Source: Corynebacterium urogenitale (GTDB taxonomy: Bacteria; Actinomycetota; Actinomycetes; Mycobacteriales; Mycobacteriaceae). Taken from it: a stretch of DNA of 64,000 bases. Positions 1-64,000 of the stretch are shown one piece after another (the first letter of the stretch is position 1; each line of letters opens with the position of its first letter). The notes beneath the pieces are model-generated. The model saw only the letters and a list, made by a program, of their open reading frames with translations, was not told the DNA's origin and did not search any database. The stretch lies in NCBI RefSeq assembly GCF_009026825.1, contig NZ_CP045032.1, forward strand, positions 1,922,001 through 1,986,000. Direction: 5' to 3'. A program made the position numbers and the translations under genes.

Positions 1-2
1 AG

Positions 3-698
3 CTCGTACCATTCGGCGACTACTCCCTGCCGAACCGCGCCCTGGACGAGGGCGAGATCGACGTCAATAACTTCCAGCACCTCATGTTCCTGGCAGACTT
101 CAACGTCAACTCCGGCACCGACCTCACCCCAATCGGCGCCACCGAGATCATCCCACTGGCTCTGTTCTACAAGGACCACTCCGAGATCAAGGATGTTGAG
201 GAAGCCGGCGAGATCGCCATCCCGAACGATCCAACCAACCAGGGTCGCGCACTGCACATGCTCGCCGCCAACGATCTGGTGAAGCTGAAGGATGACTCCC
301 TCCTCTCCCCAACCCCAGCAGACGTTGACGAGGGCGCTTCCAAGGTCAAGGTCACCCCAGTAGACGCCGCTCAGACTGTCACCGCTTACCAGGACGGCAA
401 GCCAGCCGTGATCAACAACTCCTTCCTTGATCGCGGCAACATTGACCCGAAGTCCGCCATCGCCCAGGATGACCCTGCCTCCCCAGAGGCTGAGCCATTC
501 ATCAATGCCTTCGTCACTACCGCCGATCGCAAGGACGACCCAGAGCTGAAGAAGCTGGTCGAGGTCTGGCACTCCGACAAGGTGCAGGAGGCCATCGATC
601 GCCAGTCCAACGGCACCTCCGTCGAGGTGGAAAAGGACGGCGCCGAGCTGAAGGAGATCCTCACCGGTATCGAGGACAAGATCAAGGAATCTAAGTAA
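3..698 (+). CDS. metQ: MetQ-type methionine ABC transporter substrate-binding protein (5' partial)
   Basis: The reading frame is open from the window edge, so the signal peptide/lipobox and N-terminal lobe lie outside. The visible part has the NlpA/MetQ signature: GEIDVNNFQH near the start, then GATEIIPLALFYKDH, and a late segment PFINAFVTTADRKDDPELKKL followed by W-H-S-D, as in D-methionine-binding lipoproteins. The family binds methionine outside the membrane and hands it to MetI/MetN. metN and metI follow on the same strand after a 168-bp gap, which supports the assignment. The product ends in a lysine/glutamate-rich helix. Substrate identity within the methionine family is inferred from the family and context. 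Confidence 0.9.
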   Translation, partial: LVPFGDYSLPNRALDEGEIDVNNFQHLMFLADFNVNSGTDLTPIGATEIIPLALFYKDHSEIKDVEEAGEIAIPNDPTNQGRALHMLAANDLVKLKDDSLLSPTPADVDEGASKVKVTPVDAAQTVTAYQDGKPAVINNSFLDRGNIDPKSAIAQDDPASPEAEPFINAFVTTADRKDDPELKKLVEVWHSDKVQEAIDRQSNGTSVEVEKDGAELKEILTGIEDKIKESK

Positions 699-723
699 TT
701 CCCCACCATGAGCCTCACACCAC

Positions 724-755
724 GGGCCGGCGCGCACTACTTCTGCGGCTGGCCC
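724..755 (+). terminator. GC-rich hairpin between metQ and metN
   Basis: An 8-bp stem pairs positions 724–731 with 748–755 (one G·U pair) around a 16-nt loop and is followed by a moderately T-rich stretch. It may be a partial terminator or an RNA-stability hairpin that lets metQ be expressed above metN-metI. The T-run is weak, so full termination is doubtful. Confidence 0.35.
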
Positions 756-866
756 CTTTGGCTGTTTAACTAAAGAACCACACTCACCAACCTGCTGGCG
801 TCGCGCAGACCAAGGCGCAAAGAGCCCCACAGCAGACCCCAAAAACACAGAGCAACGAGGTTTCCT

Positions 867-1943
867 ATGGCTGAGCAAGCCACAACCGCCACTGTGAAAA
901 ACACAACGGACCGCACAGGCACCGAGGTGGAATTCCGTGGCGTGACCAAGATCTTCAAGCAGGGACGCAAGGAAGTCACTGCCCTGAAGGACGTCAATAT
1001 CACCATCCCTGCTGGATCCATCGTCGGCATCATCGGCTACTCCGGTGCGGGTAAATCCACACTGGTCCGCCAGATCAACGGCCTCGACCGCCCCACGAGC
1101 GGCGAGATCCTGCTCGACGGCAAGGACATCGTGCCGCTGAAGGAAGCGCAGATGCGCAAGCTGCGCGGCAATATCGGCATGATCTTCCAGCAGTTCAACC
1201 TGTTCAGCTCCCGCACCGTGGAAGGTAATATCGCCTACCCACTGAAGCTGCAGGGCATGGATAAGGCCAAGCGCGCTGCTCGGGTCAAGGAACTTCTCGA
1301 GTTCGTCGGCCTCGCCGACAAGGGCAAGGCCTACCCTGAGCAGCTCTCCGGTGGCCAGAAGCAGCGCGTGGGAATCGCCCGCGCACTGGCCACCAATCCG
1401 AGCCTGCTACTGGCCGATGAGGCCACCTCCGCATTGGACCCCTCCACCACGCACGACGTGCTGGACCTGCTGCGTAAGGTCAACCGCGAGTTTGGCATCA
1501 CCATCGTGGTCATCACCCACGAAATGGAAGTGGTGCGCAGCATCGCAGACCGCGTGGTCGTAATGCAGGGCGGCGAAGTCGTGGAGCAAGGCTCCGTCTA
1601 TGAGGTTTTCTCCTCGCCGAAGACAGACGTGGCAGCCAACTTCGTTGCCACCTCTCTGCGCAACACCCCGGACATGGTGGAAGCAGAAGCCCTGCAGACT
1701 GAAAACGGCCGCTTGTTCACCGTGACCATGGCCGAAGGCGTGGGCTTTTTCAATGCAGTCTCCAAGGCGACGGCAGCAGGCGTTGGAGTGAACATCGTCC
1801 ACGGCGGCATCACGACACTCCAAGAGCACAGCTTCGGCCGCCTCACCCTGCGGATGACCGCGCACGATGAGGATGGAGAGAAGGCCATCGAGGAGTTCTA
1901 CCACACCATGCAGGCCACGACCGAGATTGAGGAGATCCGATGA
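867..1943 (+). CDS. metN: Methionine ABC transporter ATP-binding protein MetN
   Basis: A 358-residue ABC ATPase that powers methionine import on the cytoplasmic face of the MetI channel. Walker A is GYSGAGKST near residue 60, the Q-loop is in GMIFQQFNLF, the signature is LSGGQKQR, Walker B is LLLADEAT and the switch His is in ITHEM. After about residue 275 a small C-terminal domain matches the NIL/ACT-like regulatory domain of MetN, known in the family to bind methionine and inhibit transport. The ATG at 867 has GAGG upstream (AACGAGGTTTCCT). Its stop overlaps the metI start by 4 bp (ATGA), so the two are translationally coupled. Confidence 0.96.
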   Translation: MAEQATTATVKNTTDRTGTEVEFRGVTKIFKQGRKEVTALKDVNITIPAGSIVGIIGYSGAGKSTLVRQINGLDRPTSGEILLDGKDIVPLKEAQMRKLRGNIGMIFQQFNLFSSRTVEGNIAYPLKLQGMDKAKRAARVKELLEFVGLADKGKAYPEQLSGGQKQRVGIARALATNPSLLLADEATSALDPSTTHDVLDLLRKVNREFGITIVVITHEMEVVRSIADRVVVMQGGEVVEQGSVYEVFSSPKTDVAANFVATSLRNTPDMVEAEALQTENGRLFTVTMAEGVGFFNAVSKATAAGVGVNIVHGGITTLQEHSFGRLTLRMTAHDEDGEKAIEEFYHTMQATTEIEEIR

Positions 1944-2629
1944 GCACAAACGATACGATGATCCTCGCTCAAATGGACTGGGACCGCTTGGGAGGATTCT
2001 TCCAACAGGCCATCTGGGACACGCTGTACATGGTGTCCGTCACCCTCATCTTCTCCGGCATCCTCGGCCTCATTCTGGGCATGCTGCTGTACACCACGCG
2101 CAGTGGTGGCGTGCTGCAAAACAAGCCGGTGTACTGGGTGTTGAACTTCCTCGTGAACTTCTTCCGCCCCATCCCTTTCATCATTTTGCTGACGGCAATC
2201 GGCCCGCTCTCCGACATTCTGGTTGGCTCGCGTATTGGCATTGAGGCAGCCATCGTCGGCATGGTTGTTGCCGCCACCTTTGGCGCCGCGCGCATCGTCG
2301 AGCAGAACCTCGTATCTATCGACCCGGGCGTGGTCGAGGCAGCGAAGGCCATGGGTGCTTCGCCCATGCGGATCATCCTCACCGTGATCATTCCGGAGGC
2401 ACTGGGACCACTGATCCTGGGCTTTACCTTCATCTTCATCGCGATCGTGGATATGTCCGCCATGGCGGGCTACATCGGCGCTGGCGGCCTGGGAGATTTC
2501 GCCATCGTCTACGGCTACCGCGCATTCAATGACGAAGTCACCTGGATTACCGTCTTGGTCATTATCGTCATCGTGCAGTTCGCCCAGCTGCTGGGCAACT
2601 GGGCGGCGCGTAAGGTCATGCGCCGCTAA
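1940..2629 (+). CDS. metI: Methionine ABC transporter permease MetI
   Basis: A 229-residue integral membrane protein with about five hydrophobic segments. It carries the EAA loop of binding-protein-dependent permeases (EAAKAMGASPMRIIL followed by a Pro-Glu-Ala), which docks on MetN. MetI homodimers form the methionine channel. The start lies inside the metN stop (ATGA). Downstream is a strong terminator, so metQ-metN-metI ends here. An internal ATG at residue 13 is possible, but the overlap favours 1940. Confidence 0.95.
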   Translation: MSTNDTMILAQMDWDRLGGFFQQAIWDTLYMVSVTLIFSGILGLILGMLLYTTRSGGVLQNKPVYWVLNFLVNFFRPIPFIILLTAIGPLSDILVGSRIGIEAAIVGMVVAATFGAARIVEQNLVSIDPGVVEAAKAMGASPMRIILTVIIPEALGPLILGFTFIFIAIVDMSAMAGYIGAGGLGDFAIVYGYRAFNDEVTWITVLVIIVIVQFAQLLGNWAARKVMRR

Positions 2630-2650
2630 GGCTTCAGCGACAAGCCACTT

Positions 2651-2682
2651 GGCCCCAGCCCCTGGTTTCAGGGGCTGGGGCC
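2651..2682 (+). terminator. Rho-independent terminator after metI
   Basis: A perfect 14-bp stem (GGCCCCAGCCCCTG pairing with its complement) around the tetraloop GTTT, followed by AAATCTTATTT. It sits 21 bp after the metI stop and also faces the 3' end of the convergent gene at 2766. Confidence 0.9.
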
Positions 2683-2765
2683 AAATCTTATTTACCGTGA
2701 TTTTGTCTGCTGAGATTTTGCTTGCTGATACGCCAAGGCACTCCGACCGGGTGGCAGCCAGCTAT

Positions 2766-3836
2766 TTAACGTAGCTCGATGACTGTTGTTGCCACCCAGG
2801 ACATCGATTGCTTCGGCGAATCCCCGCACGAGGCAACCACGGGAACCGAAGCACGGCGCTGCAATTGCACGCCCCATTTTCTTCCCGATTCCGCATCCTC
2901 TACCAGCCGGTAGCCCAAGTCCGCCGTTGACCGATGGGAAGGGCCAAGAGCCGTTTCCGGTTCACGAGCTGTGGAGGAAGCGCTCTTCGCGGAGAATAGG
3001 GACACCAAGTCGGATAGCGTTGCAGCCGTGACAATGAGCGCGCCCTGCCGGGGCGTATGCCCCTCCCGCTGCAATCGCCGTGCGACGACAATCTCCGCCA
3101 CCTGGCTGGGACTATCGTAAATCCCGCGGCCTCGGTTTCCTTGCAACCACATCTCCCCGCGCTGCGCATGTTCTAGCAGTTCAGTGGCACCTCCCACAGC
3201 CATTCGACCGTAGGAGTAATTAGCCGGCAGGAGCAGCATCGACGGGGCGAAACGGTGGCCCTTTGTGTGGGAGGATTCCCATACCTGTTCCCCGTCATAG
3301 TGGGCCGAGAGAGCTACTGCGAGGGGCCTGCCTCGCACCGCACAACAGCGGTCGCGCTTACCGTGGGTGCAGATGAGCAGGAGTGGGTGGTCGATGCGCT
3401 CAGCGCCCGGAGTGTTCCCAGGCCGCGTGAGGTCGAGCTCAAGAATTGATTCCGGCCCATCCACTTCCATCCGCTCCGCGACGGGATCTGTGGAGTCCAC
3501 CACGCCGCGAGACCAGCTGATGAACAGCACCGACTTGCTACCTTCTGGCTTTGACTGCCCTTCACGACCTGGCTGACGAATGAACTGCAGTTGCGCATTA
3601 TTTGCCTTGAGGAAAGCTTTGATCTTCCCTGCGAGTTCTTCGCCGAGCGCTTCTCCGTCAAGGATGTCGTGCCCCCAGCCCCGCGGGTATTCGAGCGCGA
3701 GGACCACTTGCCCTGGTTTTGCCGTGCCCGCCAGTTGCTCACCTGTGAAGGTAGAGCATACGGATCCGACACGATGTGCGTCGGAATCCAGCTGGGCCGG
3801 GGCGAGGCCGGCGCGGGGGTTTCTCCGGGTAGGCAT
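2766..3836 (-). CDS. Sucrase/ferredoxin-like (Suc_Fer-like) family protein
   Basis: A protein of about 356 residues. The central segment LLICTHGKRDRCCAVRG is typical of the Suc_Fer-like family, whose C-terminal half has a thioredoxin-like ferredoxin fold; the clustered cysteines may bind an Fe-S cluster. A later segment ESSHTKGHRFAPSMLLLP is also conserved in the family. Physiological role is unknown; the family name comes from an old sucrase report and should not be read as an enzyme assignment. The ATG at 3836 (MPTRRNP) was chosen because the upstream extension in this frame looks non-coding. It lies 48 bp upstream, on the minus strand, of nothing shared; the neighbour at 3885 is separately controlled. 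Confidence 0.75.
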   Translation of the reverse strand: MPTRRNPRAGLAPAQLDSDAHRVGSVCSTFTGEQLAGTAKPGQVVLALEYPRGWGHDILDGEALGEELAGKIKAFLKANNAQLQFIRQPGREGQSKPEGSKSVLFISWSRGVVDSTDPVAERMEVDGPESILELDLTRPGNTPGAERIDHPLLLICTHGKRDRCCAVRGRPLAVALSAHYDGEQVWESSHTKGHRFAPSMLLLPANYSYGRMAVGGATELLEHAQRGEMWLQGNRGRGIYDSPSQVAEIVVARRLQREGHTPRQGALIVTAATLSDLVSLFSAKSASSTAREPETALGPSHRSTADLGYRLVEDAESGRKWGVQLQRRASVPVVASCGDSPKQSMSWVATTVIELR

Positions 3837-3884
3837 GCACGCCAGATTACCAGCGCTGACAGCCATGGAGAAAGGCAATCCTAA

Positions 3885-5564
3885 CTAGCTGTCACCCTCA
3901 ACGCTATGGGCGTCCTTCCATGTGCGGTAGCCACCAGTGAGGTTGAGCACATCCGCATGCCCCAGCTCAGCAAAAAGCCGCTCCGCCACATGGCCACGCA
4001 AGCCGACCTGACAGTGGATGATGAGTTCGCCGTCGGGAATTTCTTCGGCACGTTCGCGGACCTCATCGAGCGGAAGATTGATGGCGCCCGGAATATTGCC
4101 CGCAGCATACTCAGCTGCTGTGCGCACGTCGATGACTGTCGCGTTGCCAGCTGCAATGCGTTCATCGAGCTCGTTCCACGTGATGTGCCGCGCACGCCCC
4201 GTGCGCAGATTGTCAGCGATGTAGCCAAGGATGTTGACCGGATCTTTTGCTGATCCAAACTGCGGGGCATAGGCCAGTTCCAAATCCATGAGCCCGCTTG
4301 CGGTGACACCAGACTGCATGGCGGTCGCGATGACGTCGATACGTTTATCGGCACCTGCCTCGCCGATCACCTGTGCGCCCAGGATGGCATCCGTCTCCGG
4401 ATCGACGAGCAGCTTCATCGTCATACCAGCAGCGCCTGGGTAGTAGCCCGCATGATTCACCGGGTGGGTCATAATCACCCGAGGCTTTTGCCCTGCCTCG
4501 CGCAGCTTGCGCTCGTTCCACCCTGTCGTGGCCACTTGCAATCCGAAGATGCCAAGAATGGAGGTCGCGTTGACGGGGCGCGTGCTGACGTCGTCGCCCA
4601 TGAGGATGTCTGCGAGCAGACGGCCGTGACGGTTGGCGGTTTGAGCGAGAGGCACCACGGCATCACTGCCGTCGATTGCATCGCGCGTGGTTGCCGCGTC
4701 ACCGAGGGCGAAGATGTGTTCAACGTTCGTGCGCAAACGTTCATCGACGAGGATCGCCCCATTTTCCGCCAGCGCAATTCCCGAACCTTCCAACAAGTCT
4801 GTCTCTGGCTTCACACCGAGAGCCGCGACGACGAGCGTGGCCGGCAGCTTTTGGCCAGATTTAAGCACGACCGAATCTTCGGTGATCTCAACAACCTCGG
4901 CTCGGGTGCGCAGCTCCACGCCGTTATCCACCAGTCGCTGCTGGACCTGCACGGCCATTTCTTGGTCGAGAATGCCCATGATGTGCGGATTACGCTCCAC
5001 TAGCGTGACCTTCAGGCCCGCGTGCATGAGGTTTTCTGCCATTTCCACGCCGATGAAGCCCCCACCAATCACAACGGCGTGGTCGCCATCCTGCGCACTC
5101 TCCACTGCAGCTCGCATGGCATCAGTGTCCTCAATAGTGCGAAGTGGAAATGCTCGCTCAATGCCCGGAATGGGTGGGATCAGTGGGCTGGCGCCTGGGG
5201 AGAGGACAAGCTCATCGTAAGCAATGCTGTCTTCTTCACCCGTGCGAAGATTGTGGATCGATACTTCTCGGGCTTGCGCGTCAATGCTCATAGCCTGAGT
5301 GTGGATGCGCACATCGATGCGAAAACGGCCCCACAAAGCCTCCGGAGTTTGCAGCAATAGTTCGCTGCGATTCTCAATGACCCCACCGATGTAGTAGGGC
5401 AAGCCACAGTTGGCGAAAGATACGTGGCCACTCTTTTCCAGGACGACGATCTCCACGTGCTCATCGCGTCGGCGCAGGCGTGTGGCGGTGGACATTCCGC
5501 CCGCGACCCCACCGACGATAACAACGCGGCGACGTGGCGTAGGGGATGTAGTACTGCTGCTCAT
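3885..5564 (-). CDS. cdr: CoA-disulfide reductase / NADH oxidase-like flavoprotein with C-terminal rhodanese domain
   Basis: A 559-residue protein. Residues 1–445 are a pyridine-nucleotide-disulfide oxidoreductase: FAD motif GGVAGGMSTATRLRR at the N-terminus, the single active-site Cys in SFANCGLPYY (the CoADR hallmark), and an NAD(P) motif VVIGGGFIGVEMAE. Residues from about 455 form a rhodanese domain with active Cys in IIHCQVGLRG. Known CoADR-RHD fusions reduce CoA disulfides or polysulfide/persulfide with NAD(P)H. A strong Shine–Dalgarno (AGGAGG, 7 nt before ATG) fixes the start. A perfect ATACCCCTAGGGGTAT palindrome lies 37 bp upstream of the start, suggesting control by a CsoR/CstR-family repressor that senses copper or persulfide. 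Confidence 0.9.
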   Translation of the reverse strand: MSSSTTSPTPRRRVVIVGGVAGGMSTATRLRRRDEHVEIVVLEKSGHVSFANCGLPYYIGGVIENRSELLLQTPEALWGRFRIDVRIHTQAMSIDAQAREVSIHNLRTGEEDSIAYDELVLSPGASPLIPPIPGIERAFPLRTIEDTDAMRAAVESAQDGDHAVVIGGGFIGVEMAENLMHAGLKVTLVERNPHIMGILDQEMAVQVQQRLVDNGVELRTRAEVVEITEDSVVLKSGQKLPATLVVAALGVKPETDLLEGSGIALAENGAILVDERLRTNVEHIFALGDAATTRDAIDGSDAVVPLAQTANRHGRLLADILMGDDVSTRPVNATSILGIFGLQVATTGWNERKLREAGQKPRVIMTHPVNHAGYYPGAAGMTMKLLVDPETDAILGAQVIGEAGADKRIDVIATAMQSGVTASGLMDLELAYAPQFGSAKDPVNILGYIADNLRTGRARHITWNELDERIAAGNATVIDVRTAAEYAAGNIPGAINLPLDEVRERAEEIPDGELIIHCQVGLRGHVAERLFAELGHADVLNLTGGYRTWKDAHSVEGDS

Positions 5565-5600
5565 GATGTCCTCCTGATGTGCGATGAGACCACACTACGT

Positions 5601-5616
5601 ATACCCCTAGGGGTAT
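5601..5616. promoter_or_regulatory. CsoR/CstR-type operator palindrome upstream of cdr
   Basis: ATACCCCTAGGGGTAT is a perfect 16-bp palindrome 37 bp upstream of the cdr start. Its ATACCCC…GGGGTAT layout matches operators of the CsoR/CstR/RcnR (DUF156) repressors. CstR members control rhodanese/CoADR genes in response to persulfides, which fits the gene behind it. The repressor gene is not in this window. Confidence 0.7.
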
Positions 5617-5617
5617 G

Positions 5618-7270
5618 TCAATAGGTTGCCTCAATGCGCCATCGGGCCCCCTGACACACCAGCAAGTAGGCTCCTTCTTTTTCCGTGCTGACCTGCACAC
5701 GCGCATAGCGTTTGCCCCGTGCCCACCAGCCCTCATCGACAGGCCATGGACCCGCCCAACCTGTAATGACGAGTCGCTTCGTTCCCCATTCCAGCCATCT
5801 CGGCACACCTGAGAACACACCGCGCCCAGTCACAGAAACGGGAACCCCTGCCTCATCCACAACTCGCACGCGGGCTGCAGGATGCGTAGCCGCTGGATTC
5901 TTCTTTTCCTCCTTGACCCCCACGAGCGATGGCAGCGGAAACAGCAGCTCCCCCTCCCACTGCTTCGTTGGCAATGCACTCACTACTTCAGGATCATCAT
6001 CGCCATAAGGAACGGTCACCACGCGACCGGCCACCGCGCGACCACCGCAATGTATGGGGCGCAGCACTCGCTGCACTCCAATCAGAGCTTGCGCCCGACC
6101 AGCAGCAGCACGCGCCGCGCGGATCCCTTCATCCGGGCCACCCCACAGGGCCATCTCCACGCGACCGGCGGGAACCGTTTCCACCGGCACCAGCTCCAGA
6201 GCCTCGATCCCAATATCGCCACCGAGCCAATCAGTGTCGATATCAGCATCTTCGTCAGCGTGACCACCCTTCGCCATCCCCGCCCGTAAGCGTGTAATCC
6301 AACCATCAAGCTGCCAGCGCACGCGCTGCGCCGTCTCCTCCTCCGTCAGCGGCTCCCGGCAACGCCACACGCGTTCGATGACAGTCGGCCCCTCACAACC
6401 CGGAGGCGGCGCCACATACGCACGCACAGCCAGGCGGAGGCACGCATCACCTACCGCAAAAAGTTCCGAGTGCAGACGAACCGCCACCTGACGTGCCACA
6501 AAGGCCGCGGTCTCCGTGTTAACGATGGGCGTATCCATATCCTGACGCACCTCGATCGGTGGCACATCACGCCTTGGTGCCACATCGCGCTCCACCTCGC
6601 CGCACGCAATGCGGTGCCACTGCACAGCACTACTCCCACACCGCGTAGAGACATCTGTCCGCGGCAGCTGAGCGAACTGCCCCAGCGTGCGCACACCCAG
6701 CTGCCGCAGTAAATCCACCAGCTCACGCGGATACCCCAAAGCCACCTCACTCACCAGTGCTTCTACCGGCAAACTCGCCACAAAGTCCGCGCCACAACCG
6801 GGAGCGATGTTCTTGCCAGCACGCGCCGCCCATACCGCTGTCACCACATCATCAGCCGTTCCCGCCAGACAATCAGCCCCCATGCGCACCGCAGCATCGA
6901 GCAACAACTCCACCGCCCGATCTTCCCCACCGTAATACTTCGCCAGCGAATCCATCGGAAACGCCACCAAGCCCGGCCGAAGGGTCTCCACGCCCGCCGC
7001 AACGTCCTCGAGGGCCAAGAGCACATCCTCATGAACAGCCAACTGCTGTGCTGTGTCATCCTCCGCCATCAGCAGGTGGGGACACGTAGCGAGCGCATGC
7101 CGCTGCTTCATCCCCTGCTTCACACCCGCCGTCCGCGCCGCCGCATTGCACGCGAAAACACGATGCTCTTTCACCACCGCCGCAGGCTCCAGCACATTCC
7201 AGCCTTTACTTCGACTCAGCGCATAGACCGGCCAGTCAGGAAACCACAGGGCAGTCACCCTCCCACTCAT
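5618..7270 (-). CDS. imuB: ImuB-like Y-family DNA polymerase homologue (SOS mutasome)
   Basis: A protein of about 550 residues that begins MSGRVTALWFPDWPVYAL, the ImuB pattern of Y-family polymerases. The segment aligned with the DinB palm acidic motif reads FPMDSLAKYYGGEDRAV and lacks the usual Asp-Glu pair. As known for ImuB, this suggests a non-catalytic adaptor that links the beta clamp to the error-prone polymerase DnaE2. An HhH-like segment (ELVDLLRQLGVRTLGQFAQL) follows. The ATG at 7270 overlaps the imuA' stop by 4 bp (ATGA), preferred over the alternative at 7285. dnaE2 is not in the window. Confidence 0.85.
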   Translation of the reverse strand: MSGRVTALWFPDWPVYALSRSKGWNVLEPAAVVKEHRVFACNAAARTAGVKQGMKQRHALATCPHLLMAEDDTAQQLAVHEDVLLALEDVAAGVETLRPGLVAFPMDSLAKYYGGEDRAVELLLDAAVRMGADCLAGTADDVVTAVWAARAGKNIAPGCGADFVASLPVEALVSEVALGYPRELVDLLRQLGVRTLGQFAQLPRTDVSTRCGSSAVQWHRIACGEVERDVAPRRDVPPIEVRQDMDTPIVNTETAAFVARQVAVRLHSELFAVGDACLRLAVRAYVAPPPGCEGPTVIERVWRCREPLTEEETAQRVRWQLDGWITRLRAGMAKGGHADEDADIDTDWLGGDIGIEALELVPVETVPAGRVEMALWGGPDEGIRAARAAAGRAQALIGVQRVLRPIHCGGRAVAGRVVTVPYGDDDPEVVSALPTKQWEGELLFPLPSLVGVKEEKKNPAATHPAARVRVVDEAGVPVSVTGRGVFSGVPRWLEWGTKRLVITGWAGPWPVDEGWWARGKRYARVQVSTEKEGAYLLVCQGARWRIEATY

Positions 7271-7974
7271 TGCGCCGCTTCCCAACGAAGGGGAACCACG
7301 GTGGCGTCGGACCGAGAGGAGGGACGTTCCCCCACCACAGTCTGGAAAACGGACGGAGGCTGCGCCTTACCCCACGCCTTACCTGCGATCTCCACACCAC
7401 GGATCCTGCCGGAGCCTCGCCCCAGCCCAACAACACCAGTGACGGACACATCAATATTCAGCCGCGCTCGCGGCCAAGAATGCCCCGTTACAACCAGCGC
7501 ACATCGGCTTTTATGCAACCGCGACTCCACAGGCCTGGCAAACGTGGGCGTTATCGGTTGCGCCGGGGAAAACAAGACCATATCCAACCCCTCAACCAAG
7601 GTATTGAGCACCGCCATCGCATGTGGCGCAGGATCAGGAATCACCACCATTCGCTCCAAATCACCTCCAGCCACTTCCACTGCCGCCAGAGCTAAGCGCG
7701 GATACCCCACGACCGCCACACAGCTCCCCGCTTTCGTCGTCGCAGCGAGCACATCCACATGCGCCGCAGGGCAGTCCGCCATCATCGTCACTGCCCCGCG
7801 TGGCATCCCGCCCGAATCAAGCGCCGCAGTCAGCCACTCCGGCCCAGGGAGCACCGGCATACGCCGCGGTTTGCCTTCACCGCGCGGCGCTGGCACTCCC
7901 CCTCCAATACGCTCCATCTTCGCACGTAAAGAATCGATAGTATGATCGACTGACTGAAGATGCCGCACCGCCAT
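7267..7974 (-). CDS. imuA': ImuA'-like RecA/SulA-related SOS mutasome protein
   Basis: A 235-residue protein upstream of and coupled to imuB. The fold region GGMPRGAVTMM through LEVAGGDLERMVVIPDP-like segments resembles ImuA' (Rv3395c type), a RecA-like protein lacking a proper Walker A, required with ImuB and DnaE2 for damage-induced mutagenesis. The N-terminus MAVRHLQSVDHTIDSLRAKM fits the family. GGTGGAAAA precedes the ATG. A LexA box lies about 106 bp upstream, implying SOS induction of imuA'-imuB. The assignment rests on context as much as on sequence, since ImuA' is poorly conserved. Confidence 0.75.
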   Translation of the reverse strand: MAVRHLQSVDHTIDSLRAKMERIGGGVPAPRGEGKPRRMPVLPGPEWLTAALDSGGMPRGAVTMMADCPAAHVDVLAATTKAGSCVAVVGYPRLALAAVEVAGGDLERMVVIPDPAPHAMAVLNTLVEGLDMVLFSPAQPITPTFARPVESRLHKSRCALVVTGHSWPRARLNIDVSVTGVVGLGRGSGRIRGVEIAGKAWGKAQPPSVFQTVVGERPSSRSDATVVPLRWEAAQ

Positions 7975-8079
7975 TTTTCCACCCTCTTACCTAGCTGTTC
8001 TTTCTCACTATGTTTTTCGAAGCACACGAACATACATACCAATAGTGCGAGTCAGCACCAGCCGGCATAGCTATCTAAA

Positions 8080-8095
8080 TCGAACACCTGTTCGC
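8080..8095. promoter_or_regulatory. LexA (SOS) box upstream of imuA'-imuB
   Basis: TCGAACACCTGTTCGC contains the inverted repeat CGAACA-CC-TGTTCG, matching the actinobacterial LexA consensus TCGAACnnnnGTTCGA except for the last base. It lies between imuA' (-) and the divergent gene at 8197 and most likely controls the mutasome pair. Confidence 0.8.
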
Positions 8096-8182
8096 CATCT
8101 GTGTGTAGATTAGAACTCATCCCCTCGCCCCGTCAACAGCCCAGTTCGCGCCCCATATGCAACCAGCCGACGCAACTGCTTC

Positions 8183-8188
8183 TACACT
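8183..8188 (+). promoter_or_regulatory. -10 element placed for a leaderless start
   Basis: TACACT fits the actinobacterial TAnnnT -10 hexamer and ends 8 nt before the ATG at 8197, so transcription probably starts at or next to the start codon. Confidence 0.4.
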
Positions 8189-8196
8189 GGAAAGCC

Positions 8197-8592
8197 ATGA
8201 GCAGACCAACCCCCGTTGTCACCGCCCCACTCTCTGTGCGTGCCATCACCGCGCTCTTCCTCGGCCTCGCCGTGGGCATCATGGGCGCCCCCGTAGCCAA
8301 CGGTTTCAAGGTCATCATCCTCGTCGCCAGCGTGACCATCGCCCTACTCACCACCTTCAACCACCCCTACCGCCGCGATGTCCGCAAAGCCGTCGAGGAC
8401 ACCGGAGCCAAATACAGCACCAACTGGGCACAAGTACTCCCCCTCTTCCCCCTGTGGCTCGCGCTCATGTCTTTGCCCATGTTTCCCAGCGACTGGACAC
8501 TGGCCGCATTCGCCTTCGTGATCGCCACAATGTACTCCTGGGCATTGCACCCACAGATTGATGGCACCGCCCATCTGCCACGCAAGGAGTAG
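8197..8592 (+). CDS. Small membrane protein of unknown function
   Basis: A 131-residue protein starting MSRPTPVVTAPLSVRAI. Hydrophobic segments at roughly residues 17–35, 38–52, 80–98 and 101–118 predict about four membrane helices, with a basic cytoplasmic stretch (NHPYRRDVRKAVEDTGAKY) in the middle. I recognise no family. The ATG at 8197 was chosen over upstream codons because hydrophobicity and a -10 hexamer fit it. It is divergent from imuA' and shares the intergenic region holding the LexA box, but is not obviously SOS-controlled. It ends before a 12-bp inverted repeat at 8632. Confidence 0.7.
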   Translation: MSRPTPVVTAPLSVRAITALFLGLAVGIMGAPVANGFKVIILVASVTIALLTTFNHPYRRDVRKAVEDTGAKYSTNWAQVLPLFPLWLALMSLPMFPSDWTLAAFAFVIATMYSWALHPQIDGTAHLPRKE

Positions 8593-8631
8593 GCGACTCT
8601 CCGTTTCTTCCGCCCCCCACAAACCAAAAAG

Positions 8632-8671
8632 TGGCGTCGTCACCGTGTATATCTTCGATGACGACGCCACT
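8632..8671. repeat. Inverted repeat with GTGGCGTCG arms
   Basis: GTGGCGTCGTCA and its exact complement are separated by 16 nt. It lies between the convergent ends of the membrane protein gene and guaA and could terminate transcription, though there is no clear T-run. The arm contains the 9-mer GTGGCGTCG found in several other intergenic sites of this window, including a second inverted pair with the same 16-nt spacing at 52812. Confidence 0.6.
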
Positions 8672-8789
8672 GCGCACTGTCACAAGCGCAACGCGAGAAA
8701 CTCGACTTTCTCGCGTCTGGATGCATCACCGCCCAGCCACTAGCTGAAAAGTCTAGGCGGATGCATCGTCAGGACTGGAGCGGGGAAAA

Positions 8790-10370
8790 TTACTCCCACT
8801 CGATGGTCCCTGGTGGCTTGGACGTCACGTCCAGCACCACGCGGTTTACGTCCTCTACCTCATTGGTAATGCGGGTAGAGATCGTCTCCAGCACGTCATA
8901 AGGAATACGCGTCCAATCGGCAGTCATCGCATCCTCACTGGAGACCGGGCGCAGCACGATGGGGTGGCCATAGGTGCGGCCATCACCCTGCACGCCCACA
9001 GAGCGCACATCCGCCAGCAGAACGACAGGGCACTGCCAGATGGTGTTATCCAGACCAGCAGCCGTGAGTTCCTCGCGGGCGATTGCATCAGCACGGCGCA
9101 GCGTGGCAAGGCGGTCCTCAGTGACCTCGCCGATAATCCTGATACCCAGACCAGGGCCAGGGAACGGCTGACGTGCGACGATTACCTCGGGCAGGCCAAG
9201 CTCACGGCCAACGGCACGCACTTCGTCCTTGAACAGTAGGCGCAGCGGCTCGACGAGCTTGAACTCCACATCGTCGGGGAGACCGCCCACGTTGTGGTGA
9301 CTCTTGATATTCGCGGTACCGGAGCCGCCACCGGATTCCACGACATCTGGGTACAAAGTGCCCTGCACCAGGAAGTCCACGGAGGAGCCTTCCGGAGCAG
9401 ACTCGAGCACACCGGCGACAGCGCGCTCAAAGGAACGGATGAACTCTGCACCGATCGCCTTCCGCTTGGCTTCCGGATCAGTCACGCCGGAAAGCTTGTT
9501 GAGAAACGCCTCGCGCTCATCGACAGTCACCAACTTGGCACCAGTAGCCGCCACAAAGTCGCGCTCGACCTGCTCACGCTCTCCCTCACGCAGGAGGCCG
9601 TGATCGACGAACACACAGGTCAAGCGGTCACCAATCGCGCGCTGCACGAGGGCTGCCGCCACCGCGGAATCCACACCACCAGACAGTCCGCAGATGGCGC
9701 GACCTTCAGGTCCTACCTGCTCGCGAACCTGCTCGATGAGCTGTTCGGCGATATTGCCGGCAGTCCATGTCGGTTCAAGCCTCGCAACCTCCACCAGGAA
9801 GCGGCGAAGCACTTCCTGCCCGTGGGGAGAGTGCAATACCTCTGGGTGGTACTGCACGCCCGCCATGCGCTTTTCCAGGCATTCGAAGGCAGCCACAGGC
9901 GCACCCTCAGAGGTCGCCGTCACGGAAAAGCCCTCTGGGGCTTCGGACACAGCGTCACCGTGGCTCATCCACACTTGGTGCTGCTCGCTGAGTCCCGCGT
10001 GCAACTCGCCGCCCGTCACAGAAATCTGGGTGCGACCGTACTCTCGGCGACCCGTCTTGGAGACGGTGCCTCCGAGGGCATTGGTCATCGCTTGGAAGCC
10101 ATAACAGATACCGAAGACAGGGACTCCCAGCTCCAACAAACCATCGTGGAGCTTCGGAGCGCCATCGGCATACACAGAGGAAGGACCACCGGAAAGGATC
10201 AAAGCGGCGGGATTCTTTGCCGCCACCTCCTCCGCCGACATCGTGTGCGGCACAACCTCAGAATAGAGGTTCGCCTCACGGACGCGACGGGCGATGAGCT
10301 GCGCGTACTGGGCGCCAAAGTCCACGACGAGGACTGGGCGCGGGGATTGCGTGTTGTCTGTCAGTGTCAC
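8790..10370 (-). CDS. guaA: GMP synthase (glutamine-hydrolysing)
   Basis: About 526 residues. Converts XMP + ATP + glutamine to GMP, the last step of de novo guanine nucleotide synthesis. Class I glutaminase domain with nucleophile Cys in [11 protein letters not shown] and His/Glu in VQYHPEV; ATP-pyrophosphatase domain with [13 protein letters not shown]-terminal dimerisation domain ending in KPPGTIEWE. The GTG at 10370 (VTLTDNTQ) is the likeliest start; a TTG at 10394 is also open, and neither has an ideal ribosome site. guaB3 and guaB lie upstream on the same strand, but a terminator at 10485 separates guaA from them. Confidence 0.97.
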
Positions 10371-10484
10371 GGCTCCACAGTTTACCTGCTGCAACCCTGC
10401 CGATTCGAGTCAGGAGGGCCACGCATCACCCCAGATGGCCGATGAGCACTCCCACTCGAAAGATGAGAGGGCACGGAAAAGAAA

Positions 10485-10521
10485 AACCTCCCGACTGACG
10501 ACTAGCGTCAGTCGGGAGGTT
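10485..10521 (-). terminator. Rho-independent terminator after guaB3
   Basis: A perfect 16-bp stem (AACCTCCCGACTGACG and its complement) with a 5-nt loop. Read on the minus strand it is followed by TTTTTCTTTTCC. It lies just past the guaB3 stop, so guaA has its own promoter or depends on readthrough. Confidence 0.92.
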
Positions 10522-10539
10522 AGCTTCGCACGAAGGCAC

Positions 10540-11700
10540 CTAGCGGACGACTAGATCCACCTTCTGGAAACTCTTGAGATCCGTGTAACCACACTTCGCC
10601 ATGGAACGGCGGAGACTACCGATGATGTTCTCCGTGCCGTAGGGGTTAGATGTAGGCCCGAAGAGCAGCTCCTCGAGCGACAGTGCGCCACTTTCCCCGG
10701 TGAAGGCCACCTCACCGCGAGGTGCCTTCGGGTGAGCTGCGGTAGACGGCCAGAACCATTCCGGCGCACCGGCACTATCGGCAACCGACAGCGGGGCACC
10801 CAGCGCCACGGCATCCGCACCACAGGCGATGGCCTTGGCCACCTGGCCGGAAGTCTGCAGGCCAGAATCAGCGATGACGTGCACGTAGCGTCCGCCGGTT
10901 TCATCGAGGTAATCCCTACGAGCAGCCGCAGCATCGGCAATCGCAGTGGCCATCGGAACATCGATACCCAGAGAATCGTTATTTGTCGTATCGCCCGAAC
11001 CAACGATCACACCTGCCGCACCGGTGCGCATCATGTGCATCGCCGTGGTGTAGTCCACCACACCACCAGCAATGACCGGCACGTCGAGGGACCCAATGAA
11101 CTCCTTGAGGTTCAGCGGCTCACCGTCGCGGTGCACGTGCTCAGCGGAGACCAGTGTTCCCTGAATCACGAGCATGTCGAGGCCAGACTTGATGATCGTC
11201 GGAGCCAATTCCGCTGCATGCTGCGGGGACACACGTACTGCGAAGCGCACACCAGAATCCCGCACCTGGCTCAGGCGCTCGAGCAGCAGTTCTTCATCCA
11301 ACGGCTGCGAATGCAGCCTCTGCAGCACCTTGTTGGCTGCACCCAAGTCCATGGTGATGGGGGCATCGCCGGAAGCCGCATCGGCGTAAAGGGAAGAACG
11401 AGCGGCACCCACGACCTCGCGCAGGGCGCCATCAAGGTCCGCAGCTCGGCCCCACAGTCCTTCAGCATTGATGACTGGCAGACCGCCCAACTTGCCGAAT
11501 TCGATGGCGAATTCCGGGCTCACAACAGCGTCGGTGGGGTGGGCCATCACCGGGAAATCGAAGGTGTAAGCATCGATTTTCCACGTCGTGTCGACGTCGT
11601 GGGAGCTTCGAGTTCGACGGGAGGGGACGATGTCCACCTGGTCTAGTCCGTAGACTCGGCGGGCCGAACGGCCACGCCCGATATCAACGTATTCCTGCAT
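10540..11700 (-). CDS. guaB3: GuaB3-type IMP dehydrogenase family protein
   Basis: A 386-residue TIM-barrel protein of the actinobacterial GuaB3 family. It begins MQEYVDIGRGRSARRVYGLD and has the phosphate/nucleotide-binding segment DSGLQTSGQVAKAIACGADAV, but no CBS (Bateman) module, so it is much shorter than the real IMPDH next door. The catalytic-loop Cys-Thr motif of IMPDH is not seen. GuaB3 proteins accompany guaB in actinobacteria; recent work on related proteins links them to GMP reduction, but activity here is unproven. It lies 17 bp downstream of guaB and is likely co-transcribed with it. Confidence 0.9.
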   Translation of the reverse strand: MQEYVDIGRGRSARRVYGLDQVDIVPSRRTRSSHDVDTTWKIDAYTFDFPVMAHPTDAVVSPEFAIEFGKLGGLPVINAEGLWGRAADLDGALREVVGAARSSLYADAASGDAPITMDLGAANKVLQRLHSQPLDEELLLERLSQVRDSGVRFAVRVSPQHAAELAPTIIKSGLDMLVIQGTLVSAEHVHRDGEPLNLKEFIGSLDVPVIAGGVVDYTTAMHMMRTGAAGVIVGSGDTTNNDSLGIDVPMATAIADAAAARRDYLDETGGRYVHVIADSGLQTSGQVAKAIACGADAVALGAPLSVADSAGAPEWFWPSTAAHPKAPRGEVAFTGESGALSLEELLFGPTSNPYGTENIIGSLRRSMAKCGYTDLKSFQKVDLVVR

Positions 11701-11717
11701 GAAGGTTCAACCTACTT

Positions 11718-13334
<1,617 letters not shown>

Positions 13335-13346
13335 CTAGGCAGCAGG

Positions 13347-13352
13347 TAGTAT
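13347..13352 (+). promoter_or_regulatory. -10 element for leaderless DUF5319 gene
   Basis: TAGTAT ends 7 nt before the GTG at 13360, the spacing expected for a leaderless transcript. Confidence 0.5.
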
Positions 13353-13359
13353 GTGACCT

Positions 13360-13770
13360 GTGACTTACGGTAATCATGATATGCCTTTGGACCCATTCGC
13401 GGACGACCCGAATGATCCGGCCTCTTTATTGGAGCCGGACGACGATTACCCTCCCCTGTCTGACGAGGAGATGAAGGCCTTGCGGGAGGACTTGGCGAAT
13501 GTGAAGGATTTCCGTCGTTACCTCGAGCCACGTGGCATCCGCGGAGTTTCCATGCTGTGCGATGACTGCGATGAGGTGCACTATTACGACTGGGGCATCA
13601 TCGAATCGAATATCACGACTCTCCTGCAGCACCGCATTGTTCCGGTGCATGAGCCTGGCGCGAAGCCCAATCCCAATGATTACGTCACCTGGGATTATTG
13701 CCTAGGCTATGCGGACGCGATGGACTTCGCCTTTCAGCCGGGTCGCCCGCGTTTCCCCTGGAACCGTTAA
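13360..13770 (+). CDS. DUF5319 family protein
   Basis: A 136-residue acidic soluble protein. The segments MPLDPFADDPNDPAS and LCDDCDEVHYYDWGII (a Cys-x2-Cys-like pair) and the ending PNDYVTWDYCLGYADAMDF are characteristic of the actinobacterial DUF5319 family, commonly found beside guaB and sigD as here. Function is unknown; the paired cysteines hint at metal binding, which is inference. The start is GTG 13360 with a -10 hexamer 7 nt upstream; ATG 13381 is an alternative. It ends before a bidirectional terminator. Confidence 0.8.
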   Translation: MTYGNHDMPLDPFADDPNDPASLLEPDDDYPPLSDEEMKALREDLANVKDFRRYLEPRGIRGVSMLCDDCDEVHYYDWGIIESNITTLLQHRIVPVHEPGAKPNPNDYVTWDYCLGYADAMDFAFQPGRPRFPWNR

Positions 13771-13800
13771 AGGTCTGATCACCGTCCCTTTATTCGACGC

Positions 13801-13843
13801 CACGAAGGGCTCCGAAACTACAACAGTTTCGGAGCCCTTCGTG
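13801..13843. terminator. Bidirectional terminator between DUF5319 gene and rsdA
   Basis: A perfect 19-bp inverted repeat, 5-nt loop, between convergent genes. No long T-run on either side, but the stem is very stable. A GTGGCGTCG-type 9-mer (complement) abuts its left arm at 13797. Confidence 0.85.
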
Positions 13844-13856
13844 AAGACGCTAGACC

Positions 13857-14744
13857 CTAGCGGGTGGTATCCGTCTGACTCGTCGCGACGTTTTCGTCGT
13901 GACCAATCATCGGCCCCAACTGACCGTGAGCATCCGGTTGTGGTTGGGATGGCGCGGAAACTCCAGATTCCTCTTCCTCGTCGTCATCTTCCTCGGTGGT
14001 AACGGTTGTGGCGGCCGGGGCTGGCACCTCAGTGCCATCCGCACCAAGCATCGGTATTGCTCCTTCGCCTTGGCCTGATGGCTGCTCACCTTCAGCGAGC
14101 ACCTGGCCATCCGGAAGCGGCTGGGACTGTTCTAATGTTGTGGTAGCCGCGCTCTCTTCGGTTGGTGCAGCCGAAGAGGTCTCCGCGGGTTCTTGCTCTT
14201 CAGGTTTCTGCTGTGGAGCTTCTTCCTGCTGTTCCTGAGCCTCGCCAGCAGTGTCCTCCGCGGTGGAAGCAGCACCACTCGATTCATCTACAGCCGTAGA
14301 AGCATCGCCTTCTGCGTGAACGGTCTGCGGGGTGTCACGGATTGGCAGCGTTCCGTTGTACGCGGCATATCCCAAGCCACCGATCGCCAGCGCTGCGGCG
14401 ACGCCACCAGCAATGAACATGGAAGTCACCGACAAACCACCGGCGGCGGCAAATCGAGCATTGCGACGGATCGTTCCCGCGCGCTCCTTGCCACTACTGA
14501 TGCCGACGACGTTATTTCCCTCTACGCCGTCCTGTACTGCGAAGTCTGGGCCGAGGTGTTCAGCCAGATCAGGAGGCGCCGGGATGTTCTCCTCTGCCTC
14601 TCTGCGGGCGGAGGACAGCAGTGCATACAACGGGGAGTCCTCGTTCTCAACACGCTCTCCCCGACCAATCGCGTCAAGCGCACGATCGTCAGCGAGGACT
14701 TCGGAGAATTCTCCGAAGTCCTGCGTGCCGTTGCCCTTAGCCAT
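13857..14744 (-). CDS. rsdA: Anti-sigma-D factor RsdA
   Basis: About 295 residues. The N-terminal ~80 residues (MAKGNGTQDFGEFSEVLADD, then ALLSSARREAEENIPAPPD) match the SigD-binding domain of RsdA, the membrane anti-sigma factor degraded to release SigD. One membrane helix follows (GGVAAALAIGGLGYAAY, about residue 115–135), then a long outside region rich in Ala, Glu, Gln, Pro and Thr. It lies immediately downstream of sigD. ATG 14744 was chosen; a GTG at 14762, 4 nt after the sigD stop, is also possible. The acidic, low-complexity tail has no recognised fold. Confidence 0.88.
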   Translation of the reverse strand: MAKGNGTQDFGEFSEVLADDRALDAIGRGERVENEDSPLYALLSSARREAEENIPAPPDLAEHLGPDFAVQDGVEGNNVVGISSGKERAGTIRRNARFAAAGGLSVTSMFIAGGVAAALAIGGLGYAAYNGTLPIRDTPQTVHAEGDASTAVDESSGAASTAEDTAGEAQEQQEEAPQQKPEEQEPAETSSAAPTEESAATTTLEQSQPLPDGQVLAEGEQPSGQGEGAIPMLGADGTEVPAPAATTVTTEEDDDEEEESGVSAPSQPQPDAHGQLGPMIGHDENVATSQTDTTR

Positions 14745-14768
14745 GTGAGTCGAATCTTTCACTGGTAT

Positions 14769-15362
14769 CTACGAATCTCTCGCAGAAAATTTGTCCTGCT
14801 GTTTCTCAAGGTGCGCCTTCAATTTTGCGAGGGCTCTGAATTGTGCCACCCGCACCGCTCCCGCCGAGGTGCCCAAAATCTGGGCCGTTTCTTCAGCGGA
14901 ATAGCCTCCGAAAATCCTGAGTGTCAGGATTTCTTTTGCCTTGTCACTCAATAAATCGAGCAGACCAGCCACCTCGTTACACGAATCGAGCACCAACATC
15001 TCCGATTCAGGTGTGGCGGTCACCACTTCCTCGTCCGGGATCTCGTCGGTTGGCTGGGACACATCGCGGGAATGTGCGCGGCGCGCATCCACCACCTTGT
15101 TTGCCGCGATCCGGAAGACAAAGGCCATAAATGGAAGACCTTTGTCTTCATAGGAATTGATGGATTTCGCAACGGCCAAACACACTTCTTGGGCGACATC
15201 ATCCGGGGTGGGGTATTTGTAGGCCGTGAGACGTGCACGGCAGTACCGCACCACCTGGGGGTGGATGAGGTTGATGAGTTCCTGAAGTGCCCGGCGATCA
15301 CCATCGACAGCGCGGGGCACCACAGCCTGTATGGCTGCGTCTGTGTCCTCTGTAGCTGTCAT
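14769..15362 (-). CDS. sigD: RNA polymerase sigma factor SigD (ECF type)
   Basis: 197 residues. Region 2 includes YPTPDDVAQEVCLAVAKSI and the -10-recognition helix around FMAFVFRIAANKVVDARR; region 4 includes DLLSDKAKEILTLRIFGGYS with the HTH ETAQILGTSAGAVRVAQFRA. Corynebacterial SigD controls genes of mycolic acid and cell-envelope synthesis. The order sigD-rsdA next to a WhiB gene and groEL is conserved. ATG 15362 (MTATEDTD) was chosen because the upstream extension is not family-like; GAAGG precedes it closely. Confidence 0.94.
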   Translation of the reverse strand: MTATEDTDAAIQAVVPRAVDGDRRALQELINLIHPQVVRYCRARLTAYKYPTPDDVAQEVCLAVAKSINSYEDKGLPFMAFVFRIAANKVVDARRAHSRDVSQPTDEIPDEEVVTATPESEMLVLDSCNEVAGLLDLLSDKAKEILTLRIFGGYSAEETAQILGTSAGAVRVAQFRALAKLKAHLEKQQDKFSARDS

Positions 15363-15777
15363 AACCTTCGATTTCTTCGATGAGCGAATATTGCCTGGCG
15401 CCGGAGCCGCATATTGAACCCCACCTGAAACTAGCACAACATACCCCTAGTTTTTCCCTTTACCTACGAGTTGCCCCTTCGATGCAGAAGATGCCTCAGA
15501 GGTTCCACCTCGCGCAGAAATACCCAGTTCAAACCCCGTAACGGGGGATAAAAAATATACGTGAAAAACATTTCACTTGCTGTTCACAAAGCTCCATTGT
15601 CGCTGGCAGTCGACAAAAAATCCCCCGTCTTCATCTGCCCATAGTTCCGCGGACACCTATAGAGCACGAAGGGTTTACCTTTCGTTCACTTTCTCCCGTG
15701 AATCTCTATTCGTCAGTGCACGCCCATCATCACGTTCACCCCTTTTAGTGACGAGATAGATCCAAGGAGAACCACCC
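15363..15777. promoter_or_regulatory. Divergent control region sigD / whiB
   Basis: A 415-bp non-coding region. It holds a GTGAAA-AACA-TTTCAC palindrome (15561–15576), a half-site ATACCCCTAG at 15441 identical to the left 10 bp of the operator in front of cdr, and an A/T-rich stretch around 15547–15560 suitable for promoters. No ORF with supporting features is seen. Confidence 0.5.
15561..15576. promoter_or_regulatory. Operator-like palindrome GTGAAA-N4-TTTCAC
   Basis: Perfect 6-bp arms, 4-nt spacer. Spacing does not fit GlxR (TGTGA-N6-TCACA). The protein that binds it is unknown. Confidence 0.4.
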
Positions 15778-16083
15778 ATGCCTCAGCCTCACCAGCTCCC
15801 AGGACCAACTTCTTCCGTCTGGGAGTGGCAGTTGGAAGGCGCCTGCCGTGGTGCCGACTCTTCCGTCTTCTTTCACCCCGACGGCGAACGCGGCCGCGCC
15901 CGAGCCATTCGTGAACACCGAGCCAAGGCTATCTGCGCCGAGTGCCCAGTGATGATGGCTTGCCGCCAGCACGCCCTTGAGGTCGGTGAGCCATATGGAA
16001 TCTGGGGCGGGATGTCAGAGTCTGAGCGGGATGCGATTCTGCGACCAACCTCCCGTAACCGCCACCGCCGACTCTCCGCCTAA
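15778..16083 (+). CDS. whcB: WhiB-family Fe-S transcriptional regulator (WhiB3/WhcB type)
   Basis: 101 residues with the four cluster cysteines C23, C53, C56 and C62 (C-x29-C-x2-C-x5-C) and the turn motif GIWGG before a basic C-terminus (NRHRR) that contacts DNA. WhiB proteins carry a redox-sensitive [4Fe-4S] cluster and bind sigma-A region 4. Its location next to sigD-rsdA and groEL corresponds to whiB3 in mycobacteria and whcB in C. glutamicum; the gene symbol rests on this synteny. AGGAG lies 9 nt before the ATG. Confidence 0.9.
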   Translation: MPQPHQLPGPTSSVWEWQLEGACRGADSSVFFHPDGERGRARAIREHRAKAICAECPVMMACRQHALEVGEPYGIWGGMSESERDAILRPTSRNRHRRLSA

Positions 16084-16221
16084 AGCCCTACTTACAGCTC
16101 AGTCTCACCGGCGCCTTTCTCCAATGCGCCGATGGAGACCCTTCAGCTGACTCAAGGCGACGAGACGCAGCGACCCCTGTGGTTTGCGCACTCGTGGCGT
16201 CGAAATAAAAGGAAAGAAAAC

Positions 16222-16258
16222 AAGCCCGGTACCTCCAGCAAAGGGAAGCGCCGGGCTT
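16222..16258 (-). terminator. Terminator after groEL
   Basis: An 8-bp stem (AAGCCCGG/CCGGGCTT) with a 21-nt loop. On the minus strand it is followed by GTTTTCTTTCC, just beyond the groEL stop. A GTGGCGTCGAA element lies on the other side at 16189. Confidence 0.7.
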
Positions 16259-16283
16259 ATTCTGGCTCTCGGAGACTGAGAGC

Positions 16284-17912
<1,629 letters not shown>

Positions 17913-18209
17913 TTACTTTTCGATGACAGCCAGGATGTCGCGCTGGCTCAGCAGCAGGTACTCCTCGCCGTTGTACTTCAGCTCGGTGCCGCCGTACTTG
18001 GAGAAGACGACGGTGTCGCCTTCCTTGACGTCCATCGGGATGCGCTCCTCGTTGGAAATGCGACCCGGACCCACAGCGATGACGGTTGCCTCCTGTGGCT
18101 TCTCCTTAGCGGAGTCAGGGATGACCAGGCCGGATGCGGTGGTGGTCTCTGCCTCGACGATCTGAACGAGGACGCGGTCCTCGAGCGGCTTGATGTTCAC
18201 GTTAGCCAC
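17913..18209 (-). CDS. groES: 10-kDa chaperonin GroES
   Basis: 98 residues ([16 protein letters not shown] … DILAVIEK), with the mobile loop around [14 protein letters not shown]. It caps GroEL. GTG 18209 has GGAGG 8 nt upstream and gives the normal N-terminus; the longer frame is spurious. The 5' region contains a CIRCE element and a separate TTCGAAA palindrome, so heat-shock control by HrcA is expected. Confidence 0.97.
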
Positions 18210-18238
18210 GATGAATACCTCCGTGTATCCGTAGTGCG

Positions 18239-18255
18239 TTCGAAAGATTTTCGAA
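18239..18255. promoter_or_regulatory. TTCGAAA-N3-TTTCGAA palindrome in groES leader
   Basis: TTCGAAAGATTTTCGAA is a perfect 7-bp inverted repeat, 30 bp before the groES start. Another CTCGAATG follows about 12 bp away, giving a series of TTCGA-like words. It could be an operator or an RNA hairpin; no regulator is assigned. Confidence 0.4.
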
Positions 18256-18333
18256 TGTGTCTCGAATGTGCCTCGGTTGGTTTTCCGTGCACAGCCGTCG
18301 TCGCGGGTGAACAACTGTGTGTCAAACAACCTA

Positions 18334-18360
18334 CTGGCACTCTACCGCCGCAAGTGCTAA
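18334..18360. promoter_or_regulatory. CIRCE element (HrcA operator)
   Basis: CTGGCACTC-N9-AAGTGCTAA. It matches TTAGCACTC-N9-GAGTGCTAA at 7/9 and 8/9 positions with exact spacing, 125 bp upstream of groES. Confidence 0.88.
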
Positions 18361-18414
18361 CTCTCAACAAAAACGAAGGCTTAGTTGATACTACCCCGCT
18401 CAAGGTTGGAAAAA

Positions 18415-18436
18415 GCCCCGCACAACTGCGCGGGGC
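18415..18436 (-). terminator. Terminator after the gene at 18478
   Basis: GCCCCGC stem, 8-nt loop, followed on the minus strand by TTTTT; 42 bp past the stop of the upstream hypothetical gene. Confidence 0.85.
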
Positions 18437-18477
18437 GGGCTTCATTTGGCCCATCCACGGTGGGCGAGGGTCTAAAT

Positions 18478-18906
18478 CTACAGGCCGCGAGTCAGGTTGA
18501 TCACCGCGTCATGCCAGAGGAGGTATTCCTCCTGCTGATCTTCCTGGTAGTGCTCCAGAGCCCGAATCCCGTTGAACACAGAATCTACTTCTTCATCAGT
18601 AAGGTCTGCTCCACCTTCACCAACAAAGAGCACGGGCCCCAGAATCGCGCGGGTGGGATCCGAAAGGAAGCGGGAGTCTCCCGTCTCACTCTCCTTACGC
18701 CCCATCGACGCCAGAGGATTCGGCTCAGGGCGCTCAGCCTTCGCCGCCTCGGAAGAATAGATCGCTGCGATGGTCAAACCGGATTCTACGAAAGCCACAT
18801 GCAGGCGGTCATCACCGCTGCCTCCAAGCACTTCACCGGCCTGGGACAGCTCGATATCCAATTCCTCGACCTTGAGGTCCGGGGTTACCAATAGGCTGCG
18901 CGCCAT
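18478..18906 (-). CDS. Conserved hypothetical protein downstream of tsaD
   Basis: A 142-residue acidic soluble protein beginning MARSLLVTPDLKVEELDIEL and ending DQQEEYLLWHDAVINLTRGL. It has no membrane segments and no catalytic motif that I recognise. Its position between groES and tsaD, on the same strand, is typical of a corynebacterial conserved hypothetical. The 167-bp gap to the fused tsa gene suggests its own promoter. AGGAGAAG lies 4–11 nt before the ATG. Confidence 0.75.
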   Translation of the reverse strand: MARSLLVTPDLKVEELDIELSQAGEVLGGSGDDRLHVAFVESGLTIAAIYSSEAAKAERPEPNPLASMGRKESETGDSRFLSDPTRAILGPVLFVGEGGADLTDEEVDSVFNGIRALEHYQEDQQEEYLLWHDAVINLTRGL

Positions 18907-19072
18907 GGGTCTTCTCCTCGTTGTGATAACGCGACTGGGTCGGCACGCGGGAGAACCAGGATTGCTCCACGGTCGCCGAATTAGGGTTGGTGATTATTGT
19001 GCCAGCGCAGCCACCACCTCGCAGCGCAAAGACCTTTACCCCCGCTTTTACACCCCCAGCCCTGCCGAATGT

Positions 19073-21529
19073 TTACTCCCTTCCGGCAACGACGGGTATC
19101 TCCACCTCCAGCGATGGATCGGTGTCCACATCGAGCCCCGAGGGCTGCGCTCCAGCGGCGATCACTTGCGCCGCCAGCGCTGCGATCATCACACCATTGT
19201 CCGTGCACAGGGCAAACGGCGGAATGTGTAGGTAGATTCCCGCGGATTTGCACCGCTGCAGAAGCAAGCCACGCAGACGGGAGTTAGCGGACACACCGCC
19301 GCCAAGCAGCATCGTGGTTGCGCCGACGTCCTTTGCCGCCCGCACAGCCTTGGCGGTCAAAACGTCGCACACTGCCTCCTGGAAGCTGGCGCACACATCC
19401 TCAATGGGAATGGTGCGCCCCTCCCGCTCGGCAGTTTCCACGTAGCGGGCCACGGCCGTTTTGAGCCCGGAGAAGCTGAAGTCGTAGCGCGCATCCTGCT
19501 GGCGCATCATGGCACGAGGGAACGAAATGGCCTTCGCGTTACCCTTCGCTGCCAACTTGTCGATAATCGGACCACCGGGGTAGCCCAATCCTAGGAGTCG
19601 GGCGACCTTGTCGTAGGCCTCACCCGCGGCGTCATCTAACGTGCCGCCCATCTCCTCCATTGGTTTGCCCACACCACGAACGTGGAGAATCTGGGTGTGG
19701 CCGCCGGACACCAGCAGGGCAATCGCGTTGTCAAGGTCACCCGGCGCGGCGTGCTCTTCGCGCCCCTCACTGTCCTCTGTCACTAGCAGGTCCACGGCCA
19801 CGTGCCCACCCAGGTGATTGACGCCATAAAAAGGCACCTTCCACGCGGCAGCGTAAGCCTTCGCTGCGGCGGCCCCGACTAGCAGCGCGCCAGCCAAGCC
19901 CGGCCCCACTGTAGCGGCCACCGCATCCGGCTTATCGAAGGCACTCGTCGGCAGGCCTCGGGCTGCTCTATCAGCACGGAGATCCCTTAAAGCTTGGCGC
20001 ATCGTCGGCACCATCGCTTCCAGGTGTGCACGGCTGGCAATCTCCGGCACCACGCCACCAAAACGGGCGTGCTGTGTCATGGAGGAGGCCACCCTGTTGC
20101 TGATCATCCTCACCCGGCACGGCCCATCCACCTCCTGACCCGCAGCGTTATCGTGCGTGAGCTCAACGATTCCCACACCAGTCTCGTCACAGGAGCTTTC
20201 CACCCCGAGGATGATCATGCCGCGAGTATCACGGACACCTTCGGCGCTGGCCGGTGGCGTCGCGTCGCGCTGAATCTCCGCGGCTACCGCTTCGCCTTCC
20301 CCACCGAAGGACGGGCGCACCATCACGTAGGCATCCGCTCCCGAGGGCTGGTAATAGTTCTTGCGCACGCCCACCGCCCGGAAACCATAGCGTTCATAGA
20401 GCCCCACCGCGGGGGCATTATTCGTGCGCACCTCGAGGAACACTTGGCCACCGATACCATCAACCTTGCGCAGCGCCTCCACCATCAATCGGTGGGACAA
20501 ACCCAAGCCCTGAGCCTCGCGGCGCACAGCAACGGTGTGAATTTCCCATTCGGGATCGTCGCTCGGGCCGTTTTTCGCCAATCCCAGATAACCCAGCAGC
20601 TGACCATCCCGGCGGATACCGATGTAGTGGGTGTTCACCGCAGACAGCTCCGCACGGATGCCTTCGAGGCTCCACGGCGAATCCTCGGCGAAGAGGTCCC
20701 GCTCGATCTCCTCCATCTCGGCCGCCGCGCTCTGGTCAAGCCGTACGGTGCGGAGCTCCTCTTCCTGCTCGACGCCACCCTGGTCGCCGTCCTCAGCCAT
20801 AGCTCCAAAATCCAAAGCTGATGACACGGGCTTCGCCTTCGGCTCCACGGCGTCGGGGCGGCGTAGGTACAGGGCTCGCAGTGGCTCTCCGGGGGTGAGC
20901 AGGGTACGAGCCGAAGCAGCAGTGAAGCCTCCGTTGGTCAGCAGAGCCGCGCGCACTAGCCCCTGCGGTGTCGGCAGGGCATCGCGGTCGGCGATCTCGC
21001 TCCCAGCAAGTGCTTCGTGATCCGCCAGCGACTTCGCCACGATGATGGGAGTTTCAACTCCCTGCCGAGCCATAATCACATCCGGCTTATCGACGAACGG
21101 TCCCTCGACTGCGAACAGCGTATCGCCGTCCTTTCGGTAGTGGCCGCCGTACCACTCTCGCCGGCGGGCGTCCGTGAGCACCAGCACCTCAGTCAGCTCA
21201 CTAGTCGCCGCGATAGCTGCTAGCGATTCCACTCCGTGAACAGGAATCGACAGAGCATCGCCGAAAGCCTGGGCTGTGGCCATCCCCACACGCAAGCCAG
21301 TAAAAGGCCCAGGACCAGCGCCCACCACCACAGCCGAGAGTTCCTCAGGTTCCAGGCCTGCCTCCGCGAGACAATCCACAATGTTGGGGGTCAGCAGCTC
21401 CATATGACCGCGCGGATTATCCACGATTCGCTCGGAGACTGTGTTCAGCGCACGTGGATCGCTTTCGGGAATCTCCACGATGCCGGCAACGACGTAAGCG
21501 GAGGACGTATCAACGGTCAAGACATGCAT
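19073..21529 (-). CDS. tsaB-rimI-tsaD: TsaB–RimI–TsaD triple fusion (tRNA t6A37 synthesis and ribosomal protein acetylation)
   Basis: One open frame of 818 residues. About 1–235 is TsaB ([29 protein letters not shown]). About 255–425 is a GNAT acetyltransferase of the RimI type ([34 protein letters not shown]). 438–818 is TsaD ([14 protein letters not shown]; metal site [33 protein letters not shown]). TsaD with TsaB makes N6-threonylcarbamoyl-adenosine at position 37 of ANN-decoding tRNAs; RimI acetylates ribosomal protein S18. These are usually separate genes or TsaB–RimI pairs. The junction to TsaD has an in-frame ATG at 20218 without a clear ribosome site, so a single polypeptide is likely, but internal initiation cannot be excluded. 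Confidence 0.9.
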
Positions 21530-21561
21530 GGGGCAGATTCTATCGCTGCCACGGCATAGTC

Positions 21562-23259
21562 TTATAGCCAGCGCCAGCTGACCCTTCGTGCTTCATCATC
21601 GGTGCCAGCCTCCGTTGCGCGCGAGATCTCCACGTCAAGGACCTTGTCCGAGAGACTCTCCACCACACCGCGGCCCCACTCCGCCACGAGGACCACCTCG
21701 TCGAGGTCAGCGTCCAGATCCAGAGATTCGAGCGCATCCAACACCACGTCACGATCAACGTGCTTGCCTGGTTCAATGCTCTGGGCTACGTCTTCCCCAA
21801 GGAGGCGGTAGGCATCCATGTGGAGCAGACCCGTGCCACTCGCGCCCGGTTTATGCGTACGCACAATGGTGAAGGTGGGCGATTGCACGCGCCCCTTGAC
21901 TCCCATACCCTCGGCAATGCCCTGCGTCAGGGTGGTTTTGCCAGCACCCAGTGGACCGGTGAGCACAATCACCGTTCCAGCCTCCACCTGGCTGCCCAGT
22001 GCACGGCCAATCTCCCGCATATCCTCAGCGGTTTCTGCAGCCGCGACTGCTGGCGTCGAGGGGGAAGGAAGCGCCGGCGTGGAAACGGGGAGATAACGAC
22101 ACTGCACGCGCCCTCGCGGCATGGTGAGAACCTCGTAGGCGATGGTTCCGGCGATGGTGCTGAACTCGTCCAGAGAGGTGCCGCCATCCCCGAAAATCAC
22201 GGCCCAATCCCCAGGGCGTACGTCGTGGTCGGCAGCGCGGGGATCATCCGAATCATCGAGGGAAATGACGATCTGGTCCATGCAGACGCGCCCAATCTGC
22301 GGGTAGCGCACGCCATCGATTGTCACGGAGAACCGGCCGGAGATGCTCCGCGGGAGGCCATCTGCGTAGCCCAGAGCCACGACAGCTGTGCGTGTGTCCT
22401 TCTCAGCTCGCCACAGGTGCCCATAGCTCACGCCCTCGCCAGCCGGCACCACGCGCGTGGTGAGGACGCGGGCGCGCAAGGTCATGGTGGGGCGCAGATC
22501 GATACCCAGCGGCTGCTCCATCGGGTCCACGCCGTAGATTCCCACTCCGGTGCGCACCATCTCGTGATGCAAGTCTTTGCGTGTCACCGTTGCCGGTGTG
22601 TTGGCCAGGTGATTAGTCGGCACCAGCAGCCCCTGTTCACGGCAGTAATCGATGGCTGCTTGGAAGCGCTCGCCCTGTAGATCCGTGGTCGCCTTCGCCG
22701 CCGGGGAATCCGCGCTGGCCAGGTGGGTCATCAAGCCCGTGATGCGAACCTCACACTTCTGTTCTGCCTCGGCGACCAGTGAGACAACCTGTTCCCATTC
22801 CTGTGGCCCGACTCCACTGCGGCTCAAGCCAGAATCAAACATGAGGCTGGCGGTGGGCGGCGTGAACAGATCCGCTGCGCGAGCCGCCTCAAGGAATGCG
22901 CGAGTGTGAGCCAAGGACGGCAGGCCGAGGGTGATGTTGTGCTCGAAAACGGCGGCGAGTTCCTCGCCTGGGTACCACATCCACGCAGTGATCGGCGCTG
23001 TGCAACCATTCGCACGCACCTCGAGCGCCTCCCCGATGGTCGCCACGCCAATCTGCGTGGCGCCCGCCCCGAGCACGGTGTCCACAACCTGCCGGACACC
23101 GTGGTTGTAGCCATCCGCCTTGACCACGGCCATCACTTCCGCCGGGGAGGCTATCCCCGCCAAGGTGCGCACATTGTGTGCCAGCGCATCCAGGTCAATG
23201 ACCAACTCCGCGAGGGTATGGTCATCGGGCGTCGCGGGGTCGAGGTTGTCCTTGCTCAT
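21562..23259 (-). CDS. alr-tsaE: Alanine racemase–TsaE fusion protein
   Basis: 565 residues from ATG 23259 ([13 protein letters not shown]). The first ~350 residues are a PLP-dependent alanine racemase (PLP-Lys in [11 protein letters not shown]; second-base Tyr region [26 protein letters not shown]), supplying D-alanine for peptidoglycan. A Pro/Ala/Ser linker leads to TsaE (Walker [31 protein letters not shown]), the ATPase that resets the TsaB–TsaD complex. The fusion keeps TsaE 32 bp upstream of the TsaB–RimI–TsaD gene, so the whole t6A transferase system except TsaC sits in two adjacent polypeptides. The alternative start at 23301 adds a poor extension. Confidence 0.92.
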
Positions 23260-23305
23260 AGGACTAACACTAGACCCACGCCGGTGGCCGTCCGATTCCA
23301 CGGTC

Positions 23306-25168
23306 TTATTCCACGGTCACAGACTTGGCCAGGTTGCGTGGCTTGTCGATGTCCTCGTTACCGCACTCGCGAGCAATGTAGGCGGCGAGGAACTGCAGCG
23401 GGATGGTGGACAGAATCGGCTGGACCAGGGTCGAGGTTCGTGGGATTTCCAGCAAGTAGTTGGCGAAAGGCCGTACCGCCTCATCCCCTTCCTCGGCGAC
23501 GACGATGGTCTTCGCACCACGGGCACGGATCTCCTGAATATTGGAGACGATCTTGGAGTGCAAGACCGGGCGACCGTGCGGGCTCGGAACCACGACGACC
23601 ACCGGCAAGTCATCTTCGATGAGCGCGATCGGGCCGTGCTTGAGCTCGCCTGCAGCAAATCCTTCAGCGTGGATGTAGGCCAGTTCCTTGAGCTTCAGCG
23701 CACCTTCCAAGGCCACAGGGAAGCCCACGTGGCGACCGAGGAAGAGCATCGTACCGACAGCACCCAGCTCCTTGGCGAGGTTGTACACCTGATCATGTAG
23801 TTCGAGAGTCTTCTCAATCTTTGGTGACAGGTTCTCCAGCTCTTCGAAGATCGTGGCGATCTCATCGGAGTATTTGGTGCCGCGTGCTTGAGCCAGTGCC
23901 AGGCCGACAACGTAGTTCGCTGCAACCTGAGCGAGGAATGCCTTGGTGGAAGCCACACCGATCTCTGGGCCGGCGTGGGTGTAAAGCACCGCGTCGGACT
24001 CGCGAGGAATCTGGGAGCCATTGGTGTTACATACGGCCAGGACACGCGCACCCTGCGTCTTCGCGTGACGCACAGCCTCGAGCGTATCGGCGGTCTCACC
24101 GGACTGTGATACGGCGACGACGAGGGTCTGCCGATCGAGAACCGGATCGCGGTAACGGAATTCAGAGGCCACTTCGATCTCCACTGGCACGCGCACCCAG
24201 TGCTCGATGGCGTACTTGGCCAACAGGCCGGAGTGGTAGGCGGATCCGCAGGCGACCACGAAGACCTTTTCGATCTGTCGGAGATCATCGTCCGACAGAC
24301 GCTGTTCGTCGAGGATGACTCGGCCATTGACAAAGTGGCCAGCCAGCGTGTCGCGAACTGCCGCGGGCTGCTCATGGATTTCCTTCATCATGAAGGAGTC
24401 GTAGCCATCTTTCTGTGCAGCCTCGAGGTCCCAATCGAGGGTGAACGGCTTGCCCTCGACTTCGTTGCCCTGGAAATCGTAGATCTTGTAGGAATCTGGG
24501 GTGATGACGACCGCGTTATCCTGCCCCAGCTCAACGGCCTGCTTGGTGCGGTCAATAAACGCCGCAACGTCGGAACCGATGAAGTTTTCTCCATCACCCA
24601 CGCCAACGATCAGTGGGGTGGAACGACGACCGGCAATGATGCGGTCCGGGGCATCGACGTGCGTGAACAGCACAGTGAACGCACCTTCGAGCCGAGACAG
24701 AACGCTCAGAGCGGAGGCTTGGAAGTCACCCTTGGTCTCGCCGGTGTTGTAGGCGAGTGCGAAGAGGTGGGCGGCGACTTCGGAATCAGTTTCGGAGCTG
24801 AGCTCGATGCCGGCGGCTTCAATTTCAGCTCGCAGAGTCGCAAAGTTTTCGATGATGCCGTTGTGAACAACGGCAGCCTTGCCATCGTAGGACTGGTGTG
24901 GGTGCGCATTGACATCGTTCGGGCGACCGTGGGTTGCCCACCGGGTATGCCCGATGCACGTCGTGCCCTTGAACTTGTCGCGGCCAATGTCGTCGATGCG
25001 ATCGAGGAGGTTGGCGAGCTTGCCTTCCTTCTTCTCAAGGTGGAGTTTGCCTGGCTCCACTACGGCGATACCGGCGGAGTCATAGCCACGGTATTCCATG
25101 CGCTCGAGAGCGTCCAGACCAATCTGGAGCGCATCGGCGTTTCCAACGTAACCAACGATTGCACACAT
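23306..25168 (-). CDS. glmS: Glutamine–fructose-6-phosphate aminotransferase (isomerising)
   Basis: 620 residues; makes glucosamine-6-phosphate for cell-wall synthesis. Met-Cys start MCAIVGYVGNADALQIG puts the glutaminase nucleophile at residue 2, which fixes the ATG at 25168. Glutaminase motifs HTRWATHGRP and SETDSEVAAH follow; the C-terminal half has two SIS isomerase domains (VACGSAYHSG, SQSGETADT, ending KPRNLAKSVTVE). No glmS-ribozyme-like leader is apparent. The product feeds glmM at 28721, encoded nearby. Confidence 0.97.
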   Translation of the reverse strand: MCAIVGYVGNADALQIGLDALERMEYRGYDSAGIAVVEPGKLHLEKKEGKLANLLDRIDDIGRDKFKGTTCIGHTRWATHGRPNDVNAHPHQSYDGKAAVVHNGIIENFATLRAEIEAAGIELSSETDSEVAAHLFALAYNTGETKGDFQASALSVLSRLEGAFTVLFTHVDAPDRIIAGRRSTPLIVGVGDGENFIGSDVAAFIDRTKQAVELGQDNAVVITPDSYKIYDFQGNEVEGKPFTLDWDLEAAQKDGYDSFMMKEIHEQPAAVRDTLAGHFVNGRVILDEQRLSDDDLRQIEKVFVVACGSAYHSGLLAKYAIEHWVRVPVEIEVASEFRYRDPVLDRQTLVVAVSQSGETADTLEAVRHAKTQGARVLAVCNTNGSQIPRESDAVLYTHAGPEIGVASTKAFLAQVAANYVVGLALAQARGTKYSDEIATIFEELENLSPKIEKTLELHDQVYNLAKELGAVGTMLFLGRHVGFPVALEGALKLKELAYIHAEGFAAGELKHGPIALIEDDLPVVVVVPSPHGRPVLHSKIVSNIQEIRARGAKTIVVAEEGDEAVRPFANYLLEIPRTSTLVQPILSTIPLQFLAAYIARECGNEDIDKPRNLAKSVTVE

Positions 25169-25383
25169 AGGGGACAGGATACACGGGAGAGGAAAAATCC
25201 AGTGAAGCCCAGCCACCGAAAATGTCGGATCTGGTTCGCAGTTCTTCGGCTGCTGTGACACCTGTTCCTTGGCTTTCGGAGGACAGCTGAATCGTTGTCC
25301 TTTGAAGAGGGATTCCGAAGGTTGTTCGAATTATTGTTGAACTAATTCTGGGGCAACCATCTGCACCGGTATTGTGCGTCCGA

Positions 25384-25389
25384 TAGGCT
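25384..25389 (+). promoter_or_regulatory. -10 element for leaderless hydrolase gene
   Basis: TAGGCT ends 8 nt before GTG 25398, fitting a leaderless start. Confidence 0.45.
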
Positions 25390-25397
25390 TAGACACC

Positions 25398-26288
25398 GTG
25401 GCAGACAAACTTAAAAACCTCGTTCCTGCTCTCGGTAAGCGCGGCCCGCACCGAGTGCTCACCGGCGACCTCTCTTTCGCTGGCATCCCAGGCCGCCTTT
25501 ATGTCCCTGCTGAAGGCAAGGGCATTCCCGGTGTGGCGTTCGGCCATGATTGGCGTGTGGGCGTCGATGGTTACCATGCCACGCTGCGTCACCTAGCGAG
25601 CTGGGGTATTGCAGTGGCAGCCCCAGATACGGAGAAGGGGTTCGTCCCCAACCACCGTGGTTTCGCTGCCGATCTTGAGACGGCGCTGCAAATCCTTGCT
25701 GGGGTTCGCCTGGGCAATGGGAACGTCACGGTTCAGCCGAATAACCTCTTCCTCGCAGGGCACGGCATGGGCGCATCGGCAGCTGTGTTGGCAGCGACGG
25801 ATCGCACGAGCCGGGAGAAGGCAGGCAAGCGTGGCAATGCTCCTGCGTTGTCCGGCGTGATCGCTATCTACCCTTCCGATACTTCCCCTAGTGCCTACGA
25901 GGCTGCGAAGCACGTCGATGCTCCTGGATTGGTGCTCGCTGCTGGCGCCCTCCTAGATGTGCCATCGGGCAACCCTGAGCGAATGGCTGCGAATTGGAAG
26001 GGCGATGTCATCTACCGCAGGCTGCTCAAGGCCTCGGCCGCTGGTTTCCACGAGAAGCTGGCCCGCAAGATGCTCATCGGCCAAGGCACCCCGGAGTTCG
26101 CAAACCAGGAGTTCGCACGCTCGCTCATGACGGGCTTTATCCTCGCCGAGGAAGACAAGAAGTACGCGACATTCCGCAGCAGCGACGAGCAGCTGAAGAA
26201 CACAGAAGTGGTCAATCAGCTGCAACTAGCTCGTGAGCTTCCGGAGAATGCAGACGTTGTCGATAGCCTCCAGAAGCTGCTCAAGTAG
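25398..26288 (+). CDS. Alpha/beta-hydrolase-fold protein (Rv3438-like position), nucleophile missing
   Basis: 296 residues. The fold is suggested by PGVAFGHDWRVGVDGY, a dienelactone-hydrolase/chlorophyllase-type core, and the elbow NNLFLAGHGMGASAAVLAA. At the nucleophile position of G-x-S-x-G the sequence reads G-H-G-M-G, so serine is replaced by glycine and classical esterase activity is not expected. The gene lies between glmS and the Rv3439c-like gene, the same place as Rv3438 in M. tuberculosis. Start GTG 25398 (VADKLKNLVP) is supported by a -10 hexamer. Role unknown. Confidence 0.75.
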   Translation: MADKLKNLVPALGKRGPHRVLTGDLSFAGIPGRLYVPAEGKGIPGVAFGHDWRVGVDGYHATLRHLASWGIAVAAPDTEKGFVPNHRGFAADLETALQILAGVRLGNGNVTVQPNNLFLAGHGMGASAAVLAATDRTSREKAGKRGNAPALSGVIAIYPSDTSPSAYEAAKHVDAPGLVLAAGALLDVPSGNPERMAANWKGDVIYRRLLKASAAGFHEKLARKMLIGQGTPEFANQEFARSLMTGFILAEEDKKYATFRSSDEQLKNTEVVNQLQLARELPENADVVDSLQKLLK

Positions 26289-26308
26289 CAACCCGTCGAA
26301 AACAGCGC

Positions 26309-26548
26309 TTAGTCGTCATCGAAGATCATCGGTCCCCGCGCGGTGCGTCTGTCACTGCCCCGACTGCGGAGCCGGTGATCTTTTCCTGTCTCTCCTTCCT
26401 CTCCGACACCCCCACGGTTCCGAGTTCGCGCCATGTCTTTCAGCGCAGCAGTGTGTCGCGCTAATTCATCTTCGAATTCCTGAACACTCTTTTCCATCTG
26501 TGCAAGGTATCCGTCCACGATGGACTGGTAGCGCTGTGGATTCACCAT
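26309..26548 (-). CDS. Small hypothetical protein at the end of an ESX-4-linked operon
   Basis: 79 residues. The first ~40 residues (MVNPQRYQSIVDGYLAQMEK, then SVQEFEDELARHTAALKDMA) predict a helical, coiled-coil-like segment; the rest is basic and disordered and ends MIFDDD. It is real rather than a shadow because its ATG overlaps the stop of the upstream gene by 7 bp and is preceded by GAGGAG at good spacing. No homologue is recognised; a helical secretion-associated partner is a guess. Confidence 0.65.
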   Translation of the reverse strand: MVNPQRYQSIVDGYLAQMEKSVQEFEDELARHTAALKDMARTRNRGGVGEEGETGKDHRLRSRGSDRRTARGPMIFDDD

Positions 26549-28248
26549 GAGCCGCTCCTCTCTAGGCTGATCGGCTGATTAGTAGTTGCCGGTGTGCTCA
26601 TCGTGCTCGCAGCTGTAACCTCGACTTCTAGGGAGGCAGCTCCGCTGACCCAGATATCTGGAGTCCATGACGGCGCATCCCCCTGAGGCACTTGTGCTTT
26701 AGGTACATCGTCAACCGCGCTGCCTGGCGACTGCACCTCTGGAGCAGCCTCCGAGGCTGCCTCCGGAAGCGGAGCTGGCGCCGGTGGCGCATCACCCGGT
26801 GACGGGGCTTGCGAAGCCTGTGCTTCGGGTGCCACCGACTCCGGGTTTGGCACCGCACCTTCCGGAACCGACGGGTGCTTGCTCTTGTCAAAACCCTGCT
26901 CGGTGTTCTCCACTACCTGTGGTTCTTGCTCTGGTGTCACAGTAGGTTCCGCCGTTGGTGTTTGCAGGTCAGGAGGACAATCACTGTGTGTTTGTTTTTC
27001 CTGAGGTTCCAGAGGGCAATCATGCGGCGCATCCTCCGCGGTCTGCTCCGGCGGGCACTCCTGCGCTACCGGCTCTATCTGAGGTGGAAAGCCAGGCTCT
27101 GGCGGGCAGTCATGTGGCGTGCCTTCCGCAATTGGTTCCGGTGGGCAGCTATGCGCCACAGGCTCAGCATGTGGCGAGGAGACCAGCTCCGGCGGACAAA
27201 GCAACCCCTGTACCGAGCCCATAAACTCCTGCCAGGCACCGGCAGCCAGCTGTACTCCTTGATGAAGAATCTTCTGCGCATGCAATGGGTCGATCAAGGG
27301 CGGGCACGCACTGCTCGCGACGCTCCCCGAACTAGGTACCACGGGGACGTGGTGCGAAGGTTCCTGAGGTGGCAACTGGGGTGGCAGCTGAGGTGACGGT
27401 GGAGAAGCTGACGGAACATTGTGCCCTCCCGAGGGCGGGCAGTTCTCCGGTACGGAGATCGGCGCTGCCCCCGCAGTCTGCGTACTCACCTCACACGGAG
27501 CAGCCTCCACCTTCGGTGGCGGCGTCTCAACACTCCCGGGTGTCGTTGCGGGGACAGGCTCCGGCGGTGCGGACTCCCTGCAGACGGCCTTACCCGAAGC
27601 ACCTGGCTGTGCGGCAGGTTCGTGGTCGTCAATCAGGGTGTCCATGCAACTACCCAGGGAGCCGTTTCGTGCGTGGAGCAGGGCGTGGATCGTGGACACT
27701 GCCAAGCCCATCACGGGCCCCATGATCATCGAATACTTCAGCCCGGGCCCCACCACCGCCTTGACCATGTCCGCGAAAGAGACCGTTGAATCACAGATCT
27801 TTTCCACCGAGGACACACACGAGGACTGCACATCTCCCATCGCCTCCGTAGCTAGATCCGTCGCTGTGCAGCCATCGGCCACACGTCCCTCATGTTCTTC
27901 TTGATCCCACCCAGCCTGATTAACTGCCTCCTTCGGAGCATCATCGCCCAGGCCGGCGAGAAAGTCGCCAAGCATGAGCAGCCCAGAAATGGCCGACCCC
28001 ATCGCCCCAGCCGTGCCCACGAGTCCACCGAACGTGCCTCCAGCAGCGGCTCCACCACCCATGGTCCCCGCAACTACAGGAGCAGCCAAGGGAGCCAAAC
28101 GAGTGCTCGCGGACGAACCCAAGTGATCGCGGATACTCCCAAGATCCATGCCTGCGGTGAATTCGGCCAAGCTACGCACATCACCGGTAGGAGCACCGAT
28201 CCGTTCCAAATTACTCAGCGCAGCATTCAAACGCGTTTGTTCCATCAT
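26542..28248 (-). CDS. Rv3439c-like Pro/Ala-rich protein with Cys-Pro-Pro repeats
   Basis: 568 residues. The N-terminal ~220 residues contain Gly/Ala-rich hydrophobic stretches (GTMGGGAAAGGTFGGLVG; YSMIMGPVMGLAVSTIHALL) and four scattered cysteines. The remainder is low-complexity, Pro/Glu/Ala-rich, with repeated C-P-P motifs (SCPPEP, DCPPEP, ECPPEQ, DCPLEP, DCPPDL among others) roughly every 17–25 residues. By position (between an Rv3438-like gene and glmM) it corresponds to the Ala/Pro-rich Rv3439c of the mycobacterial ESX-4 neighbourhood. It overlaps its upstream partner by 4 bp (ATGA) and its downstream partner by 7 bp. Function unknown; a secreted or surface role is inferred. Confidence 0.7.
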   Translation of the reverse strand: MMEQTRLNAALSNLERIGAPTGDVRSLAEFTAGMDLGSIRDHLGSSASTRLAPLAAPVVAGTMGGGAAAGGTFGGLVGTAGAMGSAISGLLMLGDFLAGLGDDAPKEAVNQAGWDQEEHEGRVADGCTATDLATEAMGDVQSSCVSSVEKICDSTVSFADMVKAVVGPGLKYSMIMGPVMGLAVSTIHALLHARNGSLGSCMDTLIDDHEPAAQPGASGKAVCRESAPPEPVPATTPGSVETPPPKVEAAPCEVSTQTAGAAPISVPENCPPSGGHNVPSASPPSPQLPPQLPPQEPSHHVPVVPSSGSVASSACPPLIDPLHAQKILHQGVQLAAGAWQEFMGSVQGLLCPPELVSSPHAEPVAHSCPPEPIAEGTPHDCPPEPGFPPQIEPVAQECPPEQTAEDAPHDCPLEPQEKQTHSDCPPDLQTPTAEPTVTPEQEPQVVENTEQGFDKSKHPSVPEGAVPNPESVAPEAQASQAPSPGDAPPAPAPLPEAASEAAPEVQSPGSAVDDVPKAQVPQGDAPSWTPDIWVSGAASLEVEVTAASTMSTPATTNQPISLERSGSW

Positions 28249-28550
28249 CGCTGCTTAGCACCCCGATCCAAAGAGTCAGCACTGCGCGCGTCGGTACGTT
28301 CCACGCGGCGAATCAACGACGCTCCGTCTATTCCCGCAGTCTTCAACCTCCGCGCATGGGCGAGACGGATCTCATGGCCGCGCTGAACGAGCTCCATCAG
28401 CATCTTCCCCTTGGCATTCAACCCGGTGCCGAAGATCCCCTCGGGCACTTGTGGGCGAGCCCTCACCAGCGCGTCTTCCCACTGCTGCTGCATTCCTTGA
28501 AGATTTTTCGCACCGCGCAATGCGGACGCTGGGTCGGTTGTTATATTCAT
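28245..28550 (-). CDS. Rv3440c-like small helical protein
   Basis: 101 residues, mostly helical: MNITTDPASALRGAKNLQGM then QQQWEDALVRARPQVPEGIF and two further charged helices. Size, position upstream of the Rv3439c-like gene and next to glmM match Rv3440c. The pattern resembles small WXG100/EspC-like helical proteins of type VII loci but has no WXG turn. ATGA overlap with the next gene shows an operon of at least three genes (28245, 26542, 26309). GGGGAAGA precedes the ATG. Confidence 0.7.
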   Translation of the reverse strand: MNITTDPASALRGAKNLQGMQQQWEDALVRARPQVPEGIFGTGLNAKGKMLMELVQRGHEIRLAHARRLKTAGIDGASLIRRVERTDARSADSLDRGAKQR

Positions 28551-28633
28551 TCTTCCCCGCCACTCCCCTCACCGTGAGCGTCATCCCTTGTACATTCGTG
28601 CCCACATAGGACTCCGCTTCGGCTCAAAAGGTT

Positions 28634-28689
28634 CACCGGCCGCCGCAACGTTCCCTCAACGTGGAGGAACAGGCATGCGACGGCCGGTG
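28634..28689 (-). terminator. Terminator-like inverted repeat after glmM
   Basis: CACCGGCCG pairs with CGGCCGGTG (9 bp) with a second short GCA/TGC pairing inside. It lies 32 bp beyond the glmM stop; a GTGGCGTCGAA word follows at 28693. Confidence 0.6.
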
Positions 28690-28720
28690 CAAAGTGGCGT
28701 CGAAGGAAATTGAAGAGCGG

Positions 28721-30064
28721 CTACACCTGAGCCACGACGGCGGCCAACTGCCCCGCGATCTTCCGGGCGGTAGCGGAGTCCTCGGCCTCCACCATCACGC
28801 GGAACAACTCTTCCGTACCGGAAGGGCGCAGCAGCACCCGGCCGGTCTCACCCAGTTCGGACTTCGCGTCCTTCACCGCCGCGACGACCTGCGGGTCATC
28901 GGCGATGCGTGATTTGTCCTCCACCGGAACGTTGATCAGGGTCTGTGGCAGTACTGTCATCACGCTCGCCAGCTCGCGCAGAGACTTGCCGGTCTCCGCC
29001 ATGCGTGCCATGAGCGATAGCCCTGTCAGCGTGCCATCGCCCGTCGTTCCGTGTTCCGGAATCACGATGTGACCAGACTGCTCACCACCCAGGGAAAAAT
29101 CACCGGCACGCAGATCTGCCAGCACGTAACGGTCGCCAACGGCAGTCTCGCGCACGGAAATTCCATTGTCCTTCATCGCCAACTTCAGGCCGAGGTTGGA
29201 CATCACCGTGGCAACGAGCGTGTTCTTCTTCAGCTCGCCGCCTTCCTTCATCGCAACGGCAAGAATCGCCATGATCTGGTCGCCGTCAACGACATTGCCC
29301 TCGGAATCCACAGCCAGGCAGCGGTCAGCATCACCGTCATGGGCCAGACCAATGTCCGCCTGGTGCTCCACCACTGCTTTCTGCACGACCTCGATGTGTG
29401 TCGAGCCCACGCCGTCATTGATATTGAAGGCATTGGGGTGGTTGTGAATGGCGATGACCTCCGCACCTGCGTTTCGGTAAGCCTCCGGGGCTGCGCGGAA
29501 GGCGGCGCCATTAGCGCAGTCCACGACGACGCGAATGCCGTCGAGAGGGGTCGGCACCGCTCGCGAAAGGTGGGACAAGTAGCGGTCGATCGCGTCCTCG
29601 GACTCGTCGATGATCCGCCCAATCGCCGCGCCCGATGGTCCCTGCTCTGGCAGGACCAGCATGGTTGCTTCGATCTCATCCTCCAACGCGTCATCGAGCT
29701 TGTGGCCGCCCGCGGCGAAGAACTTGATGCCGTTATCGGGCATCGGGTTGTGCGAGGCACTGATCATCACGCCCATGTCCGCGCCAAAGGCGTCGGTCAG
29801 GTAGGCCACGGCTGGTGTCGGCAAAATTCCTACGTCCAGCACGTCCACCCCCTGCGAGGACATGCCTGCGGACAGCGCTGCGGTGAGCATCTCGCCCGAG
29901 ACGCGCGGATCACGACCCACTACAGCCGTTGGGCGGCGGTTGGCGCTGCCCTCGTGGTCAACGAGTACGCGCGCGGCGGCGGCACCCAGCTTCATTGCGA
30001 GTGGCGCGGTGAGCTTCTTGTTCGCGAGACCGCGCACACCATCAGTTCCGAACAGTCTTCCCAT
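28721..30064 (-). CDS. glmM: Phosphoglucosamine mutase
   Basis: 447 residues; interconverts glucosamine-6-P and glucosamine-1-P on the way to UDP-GlcNAc. Begins [18 protein letters not shown]; phosphoserine loop [13 protein letters not shown]; metal loop [11 protein letters not shown]; sugar-binding GGEQSGH; phosphate loop [12 protein letters not shown]. Located close to glmS and upstream of rpsI in order, as in mycobacteria (mrsA). Confidence 0.97.
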
Positions 30065-30092
30065 GGCTGTCTAGCTTACGCAATCGCTCCCG

Positions 30093-32849
30093 TTACTCAC
30101 GATGAGGCACGGCGCGCCGAACCGCTTTGTCGATTTCCACCACGGCGAAAATCACGACGCCAACAGTCAGCGGGACCAGCCATGTCTCCAGGCCGACAGC
30201 CGTGGTTTCGAACATGGCCTGCGTGAATGGGGTGTAGACGAAGATCAGCTGCAACCCGAGCATGATCGCCACGCACAGCCAGCTGATGGGGTTGGTGGTA
30301 AACAGCGCTGCCCGTAGGGCGCTGACACGGAAGAATCGACTGGTGAACAGGAAGAAGATCTGGCCAACGACCAGGGTGTTCACCGCGATGGTGCGAGCGG
30401 CTTCGAGGTCCACACCCTGGGAGCGTTCGTAGAGGAATGCGCCGATGGCCGTACCACCGAGAAGTAAAGAGACGTAGATGATGCGAATCGCTGCCTCGCA
30501 GTTGAGCAGTGGGGTCTTGGGATCACGGGGCGGGCGGTTCATGATCCCCGGCTCCGAAGGTTCGAAGGAAAGGGAAAGCGACAGTGTCACGGCCGTAATG
30601 AGATTGACCCACAGCACCTGCAATGGGGTGATGGGTAATGTCATGCCTGCCAACATCGCGATGAGGATCACCAACCCCTGCGCGCCGTTAGTTGGCAGCA
30701 TGAACACGATGGCTTTGCGCAGATTGTCGTAGATCGTGCGACCCTCATGCATCGCGGCGGCGATCGTGGCGAAGTTATCATCCGCCAGCACCACGTCCGC
30801 GGCTTCCTTCGTAGCCTCCGTACCCTTGATCCCCATGGCCACACCCACATCCGCCTGCTTCAGCGATGGCGCATCGTTGACGCCGTCGCCAGTCATGGCC
30901 ACGACCTCACCATTGGCCTGCAATGCCTGCACGAGGCGCAGCTTATGCTCGGGGCTCGTGCGCGCGAAAACATCCGTGTGCGCGACGCGCTGACGCAACT
31001 CCTCATCGCTGCAAGCCTCAATCTCCGCACCGCTCATCGCGCTGTCACCGGAGATACCCACCTCGCGGGCAATGGCCGCTGCAGTGGAAACGTGGTCACC
31101 GGTGATCATCCGCACCCGCACACCAGCGCCTTGGACGAGTTTCACCGCTTCGATCACCTCATCGCGCGGCGGGTCGATGATTCCGTAGAGGCCGAGGAAA
31201 GTAAATTCGCCGGCGTCCACGTCCTCGCGGCGCACCTTATTCAACCCCTCAGCAGGTTTAGCCATCGCCGCGAGCACGCGCATGCCTTGACTACCGAGCT
31301 CCTCGATCCGGCTCATCCAGCCATCTTTGTCGAGCTCTTCGACCTCGCCGTGTGCCGCCAGTTGCTTTGTGCAACGCGCCAGCAGCCGATCCGGCGCGCC
31401 CTTGGCAAGAATGACCGGCCCCTCGTTCCCCTCGCACAGGGTGGCCATGTATTTGTATTCGGAATCGAAGGGCAGCACGTGTTGTTTTCTCAAACCCTGC
31501 GCCACGCTGTCCACACCACTTTTCATCGCAAAGGTCTTAATTCCACCGTCGGTCGGCTCACCTGACATTTCCCAGTTATCGCCGTTGCGCTCAAGGCTGG
31601 CGTCGTTGACGAGATCGGCAACCACGGCAAGGCGCAGTAAGGCGGGATCGGAGTTAAGATCCGCGACCGTCCCCTCCCCCGTCAGCACTTCGCCTTCGGG
31701 AGCATAGCCGGTGCCCGTGACATCGTAATGACCGCCGAGAGTCACCACCTCGCGCACCGTCATTTCATTGCGGGTCAGGGTGCCGGTTTTGTCCGTGCAG
31801 ATCGTGGTCACGGAGCCGAGTGTCTCCACGGAATTCATCCGCCGGGTAATCGCGCGCCGCTTCGCCATCCGTCGCACACCCAACGCCAAGGTAATGGCCA
31901 TGACCGCCGGCAAGCCCTCCGGAATGGCGGCGACGGCAAAGCCAATGGCGGACATCATGAGCTCGGCGAAGGTGAAGTTGTAGAGGATGATTGAGGCGAT
32001 GACCATGACCACTGCCAGCACCACGCAGACAACAGCGACTATAGAGGAGAATTTCGCCATCGATCGCGTCAGGGGTGTGTCGACGGACTCGACCTCGTGG
32101 AGCATGCGTGTGATGTGGCCGATCTCCGTTTTCGTCCCCGTCCCCGTGACATAGCCCCGGCCGGAGCCTGCCGCGACGATGGTGCCGGAGTAGGCCATGC
32201 AGGAGCGGTCACCCAAGTCTGCTTCTGCCTCCACAGCGTCCGTGTGCTTATCTGCGGGCACGGATTCACCGGTCAGCGCGGATTCTTCGATGCGCAGGCT
32301 GGAGGTGGCGGCTAAGCGAATATCGGCGGGAACCCGGTCGCCGGAACGCAGTCGCACAAGGTCCCCCGGAACCAGCTCGGCAGCGTCGATCGTCGTCCAA
32401 CGCCCCTCACGCTTGACGTCCGTGTGGGGCGAAAGCATGGTGCGGATCGCCGCCAGCGCATCGGCGGCCTTGCCCTCCTGCACGAAGCCCACCACGGCGT
32501 TGATGAGCACAACCGCCACGATGACCCCCGTGTCGATCCACTCGCCGAGGATGGCCGTGACGATGGCAGCGGCGATGAGCACGTAGATCATCGGGTCGTT
32601 GAATTGGCGTAGCAAGCGCTGGACGGCAGTCTCTTGCTCCGGCTCGGGCAGTTTATTCGGTCCGTGTTCCTCTTGGCGCAGCGCAACCAGCTGCGCATCG
32701 AGGCCTTCGGGCCCCGTGCCCAGAGCGCCGAGGACATCCTCGTGGCTGTGTGCGTGCGGGTGCTCAAGTTGAGGTGTCTTTTTCTGTTCGACGCCACTGG
32801 CTTCCCGGTTCACGTCCTCGTGTTCCTTGAAAGCTTTTTCGCGGTTCAT
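30093..32849 (-). CDS. PacL/PMR1-type cation-transporting P-type ATPase
   Basis: About 918 residues with a cation-ATPase N-domain (HSHEDVLGALGTGPEGLDAQ), actuator loop EESALTGESVPADK, phosphorylation site CTDKTGTLTRNEMT, hinge TGDGVNDAPSLKQADVG, and about ten membrane helices including the M4 motif FAVAAIPEGLPAVMAITLAL typical of Ca2+/Mn2+ (type IIA) pumps. Expected to export Ca2+ or Mn2+ from the cytoplasm. ATG 32849 (MNREKAFKEHED) is the more likely start; GTG 32882 is open. It is not part of the ESX set by function. Confidence 0.92.
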   Translation of the reverse strand: MNREKAFKEHEDVNREASGVEQKKTPQLEHPHAHSHEDVLGALGTGPEGLDAQLVALRQEEHGPNKLPEPEQETAVQRLLRQFNDPMIYVLIAAAIVTAILGEWIDTGVIVAVVLINAVVGFVQEGKAADALAAIRTMLSPHTDVKREGRWTTIDAAELVPGDLVRLRSGDRVPADIRLAATSSLRIEESALTGESVPADKHTDAVEAEADLGDRSCMAYSGTIVAAGSGRGYVTGTGTKTEIGHITRMLHEVESVDTPLTRSMAKFSSIVAVVCVVLAVVMVIASIILYNFTFAELMMSAIGFAVAAIPEGLPAVMAITLALGVRRMAKRRAITRRMNSVETLGSVTTICTDKTGTLTRNEMTVREVVTLGGHYDVTGTGYAPEGEVLTGEGTVADLNSDPALLRLAVVADLVNDASLERNGDNWEMSGEPTDGGIKTFAMKSGVDSVAQGLRKQHVLPFDSEYKYMATLCEGNEGPVILAKGAPDRLLARCTKQLAAHGEVEELDKDGWMSRIEELGSQGMRVLAAMAKPAEGLNKVRREDVDAGEFTFLGLYGIIDPPRDEVIEAVKLVQGAGVRVRMITGDHVSTAAAIAREVGISGDSAMSGAEIEACSDEELRQRVAHTDVFARTSPEHKLRLVQALQANGEVVAMTGDGVNDAPSLKQADVGVAMGIKGTEATKEAADVVLADDNFATIAAAMHEGRTIYDNLRKAIVFMLPTNGAQGLVILIAMLAGMTLPITPLQVLWVNLITAVTLSLSLSFEPSEPGIMNRPPRDPKTPLLNCEAAIRIIYVSLLLGGTAIGAFLYERSQGVDLEAARTIAVNTLVVGQIFFLFTSRFFRVSALRAALFTTNPISWLCVAIMLGLQLIFVYTPFTQAMFETTAVGLETWLVPLTVGVVIFAVVEIDKAVRRAVPHRE

Positions 32850-33007
32850 GGTCTGGCGCTCACTTCTCTCGGCATGTGTCACAGGGCTCTGCGGATCACT
32901 GACTACTTTCCAGCCTACGCACGGAAACAGGCCCGCTGGCCGGGTGCTTCCAGTAGGATCACAGACAGTCGAATTGTCTCGTATGACCTGCTTGATTGGA
33001 GTCCTTT

Positions 33008-33943
33008 GTGACCTCTTCTACGACACCTTCTGATGCTTGCACCTTCACCCGATCGGACGAATGGTTTACCTCGGATGGGCTGCGTTGCGCTGCTGCGGTG
33101 TACCGTCCGGAAGCCGATCGTCCCACTACGCCTGCGATTGTGATGGCGCACGGCTTTGGCACGCCTCGCGCGCTGGGTCTTTATCGCTACGCCGAAGCTT
33201 TTGCACAGGCTGGTTATATAGTGGTCGTCTTTGATTACCGCTTCTTCGGCGAAAGCGAGGGCGAGCCGCGCCAGCTTTTGAGCGTGAAGAGGCAGTTGGA
33301 GGACTGGCGGCAGGCAATTCGTTTTACGCGCTCCCTCGAGGGCGTGGACCCAACGCGAATCATCGGCTGGGGCACATCCTTTGCAGGCGGTCATGTTCTG
33401 ACGTTGGCTGGTGAGGGAGAGAAACTGGCGGCAGTGATCGCTCAGGTTCCGCATGTCAGCGGACCAGCAGCTGTCCGGTCTGTTGGCCTGAAAGCGGTTC
33501 TACGCATCGCGCCCGTGGCGGCGGCGGATTTGGTGAGTAGCGTGCTCGGCAGAGAGCCTCATTACATTGATTCGGTCGGCAACCCCGGTGATGTGGCGAT
33601 CATGACCTCGCCAGATGCGATGGACGGCAAGGATCGTCTCGTCGCAACATCAGGGGTGGTGCCGGGTGTTTATCCGGAAAATGTTGCCGCGCGGATCGGG
33701 GCATGGATTGGTTTCTACTCCCCAGGGCGGAAGGCCGGCCGCATCGCGTGCCCAACTTTGGTCCAGATCATGACCAAAGATGCCATCACTCCGGCGGCGA
33801 CTGCTACGAAGGTGGCGCTGAAGATCCCGGAAGTTTCCATCAAGATTCACGAGGGCAATCATTTTGACCCTTACGTGGACCCCTCGTTCCCCTCCATCAT
33901 TGCGGAGCAGTTGGAGTTCTTGAATAGCAAGGTTCCCCTGTAA
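33008..33943 (+). CDS. Alpha/beta-hydrolase
   Basis: 311 residues. Oxyanion region IVMAHGFGTPRALGLYRYAE, nucleophile elbow GWGTSFAGGHVL with Ser, and a C-terminal His in HEGNHFDPYVD; the acid is probably in the KDAI segment. The pattern fits a broad family of soluble acyl hydrolases related to dienelactone hydrolases; the substrate is unknown. GTG 33008 has GGAG 8 nt upstream. It is convergent with rpsI. Confidence 0.82.
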   Translation: MTSSTTPSDACTFTRSDEWFTSDGLRCAAAVYRPEADRPTTPAIVMAHGFGTPRALGLYRYAEAFAQAGYIVVVFDYRFFGESEGEPRQLLSVKRQLEDWRQAIRFTRSLEGVDPTRIIGWGTSFAGGHVLTLAGEGEKLAAVIAQVPHVSGPAAVRSVGLKAVLRIAPVAAADLVSSVLGREPHYIDSVGNPGDVAIMTSPDAMDGKDRLVATSGVVPGVYPENVAARIGAWIGFYSPGRKAGRIACPTLVQIMTKDAITPAATATKVALKIPEVSIKIHEGNHFDPYVDPSFPSIIAEQLEFLNSKVPL

Positions 33944-33951
33944 AAGGCGAA

Positions 33952-33984
33952 ACCGCCCCGGCCAGCCGAAGCTGGTGGGGCGGT
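33952..33984. terminator. Bidirectional terminator between hydrolase gene and rpsI
   Basis: ACCGCCCC…GGGGCGGT with an inner AGC-CGAA-GCT hairpin gives a stable two-part stem between convergent genes. Confidence 0.75.
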
Positions 33985-34022
33985 GTGCGAGGCGTACTCG
34001 CAGGCGCTGTAAGCGGTAAGGC

Positions 34023-34550
34023 TTAACGCTTGGAGTACTGAGGGGCACGACGTGCCTTGTGCAGGCCGGCCTTCTTGCGCTCGACGGCACGAGCGTCGCG
34101 GGTGAGGAAGCCAGCCTTCTTGAGCTGAGTGCGCTCCTCTGGGTTGTACTTGTTCAGAGCGCGGGCGATAGCCAGACGGAATGCGCCAGCCTGGCCGGAT
34201 GGGCCGCCACCCTTGAGGTTGGCAACGATGTCGAACTGGTTCTCGCGCTCAAGCAGAACGAGAGGAGCCTTGATCAGCTGCTGGTGCAGCTTGTTCGGGA
34301 AGTAGTCCTCCAGGGAACGGCCGTTGCAGATGAACTGGCCGGAGCCCTGAACCATGCGGACGCGGACGACAGCTTCCTTGCGGCGGCCGACGGTCTGGAT
34401 GGTGCCCTCGAACAGGACTGGAGCGGCTGGAGCCTCGTCCTCAGCGGACTCGGATGCCACAGCGTCGCCGATGGTGGCCACGAACTCTTCGTTCACAGCG
34501 TCGGAGGCGGTGTACTCGCCCTCGTAGTTGTTCTCGTTGTTCTCAGTCAT
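34023..34550 (-). CDS. rpsI: 30S ribosomal protein S9
   Basis: 175 residues; C-terminal ~130 is S9 ([17 protein letters not shown] … QYSKR, whose basic tail reaches the P-site tRNA). An acidic ~45-residue N-terminal extension is common in actinobacteria. Its ATG overlaps the rplM stop by one base (TAATG). Confidence 0.98.
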
Positions 34551-34993
34551 TACTGTGCCACCTGCTTGATCTCGTAGGTCTCTGGCTTCTGAGCCTCAAA
34601 GGTGTGCTCTGGGCCTGCGAAGACGCGGAGCTTCTTGATGGAAGCGCGGGAGAGCTTGTTGTGCGGCATCATGCCACGGATAGCCTCTTCCACGACGCGC
34701 TCTGGGTGCAGCTCCAGGGAGCGACCGAGGGTCATGGACTTCAGGCCACCTGGGTAGCCGGAGTGACGGTAGCGCATCTCGCGCTCGCGCTTGTTGGAGG
34801 AGATGTGCACCTTGTCAGCGTTGATGATGATGACGTTGTCGCCGCAATCAACGTTAGGAGCGTAGTAAGGCTTCTTCTTACCGCGCAGCAGGTCAGCTGC
34901 GGTCACGGCAAGACGGCCCAGAACCACATCAGTGGCGTCGATGACGTACCACTTACGGGTAATGTCACCGCTCTTTGGGTGGAAAGTAGTCAC
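34550..34993 (-). CDS. rplM: 50S ribosomal protein L13
   Basis: 147 residues ([20 protein letters not shown] …). GTG 34993 has AAGGAG 7 nt upstream; the longer open frame has no family match. First gene of the rplM-rpsI unit, which is embedded in the ESX-4 locus as in mycobacteria. Confidence 0.98.
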
Positions 34994-35356
34994 GTTGGAC
35001 TCCTTGGTCTTGTTGGAACTGCCAGCCAGGCGCTGCTCTCGCAAAAAGCTTGTGACCAGTGGAAACTGGGATATTCTGCGAGCGTCCACGGCGGCCGGTT
35101 GGGACCCATGGACAGGTGAACTCTCGGCATGCGAGAGCTTGCAACCCGACAAACTTTACCTGAGCAGCAGCGATAGCCCAAATCGCTGAGATATGAGAAA
35201 CCCCGCCGGCGGCGAGCATGGTGTGAAGGGAATCCTCGGTGCCAGCGGGGTGCCATGGCTTCGACGTGTCTACGCCCTGATGCGCGTCTACTTATTCAAT
35301 CCTTCTGCGAGGCCTTCGTGTTCACGCGCATGTTTCCTTGTCATTGTTTAAGCCAC
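34994..35356 (-). promoter_or_regulatory. rplM leader and esx 3' region
   Basis: A 363-bp gene-free stretch. It holds the hairpin at 35201–35250 and the rplM promoter/leader. No coding sequence is supported. A ribosomal-protein autoregulatory leader is possible but no known L13 leader structure is recognised. Confidence 0.4.
35201..35250 (-). terminator. Terminator after the WXG100 gene pair
   Basis: A 10-bp stem (CCCCGCTGGC with GCCGGCGGGG on the minus strand, one G·U) followed by TTTCTC; loop 30 nt. It separates the esx genes from rplM. Confidence 0.6.
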
Positions 35357-35638
35357 TTAAGCCCAGCTATTGGCCGCGTTGGTGTTGATCTGGCTCATGC
35401 GGTCATTGGAATCACGAACAGCGGTAGCCACCTGTCCAAGAACAATGTTCAATTCATTTGCTGAATCATCCCACTTCTTCTGAGCTGCTTGATAGGCGGT
35501 AGCTGACTCGCCCTCCCATTCCGCGACAAGCGGTTGAAGATCGGACTTGAGGTTATCGAGGATCCCGTCGATGCGGTTCTTTGTGCTGTTGATGTCCTCG
35601 GCTGCCTGGCCGATGTTTGCGAAATTGTAGTGAATCAT
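35357..35638 (-). CDS. WXG100 family type VII secretion protein (ESX-4, first)
   Basis: 93 residues, two helices joined by W41-E-G43, as in EsxA/EsxB-like proteins secreted as dimers by ESX systems. Starts MIHYNFANIGQAAEDIN and ends SQINTNAANSWA. GGGAGGAAA precedes ATG 35638. It and the gene at 35749 correspond by position to esxT/esxU of mycobacterial ESX-4, upstream of rplM. Confidence 0.9.
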   Translation of the reverse strand: MIHYNFANIGQAAEDINSTKNRIDGILDNLKSDLQPLVAEWEGESATAYQAAQKKWDDSANELNIVLGQVATAVRDSNDRMSQINTNAANSWA

Positions 35639-35748
35639 GATGTTTCCTCCCCTGTTGTTACTGTTTGGTCCTTCGCCATGGTGAACGATTCTCGACCATC
35701 GTGAACTGGCCAAAATGCCCAGACAGATTGTGTTCTGGCGTTTCCCGT

Positions 35749-36036
35749 TTATCCATTGAATGCGGAGACGTTTTGCGCCTCTGCATCATCGAAGCCGGAA
35801 GCATTGGCACGCAGATTATCGGCGATGGACTGCAGTGCATCGCGCAACTCACGAGCATTCTCATTCCACCTCTCCATCAACCCTGCGAATGAGTGCTGTG
35901 CCTCGCCCTTCCAACTGCTTGCTACATCCTGCACCACACCCTGCAAGCGGCTAAGTTCCCCCTGCACGTCACCATTAATGCGGTCAACATTGTTTGCCGC
36001 GTTAGTCATCGTTTGAATATCTGTTTGGAAGCTCAT
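35749..36036 (-). CDS. WXG100 family type VII secretion protein (ESX-4, second)
   Basis: 95 residues with W42-K-G44 between two helices (MSFQTDIQTMTNAANNVDRI; WNENARELRDALQSIADNL). Likely heterodimer partner of the adjacent WXG100 protein. ATG 36036 chosen for length; the 22-residue upstream extension is not family-like. The gap of 110 bp to the next esx gene is longer than in a tight operon. Confidence 0.9.
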   Translation of the reverse strand: MSFQTDIQTMTNAANNVDRINGDVQGELSRLQGVVQDVASSWKGEAQHSFAGLMERWNENARELRDALQSIADNLRANASGFDDAEAQNVSAFNG

Positions 36037-36196
36037 CTGGAGCAGCCCCTCCCCTAGTGTCGTGTCACATTCTTTTCGAGATCCGTACTCTTGCCCGCCC
36101 ATCCTCTAATCCATGAACCGGCAAGCCTTGCGTACATCCCGTGGTTTATAAGACTCTCCTAGCGCCCTCAAGGTTCACGGGCCTTGAGATTTTTCT

Positions 36197-37438
36197 TCAG
36201 GCTCTGGGCGCTGAAGGCAAGTCCGGACGCGCAGTGCTGGCCGCCTCCTCACATACCTTGAGCCTGGCACCCGTGATCTGGCGAAACTGGCAGCCAATGG
36301 AAACCTGATGCCCCTCGACCAACCGGACATGCCAGATCGTCGTGGAATCCGGATAGCTTTCCTCATAGCTCACCGGCGCACGCCCTGCGACGCGCACCCC
36401 ATCCGTATTCTCCACCGCTTTCAGTACGGCTCCGTCAAGCTCCTCTTGGGTTTTCAACGGTGTGAGCGTAGCGGATACCAGGACCCGCATGTCCTCATCG
36501 CCTGAGTGAAACTCTTCCCTCGCTGGGGTGGCGCCCGCTCGTCGCCACCCCGGCAGATCCATGCGCACTGGAATGCTTGCTCTTTCCACAGATGCGGTGC
36601 GCATCTGTTCGCCGGCAATATGGTGTTCAGGCCACGGTTTCCTGGGAGAATGCTCCTCCTTAGGCCCCACCCCTTCACCACCGACATCCATGGGCTTCGT
36701 GGGTTCTGCCGCAGGGCTAGCCAGTGGCGTCGTCGTTGAAGAAGATGGGGAATCCTCAACCGCATCCGTATGAAGCACCGCTGAGGCAGCAAAAATCCCA
36801 CCCACTGCAAAGACGGCGATCGCAGCCGCGCCAGCCGCGAACTTCCACGAAGAGGAGGGGAGCCTGAGCGCTGGAAGGGACAGACGAGGCCAGGATTCCA
36901 CTGCAGGCCAGCGCAATCTCCCGCGGGGCGCTCTGGACTCGGCGTTTGCTTGCTCTACTTCTGCCAACTCGTGTTCAACCTCCGCGAGATCCCCCGCAAT
37001 CCACAGGGCACGGTCAGCATCGACTGTTCTGGCTCTCACTCCCACGCAGCGCAAGTAATCGGCAATCACCTCCGCGTTCCCTCCGGCCACGACCACGTCT
37101 GGCTCTGGGAGACCAACTCCCCAGGGAAACGCCTTGCGCGGGATCGGTGTATCCAACTGCGCCCACTCCGGGTTCTCCCTGCGCTGCTCCACCACGTCGT
37201 GGACTAACTCGCGAAGCATCTCCAACTGCGCCAGCCCCACCGCACTCCCGCGAAAACGTGGCGCATCCTCCTCCGCAATGAACGGGTCGCGGTCCTCTGG
37301 CATCTCTCCCGTGACCGCATAACCCGTGGACAAATCCGTTACGGTCATGCCTCGAACAAGAATCCCTGACTCCTGCAGGGCAACGGCCGCTGCCAGAACC
37401 CCCAGATTCTCCTGCGGATCCACCACCTCGAGCGTCAT
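36197..37438 (-). CDS. Type VII secretion-associated protein, Rv3446c family
   Basis: 413 residues. An N-terminal actin-like/ancestral domain (MTLEVVDPQENLGVLAAAVA; LPEPDVVVAGGNAEVI), one membrane helix near residues 205–225 (AAGAAAIAVFAVGGIFAASAV), a Pro/Ser-rich linker and a C-terminal outer domain (IPVRMDLPGWRRAG; HVRLVEGHQVSIGCQFR). This arrangement and its position next to eccC match the Rv3446c family of ESX-4. Function unknown. Start ATG 37438, 33 bp after the eccC stop, same strand. Confidence 0.82.
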   Translation of the reverse strand: MTLEVVDPQENLGVLAAAVALQESGILVRGMTVTDLSTGYAVTGEMPEDRDPFIAEEDAPRFRGSAVGLAQLEMLRELVHDVVEQRRENPEWAQLDTPIPRKAFPWGVGLPEPDVVVAGGNAEVIADYLRCVGVRARTVDADRALWIAGDLAEVEHELAEVEQANAESRAPRGRLRWPAVESWPRLSLPALRLPSSSWKFAAGAAAIAVFAVGGIFAASAVLHTDAVEDSPSSSTTTPLASPAAEPTKPMDVGGEGVGPKEEHSPRKPWPEHHIAGEQMRTASVERASIPVRMDLPGWRRAGATPAREEFHSGDEDMRVLVSATLTPLKTQEELDGAVLKAVENTDGVRVAGRAPVSYEESYPDSTTIWHVRLVEGHQVSIGCQFRQITGARLKVCEEAASTARPDLPSAPRA

Positions 37439-37470
37439 TGCTTCCCCCTTTTTCCGATGGCGCGCTCGGC

Positions 37471-40400
37471 TCATTCCGCCACCACCGTTTTCTTCTCGCC
37501 TGCCTCTTCGATCGCCACCTGCACCAGCCATGGTTCGGAGTGGACGTACATCGCCCTGCCAGGTTCACGCCGGCATAACTTCTGCCCAGCGATAGGCCCG
37601 TCCTCCCGCGGCGCGCTGAGCAGCAACCATGCCGTTTGATCGCGCATCGTTTGCAAAAGCGGCTGGTAACTTGCGCGGGCGAATGCACCAGAGCGTCGCC
37701 CCATGATGATGTGCAACCCGATATCCGCAGCGTAGGGAAGAACGGGCTGCAGGATATCGAGACCTGGGTCCGCGTCAGCATCGTCGACAACCACGAATAG
37801 CTCAGGCCCTTCCCACCAGGATCGCGTTCGAAGCTGCTCCGGTGTCACCTCAGACCCGGGGATCCGTTCCTGCAAGACGCTGAGCAAGCTGCGAAGCTTC
37901 TCCCGAAAGTCCTCGGGAATCGCATAGCCTTCTTCACCGAGCAAGCCGCGCCTGGCATCCGTGATGAGGAATTCCGCATTCTCACCAGCACGCGCCCTGA
38001 GAGAACGCACCACGCTGCGCACGGCAGCTGTGACACCAGAGCCGGACTGTCCGATCGCTATGAAGTGCGGAATTGAGGCATAGTCCCACGTCACTGGGCC
38101 CAAACGTGGGCCACCGAGGGCGAATGATCCTTCAGGCACCTCACCAGCCAGCAACAGTTGTGGCAGCACCTTCATCTGCAACTGTGGCTCACCGCGCTCA
38201 GTGGTGACCTGGCGAATATGCTCAATATCCTGCGGCGCCACCTTTGCAACTTGGAAGTGCTTGCCCCTGTGCGATACGCCGCGGCCTGGAATATCGGGCA
38301 GACTGCGCTGAGCATCCCGGAAATGCGCATCCAATGCCGTCATCTGGAACTCCACCTGCCCGGTGAGCACATCGCGCAAGGCGGGCCGGAAGTTCCACCG
38401 CAAAGCGGTGACAACCACATGCAGCCCCTGTTCCAGGCCGGACGTTGTCATCCGAATAAGGCGCTGCTCTTCCTCACCGAGCTGGTCGACACCATCAATA
38501 ATGAGCAACCGCGGCCCCTTGCGCAGTTCCACCTCATCGAGAAGCCGCGATAACTGATCTGTGCCCACAGCTGCGGCAACCTGTGGCAGGCGGGTAAGGT
38601 GCGCTAAGCCTCCACCCGGGTCGAAAATGTAGATCGGCACACCGGGAGAGGACAGCGCCATCCCCGCCACCAAGGCCCGCACAAAACTGGTTTTCCCGGT
38701 GCGCGGCTGCCCAACCACAGCCCAGTGGCGTCGTGTCATATCAATCGAGTACGGCACCTGCTCTCCCTCAAAAGGCAAGTCCTCCATGCCCACGCGCGCG
38801 ACAAACGGCTGCTCTGCCTCGATGATCTCCCACGCCGGCAGGTTCTCCGGCAATGGAGGAAGCCACACCTGGTTGTGTGTGGGTCCCTGTAGGTTGTTGA
38901 CGACCATCTGCAACGTGGTCGTTGTGGATTCCAATTCGACGCCAAGTCGCCGCACTAAACGCTGGTCGCGTGGCAGCTCAGGGCCGGAGACGTAGGCCGA
39001 TTGGAAGCGCACGGTGTCCTGCGCACTGAGGATCGCCGCACCAGGCGTAGCTGGAAGTTCGTATGCAGCGGGCGAACCGATGAGCGCTCGAGACTCCGAG
39101 GCCGAAAACGTCCGAAGTGCAATGCGGTACGACAAGTGTGATTCCAGACCGCGCAGGCGCCCCTCCTCCAGCCGTTGGCTCGCGAGCAGCAAATGCATCC
39201 TTAAACTGCGGCCCAGCCTGCCGATGGCCGCGAAAACATCGGCGAACTCGGGGCGGGCATGAAGGAGTTCAGAAAATTCATCCACGACGATGAACAATGC
39301 CGGCATGGCACCGGGATGGCGTTCGTTGAATTCTATGGCTGTCGTCAGACCAGCGGCGCGAAGCCTTTCCTGTCGACGGTGCATCTCCCCGAGGAGGGAA
39401 TCCTGCATGCGATCCACCAAGCCAGCCTCGTCAGCCAAGTTGGTGATAATGGCGCTGGTGTGTGGCAGCTTTTCCATTCCTAAAAAGGACGCACCGCCCT
39501 TGAAGTCAACGAGGATGAAGTTCAGTTCCTCTGGCGAATGATTGTGAGCGAAGCTGATCACGACAGATTTGAGCAGTTCCGACTTGCCACTACCGGTCGC
39601 ACCAACGCAAAGTCCGTGGGGCCCAATGCCTCCCATCGCTGATTCCTTAATGTCGAGGTACACCGGGGTTCCGGAAAAACCGATCGGTGCGCGTAAATCG
39701 CCACCCGGCAGTTCCAGCAAACTCGTTGATCCCCGCACGCGGGATCGGGCACGGCACACCTGCGCAAGCTCCACGTCGCTGAGCTGATCAGCCACGCCAA
39801 ATGGAGCCCATCCATCGACCGTCCATGCGGACAAGACACTGCCACTGGCCTCATCACTGACATCGAGCAGCAGGCCCTGACCTTTGGCGTTTTCCACCCA
39901 CTCCGGCGAAGGATTCGTCACGACTGCTCCCGCCATCACCGGTGTTGCACCGTCACAGAACACGACTTTCTGTGGGCCATCGTGCGGTAACCATTCATCG
40001 TGCGGTCCTTTGATGGTCAGCGCATCGGGATCTTGCATTGCCAATTGAGCCTGCATCGACCGCGCCAAACCCGGCGCGCCATCGCCGACGAGGACCACGC
40101 AATGGAAACTGGCCAGTTCCACGGCTACTGGAGCCTCGATTGTGGCGTTGCTCAAAGCCAGATCGCGCAGACTCATCGCACTCACTGGCTCAAGATCCTC
40201 CGGTGGAGCGTTGACAGGAATCTCCAATGGATCCTCCGGCGCTTGTGTCGCCGTTCCAAGCCGGACTGTCCCTGGCGTACCGGTGACATCGGCATCGCAG
40301 AAGATACGTGTCCATAGGGTGTGCGGATTCGGGTGCGCCTCCTCCATCTTTGCCAACTGTTCAGCTCGGGCACGTTGAAGTGCATCGCGAAGTGCATCGA

Positions 40401-40635
40401 TATGGCGGTGGAAGGAGCGGCGAAGCTCATCGACATTCGTTCCTGGCGAGAACATCATCGCCATCGAGCCGAGCAGCATGAGTGGAAAAATGAACGTCAT
40501 CGGCGAGCGCCCAGCCCCAGAGAGAATCATCGCACCGATCATTCCCACAACTGCCACGAGCATGACGGCGGGCATCAACATACGAATGAAAGGCGGCTTG
40601 TCCTTCGGCAGCGTCGGTGGTGCCTGCGATTGCAT
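37471..40635 (-). CDS. eccC: ESX-4 secretion ATPase EccC
   Basis: 1054 residues. Two N-terminal membrane helices (MLMPAVMLVAVVGMIGAMIL; FIFPLMLLGSMAMMF) lead to three FtsK/SpoIIIE-type ATPase domains. Walker A motifs are GATGSGKSELL (about residue 345) and GQPRTGKTSF (about 643); the third is degenerate, GQSGSGVTAAV (about 860), lacking the Lys. Walker B FIVVDEFSEL is in domain 1. EccC is the motor that recognises and drives WXG100 substrates through the ESX membrane complex. It is divergent from eccD and lies upstream of the Rv3446c-like gene and esx pair. Confidence 0.95.
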   Translation of the reverse strand: MQSQAPPTLPKDKPPFIRMLMPAVMLVAVVGMIGAMILSGAGRSPMTFIFPLMLLGSMAMMFSPGTNVDELRRSFHRHIDALRDALQRARAEQLAKMEEAHPNPHTLWTRIFCDADVTGTPGTVRLGTATQAPEDPLEIPVNAPPEDLEPVSAMSLRDLALSNATIEAPVAVELASFHCVVLVGDGAPGLARSMQAQLAMQDPDALTIKGPHDEWLPHDGPQKVVFCDGATPVMAGAVVTNPSPEWVENAKGQGLLLDVSDEASGSVLSAWTVDGWAPFGVADQLSDVELAQVCRARSRVRGSTSLLELPGGDLRAPIGFSGTPVYLDIKESAMGGIGPHGLCVGATGSGKSELLKSVVISFAHNHSPEELNFILVDFKGGASFLGMEKLPHTSAIITNLADEAGLVDRMQDSLLGEMHRRQERLRAAGLTTAIEFNERHPGAMPALFIVVDEFSELLHARPEFADVFAAIGRLGRSLRMHLLLASQRLEEGRLRGLESHLSYRIALRTFSASESRALIGSPAAYELPATPGAAILSAQDTVRFQSAYVSGPELPRDQRLVRRLGVELESTTTTLQMVVNNLQGPTHNQVWLPPLPENLPAWEIIEAEQPFVARVGMEDLPFEGEQVPYSIDMTRRHWAVVGQPRTGKTSFVRALVAGMALSSPGVPIYIFDPGGGLAHLTRLPQVAAAVGTDQLSRLLDEVELRKGPRLLIIDGVDQLGEEEQRLIRMTTSGLEQGLHVVVTALRWNFRPALRDVLTGQVEFQMTALDAHFRDAQRSLPDIPGRGVSHRGKHFQVAKVAPQDIEHIRQVTTERGEPQLQMKVLPQLLLAGEVPEGSFALGGPRLGPVTWDYASIPHFIAIGQSGSGVTAAVRSVVRSLRARAGENAEFLITDARRGLLGEEGYAIPEDFREKLRSLLSVLQERIPGSEVTPEQLRTRSWWEGPELFVVVDDADADPGLDILQPVLPYAADIGLHIIMGRRSGAFARASYQPLLQTMRDQTAWLLLSAPREDGPIAGQKLCRREPGRAMYVHSEPWLVQVAIEEAGEKKTVVAE

Positions 40636-40905
40636 ACGAGGGTCCCCTCCCCTGTAGTTTTCCGTCGCAGCACACCCCCTGTGCTGCGCGAGTGTCCTCA
40701 GTGTGCCACGTGCGACGTCGGTGCGCTACCGCTAATTCTTTTTTGGCGCAAAAATAGTTGCACTTATCCTTTGCGGCTGCGGATATCACGGACACCCGCT
40801 ACAGTGAACACCACATTCGCGTCTCAGAGGGCTGCTTCTGCAATAAACGAGGCACCCAGACGCGACGGGGAGTACATATCGGGGATCATTTTGGGGAGGA
40901 CCCTC
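40636..40905. promoter_or_regulatory. Divergent control region eccC / eccD
   Basis: 270 bp without a supported gene. It contains an 8-bp hairpin CGCAGCAC-N7-GTGCTGCG (40666–40688) in the eccC leader and an A/T-rich segment (40735–40760) that probably holds the promoters. A long frame entering from the left is antisense to eccC and not used. Confidence 0.5.
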
Positions 40906-42078
40906 ATGCTGGCGATCAGCATTGCAATTCCAACGAAAAACGCAACGATTAACGTCGCAGTGGCCGATCACGTGCCCGTGGCAGAGATTATTCCACACCT
41001 CGTCGAACAGGAAGCGGAGCTCCACCCTGGCCAGCATTGGCACCTTTCACGCACCATTGGCGTCATCCGTCCGGAGCATTCTTTGACCGAAGCCGGCGTA
41101 CGCCCCGGCGAGCTTCTGACGCTAGACCTCGCCCAGGTCACCGCCCCGGCACCCGAAGCCATCGAGGAACTCACCGGCCCGGTCGGCGCCAACCCGGCCT
41201 TATGGGTTGCAGCGGGGATAGGCGCACTGATCAGCATCCGTTCCGTACCTCTATTCCACCCATTGGATCACCACAGTTGGGATCGCATAGGGCTGCTCTC
41301 CGCCTCGGGGCGGGTCGATGTCTCTGTGTTATTGACCTTGGTAGTGACAGCACTCGCCGCTTTTGCCACGGCTGCAGGCTCACTCTTCGATAAACGCTAC
41401 TGCTACATCGCAGCACTCCTAGGGTTCGGCCTCGGCTTACACATCAACGTGCTGTGCGCCTGTGTTGCCGCCTCCATGCTTGTATGGCGCCCAGGCCCGG
41501 CGCGCATCGCGACGTTTACGCTCAGTGTCTTTTCCGCGATCAACGTATTTCCGGGACTAACCCTCATCTTTGCGCTCATCACCTTGGCCTATGCGGGGCA
41601 GATCGCCGTGGTCATTGCACGAATATCACTTCCGCGCGTCCCCGCCACGGGTCTCTTCCACGAGCCGTCAACTGCGCGAGCGGGAAATGTCGTCAGTACC
41701 CATTCATCCCTCATCATCGCGGTGTGCACGGTGATTCTGGCGTGCATGTATCAACTTATTCCCGCTGGCTCTGAGCCGAGCACATGGGTGGTTGCCCTGG
41801 CTATCGTGGTAGCTCTCTGTGGGGTAAGCGCTCGAGGGACACGTCCTATCCACGCCACCGCAGTAGTCAGCATGTCCGCAGCCATCCTTGTGTGGCTTGC
41901 CTGGCACACTCCTTTAGCAATCATCGCATTGGCCCTCGTGGCATTGCCTGCCATTCGGGTGGAGTCACCGATGGTGGGCCGTCTGATCGATGTTGCGGAA
42001 GCTTTAGCCTTTACCGCTGCCATCCCGTTGGCATTGCACACGACGGGCGTCTTCGAACTGATTCGCGGGATTGGATAA
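40906..42078 (+). CDS. eccD: ESX-4 integral membrane protein EccD
   Basis: 390 residues: a ubiquitin-like N-terminal domain (MLAISIAIPTKNATINVAVA … GVRPGELLTLDLAQV, ~90 residues) and about ten or eleven membrane helices forming the ESX channel scaffold. GGGAGG 7 nt before ATG 40906 fixes the start. It is followed after 6 nt, in the same frame, by mycP. Somewhat shorter than mycobacterial EccD. Confidence 0.92.
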   Translation: MLAISIAIPTKNATINVAVADHVPVAEIIPHLVEQEAELHPGQHWHLSRTIGVIRPEHSLTEAGVRPGELLTLDLAQVTAPAPEAIEELTGPVGANPALWVAAGIGALISIRSVPLFHPLDHHSWDRIGLLSASGRVDVSVLLTLVVTALAAFATAAGSLFDKRYCYIAALLGFGLGLHINVLCACVAASMLVWRPGPARIATFTLSVFSAINVFPGLTLIFALITLAYAGQIAVVIARISLPRVPATGLFHEPSTARAGNVVSTHSSLIIAVCTVILACMYQLIPAGSEPSTWVVALAIVVALCGVSARGTRPIHATAVVSMSAAILVWLAWHTPLAIIALALVALPAIRVESPMVGRLIDVAEALAFTAAIPLALHTTGVFELIRGIG

Positions 42079-42084
42079 AACTCC

Positions 42085-43185
42085 ATGGCACCCACACCGA
42101 ACACATGCCAACACCCCACCACAGGGCCGATCTTGCCACTGGATATCCCCGAGCTCCCCCATGGGCTCGCCACAGGCCGAGATATACCCATTGCCGTCAT
42201 CGACACGGGAGCGGCTAATCCAGGAACCACCGGCGACCGCGATCATTGCCTTCTCCATGGAACGGCAGTGGCCAGTGTGCTCAAGGAAGTCGCGCCACGC
42301 AGCCACATTCACTCCATCAGGCACTCACCACACGTGGACCGTGCTGAAGGAACCGTCGAGGACCTCATCCACGCCCTCAACCGCGCCAGGGAGCATAAGG
42401 CGAAGGTCATCAATATCTCGATGGTCGCGTGCGAGGATCTCGCAGCCCTTCGCGAGGCAATCGCCAAAGCTCAAGATGCCGGCGCACTTGTGGTGTCCTC
42501 GATTGGGAACAGAGGACAGTGCGAAGAAGGCACCATGCCCTTTCCTGCCAGCGTTGAAGGTGTCATCGCGGTGGGGGCCATCGGGCAACGCGATAAGGAA
42601 CCAGCGGAAGGCTCGTGGGATGCCGGTCGCGTGCCCGCAGACTATAGCGCCCCAGGTCCATGGGCAGATCTCTACGCGCCGGGCGGTCCAGTCAGTGCGC
42701 AGCTGCATATCGATGGCAAGATCCACACTGTGGTGGGCGACCCCAATCCATTTCTCGGCACGTCCTTCGCTGCCCCAGTCGTCAGCGGAACTGCGGCGTT
42801 GGTGTGGGAGATCCTTCCTTCTTCCGACGCCACGCTGGTCTCTTCCATCATGCTCGATACCGCCACGCACGGTGGTGCCGTGCCGGGAAGCTCGCGGCCC
42901 TTGCTCGTGATTGACCCTCAGGCTGCGGTTGAGCGAGCTTTGGAAATCAGGGCTGAGAGAGCAAGTAAGCCGATTAACGAGGCAACTGCCATGCCTCTGG
43001 CCACTGATCTTTCCACCACTGTCGATACCGCGCCAAAGGTTCCAGACACGCCCAGCTACGTCGTTCCTGCTTCGGTCGCGGTCCTGGTATGCGTGGTACT
43101 GATCGTCGCGTTGGTCGTGCGAGCATTAGCTTCCGACAGAAGTCCGGCATCGGGAAGCATGGACAGCACTCTCCACGGCGCGTGA
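42085..43185 (+). CDS. mycP: Mycosin MycP-type subtilisin protease (ESX-4), no N-terminal signal peptide
   Basis: 366 residues. Subtilase triad: Asp40 in PIAVIDTG, His58 in HGTAVASV, Ser in GTSFAAPVVSG; oxyanion Asn in SSIGNRGQ. One C-terminal membrane helix (VVPASVAVLVCVVLIVALVV) followed by a short tail, as in mycosins. Mycosins normally have a signal peptide and an N-terminal extension, so Asp lies near residue 90. Here Asp is at 40 and the frame is blocked by the eccD stop 6 nt upstream, so no signal peptide can be encoded in frame. Its 3' end overlaps the convergent eccB gene by 130 bp. Confidence 0.88.
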   Translation: MAPTPNTCQHPTTGPILPLDIPELPHGLATGRDIPIAVIDTGAANPGTTGDRDHCLLHGTAVASVLKEVAPRSHIHSIRHSPHVDRAEGTVEDLIHALNRAREHKAKVINISMVACEDLAALREAIAKAQDAGALVVSSIGNRGQCEEGTMPFPASVEGVIAVGAIGQRDKEPAEGSWDAGRVPADYSAPGPWADLYAPGGPVSAQLHIDGKIHTVVGDPNPFLGTSFAAPVVSGTAALVWEILPSSDATLVSSIMLDTATHGGAVPGSSRPLLVIDPQAAVERALEIRAERASKPINEATAMPLATDLSTTVDTAPKVPDTPSYVVPASVAVLVCVVLIVALVVRALASDRSPASGSMDSTLHGA

Positions 43186-44297
43186 GCTGGGTTGCCAAAC
43201 CCGAGAGCACGTAATTCGGCTTCCGACCCGACATCGAAGCGCAAGCCGGATTCGCTAACTAACCCGAACCCACGCTCCGTCACGAGCGCCGCAGTACCGC
43301 GTGGGCCGATGTAGTGCGGACCGTCATAGGCAGGAGTCCCTGGCACGTAGGCGCTGCCAACCAGTCCGGGCAGAGCCATCCCACGGGGTTCTTCGATCCC
43401 AGTGTCCCCAACGCACAGTGTCTCAGGGGCACCCCACTCCGCGGGTTCCCGTGGCACGCCCGGCAACACCTCCACACCAGGCTGTGCGACAGCTTCCGCC
43501 AGGCTCACGTGAATCGGTACATGAGGAGAAAGGGCTTCCGCTAGCTGACGTTGAGGTCCGCGAAGCTCTGCGACGCCACCCGGTGCGGACATGAAGGCTC
43601 TGTCTCCTGCTAAAAGTACGCGACCGGCAACGTCAAAGGGCGCGGGCAACCCTGTTTTACCCTGTGGCATGCGGACATCCGGCTGCCGCTCCAGCAATCC
43701 AACGAGGTCATCGCTCACGTTCAAGGAAGGGGCACCGAGTGCCCGCGGTGCTGTCGCATCAATGAGGTAGCGCTTGTTCCCCAGCACCATCCATGTGCCA
43801 CTTGGGGCTACAAGCATCACCTGTGGGTGCTCGCGAGTCTCGGGTGCCGCCACAATGACACCGGGTTCACAGTAAATAAAGGAACTCTGCGGTGCCTCCA
43901 CGAGTCCCGGCACTACGGCAATGCCCATGGGATCGCCATGTGGGAACTCGGCCAATTGCTCTGCGGTGGACTGCTGAACCTCGGCCGGCTGCCGAAGGAC
44001 TAGGCGAGCGCTCGCGACATTGGTGATGGGATGAAACGTGTCCTCCAGTCGCACGTGGAGTGTGCCTGTTTCATCTGCGACGAGATCGGCATCCCCAATG
44101 GAGGGTTGTGGTCTCAGCAGGCCGAGCATCACTGCCCCACCAGCGATGAGCAAGCTCACCAGTACACCGACAAAAATGGCGCGCCGTTGGCTACGCAACG
44201 GATCGTGCGCCATTCGCGCATCACCAATCACCAGCGCCAATTCCAATCGGCGGAGTAGGAAGCCATAACCGGATACTTGGATACCAGTTGTACGCAT
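43056..44297 (-). CDS. eccB: ESX-4 membrane protein EccB
   Basis: 413 residues: N-terminal cytoplasmic segment with the family pattern QVSGYGFLLRRLELALV, one membrane helix (FVGVLVSLLIAGGAVMLGLL), then a large outer domain with the conserved Cys pair (FIYCEPGV and ETLCVGDTG). ATG 44297 has AAAGGGG upstream. The C-terminal ~40 residues are Thr-rich low complexity and are antisense to the membrane-anchor codons of mycP. Confidence 0.93.
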   Translation of the reverse strand: MRTTGIQVSGYGFLLRRLELALVIGDARMAHDPLRSQRRAIFVGVLVSLLIAGGAVMLGLLRPQPSIGDADLVADETGTLHVRLEDTFHPITNVASARLVLRQPAEVQQSTAEQLAEFPHGDPMGIAVVPGLVEAPQSSFIYCEPGVIVAAPETREHPQVMLVAPSGTWMVLGNKRYLIDATAPRALGAPSLNVSDDLVGLLERQPDVRMPQGKTGLPAPFDVAGRVLLAGDRAFMSAPGGVAELRGPQRQLAEALSPHVPIHVSLAEAVAQPGVEVLPGVPREPAEWGAPETLCVGDTGIEEPRGMALPGLVGSAYVPGTPAYDGPHYIGPRGTAALVTERGFGLVSESGLRFDVGSEAELRALGFGNPAHAPWRVLSMLPDAGLLSEANARTTNATISTTHTRTATEAGTT

Positions 44298-44298
44298 T

Positions 44299-44341
44299 AA
44301 TGATCCCCTTTAATTAATCCCAGTGCGTCAATGATCCCCTT
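44299..44341. repeat. 12-bp direct repeat upstream of eccB
   Basis: AATGATCCCCTT occurs at 44299–44310 and 44330–44341, a 31-bp period. On the minus strand the proximal copy contains the eccB ribosome site; the distal copy duplicates it without an ATG. Confidence 0.6.
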
Positions 44342-44468
44342 AAAGTGTGTCTCAGTATGTCACAGGATGTCCTAAAGCGCTGCGCATCAGTGGAGAAACT
44401 GATTAGATACCTCTCAAGGGATCACAACATCAAGGACACGGGGATTCGCCGTGTCTCGGGGGTAGTTC

Positions 44469-45398
44469 ATGGCTTTTCTTTCAACATTGCTCATTCTTTG
44501 TTGCGCATTGGGCTGTGGCGCAGTCGGGGGAGCTGTGTATTGGCACAGCCACCGGAAAGAGAGTTCGGCATTGCGATGGTTTCGACTCTTCACTATTCAT
44601 TCCCACCTCTGGGGTGACGCACCAGGAGCCGCCATCGAACGCCAGAGTTTTCTCGCCGGGTTGGGGCTCGACGAGATGACGCCGGACATGAAGTTTTTCC
44701 AGTCGGCGATCAGCAACAGCCAAGCTCGGTCTTTTAGCAACCTAGCTCCCCACACCCTGGTCGGCCTACCTGCCCAACTTGCCAGTCGCGTTCCCTTCGC
44801 CGCGGCGGGCTGTGACATGGTCGCCATCGCTACCTCTGCACCGGATCCTTCGCGTACCTACGAACCCCTGCCGCTGAAGTTCACGGTGCCGCCCGCGCCC
44901 ACCTGGAAGGTCGGGTTGGCAGCGGATGGCAGTCCTCTGTGCCTTCACGCAGTGCCAGGAATGACGATCGCGATTCTGGGTTCCGCCCAAGCCATCGAAA
45001 ACGCCGTCCGCGGACTGGGCTGGCCGGAACAACTGGTGACAGCACCAATCTCCGTAGATAGCTGCCAAGAATCCCTCGGCATCTGGGAAGAAGCATGGGA
45101 TTCTGCGCGCACACGCATCGTCACAGCGGTAACGAACAGCGAACACTCCGATTGGCTCGTGTCGCAAGAGCGGCCCTCAGCCAGGCAGATCAGCGAACGT
45201 TTACTCGACGGAATCTTTGCCGATGCCATCCTCGTGTACGGGCAGAGATCTGGGCATGGTCTGCTAATTCACCGCGATCACCGCCAGGCGTTCACACCTT
45301 TTATTTCCCGATCTCCGCGTCACTACGAACCGCCCGCGTCGCCTCCGCCCGCGCAGCCAGTTCCTCGTCAGCTGGATAGTCGACCTGTACCAAGTTAA
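44469..45398 (+). CDS. Unrecognised membrane-anchored protein between eccB and truA
   Basis: 309 residues. One strongly hydrophobic N-terminal helix (residues 3–25, LSTLLILCCALGCGAVGGAV) then a soluble domain with no motif I recognise (PLCLHAVPGMTIAILGSAQA; LLDGIFADAILVYGQRSGHG) and a Pro-rich C-terminus. It is divergent from eccB and lies in the ESX-4 block, so an accessory or EccE-like role is possible, but there is no sequence proof. GGGGG 7 nt before ATG 44469. Its 3' end overlaps the convergent truA by 98 bp. Confidence 0.7.
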   Translation: MAFLSTLLILCCALGCGAVGGAVYWHSHRKESSALRWFRLFTIHSHLWGDAPGAAIERQSFLAGLGLDEMTPDMKFFQSAISNSQARSFSNLAPHTLVGLPAQLASRVPFAAAGCDMVAIATSAPDPSRTYEPLPLKFTVPPAPTWKVGLAADGSPLCLHAVPGMTIAILGSAQAIENAVRGLGWPEQLVTAPISVDSCQESLGIWEEAWDSARTRIVTAVTNSEHSDWLVSQERPSARQISERLLDGIFADAILVYGQRSGHGLLIHRDHRQAFTPFISRSPRHYEPPASPPPAQPVPRQLDSRPVPS

Positions 45399-46191
45399 GG
45401 CCGTTACCCGGCGCGACCGGCACCGCGGAGCTGCGCTCGGTTTCCCCCAACAGGTCGCCGGTAAACGACTGTGGACGGCGCCCCTCTCCCACCGTCAGGC
45501 AGGCACCCACCAGGGAGCGCACCATGGACCAACAGAACGCATCGGCCACTACGTGCGCTTCATATGTTTGCGGCTCGGCGGGCGTGGACACGTCCCGCCA
45601 CTGGAACTCCTGCAGCTCGCGAATGGTGGTCGCCCCCTCGCGGGCCTTGCAATAAGCCGCAAAGTCGTTGAGGCCAATGAGCGCATCGGCCGCCGCCTGC
45701 ACCTTCTCCAGTTCGACAGGCCTGCGCCATACCGCGGTATCCCTGGCTCGCACGGGTCGCGGACCAGCCGGATTCGTCGTCACCCGGTAGATATAGTGGC
45801 GCCGCAGGGCCGAAAATCTGGCGTCGAATCCATGGGGCGCTGCGGAGGCAGCAGACAGTCGGATGTCTGCGGGCAGCATGCGCGACAACCTCCGGACCAG
45901 ATCCTCGGGCCGCTGCAGCGAGCGCTGCGTGAACGCGTCGGCAGGGATATCCGCGTGGCAGACCTGTCCATCGGCGTGCACGCCCGCATCCGTGCGCCCC
46001 GCGACCACCAGCTGGATCGGGTGGCGTGTCACCAAGGAAAGCTTTTCTTCCAAGACCCCCGCAACCGTGCGCAGCCCGCCCTTTTGCGCGGCCCAGCCGT
46101 GGAAGTCCGTACCGTCGTAGGAGACGTCCAGGCGAACGCGCACCGTCTCTCCTGTGTTCTCCTCTGCTTTGCTCTCTGCAGCGTTCGCCAC
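45301..46191 (-). CDS. truA: tRNA pseudouridine(38-40) synthase TruA
   Basis: 296 residues. DVSYDGTDFHGWAAQKG at the start, catalytic Asp in VVAGRTDAGVHADGQVCH, and FCWSMVRSLVGACLTVGEG near the end. Modifies the anticodon stem of many tRNAs. GTG 46191 begins 1 nt after the upstream stop; a later GTG (VRVRLDVSYDG) would also give a complete enzyme. The usual companion of rplQ in this region. Confidence 0.94.
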   Translation of the reverse strand: MANAAESKAEENTGETVRVRLDVSYDGTDFHGWAAQKGGLRTVAGVLEEKLSLVTRHPIQLVVAGRTDAGVHADGQVCHADIPADAFTQRSLQRPEDLVRRLSRMLPADIRLSAASAAPHGFDARFSALRRHYIYRVTTNPAGPRPVRARDTAVWRRPVELEKVQAAADALIGLNDFAAYCKAREGATTIRELQEFQWRDVSTPAEPQTYEAHVVADAFCWSMVRSLVGACLTVGEGRRPQSFTGDLLGETERSSAVPVAPGNGLNLVQVDYPADEELAARAEATRAVRSDAEIGK

Positions 46192-46192
46192 G

Positions 46193-46975
46193 CTACTTCG
46201 CCTCGCCTTTCTTCTTTTCCGCGCGCTGAGCAGCCTTCTTCTCCTCGGCCTTCGCCGCCTCCATGATGGCGATGCGCTTCTCCCACGCCTCTTGCGTACG
46301 CTGTGGCACCGGGCGGGCTTCAATCTTGGAATTCAGCAGGCCCACGCCCAGCAGCAGCGTCCACACGGTCTGCACATCAACGGCCATGCGTTCCCACAGG
46401 CCTGGGCGGTCGGCGACCATCATGAACGCCACAAGGCCCGCGGTGGAAACCGCCAGCAGCACCCACGTCAGCTTGTGGACCGCCGCGTTGATCATCGGCC
46501 GCTGGCCATCCGGCAATGCAGGTTCGCGTGTGCCCACCGCCACGGCAAGCATGAGCCCCAAGCCGAACACGACAGAGACCAATGCCGCTCCATCGTGGAG
46601 GTTTCCAGCCACGTTGTGAGGCACTGCACCGACCACACAGATCGCCACACCCTGGATGATCGCCAGCACACCAGCTCGCAGGCCAGCCCGCGCCTCTTTC
46701 CCCTTGTGCGCCAGAATCAGCAGCACGCCACCGATGACCAGCAGCACACCGGAGGCGCACAGACCAAAGTTGAACCACCCGTGCCACGGGCTGCAGATGA
46801 AGCGGGAGGTGAAGTTATCGTCACTCGGCATACATTCGGTCACGCCGAGGTCGCTAATGAGGTTCCAGGACAGCTCGTACACGCCCTCCCACTTCATGAG
46901 CGCCAGTGCCTGCCCCACGAACGCCACGATGGCGCTCAGGATGAACATCAGGCCGGCTGCTTTTCTCTGCGTCAC
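46193..46975 (-). CDS. DUF998 family membrane protein
   Basis: 260 residues with about six hydrophobic helices and the DUF998 pattern (SDLGVTECMPSDDNFTSRFI then CSPWHGWFNFGL). Ends in a charged Lys/Ala/Glu tail. Start GTG 46973–46975. Directly upstream of truA on the same strand, so likely co-transcribed. Function unknown. Confidence 0.8.
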   Translation of the reverse strand: MTQRKAAGLMFILSAIVAFVGQALALMKWEGVYELSWNLISDLGVTECMPSDDNFTSRFICSPWHGWFNFGLCASGVLLVIGGVLLILAHKGKEARAGLRAGVLAIIQGVAICVVGAVPHNVAGNLHDGAALVSVVFGLGLMLAVAVGTREPALPDGQRPMINAAVHKLTWVLLAVSTAGLVAFMMVADRPGLWERMAVDVQTVWTLLLGVGLLNSKIEARPVPQRTQEAWEKRIAIMEAAKAEEKKAAQRAEKKKGEAK

Positions 46976-47080
46976 GGTGGTGCTGCTCTCTTCCCTTTTT
47001 TTAAAGACGCCAACAGGTCAGTAGATGACCAGTGGCACCCTTGAACGTCCCCGTTAGTCTAGTGCACCACCCCGCGGGGT

Positions 47081-47287
47081 CTAACGCACCTTGCAGGTGT
47101 TGATGCCGACCAGGCGGTACAGCGGGCAGAAGCCGATAGCAGCGGTGAGCAGCATGACGGCTCCTAGGACGATGCAGATGATGCCGAAGATGGTCGACGG
47201 GCCGACGATGGCGAAGGCCACGACAAAGAAGACGACGGCGAGAACCAGACGGACAATACGGTCGAGACCGGATTCGTTGCGCTTCAT
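47081..47287 (-). CDS. DUF2892 (YgaP-like transmembrane) protein
   Basis: 68 residues, two membrane helices (LVLAVVFFVVAFAIVG; IFGIICIVLGAVMLLTAAIG) and the signature GFCPLYRLVGINTC. This domain forms the membrane part of the rhodanese YgaP and occurs alone in sulfide/persulfide-response operons. AGGAG lies 6–8 nt before the ATG. A CsoR/CstR-like site lies 131 bp upstream (47418), echoing the one before cdr. Confidence 0.88.
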   Translation of the reverse strand: MKRNESGLDRIVRLVLAVVFFVVAFAIVGPSTIFGIICIVLGAVMLLTAAIGFCPLYRLVGINTCKVR

Positions 47288-47417
47288 GACTACTTCTCCT
47301 TGGTGAAGCGTGGGGCGGGAAATCTTCCCTGTTCTGTCGCTTCTGATTCTATGCCTGAGCTGGCAAAAGGCAATGCTGTGGAAGTGAGAGAAGAAACACG
47401 GGCCGATCGGGAATAAA

Positions 47418-47433
47418 ATACCCCCTAGGGTAC
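47418..47433. promoter_or_regulatory. Imperfect CsoR/CstR-like operator
   Basis: ATACCCCCTAGGGTAC: a CCCTAGGG core with flanking ATA/TAC, very like the perfect palindrome at 5601. It lies between the DUF2892 gene (-) and the cation-efflux gene (+). Confidence 0.5.
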
Positions 47434-47498
47434 TTGCGCTCGCGGCGAACGAGGAGTAACTGACGCGTCATTACACGGGCACATGTGCCTCTACAGAG

Positions 47499-47504
47499 TA
47501 GAGT
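47499..47504 (+). promoter_or_regulatory. -10 element for leaderless cation-efflux gene
   Basis: TAGAGT ends 7 nt before GTG 47512. Confidence 0.45.
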
Positions 47505-47511
47505 GATCGCC

Positions 47512-48132
47512 GTGTCAGAGACTGAATTCACCGCTTCCTCGCTAGACCACCGCGCCAGGCGCATCGTCGCCAGGGTCGCCGGACTGAACTTCACGGGCTT
47601 CCTGGTGGAAGTGATCATCGCCGCGGTCATCGGCTCGGCCGCCTTGTTCGCCGACGCCGCGGACTTCCTCGAGGACACCCTCATCAACGTCCTCGTCCTC
47701 ACCGCCCTGGGCTGGTCCGTCGCCAGCCGCCGCAAAGCCAGCTATGTCCTAGCTGGGTTGATCCTCATCCCCGCCTGCGCCGCCTTTGGCACAGCGTTGT
47801 GGAAGATGTTTAGCGGCGAACCGCCCCAGCCCCACGTGCTGTCGGCAACGGCCATCGGCGCCATGCTCATCAACCTCGTGTGCGCACTGCTGCTCATGCG
47901 GCTGCGCAATGAGGACAGTGCGCTCATGCGCGGGGCGTGGCTGGCGGCTCGCAACGACGTGTTGGCGAACATCCTGATCCTCGCCGCAGGCGTGGTGATG
48001 GTCTTTTGGTTCAGTCCATGGCCGGACATCGTGGTCGGCGTCATCATCGGAGCGATCAATCTGTCCGCAGCCAAGGAGGTCTTCGAGCAGGCGCGGGCGG
48101 AAGATCCAGAGCTGGAAATGGACGAGGACTAG
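47512..48132 (+). CDS. Cation diffusion facilitator (CDF)-like membrane protein
   Basis: 206 residues, about six membrane helices, no cytoplasmic C-terminal domain. Acidic residues FADAADFLEDT in helix 2 and ARNDVLANILILAAG in helix 5 fit the CDF metal site; the usual His is not evident, so metal choice (Zn, Cd, Fe or Mn) is uncertain. GTG 47512 (VSETEFTASS) with a -10 hexamer at leaderless spacing. Divergent from the DUF2892 gene and sharing the CsoR-like site. Confidence 0.78.
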   Translation: MSETEFTASSLDHRARRIVARVAGLNFTGFLVEVIIAAVIGSAALFADAADFLEDTLINVLVLTALGWSVASRRKASYVLAGLILIPACAAFGTALWKMFSGEPPQPHVLSATAIGAMLINLVCALLLMRLRNEDSALMRGAWLAARNDVLANILILAAGVVMVFWFSPWPDIVVGVIIGAINLSAAKEVFEQARAEDPELEMDED

Positions 48133-48183
48133 GTCTCTGGGCTGCTCTTTAAAGGAGTGCCCCAAGTGAAACCGACAACGAGA

Positions 48184-48229
48184 AAACGGGGCACAACCTG
48201 CACTGTGTGAGTGCGGTTGTGCCCCGTTT
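48184..48229. terminator. Bidirectional terminator between CDF gene and rplQ
   Basis: Long stem AAACGGGGCACAACC…GGTTGTGCCCCGTTT with an inner GCACT/AGTGC hairpin. Confidence 0.88.
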
Positions 48230-48263
48230 CGGGTGTCGAGCCTAGGCCCGAGGGGAAAAAGGA

Positions 48264-48740
48264 CTAGTCCTCCTTGGTCTCCTCGGTTTTGGTCTCTTCA
48301 GCCTTGGTCTCCTCAGCCTTAGCCTCTTCTGCCTTCTTGGAAGCAGCTGCGCGGGTGGCGCGGGAAGCCTCGGTGGAAGCGGTTGGCTCGGTCACCAGGG
48401 AGATCTGGGACACAGGAGCGTTGTCGCCCTTGCGGTTCTCCAGCTTGATGATGCGGGTGTAGCCACCGTCACGGCCCTCGAACTTAGGAGCCAGCTCGTT
48501 GAACAGGTAAGCAACAACTTCCTTGTTCGGGATGAGCTTCAGGACGTTGCGACGGTCAGCCAGGGTGCCGCGCTTAGCCTTTGTGATGATCTTCTCTGCG
48601 TACGGACGCAGCAGCTTCGCCTTGGCATCGGTGGTCTTGATGGCGCCGTGCTCAAACAGCTGAGCAGCCAGGTTGGACAGAATCTTCTTCTGGTGGGAAG
48701 CAGAACCGCCGAGACGGGCGCCCTTCTTTGGGGTTGGCAT
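48264..48740 (-). CDS. rplQ: 50S ribosomal protein L17
   Basis: 158 residues ([20 protein letters not shown] …). The last ~45 residues are an Ala/Lys/Glu/Thr-rich tail with KAEE(T)-type repeats, as in other actinobacteria. Last gene of the alpha operon (rpsM-rpsK-rpsD-rpoA-rplQ). Confidence 0.98.
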
Positions 48741-48784
48741 TTCTTCTCCTCGTTGGAATTTGTGTGCGCGCTTCTAGAAGCGAC

Positions 48785-49798
48785 TTACTCCGCGATGTCC
48801 TCGCCCTCGGTGTCTACGAAGTCGCCCGTTGCAGCGTCGTAGCCTTCGATCTCGGTAACGTCGAAGCCCTCAGGGGAATCCTTCAGGCCCAGACCCAAGC
48901 CAGCCAGCTTGATCTTGACCTCGTTGATGGACTTCTGGCCGAAATTACGGATGTCCAGCAGATCGGACTCCGTGCGAGCAGCCAGCTCACCAACGGTGTG
49001 GATTTCCTCACGCTTGAGGCAGTTGTAGGAACGGACGGAGAAGTTCAGGTCCTCGATTGGCATGTTGTAGGCAGCGATGTGCTCGGTCTCCTGTGGGGAT
49101 GGACCGATCTCGATGCCCTCAGCCTCGAAGTTCAGCTCCTGGGCCAGTCCGAAGAGCTCCACCAGGGTCTTGCCTGCAGATGCCATTGCATCGCGAGCAG
49201 TGATGGAGTTCTTGGTCTCCACGTCGAGGATCAGCTTGTCGAAGTCGGTGCGCTGCTCAACACGAGTAGCTTCCACCTTGTAGCTGACCTTCAGCACTGG
49301 GGAGTAAATCTGGTCGATAGGAATGCGGCCGATCTCGGAGGAAGCGGTGGCAGCTGGCACGTAGCCACGGCCGCGCTCCACAACGAGCTCGATATCCAGC
49401 TTGCCCTGCTCATTGAGGGTGGCGATGTGCAGGTCCTGGTTGTGGACCTCCACACCGGCTGGAGGCATCACATCAGCACCGGTCACCTCGCCTGCACCTT
49501 CCTTGCGGATGTACATCGTCACTGGCTCATCAGACTCGCTGGACAGAACCAGGGACTTGATGTTCAGGATGATGTCGGAAACATCCTCCTTCACGCCAGG
49601 GATGGTGGTGAACTCGTGGAGAACACCCTCGATGCGGATGCTGGTTACTGCTGCACCTGGGATAGAGGACAGCAGGGTACGGCGCAGGGAGTTACCCAGG
49701 GTGTAGCCGAAGCCAGGCTCCAGTGGCTCGATGACGAACCGGGAACGAGACTGGTCGATGTACTCCTCGGTAAGCGCTGGGCGCTGAGAGATAAGCAT
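48785..49798 (-). CDS. rpoA: RNA polymerase alpha subunit
   Basis: 337 residues. N-terminal dimerisation domain ([20 protein letters not shown]) and C-terminal UP-element/activator-binding domain ([35 protein letters not shown]). Standard alpha-operon position. Confidence 0.99.
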
Positions 49799-49912
49799 TT
49801 CTGAAATTCTCCTAATCGGCGACCGCTATATGACGCCGGTAGAGGGGGAACCGTTTCCCGCCACGCAGAGTGGAGAGAAGGACGGCGCGAAAGTGTGTCG
49901 GATATTTCTCTA

Positions 49913-50518
49913 CTACTTGGAGTAGAGCTCGACGATGAGCTGCTCCTGCAGCGGAATGTCGATCTGAGCGCGCTCGGGCAGCTGGTGCACGAGGATGCGC
50001 AGAGTTGCTGGAACGACCTGCAGCCAGGCCGGAACAACAGTGTCAACCAGACGCTCCTGGGCCTCTTCGAACCACAGCATCGACTGGGACTTCTCGCGAA
50101 CGTCGATGATGTCGTACTGGGAAACCCGATAGGAAGGAACGTTGATCTTCTTGCCATTCACGGTGAAGTGACCGTGAGAGACCAGCTGGCGTGCCTGACG
50201 GCGGGTGCGTGCCAGACCAGCGCGGTACACAACGTTGTCGAGGCGGGACTCCAGCAGGATGACCAGGTTGTCACCGGTCTTGCCTGGCTGGCGGTTAGCC
50301 TCAGCGTAGTAACGGCGGAACTGCTTCTCCAGAACGCCGTAGGTGTACTTTGCCTTCTGCTTCTCCTGAAGCTGCAGCAGGTACTCGGACTCCTTGATGC
50401 GAGCGCGGCCAGCCTGTCCCGGAGGGTACGGACGGCGCTCGAAGGAGCTGTCGCCGCCGACGAGGTCGACGCGGAGGCGACGGGACTTGCGGGTTGCAGG
50501 GCCGGTATAACGAGCCAT
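49913..50518 (-). CDS. rpsD: 30S ribosomal protein S4
   Basis: 201 residues ([20 protein letters not shown] …) with the S4 RNA-binding domain ([20 protein letters not shown]). No Zn-binding Cys cluster at the N-terminus. Confidence 0.99.
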
Positions 50519-50546
50519 GGTGTATCCCTATCCTTTCTGTGAGAAA

Positions 50547-50951
50547 TTAAACGCGACGACGCTTTGGTGGGCGGCAACCGTTGTGTGGCTGTGGAGTCAC
50601 ATCAGCGATCGTGCCAACCTCGAGGCCGGCGGTGGACAGGGAACGGATGGCGGTTTCGCGGCCGGAGCCCGGGCCCTTCACGAAAACGTCAACCTTCTTC
50701 ATGCCGTGCTCCATTGCCTTGCGAGCAGCGGACTCGGCAGCCATCTGTGCAGCGAACGGGGTGGACTTACGGGAACCCTTGAAGCCGACGTGGCCGGAGG
50801 ATGCCCAAGAGATCACAGCGCCGTTCGGGTCCGTGATGGACACGATGGTGTTGTTGAAGGTGGACTTGATGTACGCGTGGCCCTGAGCCACATTCTTCTT
50901 GACGACGCGACGGCCGGTACGGCGAGCGCCGGAACGAGTCTTTGGAGGCAT
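50547..50951 (-). CDS. rpsK: 30S ribosomal protein S11
   Basis: 134 residues ([20 protein letters not shown] … [13 protein letters not shown]). Its ATG overlaps the rpsM stop by one base. Confidence 0.99.
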
Positions 50952-51319
50952 TACTTCTTCTTTCCTGCGATCGTCTTCTTAGGACCCTTACGGGTACGTG
51001 CATTGGTCTTGGTGCGCTGACCGCGAACCGGCAAGCCACGACGGTGGCGCAGGCCCTGGTAGGAACCAATCTCAATCTTGCGACGGATGTCAGCCTGGAT
51101 CTCGCGGCGGAGGTCACCCTCCACCTTCCAGGTGTTCTCGATAACGTCACGCAGAGCGGACAGCTGCTCGTCGGTCAGATCCTTAGAGCGCAGGTCAGGA
51201 GAGATGCCGGTCTTTTCCAGCGCCTCCTTGGAACGGGCTGGGCCGATTCCGAAAATGTAGGTGAGTGCTACCTCCATGCGCTTATCGCGTGGGAGGTCCA
51301 CACCAGCAAGGCGTGCCAT
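50951..51319 (-). CDS. rpsM: 30S ribosomal protein S13
   Basis: 122 residues ([20 protein letters not shown] … [16 protein letters not shown]). First gene of the alpha operon here; rpmJ, often placed just before it, is absent from the 230-bp gap to infA. Confidence 0.99.
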
Positions 51320-51550
51320 ATGGCAGGTTCCTTCCGGTAAGTGCGGCGGTTTTCTCCATACTCATCCCGGACAAAAGCGCACTGAACTATCACAGCAGTA
51401 CAGTTTTGCGGGCTTCGGCCGCCGCGGCCAAAGGTAGTGATCGGGGGTCTCACTGCAACCTTGTGCGGTGAGCGCACCATCGCGTGCGCCCCGAATGGAT
51501 GTATGGAGGCTTACATACGAATTGTTGTAAGTCCCGCGTGATTGCTGGGC

Positions 51551-51772
51551 TTACTTGTAGCGGTAGACGATACGGCCGCGGGTCAGGTCGTATGGGGAAA
51601 GCTCAACCACCACACGATCCTCTGGGAGAATACGGATGTAGTGCTGACGCATCTTGCCGGAGATGTGTGCGAGCACCTTGTGCCCATTGTCCAGCTCGAC
51701 GCGGAACATCGCGTTTGGCAGAGGCTCGACGATGCGACCCTCGACCTCGATGGCGCCTTCCTTCTTAGCCAT
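51551..51772 (-). CDS. infA: Translation initiation factor IF-1
   Basis: 73 residues ([20 protein letters not shown] … [11 protein letters not shown]), S1-like OB fold. GGAAG precedes ATG 51772. It stands alone between the map and rpsM units, with a CTTACA/TGTAAG inverted repeat just beyond its 3' end (51510–51531). Confidence 0.98.
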
Positions 51773-51972
51773 AAACTTCCTAACAAGTCTTGTGAACTGT
51801 ATGGTCTCCCGCTGCTGAATCATCGCAGGTCAGCAGCATATGCAGCGACCCAGATTCAACGAGTGGTTAGCCGGTGGGCTCTTATCTCCCACACGACAAA
51901 CGCCTACATTACGCTCTTTGACCAGCTCATGGCAAATCTCCGCAGGTCAAGGCTTCCCCTAAGCCTGCCACG

Positions 51973-52767
51973 CTACAACCTTGGCGTCAGGATCCTCGGC
52001 CCCGATGCAGTTGCCGCGACCGTGTGCTCCCAGTGCGAAGCCCAGGAACCGTCCTCGGTTACCACGCCCCAGTTGTCGTCGAGCACCACAGAGTATTCCG
52101 TACCGAGTGCGAGCATCGGTTCGATCGCCAGCACGGAGCCCTCCTGAATCAGCGGACCACGGCCGGGCTTTCCCTCATTCGCCAGGTAGGGATCTTCGTG
52201 CATTGTCTGCCCGATCCCATGCCCACCGTATCCATCCACAATGTAGAGGTCTACCCCAAACTTCTGCTCTGCCTTGCGGGTTGCTTCCTCGAGCGCCCAG
52301 GAGACGTCCGTGAGGCGATTACCCGGAACCATCGCCTTGATTCCCTCGGATAGAACCCATTCCGTTGCATCATTGAGCTTTCGCGCTTCCTCGGAGATCT
52401 CGCCGATGCCGAAGGTCCAGGCGCTATCACCTACCCACCCCTGGTAGGTGGCACCACAATCGACGGAAACAAGGTCCCCTTCCCTGAGAACCACATTTGC
52501 GCTGGGGATGCCGTGCACAATCATGTCGTTCACGCTGGAGCAAATAGAACCCGGGAAGCCCTCGTAGCCCTTGAAAGTAGGAATGGCGCCGGCGCTGCGG
52601 ATCGTCTCCTCCGCAATCGCATCCAGGTCGAGCGTCGTCATTCCAGGCTTGGCTGCGTTGCGCACCGCTTGGAGAGCACGCCCCACGATTTCACCGGCTG
52701 CCTGCATAGCGTCGAGTTGTTCCGGTGTTTTCGCCGGAATCGTCTTGTTCTTCTTGCGGAAACCCAC
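51973..52767 (-). CDS. map: Methionine aminopeptidase (type I)
   Basis: 264 residues; removes the initiator Met. Metal ligands sit in DLVSVDCGATYQGWVGDSAW, GYGGHGIGQTMHEDPYL and the later Glu residues (LAIEPMLALG, EDGSWASHWEHT). GTG 52767 has GAGAGG 8–13 nt upstream and gives the normal N-terminus VGFRKKNKTIPAKTPEQLDA; the 41-residue upstream extension overlaps a repeat element and is rejected. Downstream of adk, separated by a terminator-like structure. Confidence 0.93.
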   Translation of the reverse strand: MGFRKKNKTIPAKTPEQLDAMQAAGEIVGRALQAVRNAAKPGMTTLDLDAIAEETIRSAGAIPTFKGYEGFPGSICSSVNDMIVHGIPSANVVLREGDLVSVDCGATYQGWVGDSAWTFGIGEISEEARKLNDATEWVLSEGIKAMVPGNRLTDVSWALEEATRKAEQKFGVDLYIVDGYGGHGIGQTMHEDPYLANEGKPGRGPLIQEGSVLAIEPMLALGTEYSVVLDDNWGVVTEDGSWASHWEHTVAATASGPRILTPRL

Positions 52768-52811
52768 GTGCGAACCTCTCGCTTTCCTGTCCGTTGCTGG
52801 GTTGTTATCGT

Positions 52812-52849
52812 ATTTCGACGCCACCTCTCCCACTCCCCTAGTGGCGTCG
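52812..52849. repeat. Inverted pair of CGACGCCAC / GTGGCGTCG in map upstream region
   Basis: Nine-base arms separated by 16 nt, the same spacer length as the pair at 8632 but in the opposite arm order. It lies in the map 5' region. Confidence 0.55.
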
Positions 52850-52877
52850 TCCATAAATGAAGGTGCGGGAATGAATA

Positions 52878-52935
52878 AACACCGCGCCACATGGGCGGGA
52901 CAGTGCCATTGTCCCAGGTATGTGAGCGCGGTGTT
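52878..52935 (-). terminator. Terminator after adk
   Basis: AACACCGCGC pairs with GCGCGGTGTT, enclosing a second GGGACA/TGTCCC hairpin; on the minus strand it is followed by TATTCATT. Confidence 0.7.
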
Positions 52936-52954
52936 GAGGAAGAGTGCTCGGGAC

Positions 52955-53500
52955 TTACTTGTCTAGGGCGTCCAGCGTGGTGGTGGAGATATCTTCCACA
53001 GTGCCCTCTGCGTCGATGTTTACCAGGATGTCCTGGTAGTGGTCGATCAGAGGAGCGGTTTCCTCACGGTAGACCTCGAGGCGAGTGCGGATGGTCTCCT
53101 CGTTGTCGTCATTGCGACCACGGGCGAGCATGCGATCCACTACGACGTCCTCGGAGACAACGTAGTTCACCACGGCATCCAGGGAAGTGCCATCATCCTG
53201 CAGCATCTTCTCCAGCAGCTCGGCCTGCTCGATGGTGCGTGGAAAACCGTCGAGGAGGAAGCCATTGCGGGCGTCTTCCTGGTTCAGACGATCGCGCACC
53301 ATGTTCGCCGTGACCTCGGTCGGCACCAGCTTGCCGGCATCCATGTACTCCTGAGCCTGCTTGCCCAGGTCGGTGCCGTTGCTGATGTTCGCACGGAAAA
53401 GATCACCAGTGGAGATGTGCGGGATCTTCAGGGAATCGGACAGCAGGGAAGCCTGCGTACCCTTGCCAGCACCGGGAGGGCCGAGGAGAACTAGTCTCAT
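52955..53500 (-). CDS. adk: Adenylate kinase
   Basis: 181 residues: P-loop [13 protein letters not shown]-binding [23 protein letters not shown] region short (no Zn-finger insert), as in actinobacterial enzymes. ATG overlaps the secY stop by ATGA, so the two are coupled. Confidence 0.98.
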
Positions 53501-54831
53501 TTGAGGAATCCTTCGTAGTTAGCTTGCATGAGCTGGGACTCGATCTGCTTCACCGTCGTCAAAGAAACGGAAACCAGAATCAAGATCGCCGTACCGCCGA
53601 ATGGCATGGATCCATTGGCAGCGTTTGTAGCCTGTACTCCCATGTTAATCAGGATGTTCGGCAGGATGGCAATCACACCCAGGTAAACCGAGCCGACAAC
53701 CAGCAGGCGGGTCATGACATAACCCAAGTACTCCGCGGTTGGCCGGCCAGGACGAATGCCTGGAATGAAGCCACCGTACTTCTTCATGTTATCCGCCTGG
53801 TCATTCGGGTCGTACTGGACCGAGACGTAGAAGAAGGAAAAGAAAATGATCAGAACCAGGTAGATGAGAATGTACTGCCATGCCGAAGGATCTTGCAGCA
53901 CGGTCATGACGTTGCGGTTCCACCAGTTGTCTTGGTTCTGCGCACCCATCGGATCATTGGACTGAATGATCTGAGTGATGAGAATCGGAACAGTCAACAG
54001 GGAGGAAGCAAAGATCACTGGGATCACGCCGGCCTGGTTGACCTTCAGCGGCAGATACGTGGATGTCTCACCGTACTGGCGGCGACCAATCATACGCTTG
54101 GCGTACTGCACCGGAATACGGCGCTGTCCTTGCTCGATGAAGACCACGCCAATAACCAGTAGCAGAACGCCAACGAGCACAGCACCGAAGACGAAGCCGG
54201 AGGAGTTTGAGAAGATTGAGGCTCCCTCAGCGGGCAGCATCGTAGCAATGCCGGCAGTAATCAGCAGTGACATGCCGTTACCCACACCGCGGTCAGTAAT
54301 CAGCTCACCAAACCACATGAGCAGCACGGCACCGGAAGTCATGATGAGCACCATCACGACGAGGCCGAAAATACCCACATCCTCCTTGAGGACCGGGATG
54401 CCCTGCCCCAGAAGCTGCTCGCGGTCCGCGAGAGCGACGATGCCGGAAGATTGGAGCAAAGCCAGGGCCACGGTCAGATAACGGGTGTATTCCGTCATCT
54501 TGGCTTGGCCGGACTGGCCCTCCTTCTTCAGTTGCTCGAACTTTGGGATCACCACGGTCAGCAACTGCACGATGATGGAGGCCGTAATGTACGGCATAAT
54601 TCCCACCGCGAAGATGGAGAGCTGCAGCAGCGCGCCACCGGAAAAGAGATTAATCAGGGAGTAGACGGCGGATTGGCTCGTCAGGTCCTTGATCTGCTGG
54701 GTGATCGCAACGTAATCCACACCAGGCGTGGGGATCTGTGCGCCCACGCGGTACAGAATGATCATCGCAATGGTGAAGAGAATCTTCTTGCGGAGATCAA
54801 CGTTTTTGAACGCCGAAATTATGGCGGACAA
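53497..54831 (-). CDS. secY: Preprotein translocase subunit SecY
   Basis: 444 residues, ten membrane helices forming the Sec channel; [20 protein letters not shown] start and [10 protein letters not shown] plug region. The start codon is TTG at 54831 with GGGAGG 7 nt before it. A terminator after rplO and a 244-bp gap indicate its own promoter. Confidence 0.98.
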
Positions 54832-55013
54832 ACTAGCCTCCCATGAACGAAAGAATCACACAGCGTGGTGTTACCCGCGTGTGCGCGGACGTGTGATGCC
54901 TGCGTGATCCTTCGAGGTTTACGGACATACAACCCCAAAATAGTATCAGTTCGGGGTGCGCGCGCTAAACCGGGAGACGCAATTTTTCTCGCTTTTTGAG
55001 CGCAGCAATAGAA

Positions 55014-55047
55014 AAGCACCACCCCACCTGCGGTGGGAGTGGCGCTT
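55014..55047 (-). terminator. Terminator after rplO
   Basis: Stem of about 15 bp with one mismatch and one bulge around TGC, followed on the minus strand by TTTTCT; ends the rpsH–rplO unit before secY. Confidence 0.85.
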
Positions 55048-55075
55048 GGAAAGTTCGCTACGAACTTAGGGAGAC

Positions 55076-55522
55076 TTAAGCCTCGGTGACGGAGCCACCT
55101 GCGGCCTCAATTTTCTCCTTCGCAGACTTGGAGAACTTCTGAGCGGTGACGTTCAGCTTGACGCTGATCTCGCCGTTGCCCAGAACCTTCACTGGCTGCT
55201 TTGCACGAACCAGGCCTGCAGCAACAAGGTCTGCAACGGTGACGTCGCCACCGTTAGGGAATGCCTTCTCGAGGTCCTCAACGTTGACAACCTGGAAGAC
55301 AACCTTGGCTGGGTTCTTGAAGCCCTTCAGCTTTGGCAGACGCATGTGTAGTGGCATCTGGCCACCCTCAAACGCTGCAGAAACCTGCTTGCGAGCCTTC
55401 GTACCCTTGGTACCACGACCGGCGGTCTTACCCTTGGATGCCTCACCACGACCCACGCGGGTCTTGGCCTGGTTAGCACCCTTGGATGGACGGAGGTCGT
55501 GGAGCTTGATTGGATCGCTCAT
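55076..55522 (-). CDS. rplO: 50S ribosomal protein L15
   Basis: 148 residues ([37 protein letters not shown]). Last gene of the rpsH-rplF-rplR-rpsE-rpmD-rplO unit. Confidence 0.98.
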
Positions 55523-55524
55523 TG

Positions 55525-55710
55525 TTACTCTCCTGCCACTTCTTCGACCTTGACCATGTGGCGCACAGCATTGATCATGCCGCGGACGACAGGCGTGTCC
55601 TCACGGACAACTTCCTGACCGATGCGCTTCAGGCCGAGGGAACGCAGCGAATCACGCTGGTTCTGCTTGGTTCCGACGGTGCCCTTCAACTGGGTGATCT
55701 TCAGAGCCAT
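55525..55710 (-). CDS. rpmD: 50S ribosomal protein L30
   Basis: 61 residues ([20 protein letters not shown] …). Two bases separate it from rplO. Confidence 0.98.
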
Positions 55711-55713
55711 TGT

Positions 55714-56352
55714 TTATGCCCCCTGTCCTGCAGCGCGAGCGCGAAGCATTGCGGCTGGTGCAACCTCTTCGAGGGACTTACCACGGCGGGCAGCAACCTC
55801 TTCAGGGCGCACGAGCTGCTTCAGGCCATCCACGGTTGCGTGGACAACGTTGATTGCATTGTCGGAGCCCAGGGACTTGGACAGGATGTCCTGCACGCCA
55901 GCGCACTCGAGCACTGGACGAGCAGCGCCACCAGCGATCACACCGGTACCTGGGGCAGCTGGCTTCATCATGACGATGCCGGCTGCGGTCTCACCCTGAA
56001 CTGGGTGGGTGATGGTGCCGTTGATCATTGGGACGCGGAAGAAGTTCTTACGAGCCTCTTCTGCACCCTTCTGGATAGCAGCTGGAACTTCCTTGGCCTT
56101 GCCGTAGCCAACGCCGACCATGCCCTGGCCGTCGCCGACGATGACGAGAGCGGTGAAGCTGAAGCGACGACCACCCTTGACAACCTTGGAGACGCGGTTG
56201 ATGGTCACCACGCGCTCGATGTACTGGTTGCGCTCGTCCTGCTGCTGGTTGCGACGATCGTTACGACGGTCGTTGTTGCGGCCGCCGCGCTCGTTGCGGT
56301 TGTTGTCGTTGTTCTCGGCGGAGCGTCCGCCGTTACGTTCACGTCCCGACAT
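55714..56352 (-). CDS. rpsE: 30S ribosomal protein S5
   Basis: 212 residues. A ~45-residue Arg/Asn/Asp-rich N-terminal extension, usual in corynebacteria, precedes the S5 double-stranded-RNA-binding and C-terminal domains ([20 protein letters not shown]). ATG 56352 has GAAGG upstream; the GTG one codon earlier is the alternative. Confidence 0.97.
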
Positions 56353-56392
56353 CACGCGTTCCTTCCGTTGGTGTTGTAGTTAGCGGTGATCA

Positions 56393-56803
56393 TTAGAACT
56401 TCAGACCACCTTCGCGGGCAGCGTCGGCCAGAGCGGCGACGCGACCGTGGTACTTGTAGCCGGCGCGGTCGAAGACCACTGACTCGATGCCAGCGGCCTT
56501 AGCGCGCTCGGCGATCAGCTGACCCACCTTTGCACCGCGTGCCTTCTTGTCACCCTCGAGGGAACGCACTTCTGGCTCCATCGTGGACGCAGCGGCCAGG
56601 GTGTGGCCAGCCACATCGTCGATGACCTGAACGTGCATGTGACGAGAGGTACGGTGCACAACGAGACGTGGAGCCTCTGGAGTACCGGAGAGGTTCTTGC
56701 GGATGCGGAAGTGGCGACGTGCGCGTGCCACGCGGCGGCGGGTGGAGATGTCCTTGCCCACCGGCAGGCGCTGGCCTTCCTTCTTGGATGCGTTGTTGCT
56801 CAT
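56393..56803 (-). CDS. rplR: 50S ribosomal protein L18
   Basis: 136 residues ([41 protein letters not shown] ending); binds 5S rRNA. ATG overlaps the rplF stop by one base. Confidence 0.98.
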
Positions 56804-57339
56804 TACTTACCCGTCTTTCCATCCTTGCGACGGATCTGCTCACCCTCGTAGCGGATGCCCTTACCCTTGTAAGGATCGTCCTTCCGCAGACGGCGGATGT
56901 TGGCGGCGATCTGTCCAACCTGCTGCTTGTTGATGCCCTCGATGGAGAACTTGGTGTTGCCATCCACGGCAAAGGTGACGCCCTCCGGAGCCTCAATGAG
57001 GATCGGGTGGGAGTAGCCCAGTGCGAACTCCAGGTTCTTGCCCTTAAGCTGCACACGGTAACCAACACCGAAGATTTCCATCTTGATGAGGAAGCCCTTG
57101 GTCACGCCCTCGACCATGTTGTTGATCAAGGAGCGGGACAGGCCGTGCAGGGAACGGCTCTTGCGGTGATCATCCGGACGGTTGACAACGATCTCGTTGT
57201 CTTCCTGAGAGACGGTGATCGGTGCCGGAATCTCCTGAGACAGGGTGCCCTTAGGGCCCTTGACCTCAACGTTCTGGCCGTTAATGGTGACGGTGACGCC
57301 AGAAGGAACGGTCACCGGTGCCTTGCCAATACGAGACAT
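56803..57339 (-). CDS. rplF: 50S ribosomal protein L6
   Basis: 178 residues ([20 protein letters not shown] … [20 protein letters not shown]). Standard spc-operon order. Confidence 0.99.
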
Positions 57340-57353
57340 TGGTAAACCTCCTC

Positions 57354-57752
57354 TTACCAGACGTAAGCGAGGACTTCGCCGCCCACGCCCTTGTTAGTGG
57401 CCTCACGGTCGGTCAGCAGGCCGTGGGAGGTGGAGATGATCGCCACACCCAGGCCGCCCAGAACCCTAGGCAGATTGTTGGACTTTGCGTACACACGCAG
57501 ACCCGGCTTGGAGACACGGCGCACGCCAGCGATGGAACGCTCGCGAGATGGGCCGTACTTCAAGGTGATTTCGAGGGTCTTGCCGACCTTCTCTTCGTTT
57601 ACGGAGTAGTCAGCGATGTAACCTTCCTGCTTGAGGATCTCGGCGATGTTTGCCTTGATCTTGGAGGAAGGCATGGAGACGGAATCGTGGAACGCGTTGC
57701 TAGCGTTCCGCACGCGGGACAGCATGTCCGCGATCGGATCAGTCATGGTCAT
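57354..57752 (-). CDS. rpsH: 30S ribosomal protein S8
   Basis: 132 residues ([20 protein letters not shown] … [11 protein letters not shown]). Normally it follows rplE(-rpsN); here more than 2.4 kb of foreign-looking DNA intervenes, so it must have its own promoter in the gene-free stretch upstream. Confidence 0.98.
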
Positions 57753-58097
57753 AGATTGTGACCTTGTGCCTTTCTCGTTGCGGTTCCCAGTCTCACCCTA
57801 GAAATTGCGTGTACCGCGCGTTCATTGGCCACTCATCGCCCCACACACTCAATAGCGTGTGGCGCTCGCTGCCTTATCTTCGCGCGGCCGCTTGGGGCAA
57901 GGGGCCTACAACAAAGTGGTTGATATGAACTTGACCTGTGAGCATGCGCAAGTGATGTGCTGTGCACACAGACTTGTCCACCCTACCCTCTCAAGACTTT
58001 TTTCCCAAATATTCCTGAAATGAGAAAAAGCCGCGCCCTCCGAGGAGAAGCGCAGGTGGAATGTCCTGAGACCCTAGAGAAGGTCTGGGTGGCTGAA
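57753..58097 (-). promoter_or_regulatory. rpsH upstream region
   Basis: 345 bp without a gene. It presumably carries the promoter of the rpsH–rplO unit. It ends with a hairpin plus T-run (58033–58053 and beyond) that would stop transcripts coming from the lanthipeptide remnant. Confidence 0.5.
58026..58053 (-). terminator. Terminator-like hairpin upstream of rpsH
   Basis: GCGC/GCGC and CTC/GAG stems with a small internal loop, followed on the minus strand by TTTTTCTC. Confidence 0.55.
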
Positions 58098-58294
58098 ATT
58101 ACTCAGCGGAGCCAGCCTTCTTGAATGGGAAGCCCAGCTCGCGGAGCAGAGCACGACCCTCGTCATCGTTGGTTGCGGTGGTCACAACGGTGATGTTCAT
58201 ACCGCGTGAACGGTCAACCTTGTCCACGTCAATGTCGTAGAACATGGATTGTCCCGACAGATCGAGGGTGTTCTTACCGTGGCCGTCGAACTGC
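58098..58294 (-). pseudogene. Truncated, diverged second copy of the rplE 3' end
   Basis: About 197 bp align with positions 60219–60415, the 3' third of rplE including its stop codon. The last ~40 codons are nearly identical (…[19 protein letters not shown]), while the inner end carries clustered amino-acid changes. It is a fragment with no start. Together with the intact rplE it brackets the lanthipeptide remnant as a direct repeat. Confidence 0.93.
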
Positions 58295-58326
58295 GTGAAT
58301 CTTGCTGCAGTACAGGGCGTCTGTCC

Positions 58327-58797
58327 TTATATTCCCAGACTCGTGACGTCGGGATATTCTTGTGGATCAAGTTCGTGGAGCAGCGTGAGGATGGCACCCG
58401 CTCGTCCAAGCATGAGCGAGTCAGTGGAGGAATATTTGTCCTCGTAGTTAGTCTTTTCCCTTGACGTGATGTATTTTGAGCGGTTCACGATCTCTTTGTG
58501 CATCGACGCCGCCAGAGCCTCATCGTTTACTAACTCCGCGTACCTCTTCAGCACACGCAGTGATCCCAGATCCCCGTGGCACACCGTGGAATTATTTCCG
58601 ACGCCTCGCTGACGGACATATCGGGCTAGATTGTGGAGCACCTCCGGGTCTGTGCGAAAACCATTTTCCCAAGCGATAGTGAGGCCAAGCAGAACACCAG
58701 GGGCGCCTTGGCACCATGCCGCGTCTTTCCTTTGATCGGTCTTCGAACGCGTAACTGCCCCTGTGCTGTCTACCGCATCCTCCAGGGCATCGATCAT
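58327..58797 (-). pseudogene. LanM C-terminal cyclase fragment
   Basis: 156 residues from an internal ATG. Contains WCQGAPGVLLGL and CHGDLGSL, the Cys and Cys-His zinc ligands of the LanC-like cyclase domain, and a LanM-like ending (LMLGRAGAILTLLHELDPQE). A complete LanM is about 900–1000 residues with an N-terminal dehydratase; that part and the first cyclase His motif are missing. The upstream frame is closed by a stop within about 22 codons. Best read as the 3' end of a broken class II lanthipeptide synthetase. Confidence 0.82.
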
Positions 58798-58856
58798 TTC
58801 CTTGACGCTTTGTTCCGTTTGTGCCTTCAGCGAAGACTGAGGAGAAAGAACTGTCG

Positions 58857-59150
58857 TGGGCGTCGATCACTTAAAAAACTCAACAGCACGCCCCCACCCT
58901 CATAGCAAGACGGAGAAACAAGGTTGAGCTGGACTTTTCCACCTATCTGATGCGTGGTGAGCCAGCTAGCACTCGTCCGACCGTCATGGGTTGCCGTCAC
59001 ACGCTCGGGCAAAGATGCGGGAACAGTCACATTCTCACGGCGGAAACCAATATCTGCATTTTCATAGGGGTCATTGCCCACCGCAGATAGGTACAGCTCG
59101 ATGCGCCGAATCTGCTGACCAGGGTTCCCCAGCCCTGACCGGCAGCGTTA
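58857..59150 (-). pseudogene. LanM mid-region fragment (start of cyclase domain), frameshifted
   Basis: A frame running from about 59150 encodes RRIELYLSAVGNDPYENADI and then ASWLTTHQIGGKVQLNLVSP followed by SCYEGGGVLLSFLS. This is the order seen in LanM just where the cyclase domain begins (W-x-T …, then P-S-x-Y-x-G-x-x-G-x-x-L-F-x-x-L). It ends in unrelated residues after a frameshift and a deletion of perhaps 200+ residues before the C-terminal fragment. Its 5' part overlaps the lanA-like ORF in another frame. Confidence 0.6.
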
Positions 59151-59206
59151 GCCTCCGGTACGTACTGATCGGAAATCTCTTCGAAAATGCCAGCGTTCTT
59201 GATCAT
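59027..59206 (-). CDS. LanA-like leader peptide ORF (probably truncated or fused)
   Basis: 59 residues. Starts MIKNAGIFEEISDQYVPEAN after a strong ribosome site (GAGAGG). The F-E-E-I-S-D-Q stretch resembles leaders of plantaricin/lacticin-3147-type class II lanthipeptides (…EEVSDQ…). The region after residue ~25 (GWGTLVSRFGASSCTYL) has one Cys and several Ser/Thr, but the frame then coincides with the LanM fragment in another frame, so the core is likely replaced by a deletion junction. May still be translated. Confidence 0.5.
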   Translation of the reverse strand: MIKNAGIFEEISDQYVPEANAAGQGWGTLVSRFGASSCTYLRWAMTPMKMQILVSAVRM

Positions 59207-59859
59207 CGGTTTTCCTCTCTGTGAAACGCTGTAGAAGGTGAATGCGGATTGCGCTGTAGAGCGCCACCTGAAACTAGCAACGACGTTGAGGCCCCACAGC
59301 GGGAATATTTTGCACATTTACACAAAAAAGACGTATGCCGCTCACGCAAGAACGCAGGGTAGCAAAGTTAATATACTGAATATCTTATTTAGTATTTATG
59401 TTTACATTATGCTGATCATTTCCTCCGCAATGCTATGATCAGCACAAATCAAAACATCAAATAGGGCGTTTCAATCTCAAGGCGCTCCGACGTGCACCTT
59501 TCACCTGAGGAGCACTTATCTCACCCCTGAGTTAGCGCTAATTAAATTACCTTTCAAATTTTGTTTGCCTTCTATCTATGTACCTCAGGGCCCTTCACCC
59601 CCTTAAACTCCCCCCCGTGACACTGTACCGCCACCCTTACACCCCCACGGCTCACTAACGAACTCCCGCCCCCCTCATTCCCATGCACGCGAGTCACTCA
59701 CCTACCCGGCACCACAGGAATTCCTCTGATAATATTCATCGGCGGAATAGCTTCTGGCCATTTCTTAAATCACCAGTAGCACTGTAACCCGCACGCACTT
59801 AACCCTGGTGAATAATCCCCGTTCCCTATCCCCCACGAAAAGGATTGTCTTCGACTATT
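59207..59859. other. Gene-free, A/T-rich then pyrimidine-rich DNA inside the island
   Basis: 653 bp. 59330–59460 is strongly A/T-rich, unlike the rest of the window, and contains a 10-bp inverted repeat (59410–59444); this is probably the promoter of the lan remnant. 59460–59830 is C/T-rich on the plus strand with many CCCC runs; no coding potential seen. Confidence 0.6.
59410..59444. promoter_or_regulatory. Inverted repeat TGCTGATCAT-N15-ATGATCAGCA
   Basis: Perfect 10-bp arms in A/T-rich DNA about 200 bp upstream of the LanA-like ORF. Possible operator for a regulator of the lost bacteriocin cluster, or a hairpin. Confidence 0.5.
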
Positions 59860-60051
59860 ATGTTCCGGTCTCAGGACAATAAGCTCCGTACTCTCTGGCT
59901 GGTTCTCTCAGTCATCCTCGCCGCTGTAGCACTTTTCGGAGCAATGCACTGGGCGCCCGTACACGGCAACAGCACTGGCCTACTGTGGGCCATCTTCGCC
60001 CTCATGGCCGTGCAGTCTTACTTCCTCTATAAGGAAGGCAAGCAGCCCTAG
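59860..60051 (+). CDS. Small two-helix membrane protein
   Basis: 63 residues from ATG 59860 (MFRSQDNKLRTLWLVLSVIL). Two hydrophobic helices (LWLVLSVILAAVALFGAMHW; GLLWAIFALMAVQSYFLY) and a basic end KEGKQP. It is the only plus-strand gene in the island. Size and topology would fit a bacteriocin immunity protein, but this is inference; no family recognised. No good ribosome site. Confidence 0.55.
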   Translation: MFRSQDNKLRTLWLVLSVILAAVALFGAMHWAPVHGNSTGLLWAIFALMAVQSYFLYKEGKQP

Positions 60052-60060
60052 TAGACACCA

Positions 60061-60152
60061 AAAATCCCGCACTTCCCTTCCTTGATCATCCTCTTCCCCA
60101 GTAAAGCAAGGGAACAGATTGGTGATTGTAGGTTTAGGAAGTACGGGATTTT
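60061..60152. repeat. Long-spaced inverted repeat after the small membrane protein gene
   Basis: 16-bp arms (AAAATCCCGCACTTCC and GGAAGTACGGGATTTT), one mismatch, 60-nt spacer. Lies between the convergent 63-residue gene and rplE. Confidence 0.6.
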
Positions 60153-60173
60153 CCCGTGGTCGACTCTCCTGCG

Positions 60174-60195
60174 AAAACCCCCGTTGAGGGGTTTC
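60174..60195 (-). terminator. Terminator directly after rplE
   Basis: AAACCCC-N6-GGGGTTT followed on the minus strand by TTTTCGC, 26 bp past the rplE stop. It ends rplN-rplX-rplE transcription before the island. Confidence 0.82.
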
Positions 60196-60220
60196 CGCAC
60201 GGATCTAGGCTTTCGCCGAA

Positions 60221-60790
60221 TTACTCAGCGGAGCCAGCCTTCTTGAATGGGAAGCCCAGCTCGCGGAGCAGAGCACGACCCTCGTCGTCGTTGGTTGCGG
60301 TGGTCACGACGGTGATGTTCATACCGCGTGGACGGTCAACCTTGTCAACGTCGATTTCGTAGAACATGGTCTGCTCGGTCAGGCCGAAGGTGTAGTTACC
60401 GTGGCCGTCGAACTGCTGATCAGACAGGCCACGGAAGTCACGAATACGTGGCAGCGCGACGGTCAGCAGGCGGTCCAGGAACTCCCACATACGGTCACCG
60501 CGCAGGGTCACGCGGGCGCCGATGGGCATGCCTTCACGCAGCTTGAAGTTAGCGATAGCCTTCTTCGCGGTGCGGATCTGTGGCTTCTGGCCGGTGATCA
60601 GGGTCAGGTCCTCGATAGCCCCGTTGATCAGCTTGGAGTCACGAGCTGCATCGCCGACACCCATGTTGACGACAACCTTGGTGACGCCTGGGATCTGCAT
60701 GACGTTCTCGTACTTGAACTCAGAGTTCAGTTTCTCGCGGATCTCAGCGCGGTACTTGGACTTCAGGCGTGGAGTGTAGTTTTCGCTCAT
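60221..60790 (-). CDS. rplE: 50S ribosomal protein L5
   Basis: 189 residues ([20 protein letters not shown] … [10 protein letters not shown]), complete. Binds 5S rRNA. Third gene of rplN-rplX-rplE. The 3' end is duplicated at 58098. Confidence 0.98.
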
Positions 60791-60792
60791 CG

Positions 60793-61107
60793 TTAGATGT
60801 CCTTCCCGTTGCGCTTGGAGACGCGGATCTTCTTGCCGTTCTCGTCGAAGCGGTAGCCAACACGGGTTGGGTTGCCGTCGGAATCAACGACCATCACGTT
60901 GGAGACGTGGATCGGAGCTTCCTGGGTCACGATGCCGCCGGACTCAGCGCCTCGCTCTGGTGCGGAGTTGGCAACGTGCTTCTTGATGCGGTTAACACCT
61001 TCAACGAGGACCTTGTCCTGCTTCGGGTAGGCCTCAATAACCTTGCCCTTAGCGCCCTTGTCTGGGCCGGAAATGACGAGCACAGTGTCGCCCTTACGGA
61101 TCTTCAT
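60793..61107 (-). CDS. rplX: 50S ribosomal protein L24
   Basis: 104 residues ([20 protein letters not shown] … [10 protein letters not shown]), KOW motif at the start. Its ATG immediately follows the rplN stop. Confidence 0.98.
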
Positions 61108-61479
61108 TTAGAGCACCTCCGGAGCGAGAGAAACGATCTTCATGAACTTCTTCTCGCGAAGCTCACGAGCCACTGGGCCGAAGATACGGGTACCGCGTGG
61201 GTCATTGTCGTTTGCCTTGATGATGACGGCTGCGTTCTCATCGAACTTGATGTAGGAGCCGTCCGGACGACGGGTCTCCTTCTTTGCACGAACGATGACG
61301 GCCTTGACGACCTCGCCGGCCTTTACGGTGCCACCTGGGGTGGCCTCCTTGACCGTTGCGACGACGACATCACCGATACCAGCGAAGCGCTTCGTGGAGC
61401 CACCGAGCACGCGGATGACCAGGATTTCCCGGGCACCGGTGTTGTCGGCTACTCGCAGGCGCGATTCCTGTTGAATCAC
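61108..61479 (-). CDS. rplN: 50S ribosomal protein L14
   Basis: 123 residues ([20 protein letters not shown] …). Start codon is GTG 61479 with AGGAG 6 nt upstream. First gene of this spc-operon segment. Confidence 0.98.
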
Positions 61480-61737
61480 TTGAGTCTCCTCATAGACCTA
61501 GATTGATTGACGTGCGTGGGATTACCGACCCTCGCGCACATGGTCCGTGCCTGTTAACAGGCAACCAGGGCATTATTCCACGGCTCTGACGGAAGAACAA
61601 ATTCCCCCGCCACCGACACCTCCTGAACCCCGCTAGTAACGCGTATTGATTATCATGTTAGATTTCTTGCGTACGCAGACAGCAGACTCATCACACAATT
61701 CCGCTGTCCTTCCCCTGACTTTTCCGAAGGATTCCTT
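61480..61737. promoter_or_regulatory. Divergent control region rplN / secreted-protein gene
   Basis: 258 bp. Contains the 16-bp perfect palindrome TGCCTGTTAACAGGCA (61548–61563) and an A/T-rich stretch near 61645–61670. No ORF supported. Confidence 0.5.
61548..61563. promoter_or_regulatory. Perfect palindrome TGCCTGTTAACAGGCA
   Basis: A 16-bp palindrome about 69 bp upstream of rplN. Candidate operator; no regulator recognised. Confidence 0.45.
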
Positions 61738-62076
61738 ATGAAGATCAAGAAGTCCCTGGTAACACTCACCACCGCTTCCGCAGTCGCGCTCTCTGGCTCC
61801 GCCGTCGCCGTTGCCGATTAAGTCAAGCCCGCAGACACCGCCGCGACTCAAGAGGGCTCCCTGGCTGGCAGCTCCTCCAACAATGCCGAAGGCTCTTCCA
61901 TCAACGACCTTTTCGGCTGGAAGGATAAGGGTGACCTCGACGCAAAGGGCGAGCCAGCAGAGCCAACCAACCTCCTGAAGAAGATCACGGACATGGCTGC
62001 TCTCTTCTCAGCCATCGTCGGCATTGTTGGCACCGCCGCGACCCTCATGACCACCCTGGATAAGTTCATCAAGTAG
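61738..62076 (+). pseudogene. Small secreted helical protein gene with in-frame stop after the signal peptide
   Basis: ATG 61738 with AAGGA 5 nt upstream encodes a clear signal peptide (MKIKKSLVTLTTASAVALSG then SAVAVAD). The next codon is TAA (61819–61821). The same frame then continues open for 84 codons: a polar Ser/Asn-rich stretch and an amphipathic C-terminal helix (LLKKITDMAALFSAIVGIVG then TAATLMTTLDKFIK), then TAG and a strong terminator. The intact product would be a ~110-residue secreted protein resembling small corynebacterial porin or surface peptides. One nonsense change explains the break. Confidence 0.75.
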
Positions 62077-62119
62077 TCCCGCCACCACCCGGCTGGGCCC
62101 CTCGGAGCCACTATTCTCC

Positions 62120-62153
62120 AGCCCCGCAGCACCCTGCGCAGTGCTGCGGGGCT
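62120..62153 (+). terminator. Rho-independent terminator after the secreted-protein gene
   Basis: 13-bp perfect stem (AGCCCCGCAGCAC and its complement), 8-nt loop, followed by TTCCTTT. Confidence 0.92.
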
Positions 62154-62243
62154 TTCCTTTGCCTACGTTAAGGGCTTTGCGCCTTCCAACTATCAATTCA
62201 ATGCCGAAAGAGCTCCGTCAAACCCCTTTCGCACATCAACAAG

Positions 62244-62262
62244 TAAGGGTAGGCTCACTAAC
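62244..62262. promoter_or_regulatory. DtxR-like iron box at the SIP gene promoter
   Basis: TAAGGGTAGGCTCACTAAC matches the DtxR consensus TTAGGTTAGGCTAACCTAA at 13 of 19 positions, with the central TAGGCT intact. It overlaps a -10 hexamer (TAGGCT, 62250–62255) placed 10 nt before the start codon. Confidence 0.55.
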
Positions 62263-62265
62263 ATT

Positions 62266-63189
62266 ATGGCTCCTTATTCACTTGCTCTCGACACAATTAC
62301 CGCCAGCCAGGCTCAGCGAGCTTCCTTCGCCGACCATCGCTTGGTGCTCGCACCTTCAAATCCTGAGCACCGCATTATCCGCGCCACCGTGTCTAGTGTC
62401 TCCGCCCCGGCAGAGAATCTCCGGCGCATCATCGTTGAGGCACCCGAACTCATTGGCTTTCAGCTCACCGGCCCCGATGAATTCTTTGGACTTTTCATCC
62501 CCCCTTACCGTGGCGCAGAACTCCACCTTCCGTCGGACACCTCCGGCTCCAATATCCGAGCCGCCGTCGCAGCTATGCCGGATGAGCATCGCCCCTCGCT
62601 GCGCTGGTACACCATTCGAGCCACAGACCCCGCACGTGGTCGCATCACCTTCGATGTGGTGACTCATGGCGTCGCTAAGCCCGAGGCCGAACACAACGGC
62701 CCCGGACTGACCTGGGTGCTCGGCGCCCACATCGGTGACGAGGTCGGCATCTGGACCTGCCAGGGACTCTGGCATCGGGGCTTTACCTCGCAAACCCTCA
62801 TTGCCGACCCGTCCTCCGTCCCTTCAGCGCGCGCAATCCTTGAGTATGCCGAGGCCTTCGCCCCGGAACAGCTCCATGAGATGCACCTCATCATCGTCGC
62901 GGAAAGCTACCGCGACCTCGAACCCTTCCTCATCGCCGACTGGGAGAACAAACTAGGAAGCCTCGAGCTCATCTTCGGCCCCGCCGCGGAATTTAGCGTC
63001 ACCACAACGTCCTTCCTCCAACAACTGGACCAATTCCACCACCCCGCCACCCGCTCCCACTACGTCTGGGTGGCCGGCGAAGGAAGGCTATGCAAGGAAG
63101 TGCGGCGGCACGCGATCAACAACTGGGGACTACCAAGCAATTCAGTGCAGTGGTGCCCATACTGGTTCCTCGGAAAGGCCCGCCCCTGA
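62266..63189 (+). CDS. Siderophore-interacting protein (FAD-dependent ferric-siderophore reductase)
   Basis: 307 residues. The FAD-binding N-domain has RWYTIRATDPARGRITFDVV and WVLGAHIGDEVGIW; the C-terminal SIP domain has HLIIVAESYRDLEPFL, SHYVWVAGEGRLCKEVRR and the NNWGLPSNSVQWCPYWFLGK ending. Such enzymes release iron from imported ferric siderophores using NAD(P)H. ATG 62266 appears leaderless and lies against a DtxR-like box, so iron repression is expected. The decarboxylase gene that follows may belong to siderophore synthesis. Confidence 0.92.
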   Translation: MAPYSLALDTITASQAQRASFADHRLVLAPSNPEHRIIRATVSSVSAPAENLRRIIVEAPELIGFQLTGPDEFFGLFIPPYRGAELHLPSDTSGSNIRAAVAAMPDEHRPSLRWYTIRATDPARGRITFDVVTHGVAKPEAEHNGPGLTWVLGAHIGDEVGIWTCQGLWHRGFTSQTLIADPSSVPSARAILEYAEAFAPEQLHEMHLIIVAESYRDLEPFLIADWENKLGSLELIFGPAAEFSVTTTSFLQQLDQFHHPATRSHYVWVAGEGRLCKEVRRHAINNWGLPSNSVQWCPYWFLGKARP

Positions 63190-63293
63190 CCCCACCTAGG
63201 GGTAAAAGGTGAAGTTTTTTCACGCCGATTTTTCGACGAACACACTGGTCAGAGAACAAGTAAGGTGAACCTAATGTGATACTTCAGAAACAT

Positions 63294-63312
63294 TCAGGTT
63301 AGGTATGCCTAC
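63294..63312. promoter_or_regulatory. DtxR-like iron box before the PLP decarboxylase gene
   Basis: TCAGGTTAGGTATGCCTAC matches the DtxR consensus at 13 of 19 positions, with an intact left half AGGTTAGG. It lies just upstream of a -10-like TACCCT (63320–63325), 7 nt before ATG 63333. Confidence 0.55.
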
Positions 63313-63332
63313 CCTTTGTTACCCTGCCTGGC

Positions 63333-64000
63333 ATGGACAACATATCCCAGCCCTCCGGGGCTTCCTTCGCTGTGCCCTCAACGCCCAGCAACCCAATACA
63401 TCCTGATTCAGAGTTCGACCTCAACCATGACCTCGTTGGGCACAAGGCCGTACATCTCGACGATGCCCTCCGCCACGCCGCAAACACCACGAGCGAATAC
63501 CTCACCACGGCGGAGCACCCGTGCCCGACACGCAGTATCGATTCCCTGCGCGAGACCATCGACGGCATCGACCTCACCCAACCCCTCCACAGTCTCGATG
63601 AATGCATCGCAGAGCTGAAGGACATCTGGCTCAATCACGCCGTGTGGTACCACCACCCGCACTACATTGCCCACCTCAACTGTCCCGTCTCAGCCAGCGC
63701 CGTTGCAGGCGACATCCTAGCCAGCGTCGTCAACACGGCAGTGGAAACTTGGGATCAGGCCTCCTCCGCAGCGCTCATCGAACAAAAGCTCATTCGCTGG
63801 ACCGCCTCCACCATGAGCTGGGATCCCACCCGCTCCAACGGGGTCTTTACCTCCGGCGGCACGCAATCGAACCTGCAAGCGATGCTGGTAGCCCGCAACA
63901 AAGCTCTACACCTGCACAGCACACATTCCATACAGTCCCTGCGCATCTTCGTCTCCGAGGATGCCCACTACTCCATCGCTCGCGCCGCCCACATCCTCGG
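63333..64000 (+). CDS. Group II PLP-dependent decarboxylase (3' partial), likely siderophore pathway
   Basis: Open to the window end (222 codons). After a ~70-residue N-terminal region come VWYHHPHYIAHLNCPVSAS, SWDPTRSNGVFTSGGTQSNL and EDAHYSIARAAHILG, the order and motifs of L-2,4-diaminobutyrate/aromatic-L-amino-acid decarboxylases. Members of this family make 1,3-diaminopropane for hydroxamate/citrate siderophores. A DtxR-like box and the SIP gene upstream support an iron role; the exact substrate is unproven. The PLP-Lys is beyond the window. Start ATG 63333 looks leaderless. Confidence 0.85.
   Translation, partial: MDNISQPSGASFAVPSTPSNPIHPDSEFDLNHDLVGHKAVHLDDALRHAANTTSEYLTTAEHPCPTRSIDSLRETIDGIDLTQPLHSLDECIAELKDIWLNHAVWYHHPHYIAHLNCPVSASAVAGDILASVVNTAVETWDQASSAALIEQKLIRWTASTMSWDPTRSNGVFTSGGTQSNLQAMLVARNKALHLHSTHSIQSLRIFVSEDAHYSIARAAHIL

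Follow-up and report, generated by a model that had tools for sequence, protein, structure and literature searches.

How did a remnant of a class II lanthipeptide cluster come to lie between the ribosomal protein genes rplE and rpsH of Corynebacterium urogenitale, bracketed by two rplE 3' ends? The window analyzed here is the whole stretch of 64,000 nucleotides, and in its rplE-rpsH interval the remnant and both rplE ends are confirmed to be real. On the minus strand, between intact rplE and rpsH, the leader of a lanA gene and two LanM pieces, one from the middle and one from the C-terminus, stand in collinear order with the intact cluster of genome G241, which its protein record assigns to Corynebacterium sp. 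320. The features of the interval are as follows.

57354..57752, minus strand: rpsH (S8), the downstream edge of the gap (Pfam Ribosomal_S8, E 7e-51)
58097..58294, minus strand: rplE', a 5'-truncated second rplE 3' end of about 64 codons plus stop (91% identical to 60219-60416)
58291..58326, minus strand: lanM2 3' flank, common to G241 and ending in GCAG (pairwise alignments)
58327..58854, minus strand: lanM2 remnant, the last 175 codons plus stop in an open frame, containing ORF 58327-58797
58855..58868, minus strand: lanM1/lanM2 deletion join (blastn ends overlap at 58856-58867)
58856..59114, minus strand: lanM1 remnant, a middle piece of 84 aa in an open frame (76% aa identity to G241 LanM1)
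59116..59221, minus strand: lanA1 remnant, a leader with ATG at 59206 and the core lost (86% nt identity to G241 lanA1)
59222..59702, no strand: stretch richer in A/T, unmatched in the compared loci (GC scan and blastn)
59845..60051, plus strand: small ORF of 68 aa, convergent with rplE, membrane-protein-like by reading of the sequence
60061..60199, no strand: inverted repeats separating the small ORF from rplE, placed like a terminator
60221..60790, minus strand: rplE, intact, full-length L5 (Pfam)
60793..61107, minus strand: rplX (L24), ORF with tblastn matches to relatives, named from position and reading
61108..61479, minus strand: rplN (L14), ORF matched in 241/242 genomes, named from position and reading

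Pieces of two LanM genes in the rplE-rpsH gap

The original prediction of a decayed class II lanthipeptide cassette at this site was borne out by domain matches and by collinearity with G241. ORF 58327-58797 matches Pfam LANC_like (E 1.7e-20), and the C-terminal LanM piece matches the LanM family TIGR03897 (E 4e-16; 58 bits against a whole-protein cut-off of 304) and residues 855-1030 of the intact G241 LanM2 at 88% aa identity. ORFs over the middle piece (58856-59114) gave no Pfam or NCBIfam match, but the piece aligns over 84 aa with a second, different LanM, G241 LanM1; the predicted similarity to LanM was upheld by profile for the C-terminal piece and by pairwise identity for the middle one. 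Since the two pieces match two different LanMs, the proposal of a single LanM that had lost its middle is rejected, and what lies in the window is a join between two genes. The LanA-like leader was correctly recognized, and its remnant runs out of frame into lanM1 (ORF 59027-59317). Loss was indeed mostly by deletion: relative to the G241 order, 2,045 nt are missing at the lanA1/lanM1 join and 7,425 nt at the lanM1/lanM2 join, and the four blocks common to the two loci keep the same order and orientation. When 58297-60220 was shuffled in two-base blocks (n=200) and compared with the 33-kb G241 locus at E 1e-3, 0/200 shuffles matched.

These collinear homologous blocks indicate descent from a two-peptide class II lanthipeptide cluster, of which the window retains neither a complete synthetase nor a complete precursor. 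Its LanM sequence comprises the cyclase C-terminus only, in place of dehydratase plus cyclase, and its precursor keeps the leader and has lost the Cys/Ser/Thr core. No LanT/LanFE block was found in the gap, and a genome-wide search for the dehydratase domain DUF4135 gave no match, a weak result since the controls were also silent. Both LanM frames are open and free of stops, and window and G241 lanM2 differ by 13/9/45 changes at the three codon positions, a pattern that we ascribe to selection before decay. H904, invariant in five close LanM2s, is Q in the window. Altogether the remnant looks dead, and we infer that it is silent.

The surrounding sequence was also examined. The A/T-richness reported for the stretch upstream of lanA1 holds (GC 0.48-0.49 in scanning intervals within 59000-59749 and 0.53-0.64 in the others across 55000-64000), but its supposed promoter-like character found no support in a promoter scan of 57700-60350, which called 0 sigma-70-like sites (shuffle mean 2.2). 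Bases 59222-59719 had no blastn match in the compared loci at E 0.01, and a terminator scan did not call the inverted repeats at 60061-60199. The small plus-strand ORF has no Pfam match over cut-off and is present in 6/242 genomes, adjoining rplE also in G050 and the lan cluster in G241. Its candidacy as an immunity gene was rejected because G050, G098, G167 and G173 carry it with no LanM1/LanM2 match. A plasmid origin was likewise rejected, all 175 PLSDB records that match LanM2 being below 60% identity.

The intact cluster of Corynebacterium sp. 320

Positions 2078999-2089361 of G241 hold a cluster that is intact and predicted to be of the two-peptide class II type. Both precursor genes are complete as ORFs: lanA1 scores 34 bits against the plantaricin C family NF000539 (cut-off 29) and 22.6 bits against Pfam Lantibiotic_a (under the cut-off of 27), and lanA2 scores 23.5 bits against the LchA2/BrtA2 family, below its cut-off of 26. 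DUF4135 and LanC-like domains are present in LanM2 (TIGR03897, 414 bits, cut-off 304) and in the 811-aa part of LanM1 that was scanned; these are accompanied by a C39-ABC LanT, a LanF-like ATPase and a permease with a weak ABC-2 match. Judged by the familiar gene order of two-peptide clusters of the lichenicidin/haloduracin kind, G241 is alike in having two lanA, two lanM, the C39 LanT, the LanF-like ATPase and the permease, whereas the window differs in keeping only a leader and parts of two lanMs. The LanM2 family is narrow: five LanM2 proteins share 65-100% identity, three of them at 86-90%, and the next stand at 30% or less among 8000 candidates scored; of two scans of genome contigs, one had no matches and the other only LanMs at 20-27%.

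Relatives had been expected to carry the intact cluster at the same locus, which was not supported: the G241 cluster, the single close intact orthologue that turned up in 242 genomes of the genus, lies about 0.28 Mb from rplE. Its flanks nevertheless recall the window. On one side is the small gene that neighbors rplE in the window, and on the other, after lanM2, is an rplN fragment that is 89.9% identical over 99 nt to the rplN of the window and of G037 and 79.8% identical to G241's own rplN; the groups of G037, G007 and G101 are near relatives of the window. By these identities the fragment is a scar foreign to G241 and closest to that part of the genus to which the window belongs, and it fits a former ribosomal address of the lan cluster. 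To the left of the island, HTH_38 and rve profiles match below their curated cut-offs, and between the small ORF and lanA is a stretch that reads as IS256-like in translation.

Copies of rplE around an open gap

A ribosomal operon was originally regarded as an unexpected site for such a cassette. This view does not hold in Corynebacterium, where the rplE-rpsH gap is a naturally open site: the two genes are apart in 76/76 listed pairs on the same contig, by 0.76-82.9 kb in 73 of these, and likewise in C. glutamicum, for which a table of PMC1578569 gives rplE as cg0610 and rpsH as cg0628. The cargo of the gap differs among the genomes examined, with conserved ribosomal protein genes on both sides. 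Literature searches for the split spc operon and for ribosomal-protein scars found nothing relevant.

The bracketing by two rplE 3' ends was substantiated. The direct repeat 58097-58294 / 60219-60416 spans 198 nt, and rplE' carries Pfam Ribosomal_L5_C (E 4.4e-10). Its closest relative is the resident rplE, the next among 242 genomes being G049 (87% over 179 nt), and in the tree it is sister to the resident gene, whose branch length is near zero. This kinship makes it likelier that the resident gene, or one from the same species, was duplicated than that a distant donor supplied the copy, and tells against the idea that the cassette brought the second end with it. The lanM2 3' flank ends in GCAG and rplE' begins with the same 4 nt, a microhomology join; GCAG as a special lan-side end was rejected, as one microhomology deletion in the window explains the common end. 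Changes between rplE' and the resident number 5-6, 3 and 10 at codon positions 1, 2 and 3, compared with 2-6, 1-4 and 10-24 in 12 intact rplE pairs. The excess at first and second positions is slight, which counts against the explanation we prefer below, and the relics of G061 (2, 1, 5), G144 (3, 4, 14) and G059 (3, 2, 10) give no clearer picture.

A second copy of rplE is present in 8/242 genomes. This count leaves out G206 and G236 (one gene in two pieces), G030 and G095 (DNA matches that the full gene did not reproduce) and G142 (a match of 27 nt). In five genomes (G000, G059, G061, G144 and G145) the copy lies downstream in the same orientation, beyond cargo enclosed by the direct repeats, at 90.9, 97.2, 95.2, 93.9 and 94.4% identity to the resident gene, respectively. 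Among the intact rplE of a 32-sequence set each of the five is nearest to its resident gene, with those of G144 and G145 tying with the sister genome's, and in the tree each is sister to it. Across genomes the repeats measure 168-528 nt at 91-97% identity. Where cargo was profiled, it consists of siderophore-type genes in G059, siderophore-type genes with a PKD-domain protein in G144 and an HTH regulator with an MFS transporter in G061, beside the lan genes of the window; rpsH is absent from the 19 kb examined in G144/G145. The relic of G061 joins rplN' to rplE' and is, by its sequence, a collapsed block. In the window rplE' stands without any rplN or rplX remnant, so a complete spare block there would be reconstructed from G061 and G241 only.

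Second protein matches were counted in 10 of the 242 genomes for rplE (8 without two split genes), in only 4 for rplN (G039, G061, G170 and G241) and in 8 for rpsH. The control gene rpsD had second matches in 26/242, of which, judged by best E, G048 and G199 at least are apparently split genes; the S4 domain of rpsD is common to other proteins. Given these control matches, we make no claim that extra copies are special to the rplN-rplX-rplE block.

Entry of the cluster and its wider setting

The explanation that we prefer, at a tentative probability of about 0.47, is that homologous recombination within the rplN-rplX-rplE block brought lan cargo into the open gap and left decaying block ends around a remnant now dead. 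The cluster would have been placed in the gap between two copies of the block, most likely through a single crossover with incoming DNA carrying cargo plus block or through unequal sister-chromosome exchange, either of which would leave the cargo enclosed by direct repeats of the block. A spare downstream block, complete at first, would then have decayed until a deletion at the GCAG microhomology left no more than the final 198 nt of rplE, and two more deletions, in an order of events that we infer, would have removed most lan genes, transporter and immunity included. No genome examined showed the intermediate expected under this scheme, in which two intact blocks would enclose an intact lan cluster. 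The transposases found near displaced ribosomal-protein pieces elsewhere, for which transposition is a serious alternative, lower our certainty in this explanation together with the rpsD matches.

The second rplE end could instead be an independent local tandem duplication, by slippage or unequal sister exchange, with the lan cluster arriving by ordinary transfer into the open gap. Two findings agree with such a history: in each set compared the downstream copies are closest to the resident gene, and sister to it in the tree, and the gap is open in every listed pair. We nonetheless hold it to be improbable: cargo lies between the copies in four separate lineages, and the rplN fragment of the G241 cluster is closer to the rplN of other species than to G241's own, so that ribosomal pieces travel with the lan cluster. 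Insertion-sequence activity with ribosomal-protein pieces as passengers of transposition is a still poorer account. In G184 an rve/HTH transposase pair (L022 33-1375) directly adjoins a displaced rplE (at 1531), in G150 an rve ORF (L075 7860-8312) directly adjoins the truncated rplF/rpsH end of a siderophore island, and the sub-cut-off matches and IS256-like stretch of G241 point the same way. However, no transposase match was obtained among 13 ORFs of the window gap, shorter or overlapping ORFs lying outside that scan, and transposition of foreign cargo would not yield downstream copies that are kin of the resident gene.

We consider it very unlikely that a tyrosine or serine recombinase integrated the cluster site-specifically at the rplE 3' end and that the second end is the gene end restored in the process (attL/attR). 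Site-specific islands do typically show a duplicated gene 3' end next to their cargo, but the repeats are long and diverged instead of short and identical, the partner in G241 is rplN, not rplE, and the same 13 ORFs include no recombinase, which a degraded element may have lost. That the remnant is kept for use, as an expressed orphan LanC-like piece or a lanA leader with a new tail, is hardly credible, its open frames and codon pattern being outweighed by the H904 substitution, the missing LanT/LanFE block, the lack of a promoter-like site and, weakly, the DUF4135 result.

Entry by recombination in the block invites a broader and more doubtful proposal, in which the free-standing rplN-rplX-rplE block may act as a homology-driven exchange port that lets cargo in and out as a block-bearing circle or unit with no dedicated recombinase, leaving truncated ribosomal protein genes as footprints even across species. 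The footprints named for such a port are the rplN' of G241, an rplE' fragment carried by G098 and the displaced rplE of G184, which is 98.2% identical to that of G037; the cargo named comprises siderophore islands, the lantibiotic cluster and exporters.

Variable cargo between core genes that is exchanged by homologous recombination in the flanks is of a known kind. The present case is alike in its conserved ribosomal protein genes on both sides and its varying cargo, and differs in that the ends of the flanking genes exist in duplicate and move along with the cargo. Ribosomal-gene-assisted transfer is suggested in the available text of Bonham et al. 2017 (PMC5526665), where the case is the S1 gene in Brevibacterium, unlike rplE here, and where RUSTI in Glutamicibacter is carried on an ICE at tRNA-Leu, unlike the window; those parts of the article describe no rplE scar.

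With its intact cluster, G241 offers a candidate two-peptide lantibiotic from Corynebacterium, for which a literature search at the level of titles and abstract openings found no publication. A dead bacteriocin cluster is in itself ordinary, and it is the edges that are informative. They suggest that a highly conserved operon can serve as homology for the movement of cargo between species, and that worn ribosomal-protein fragments may be readable as a record of that movement. If this is true, fragments of rplE, rplN and rpsH would provide a sequence tag by which islands that moved recently could be found in a genus that matters to industry and medicine.

A dead-looking lanthipeptide remnant in Corynebacterium urogenitale

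The window covers bases 1,922,001–1,986,000 of a genome (G000) that consists of a single contig of 2.35 Mb; the comparison set adds 241 further genomes of the genus (G001 to G241; 242 in total). As the original prediction held, lanthipeptide pieces and a second rplE 3' end are present on the minus strand between rplE and rpsH.

57354–57752: rpsH
58097–58294, minus strand: 198-nt second rplE 3' end (rplE')
rplE–rpsH interval, minus strand: lanA leader, LanM middle piece and LanM C-terminal piece
59845–60051, plus strand: 68-aa small ORF
60221–60790: rplE, intact

Profile searches recognize the C-terminal LanM piece (LANC_like, 1.7e-20; TIGR03897, 4e-16) but are silent on the middle piece, which was identified solely via its orthologue. 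No DUF4135 match was found in the whole window genome, a weak negative as the positive controls were silent too.

A relative with an intact cluster is G241 (taken to be Corynebacterium sp. 320), but not at the locus the original prediction expected: its full lan gene set lies about 0.28 Mb from its rplE and runs in one direction: lanA1, lanA2, lanM1, lanT, a LanF-like ATPase, an ABC-2 permease (20.1 bits, under the cut-off of 27) and lanM2. LanA1 is above the plantaricin C family cut-off and LanA2 slightly under that of LchA2/BrtA2. The lanM1 ORF spans 1056 aa, of which the last 811 were scanned, giving DUF4135 and LANC_like above cut-offs and TIGR03897 at 231 bits, under its cut-off of 304; LanM2 (1030 aa) exceeds the cut-offs for all three, and LanT combines a C39 peptidase with an ABC domain. 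The cluster type is already known. The LanM2 piece matches three of the 242 genomes, namely G000 itself, G241 (89%) and G198 (33%), while the G241 LanM1 part matches eight: G241, G000 (74%) and six more at 24–41% (E-values 1.4e-7 to 6e-4). G241 LanM2 is 100% identical to a Corynebacterium sp. 320 protein, and its relatives fall at 100, 90, 87, 86 and 65%, then at ≤30% (8000 candidates scored); judged by sequence, the family is narrow. Distant LanM-like proteins (25–26%) occur at L086 (G175:C12:81469-82491), G177:C22:176744-177538 and L085 (G198:C16:29341-30129); the rplE genes of G175 and G177 are 93–94% identical to that of the window.

The window keeps equivalents of G241 positions 2078985–2079089, 2081135–2081393 and 2088819–2089397 (lan blocks) and 2077273–2077656 (the small-ORF block), in the same order; none of 200 shuffles matched the G241 locus. 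Relative to G241, 2,045 nt and 7,425 nt are absent between the lan blocks, and lanA reads out of frame into lanM1. Since both LanM pieces remain open in frame, decay was by deletion, as predicted, and probably recent.

The rplE–rpsH gap as a variable site

The gap was surveyed in 89 genomes among the matches listed for both genes (149 each, of 242); near relatives are over-represented because matches were ranked by how closely they resemble the window. The two genes lie on different contigs of draft genomes in 13 of the 89 and are separated in all 76 same-contig genomes among the matches listed. Among these, the gap spans 760 to 82,880 nt in 73 (median 7,593 nt; 8,132 nt for all 76), with larger separations in G121 (1.41 Mb), G032 (330 kb) and G150 (424 kb), the last two measured to a second rpsH copy. 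C. glutamicum shows the split as well, with rplE at cg0610 and rpsH at cg0628 (PMC1578569). In G007 the gap holds FecCD together with an ABC ATPase, in G241 ABC ATPases together with a periplasmic-binding protein, and in G050 a VTT-domain protein with the small ORF. A location inside the spc operon is thus literally true but not unexpected: with the two genes non-neighbours in the genus and the contents variable, the site is ordinary.

Upstream of rplN, a siderophore-interacting protein gene lies at 62266–63189 of the window, preceded at about 61739 by what looks, by eye, like the start of a signal peptide that no long frame follows. Positions 61739–63189 are thus iron cargo flanking the rplN-rplX-rplE block on its opposite side, perhaps with a broken binding protein.

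A siderophore-type island at L075 (G150:C1:1384000-1403000; 8382–18851), also found at L076, L077, L078, L079, L080 and L081, holds FecCD, VTT, Peripla_BP_2 and a second rpsH that is 92% identical in amino acids to the window's and scores equally with that of G037. It is 99.97–100% identical over 7.7–14.1 kb among G150, G032, G238, G160, G156, G086 and G082, and this near-identity suggests a very recent transfer of a ribosomal protein gene with cargo, with contamination possible in five drafts of the seven.

Second copies of rplE beside cargo

The rplE' relic and the resident rplE share 91% identity; after that, the closest match is 87% over 179 nt (G049) among the 242 genomes and 85.9% in a set of 32 sequences. 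A maximum-likelihood tree of that set joins the relic and the resident gene as sisters (98 support), with a branch of 0.12 for the relic against near zero for the resident, placing the changes on the relic. The two differ at 5–6, 3 and 10 sites of codon positions 1, 2 and 3, compared with 2–6, 1–4 and 10–24 in 12 intact rplE pairs, a shift that is slight at most and weak evidence for relaxed selection.

A protein search returned two rplE matches in 10 of the 242 genomes, of which G206 and G236 really hold one gene in two pieces; a DNA search with the relic gave 11 genomes, adding G030, G095 and G142, whose matches did not hold up on re-check. Eight genomes remain. In G000, G059, G061, G144 and G145 the copy is on the downstream side of rplE and shares its orientation, each being nearest to its own resident rplE among the intact genes aligned; in G039, G098 and G184 it lies elsewhere. 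We count G144 and G145 as one event because their relics are 99.4% identical; rpsH was not within the 19 kb examined there. Between the copies, G059 carries a siderophore uptake set (SIP, Peripla_BP_2, FecCD, ABC ATPase) and G144 carries SIP, Peripla_BP_2 and a PKD-domain protein, so that two of the cargoes are alike; G061 carries an HTH regulator and an MFS transporter, and its relic is an rplN' fused to rplE'.

The extra rplE of G184 (98.2% to that of G037) is flanked by a transposase pair and, in the other direction, by a siderophore-interacting protein; beyond the latter come Peripla_BP_2, a nonribosomal peptide synthetase of 3618 aa and a lysine/ornithine monooxygenase. This island (L082/L022, G184:C1:1320500-1356000) is 95% identical over 4.1 kb to the gap cargo of G037. 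In G098, a 246-nt rplE' with the small ORF, on a contig other than that of rplE, groups with the G037 and G184 copies (67 support). G039 carries a further, entire rplN-rplX-rplE block, its rplE 98.6% identical to the genome's own; in this one-contig genome the block (L046, G039:C1:1558000-1575000; 3133–4384) is far from the ribosomal operon.

Proposed origin and mobilization of the cluster

The 36 nt past the lanM2 stop are common to G241 and the window up to GCAG, beyond which the window continues as rplE', whose own start is GCAG, and G241 becomes clear rplN after 44 nt. Second rplN matches occur in four of the 242 genomes, G170 among them. Over 99 nt the G241 rplN' is 89.9% identical to the rplN of the window and of G037, 83.8% to that of G007 and 79.8% to G241's own, and a tree built on 117 nt places it next to G037 (82 support), on a long branch. 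From this kinship, and from an island ending in the small ORF on one side and rplN on the other, the island in G241 appears to derive from a ribosomal neighbourhood in the window's part of the genus. These data fit a source in which the cluster was cargo between two block copies, the window being a later, more worn state.

We infer homologous recombination in the conserved rplN-rplX-rplE block as the most economical mechanism. Cargo-plus-block DNA would enter by a single crossover, or by unequal exchange, either route leaving the cargo flanked by direct repeats. The spare block would then be free to decay, and recombination between the copies could release the cargo again. Two results weigh against this mechanism. 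Among the genomes examined, none has the lan cluster enclosed by two intact blocks, as an intermediate should. The rpsD (S4) control found a second match in 26 of 242 genomes, whether from paralogues with an S4 domain, gene splitting or genuine extra copies, so that a special status of the block is at most a possibility.

There is also real room for transposition having moved the displaced ribosomal pieces, given the transposase genes beside such pieces in G184 and G150 and the transposase remnants that lie to the left of the island in G241 (L025, 8730–10009 and 12100–12850), where HTH_38 and rve matches are under curated cut-offs and an IS256-like stretch was read from translation; against it, none of the 13 ORFs scanned in the window's rplE–rpsH gap matches a transposase or recombinase.

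The idea that ribosomal protein identity aids transfer was raised by Bonham et al. 2017 (PMC5526665). In titles and the openings of abstracts, with subscription literature mostly outside the search scope, no description of rplE/rplN scars beside Corynebacterium cargo was found. The lan interval is a genuine remnant that looks dead and occupies an ordinary site, and the scar pattern beside it is unusual and testable.
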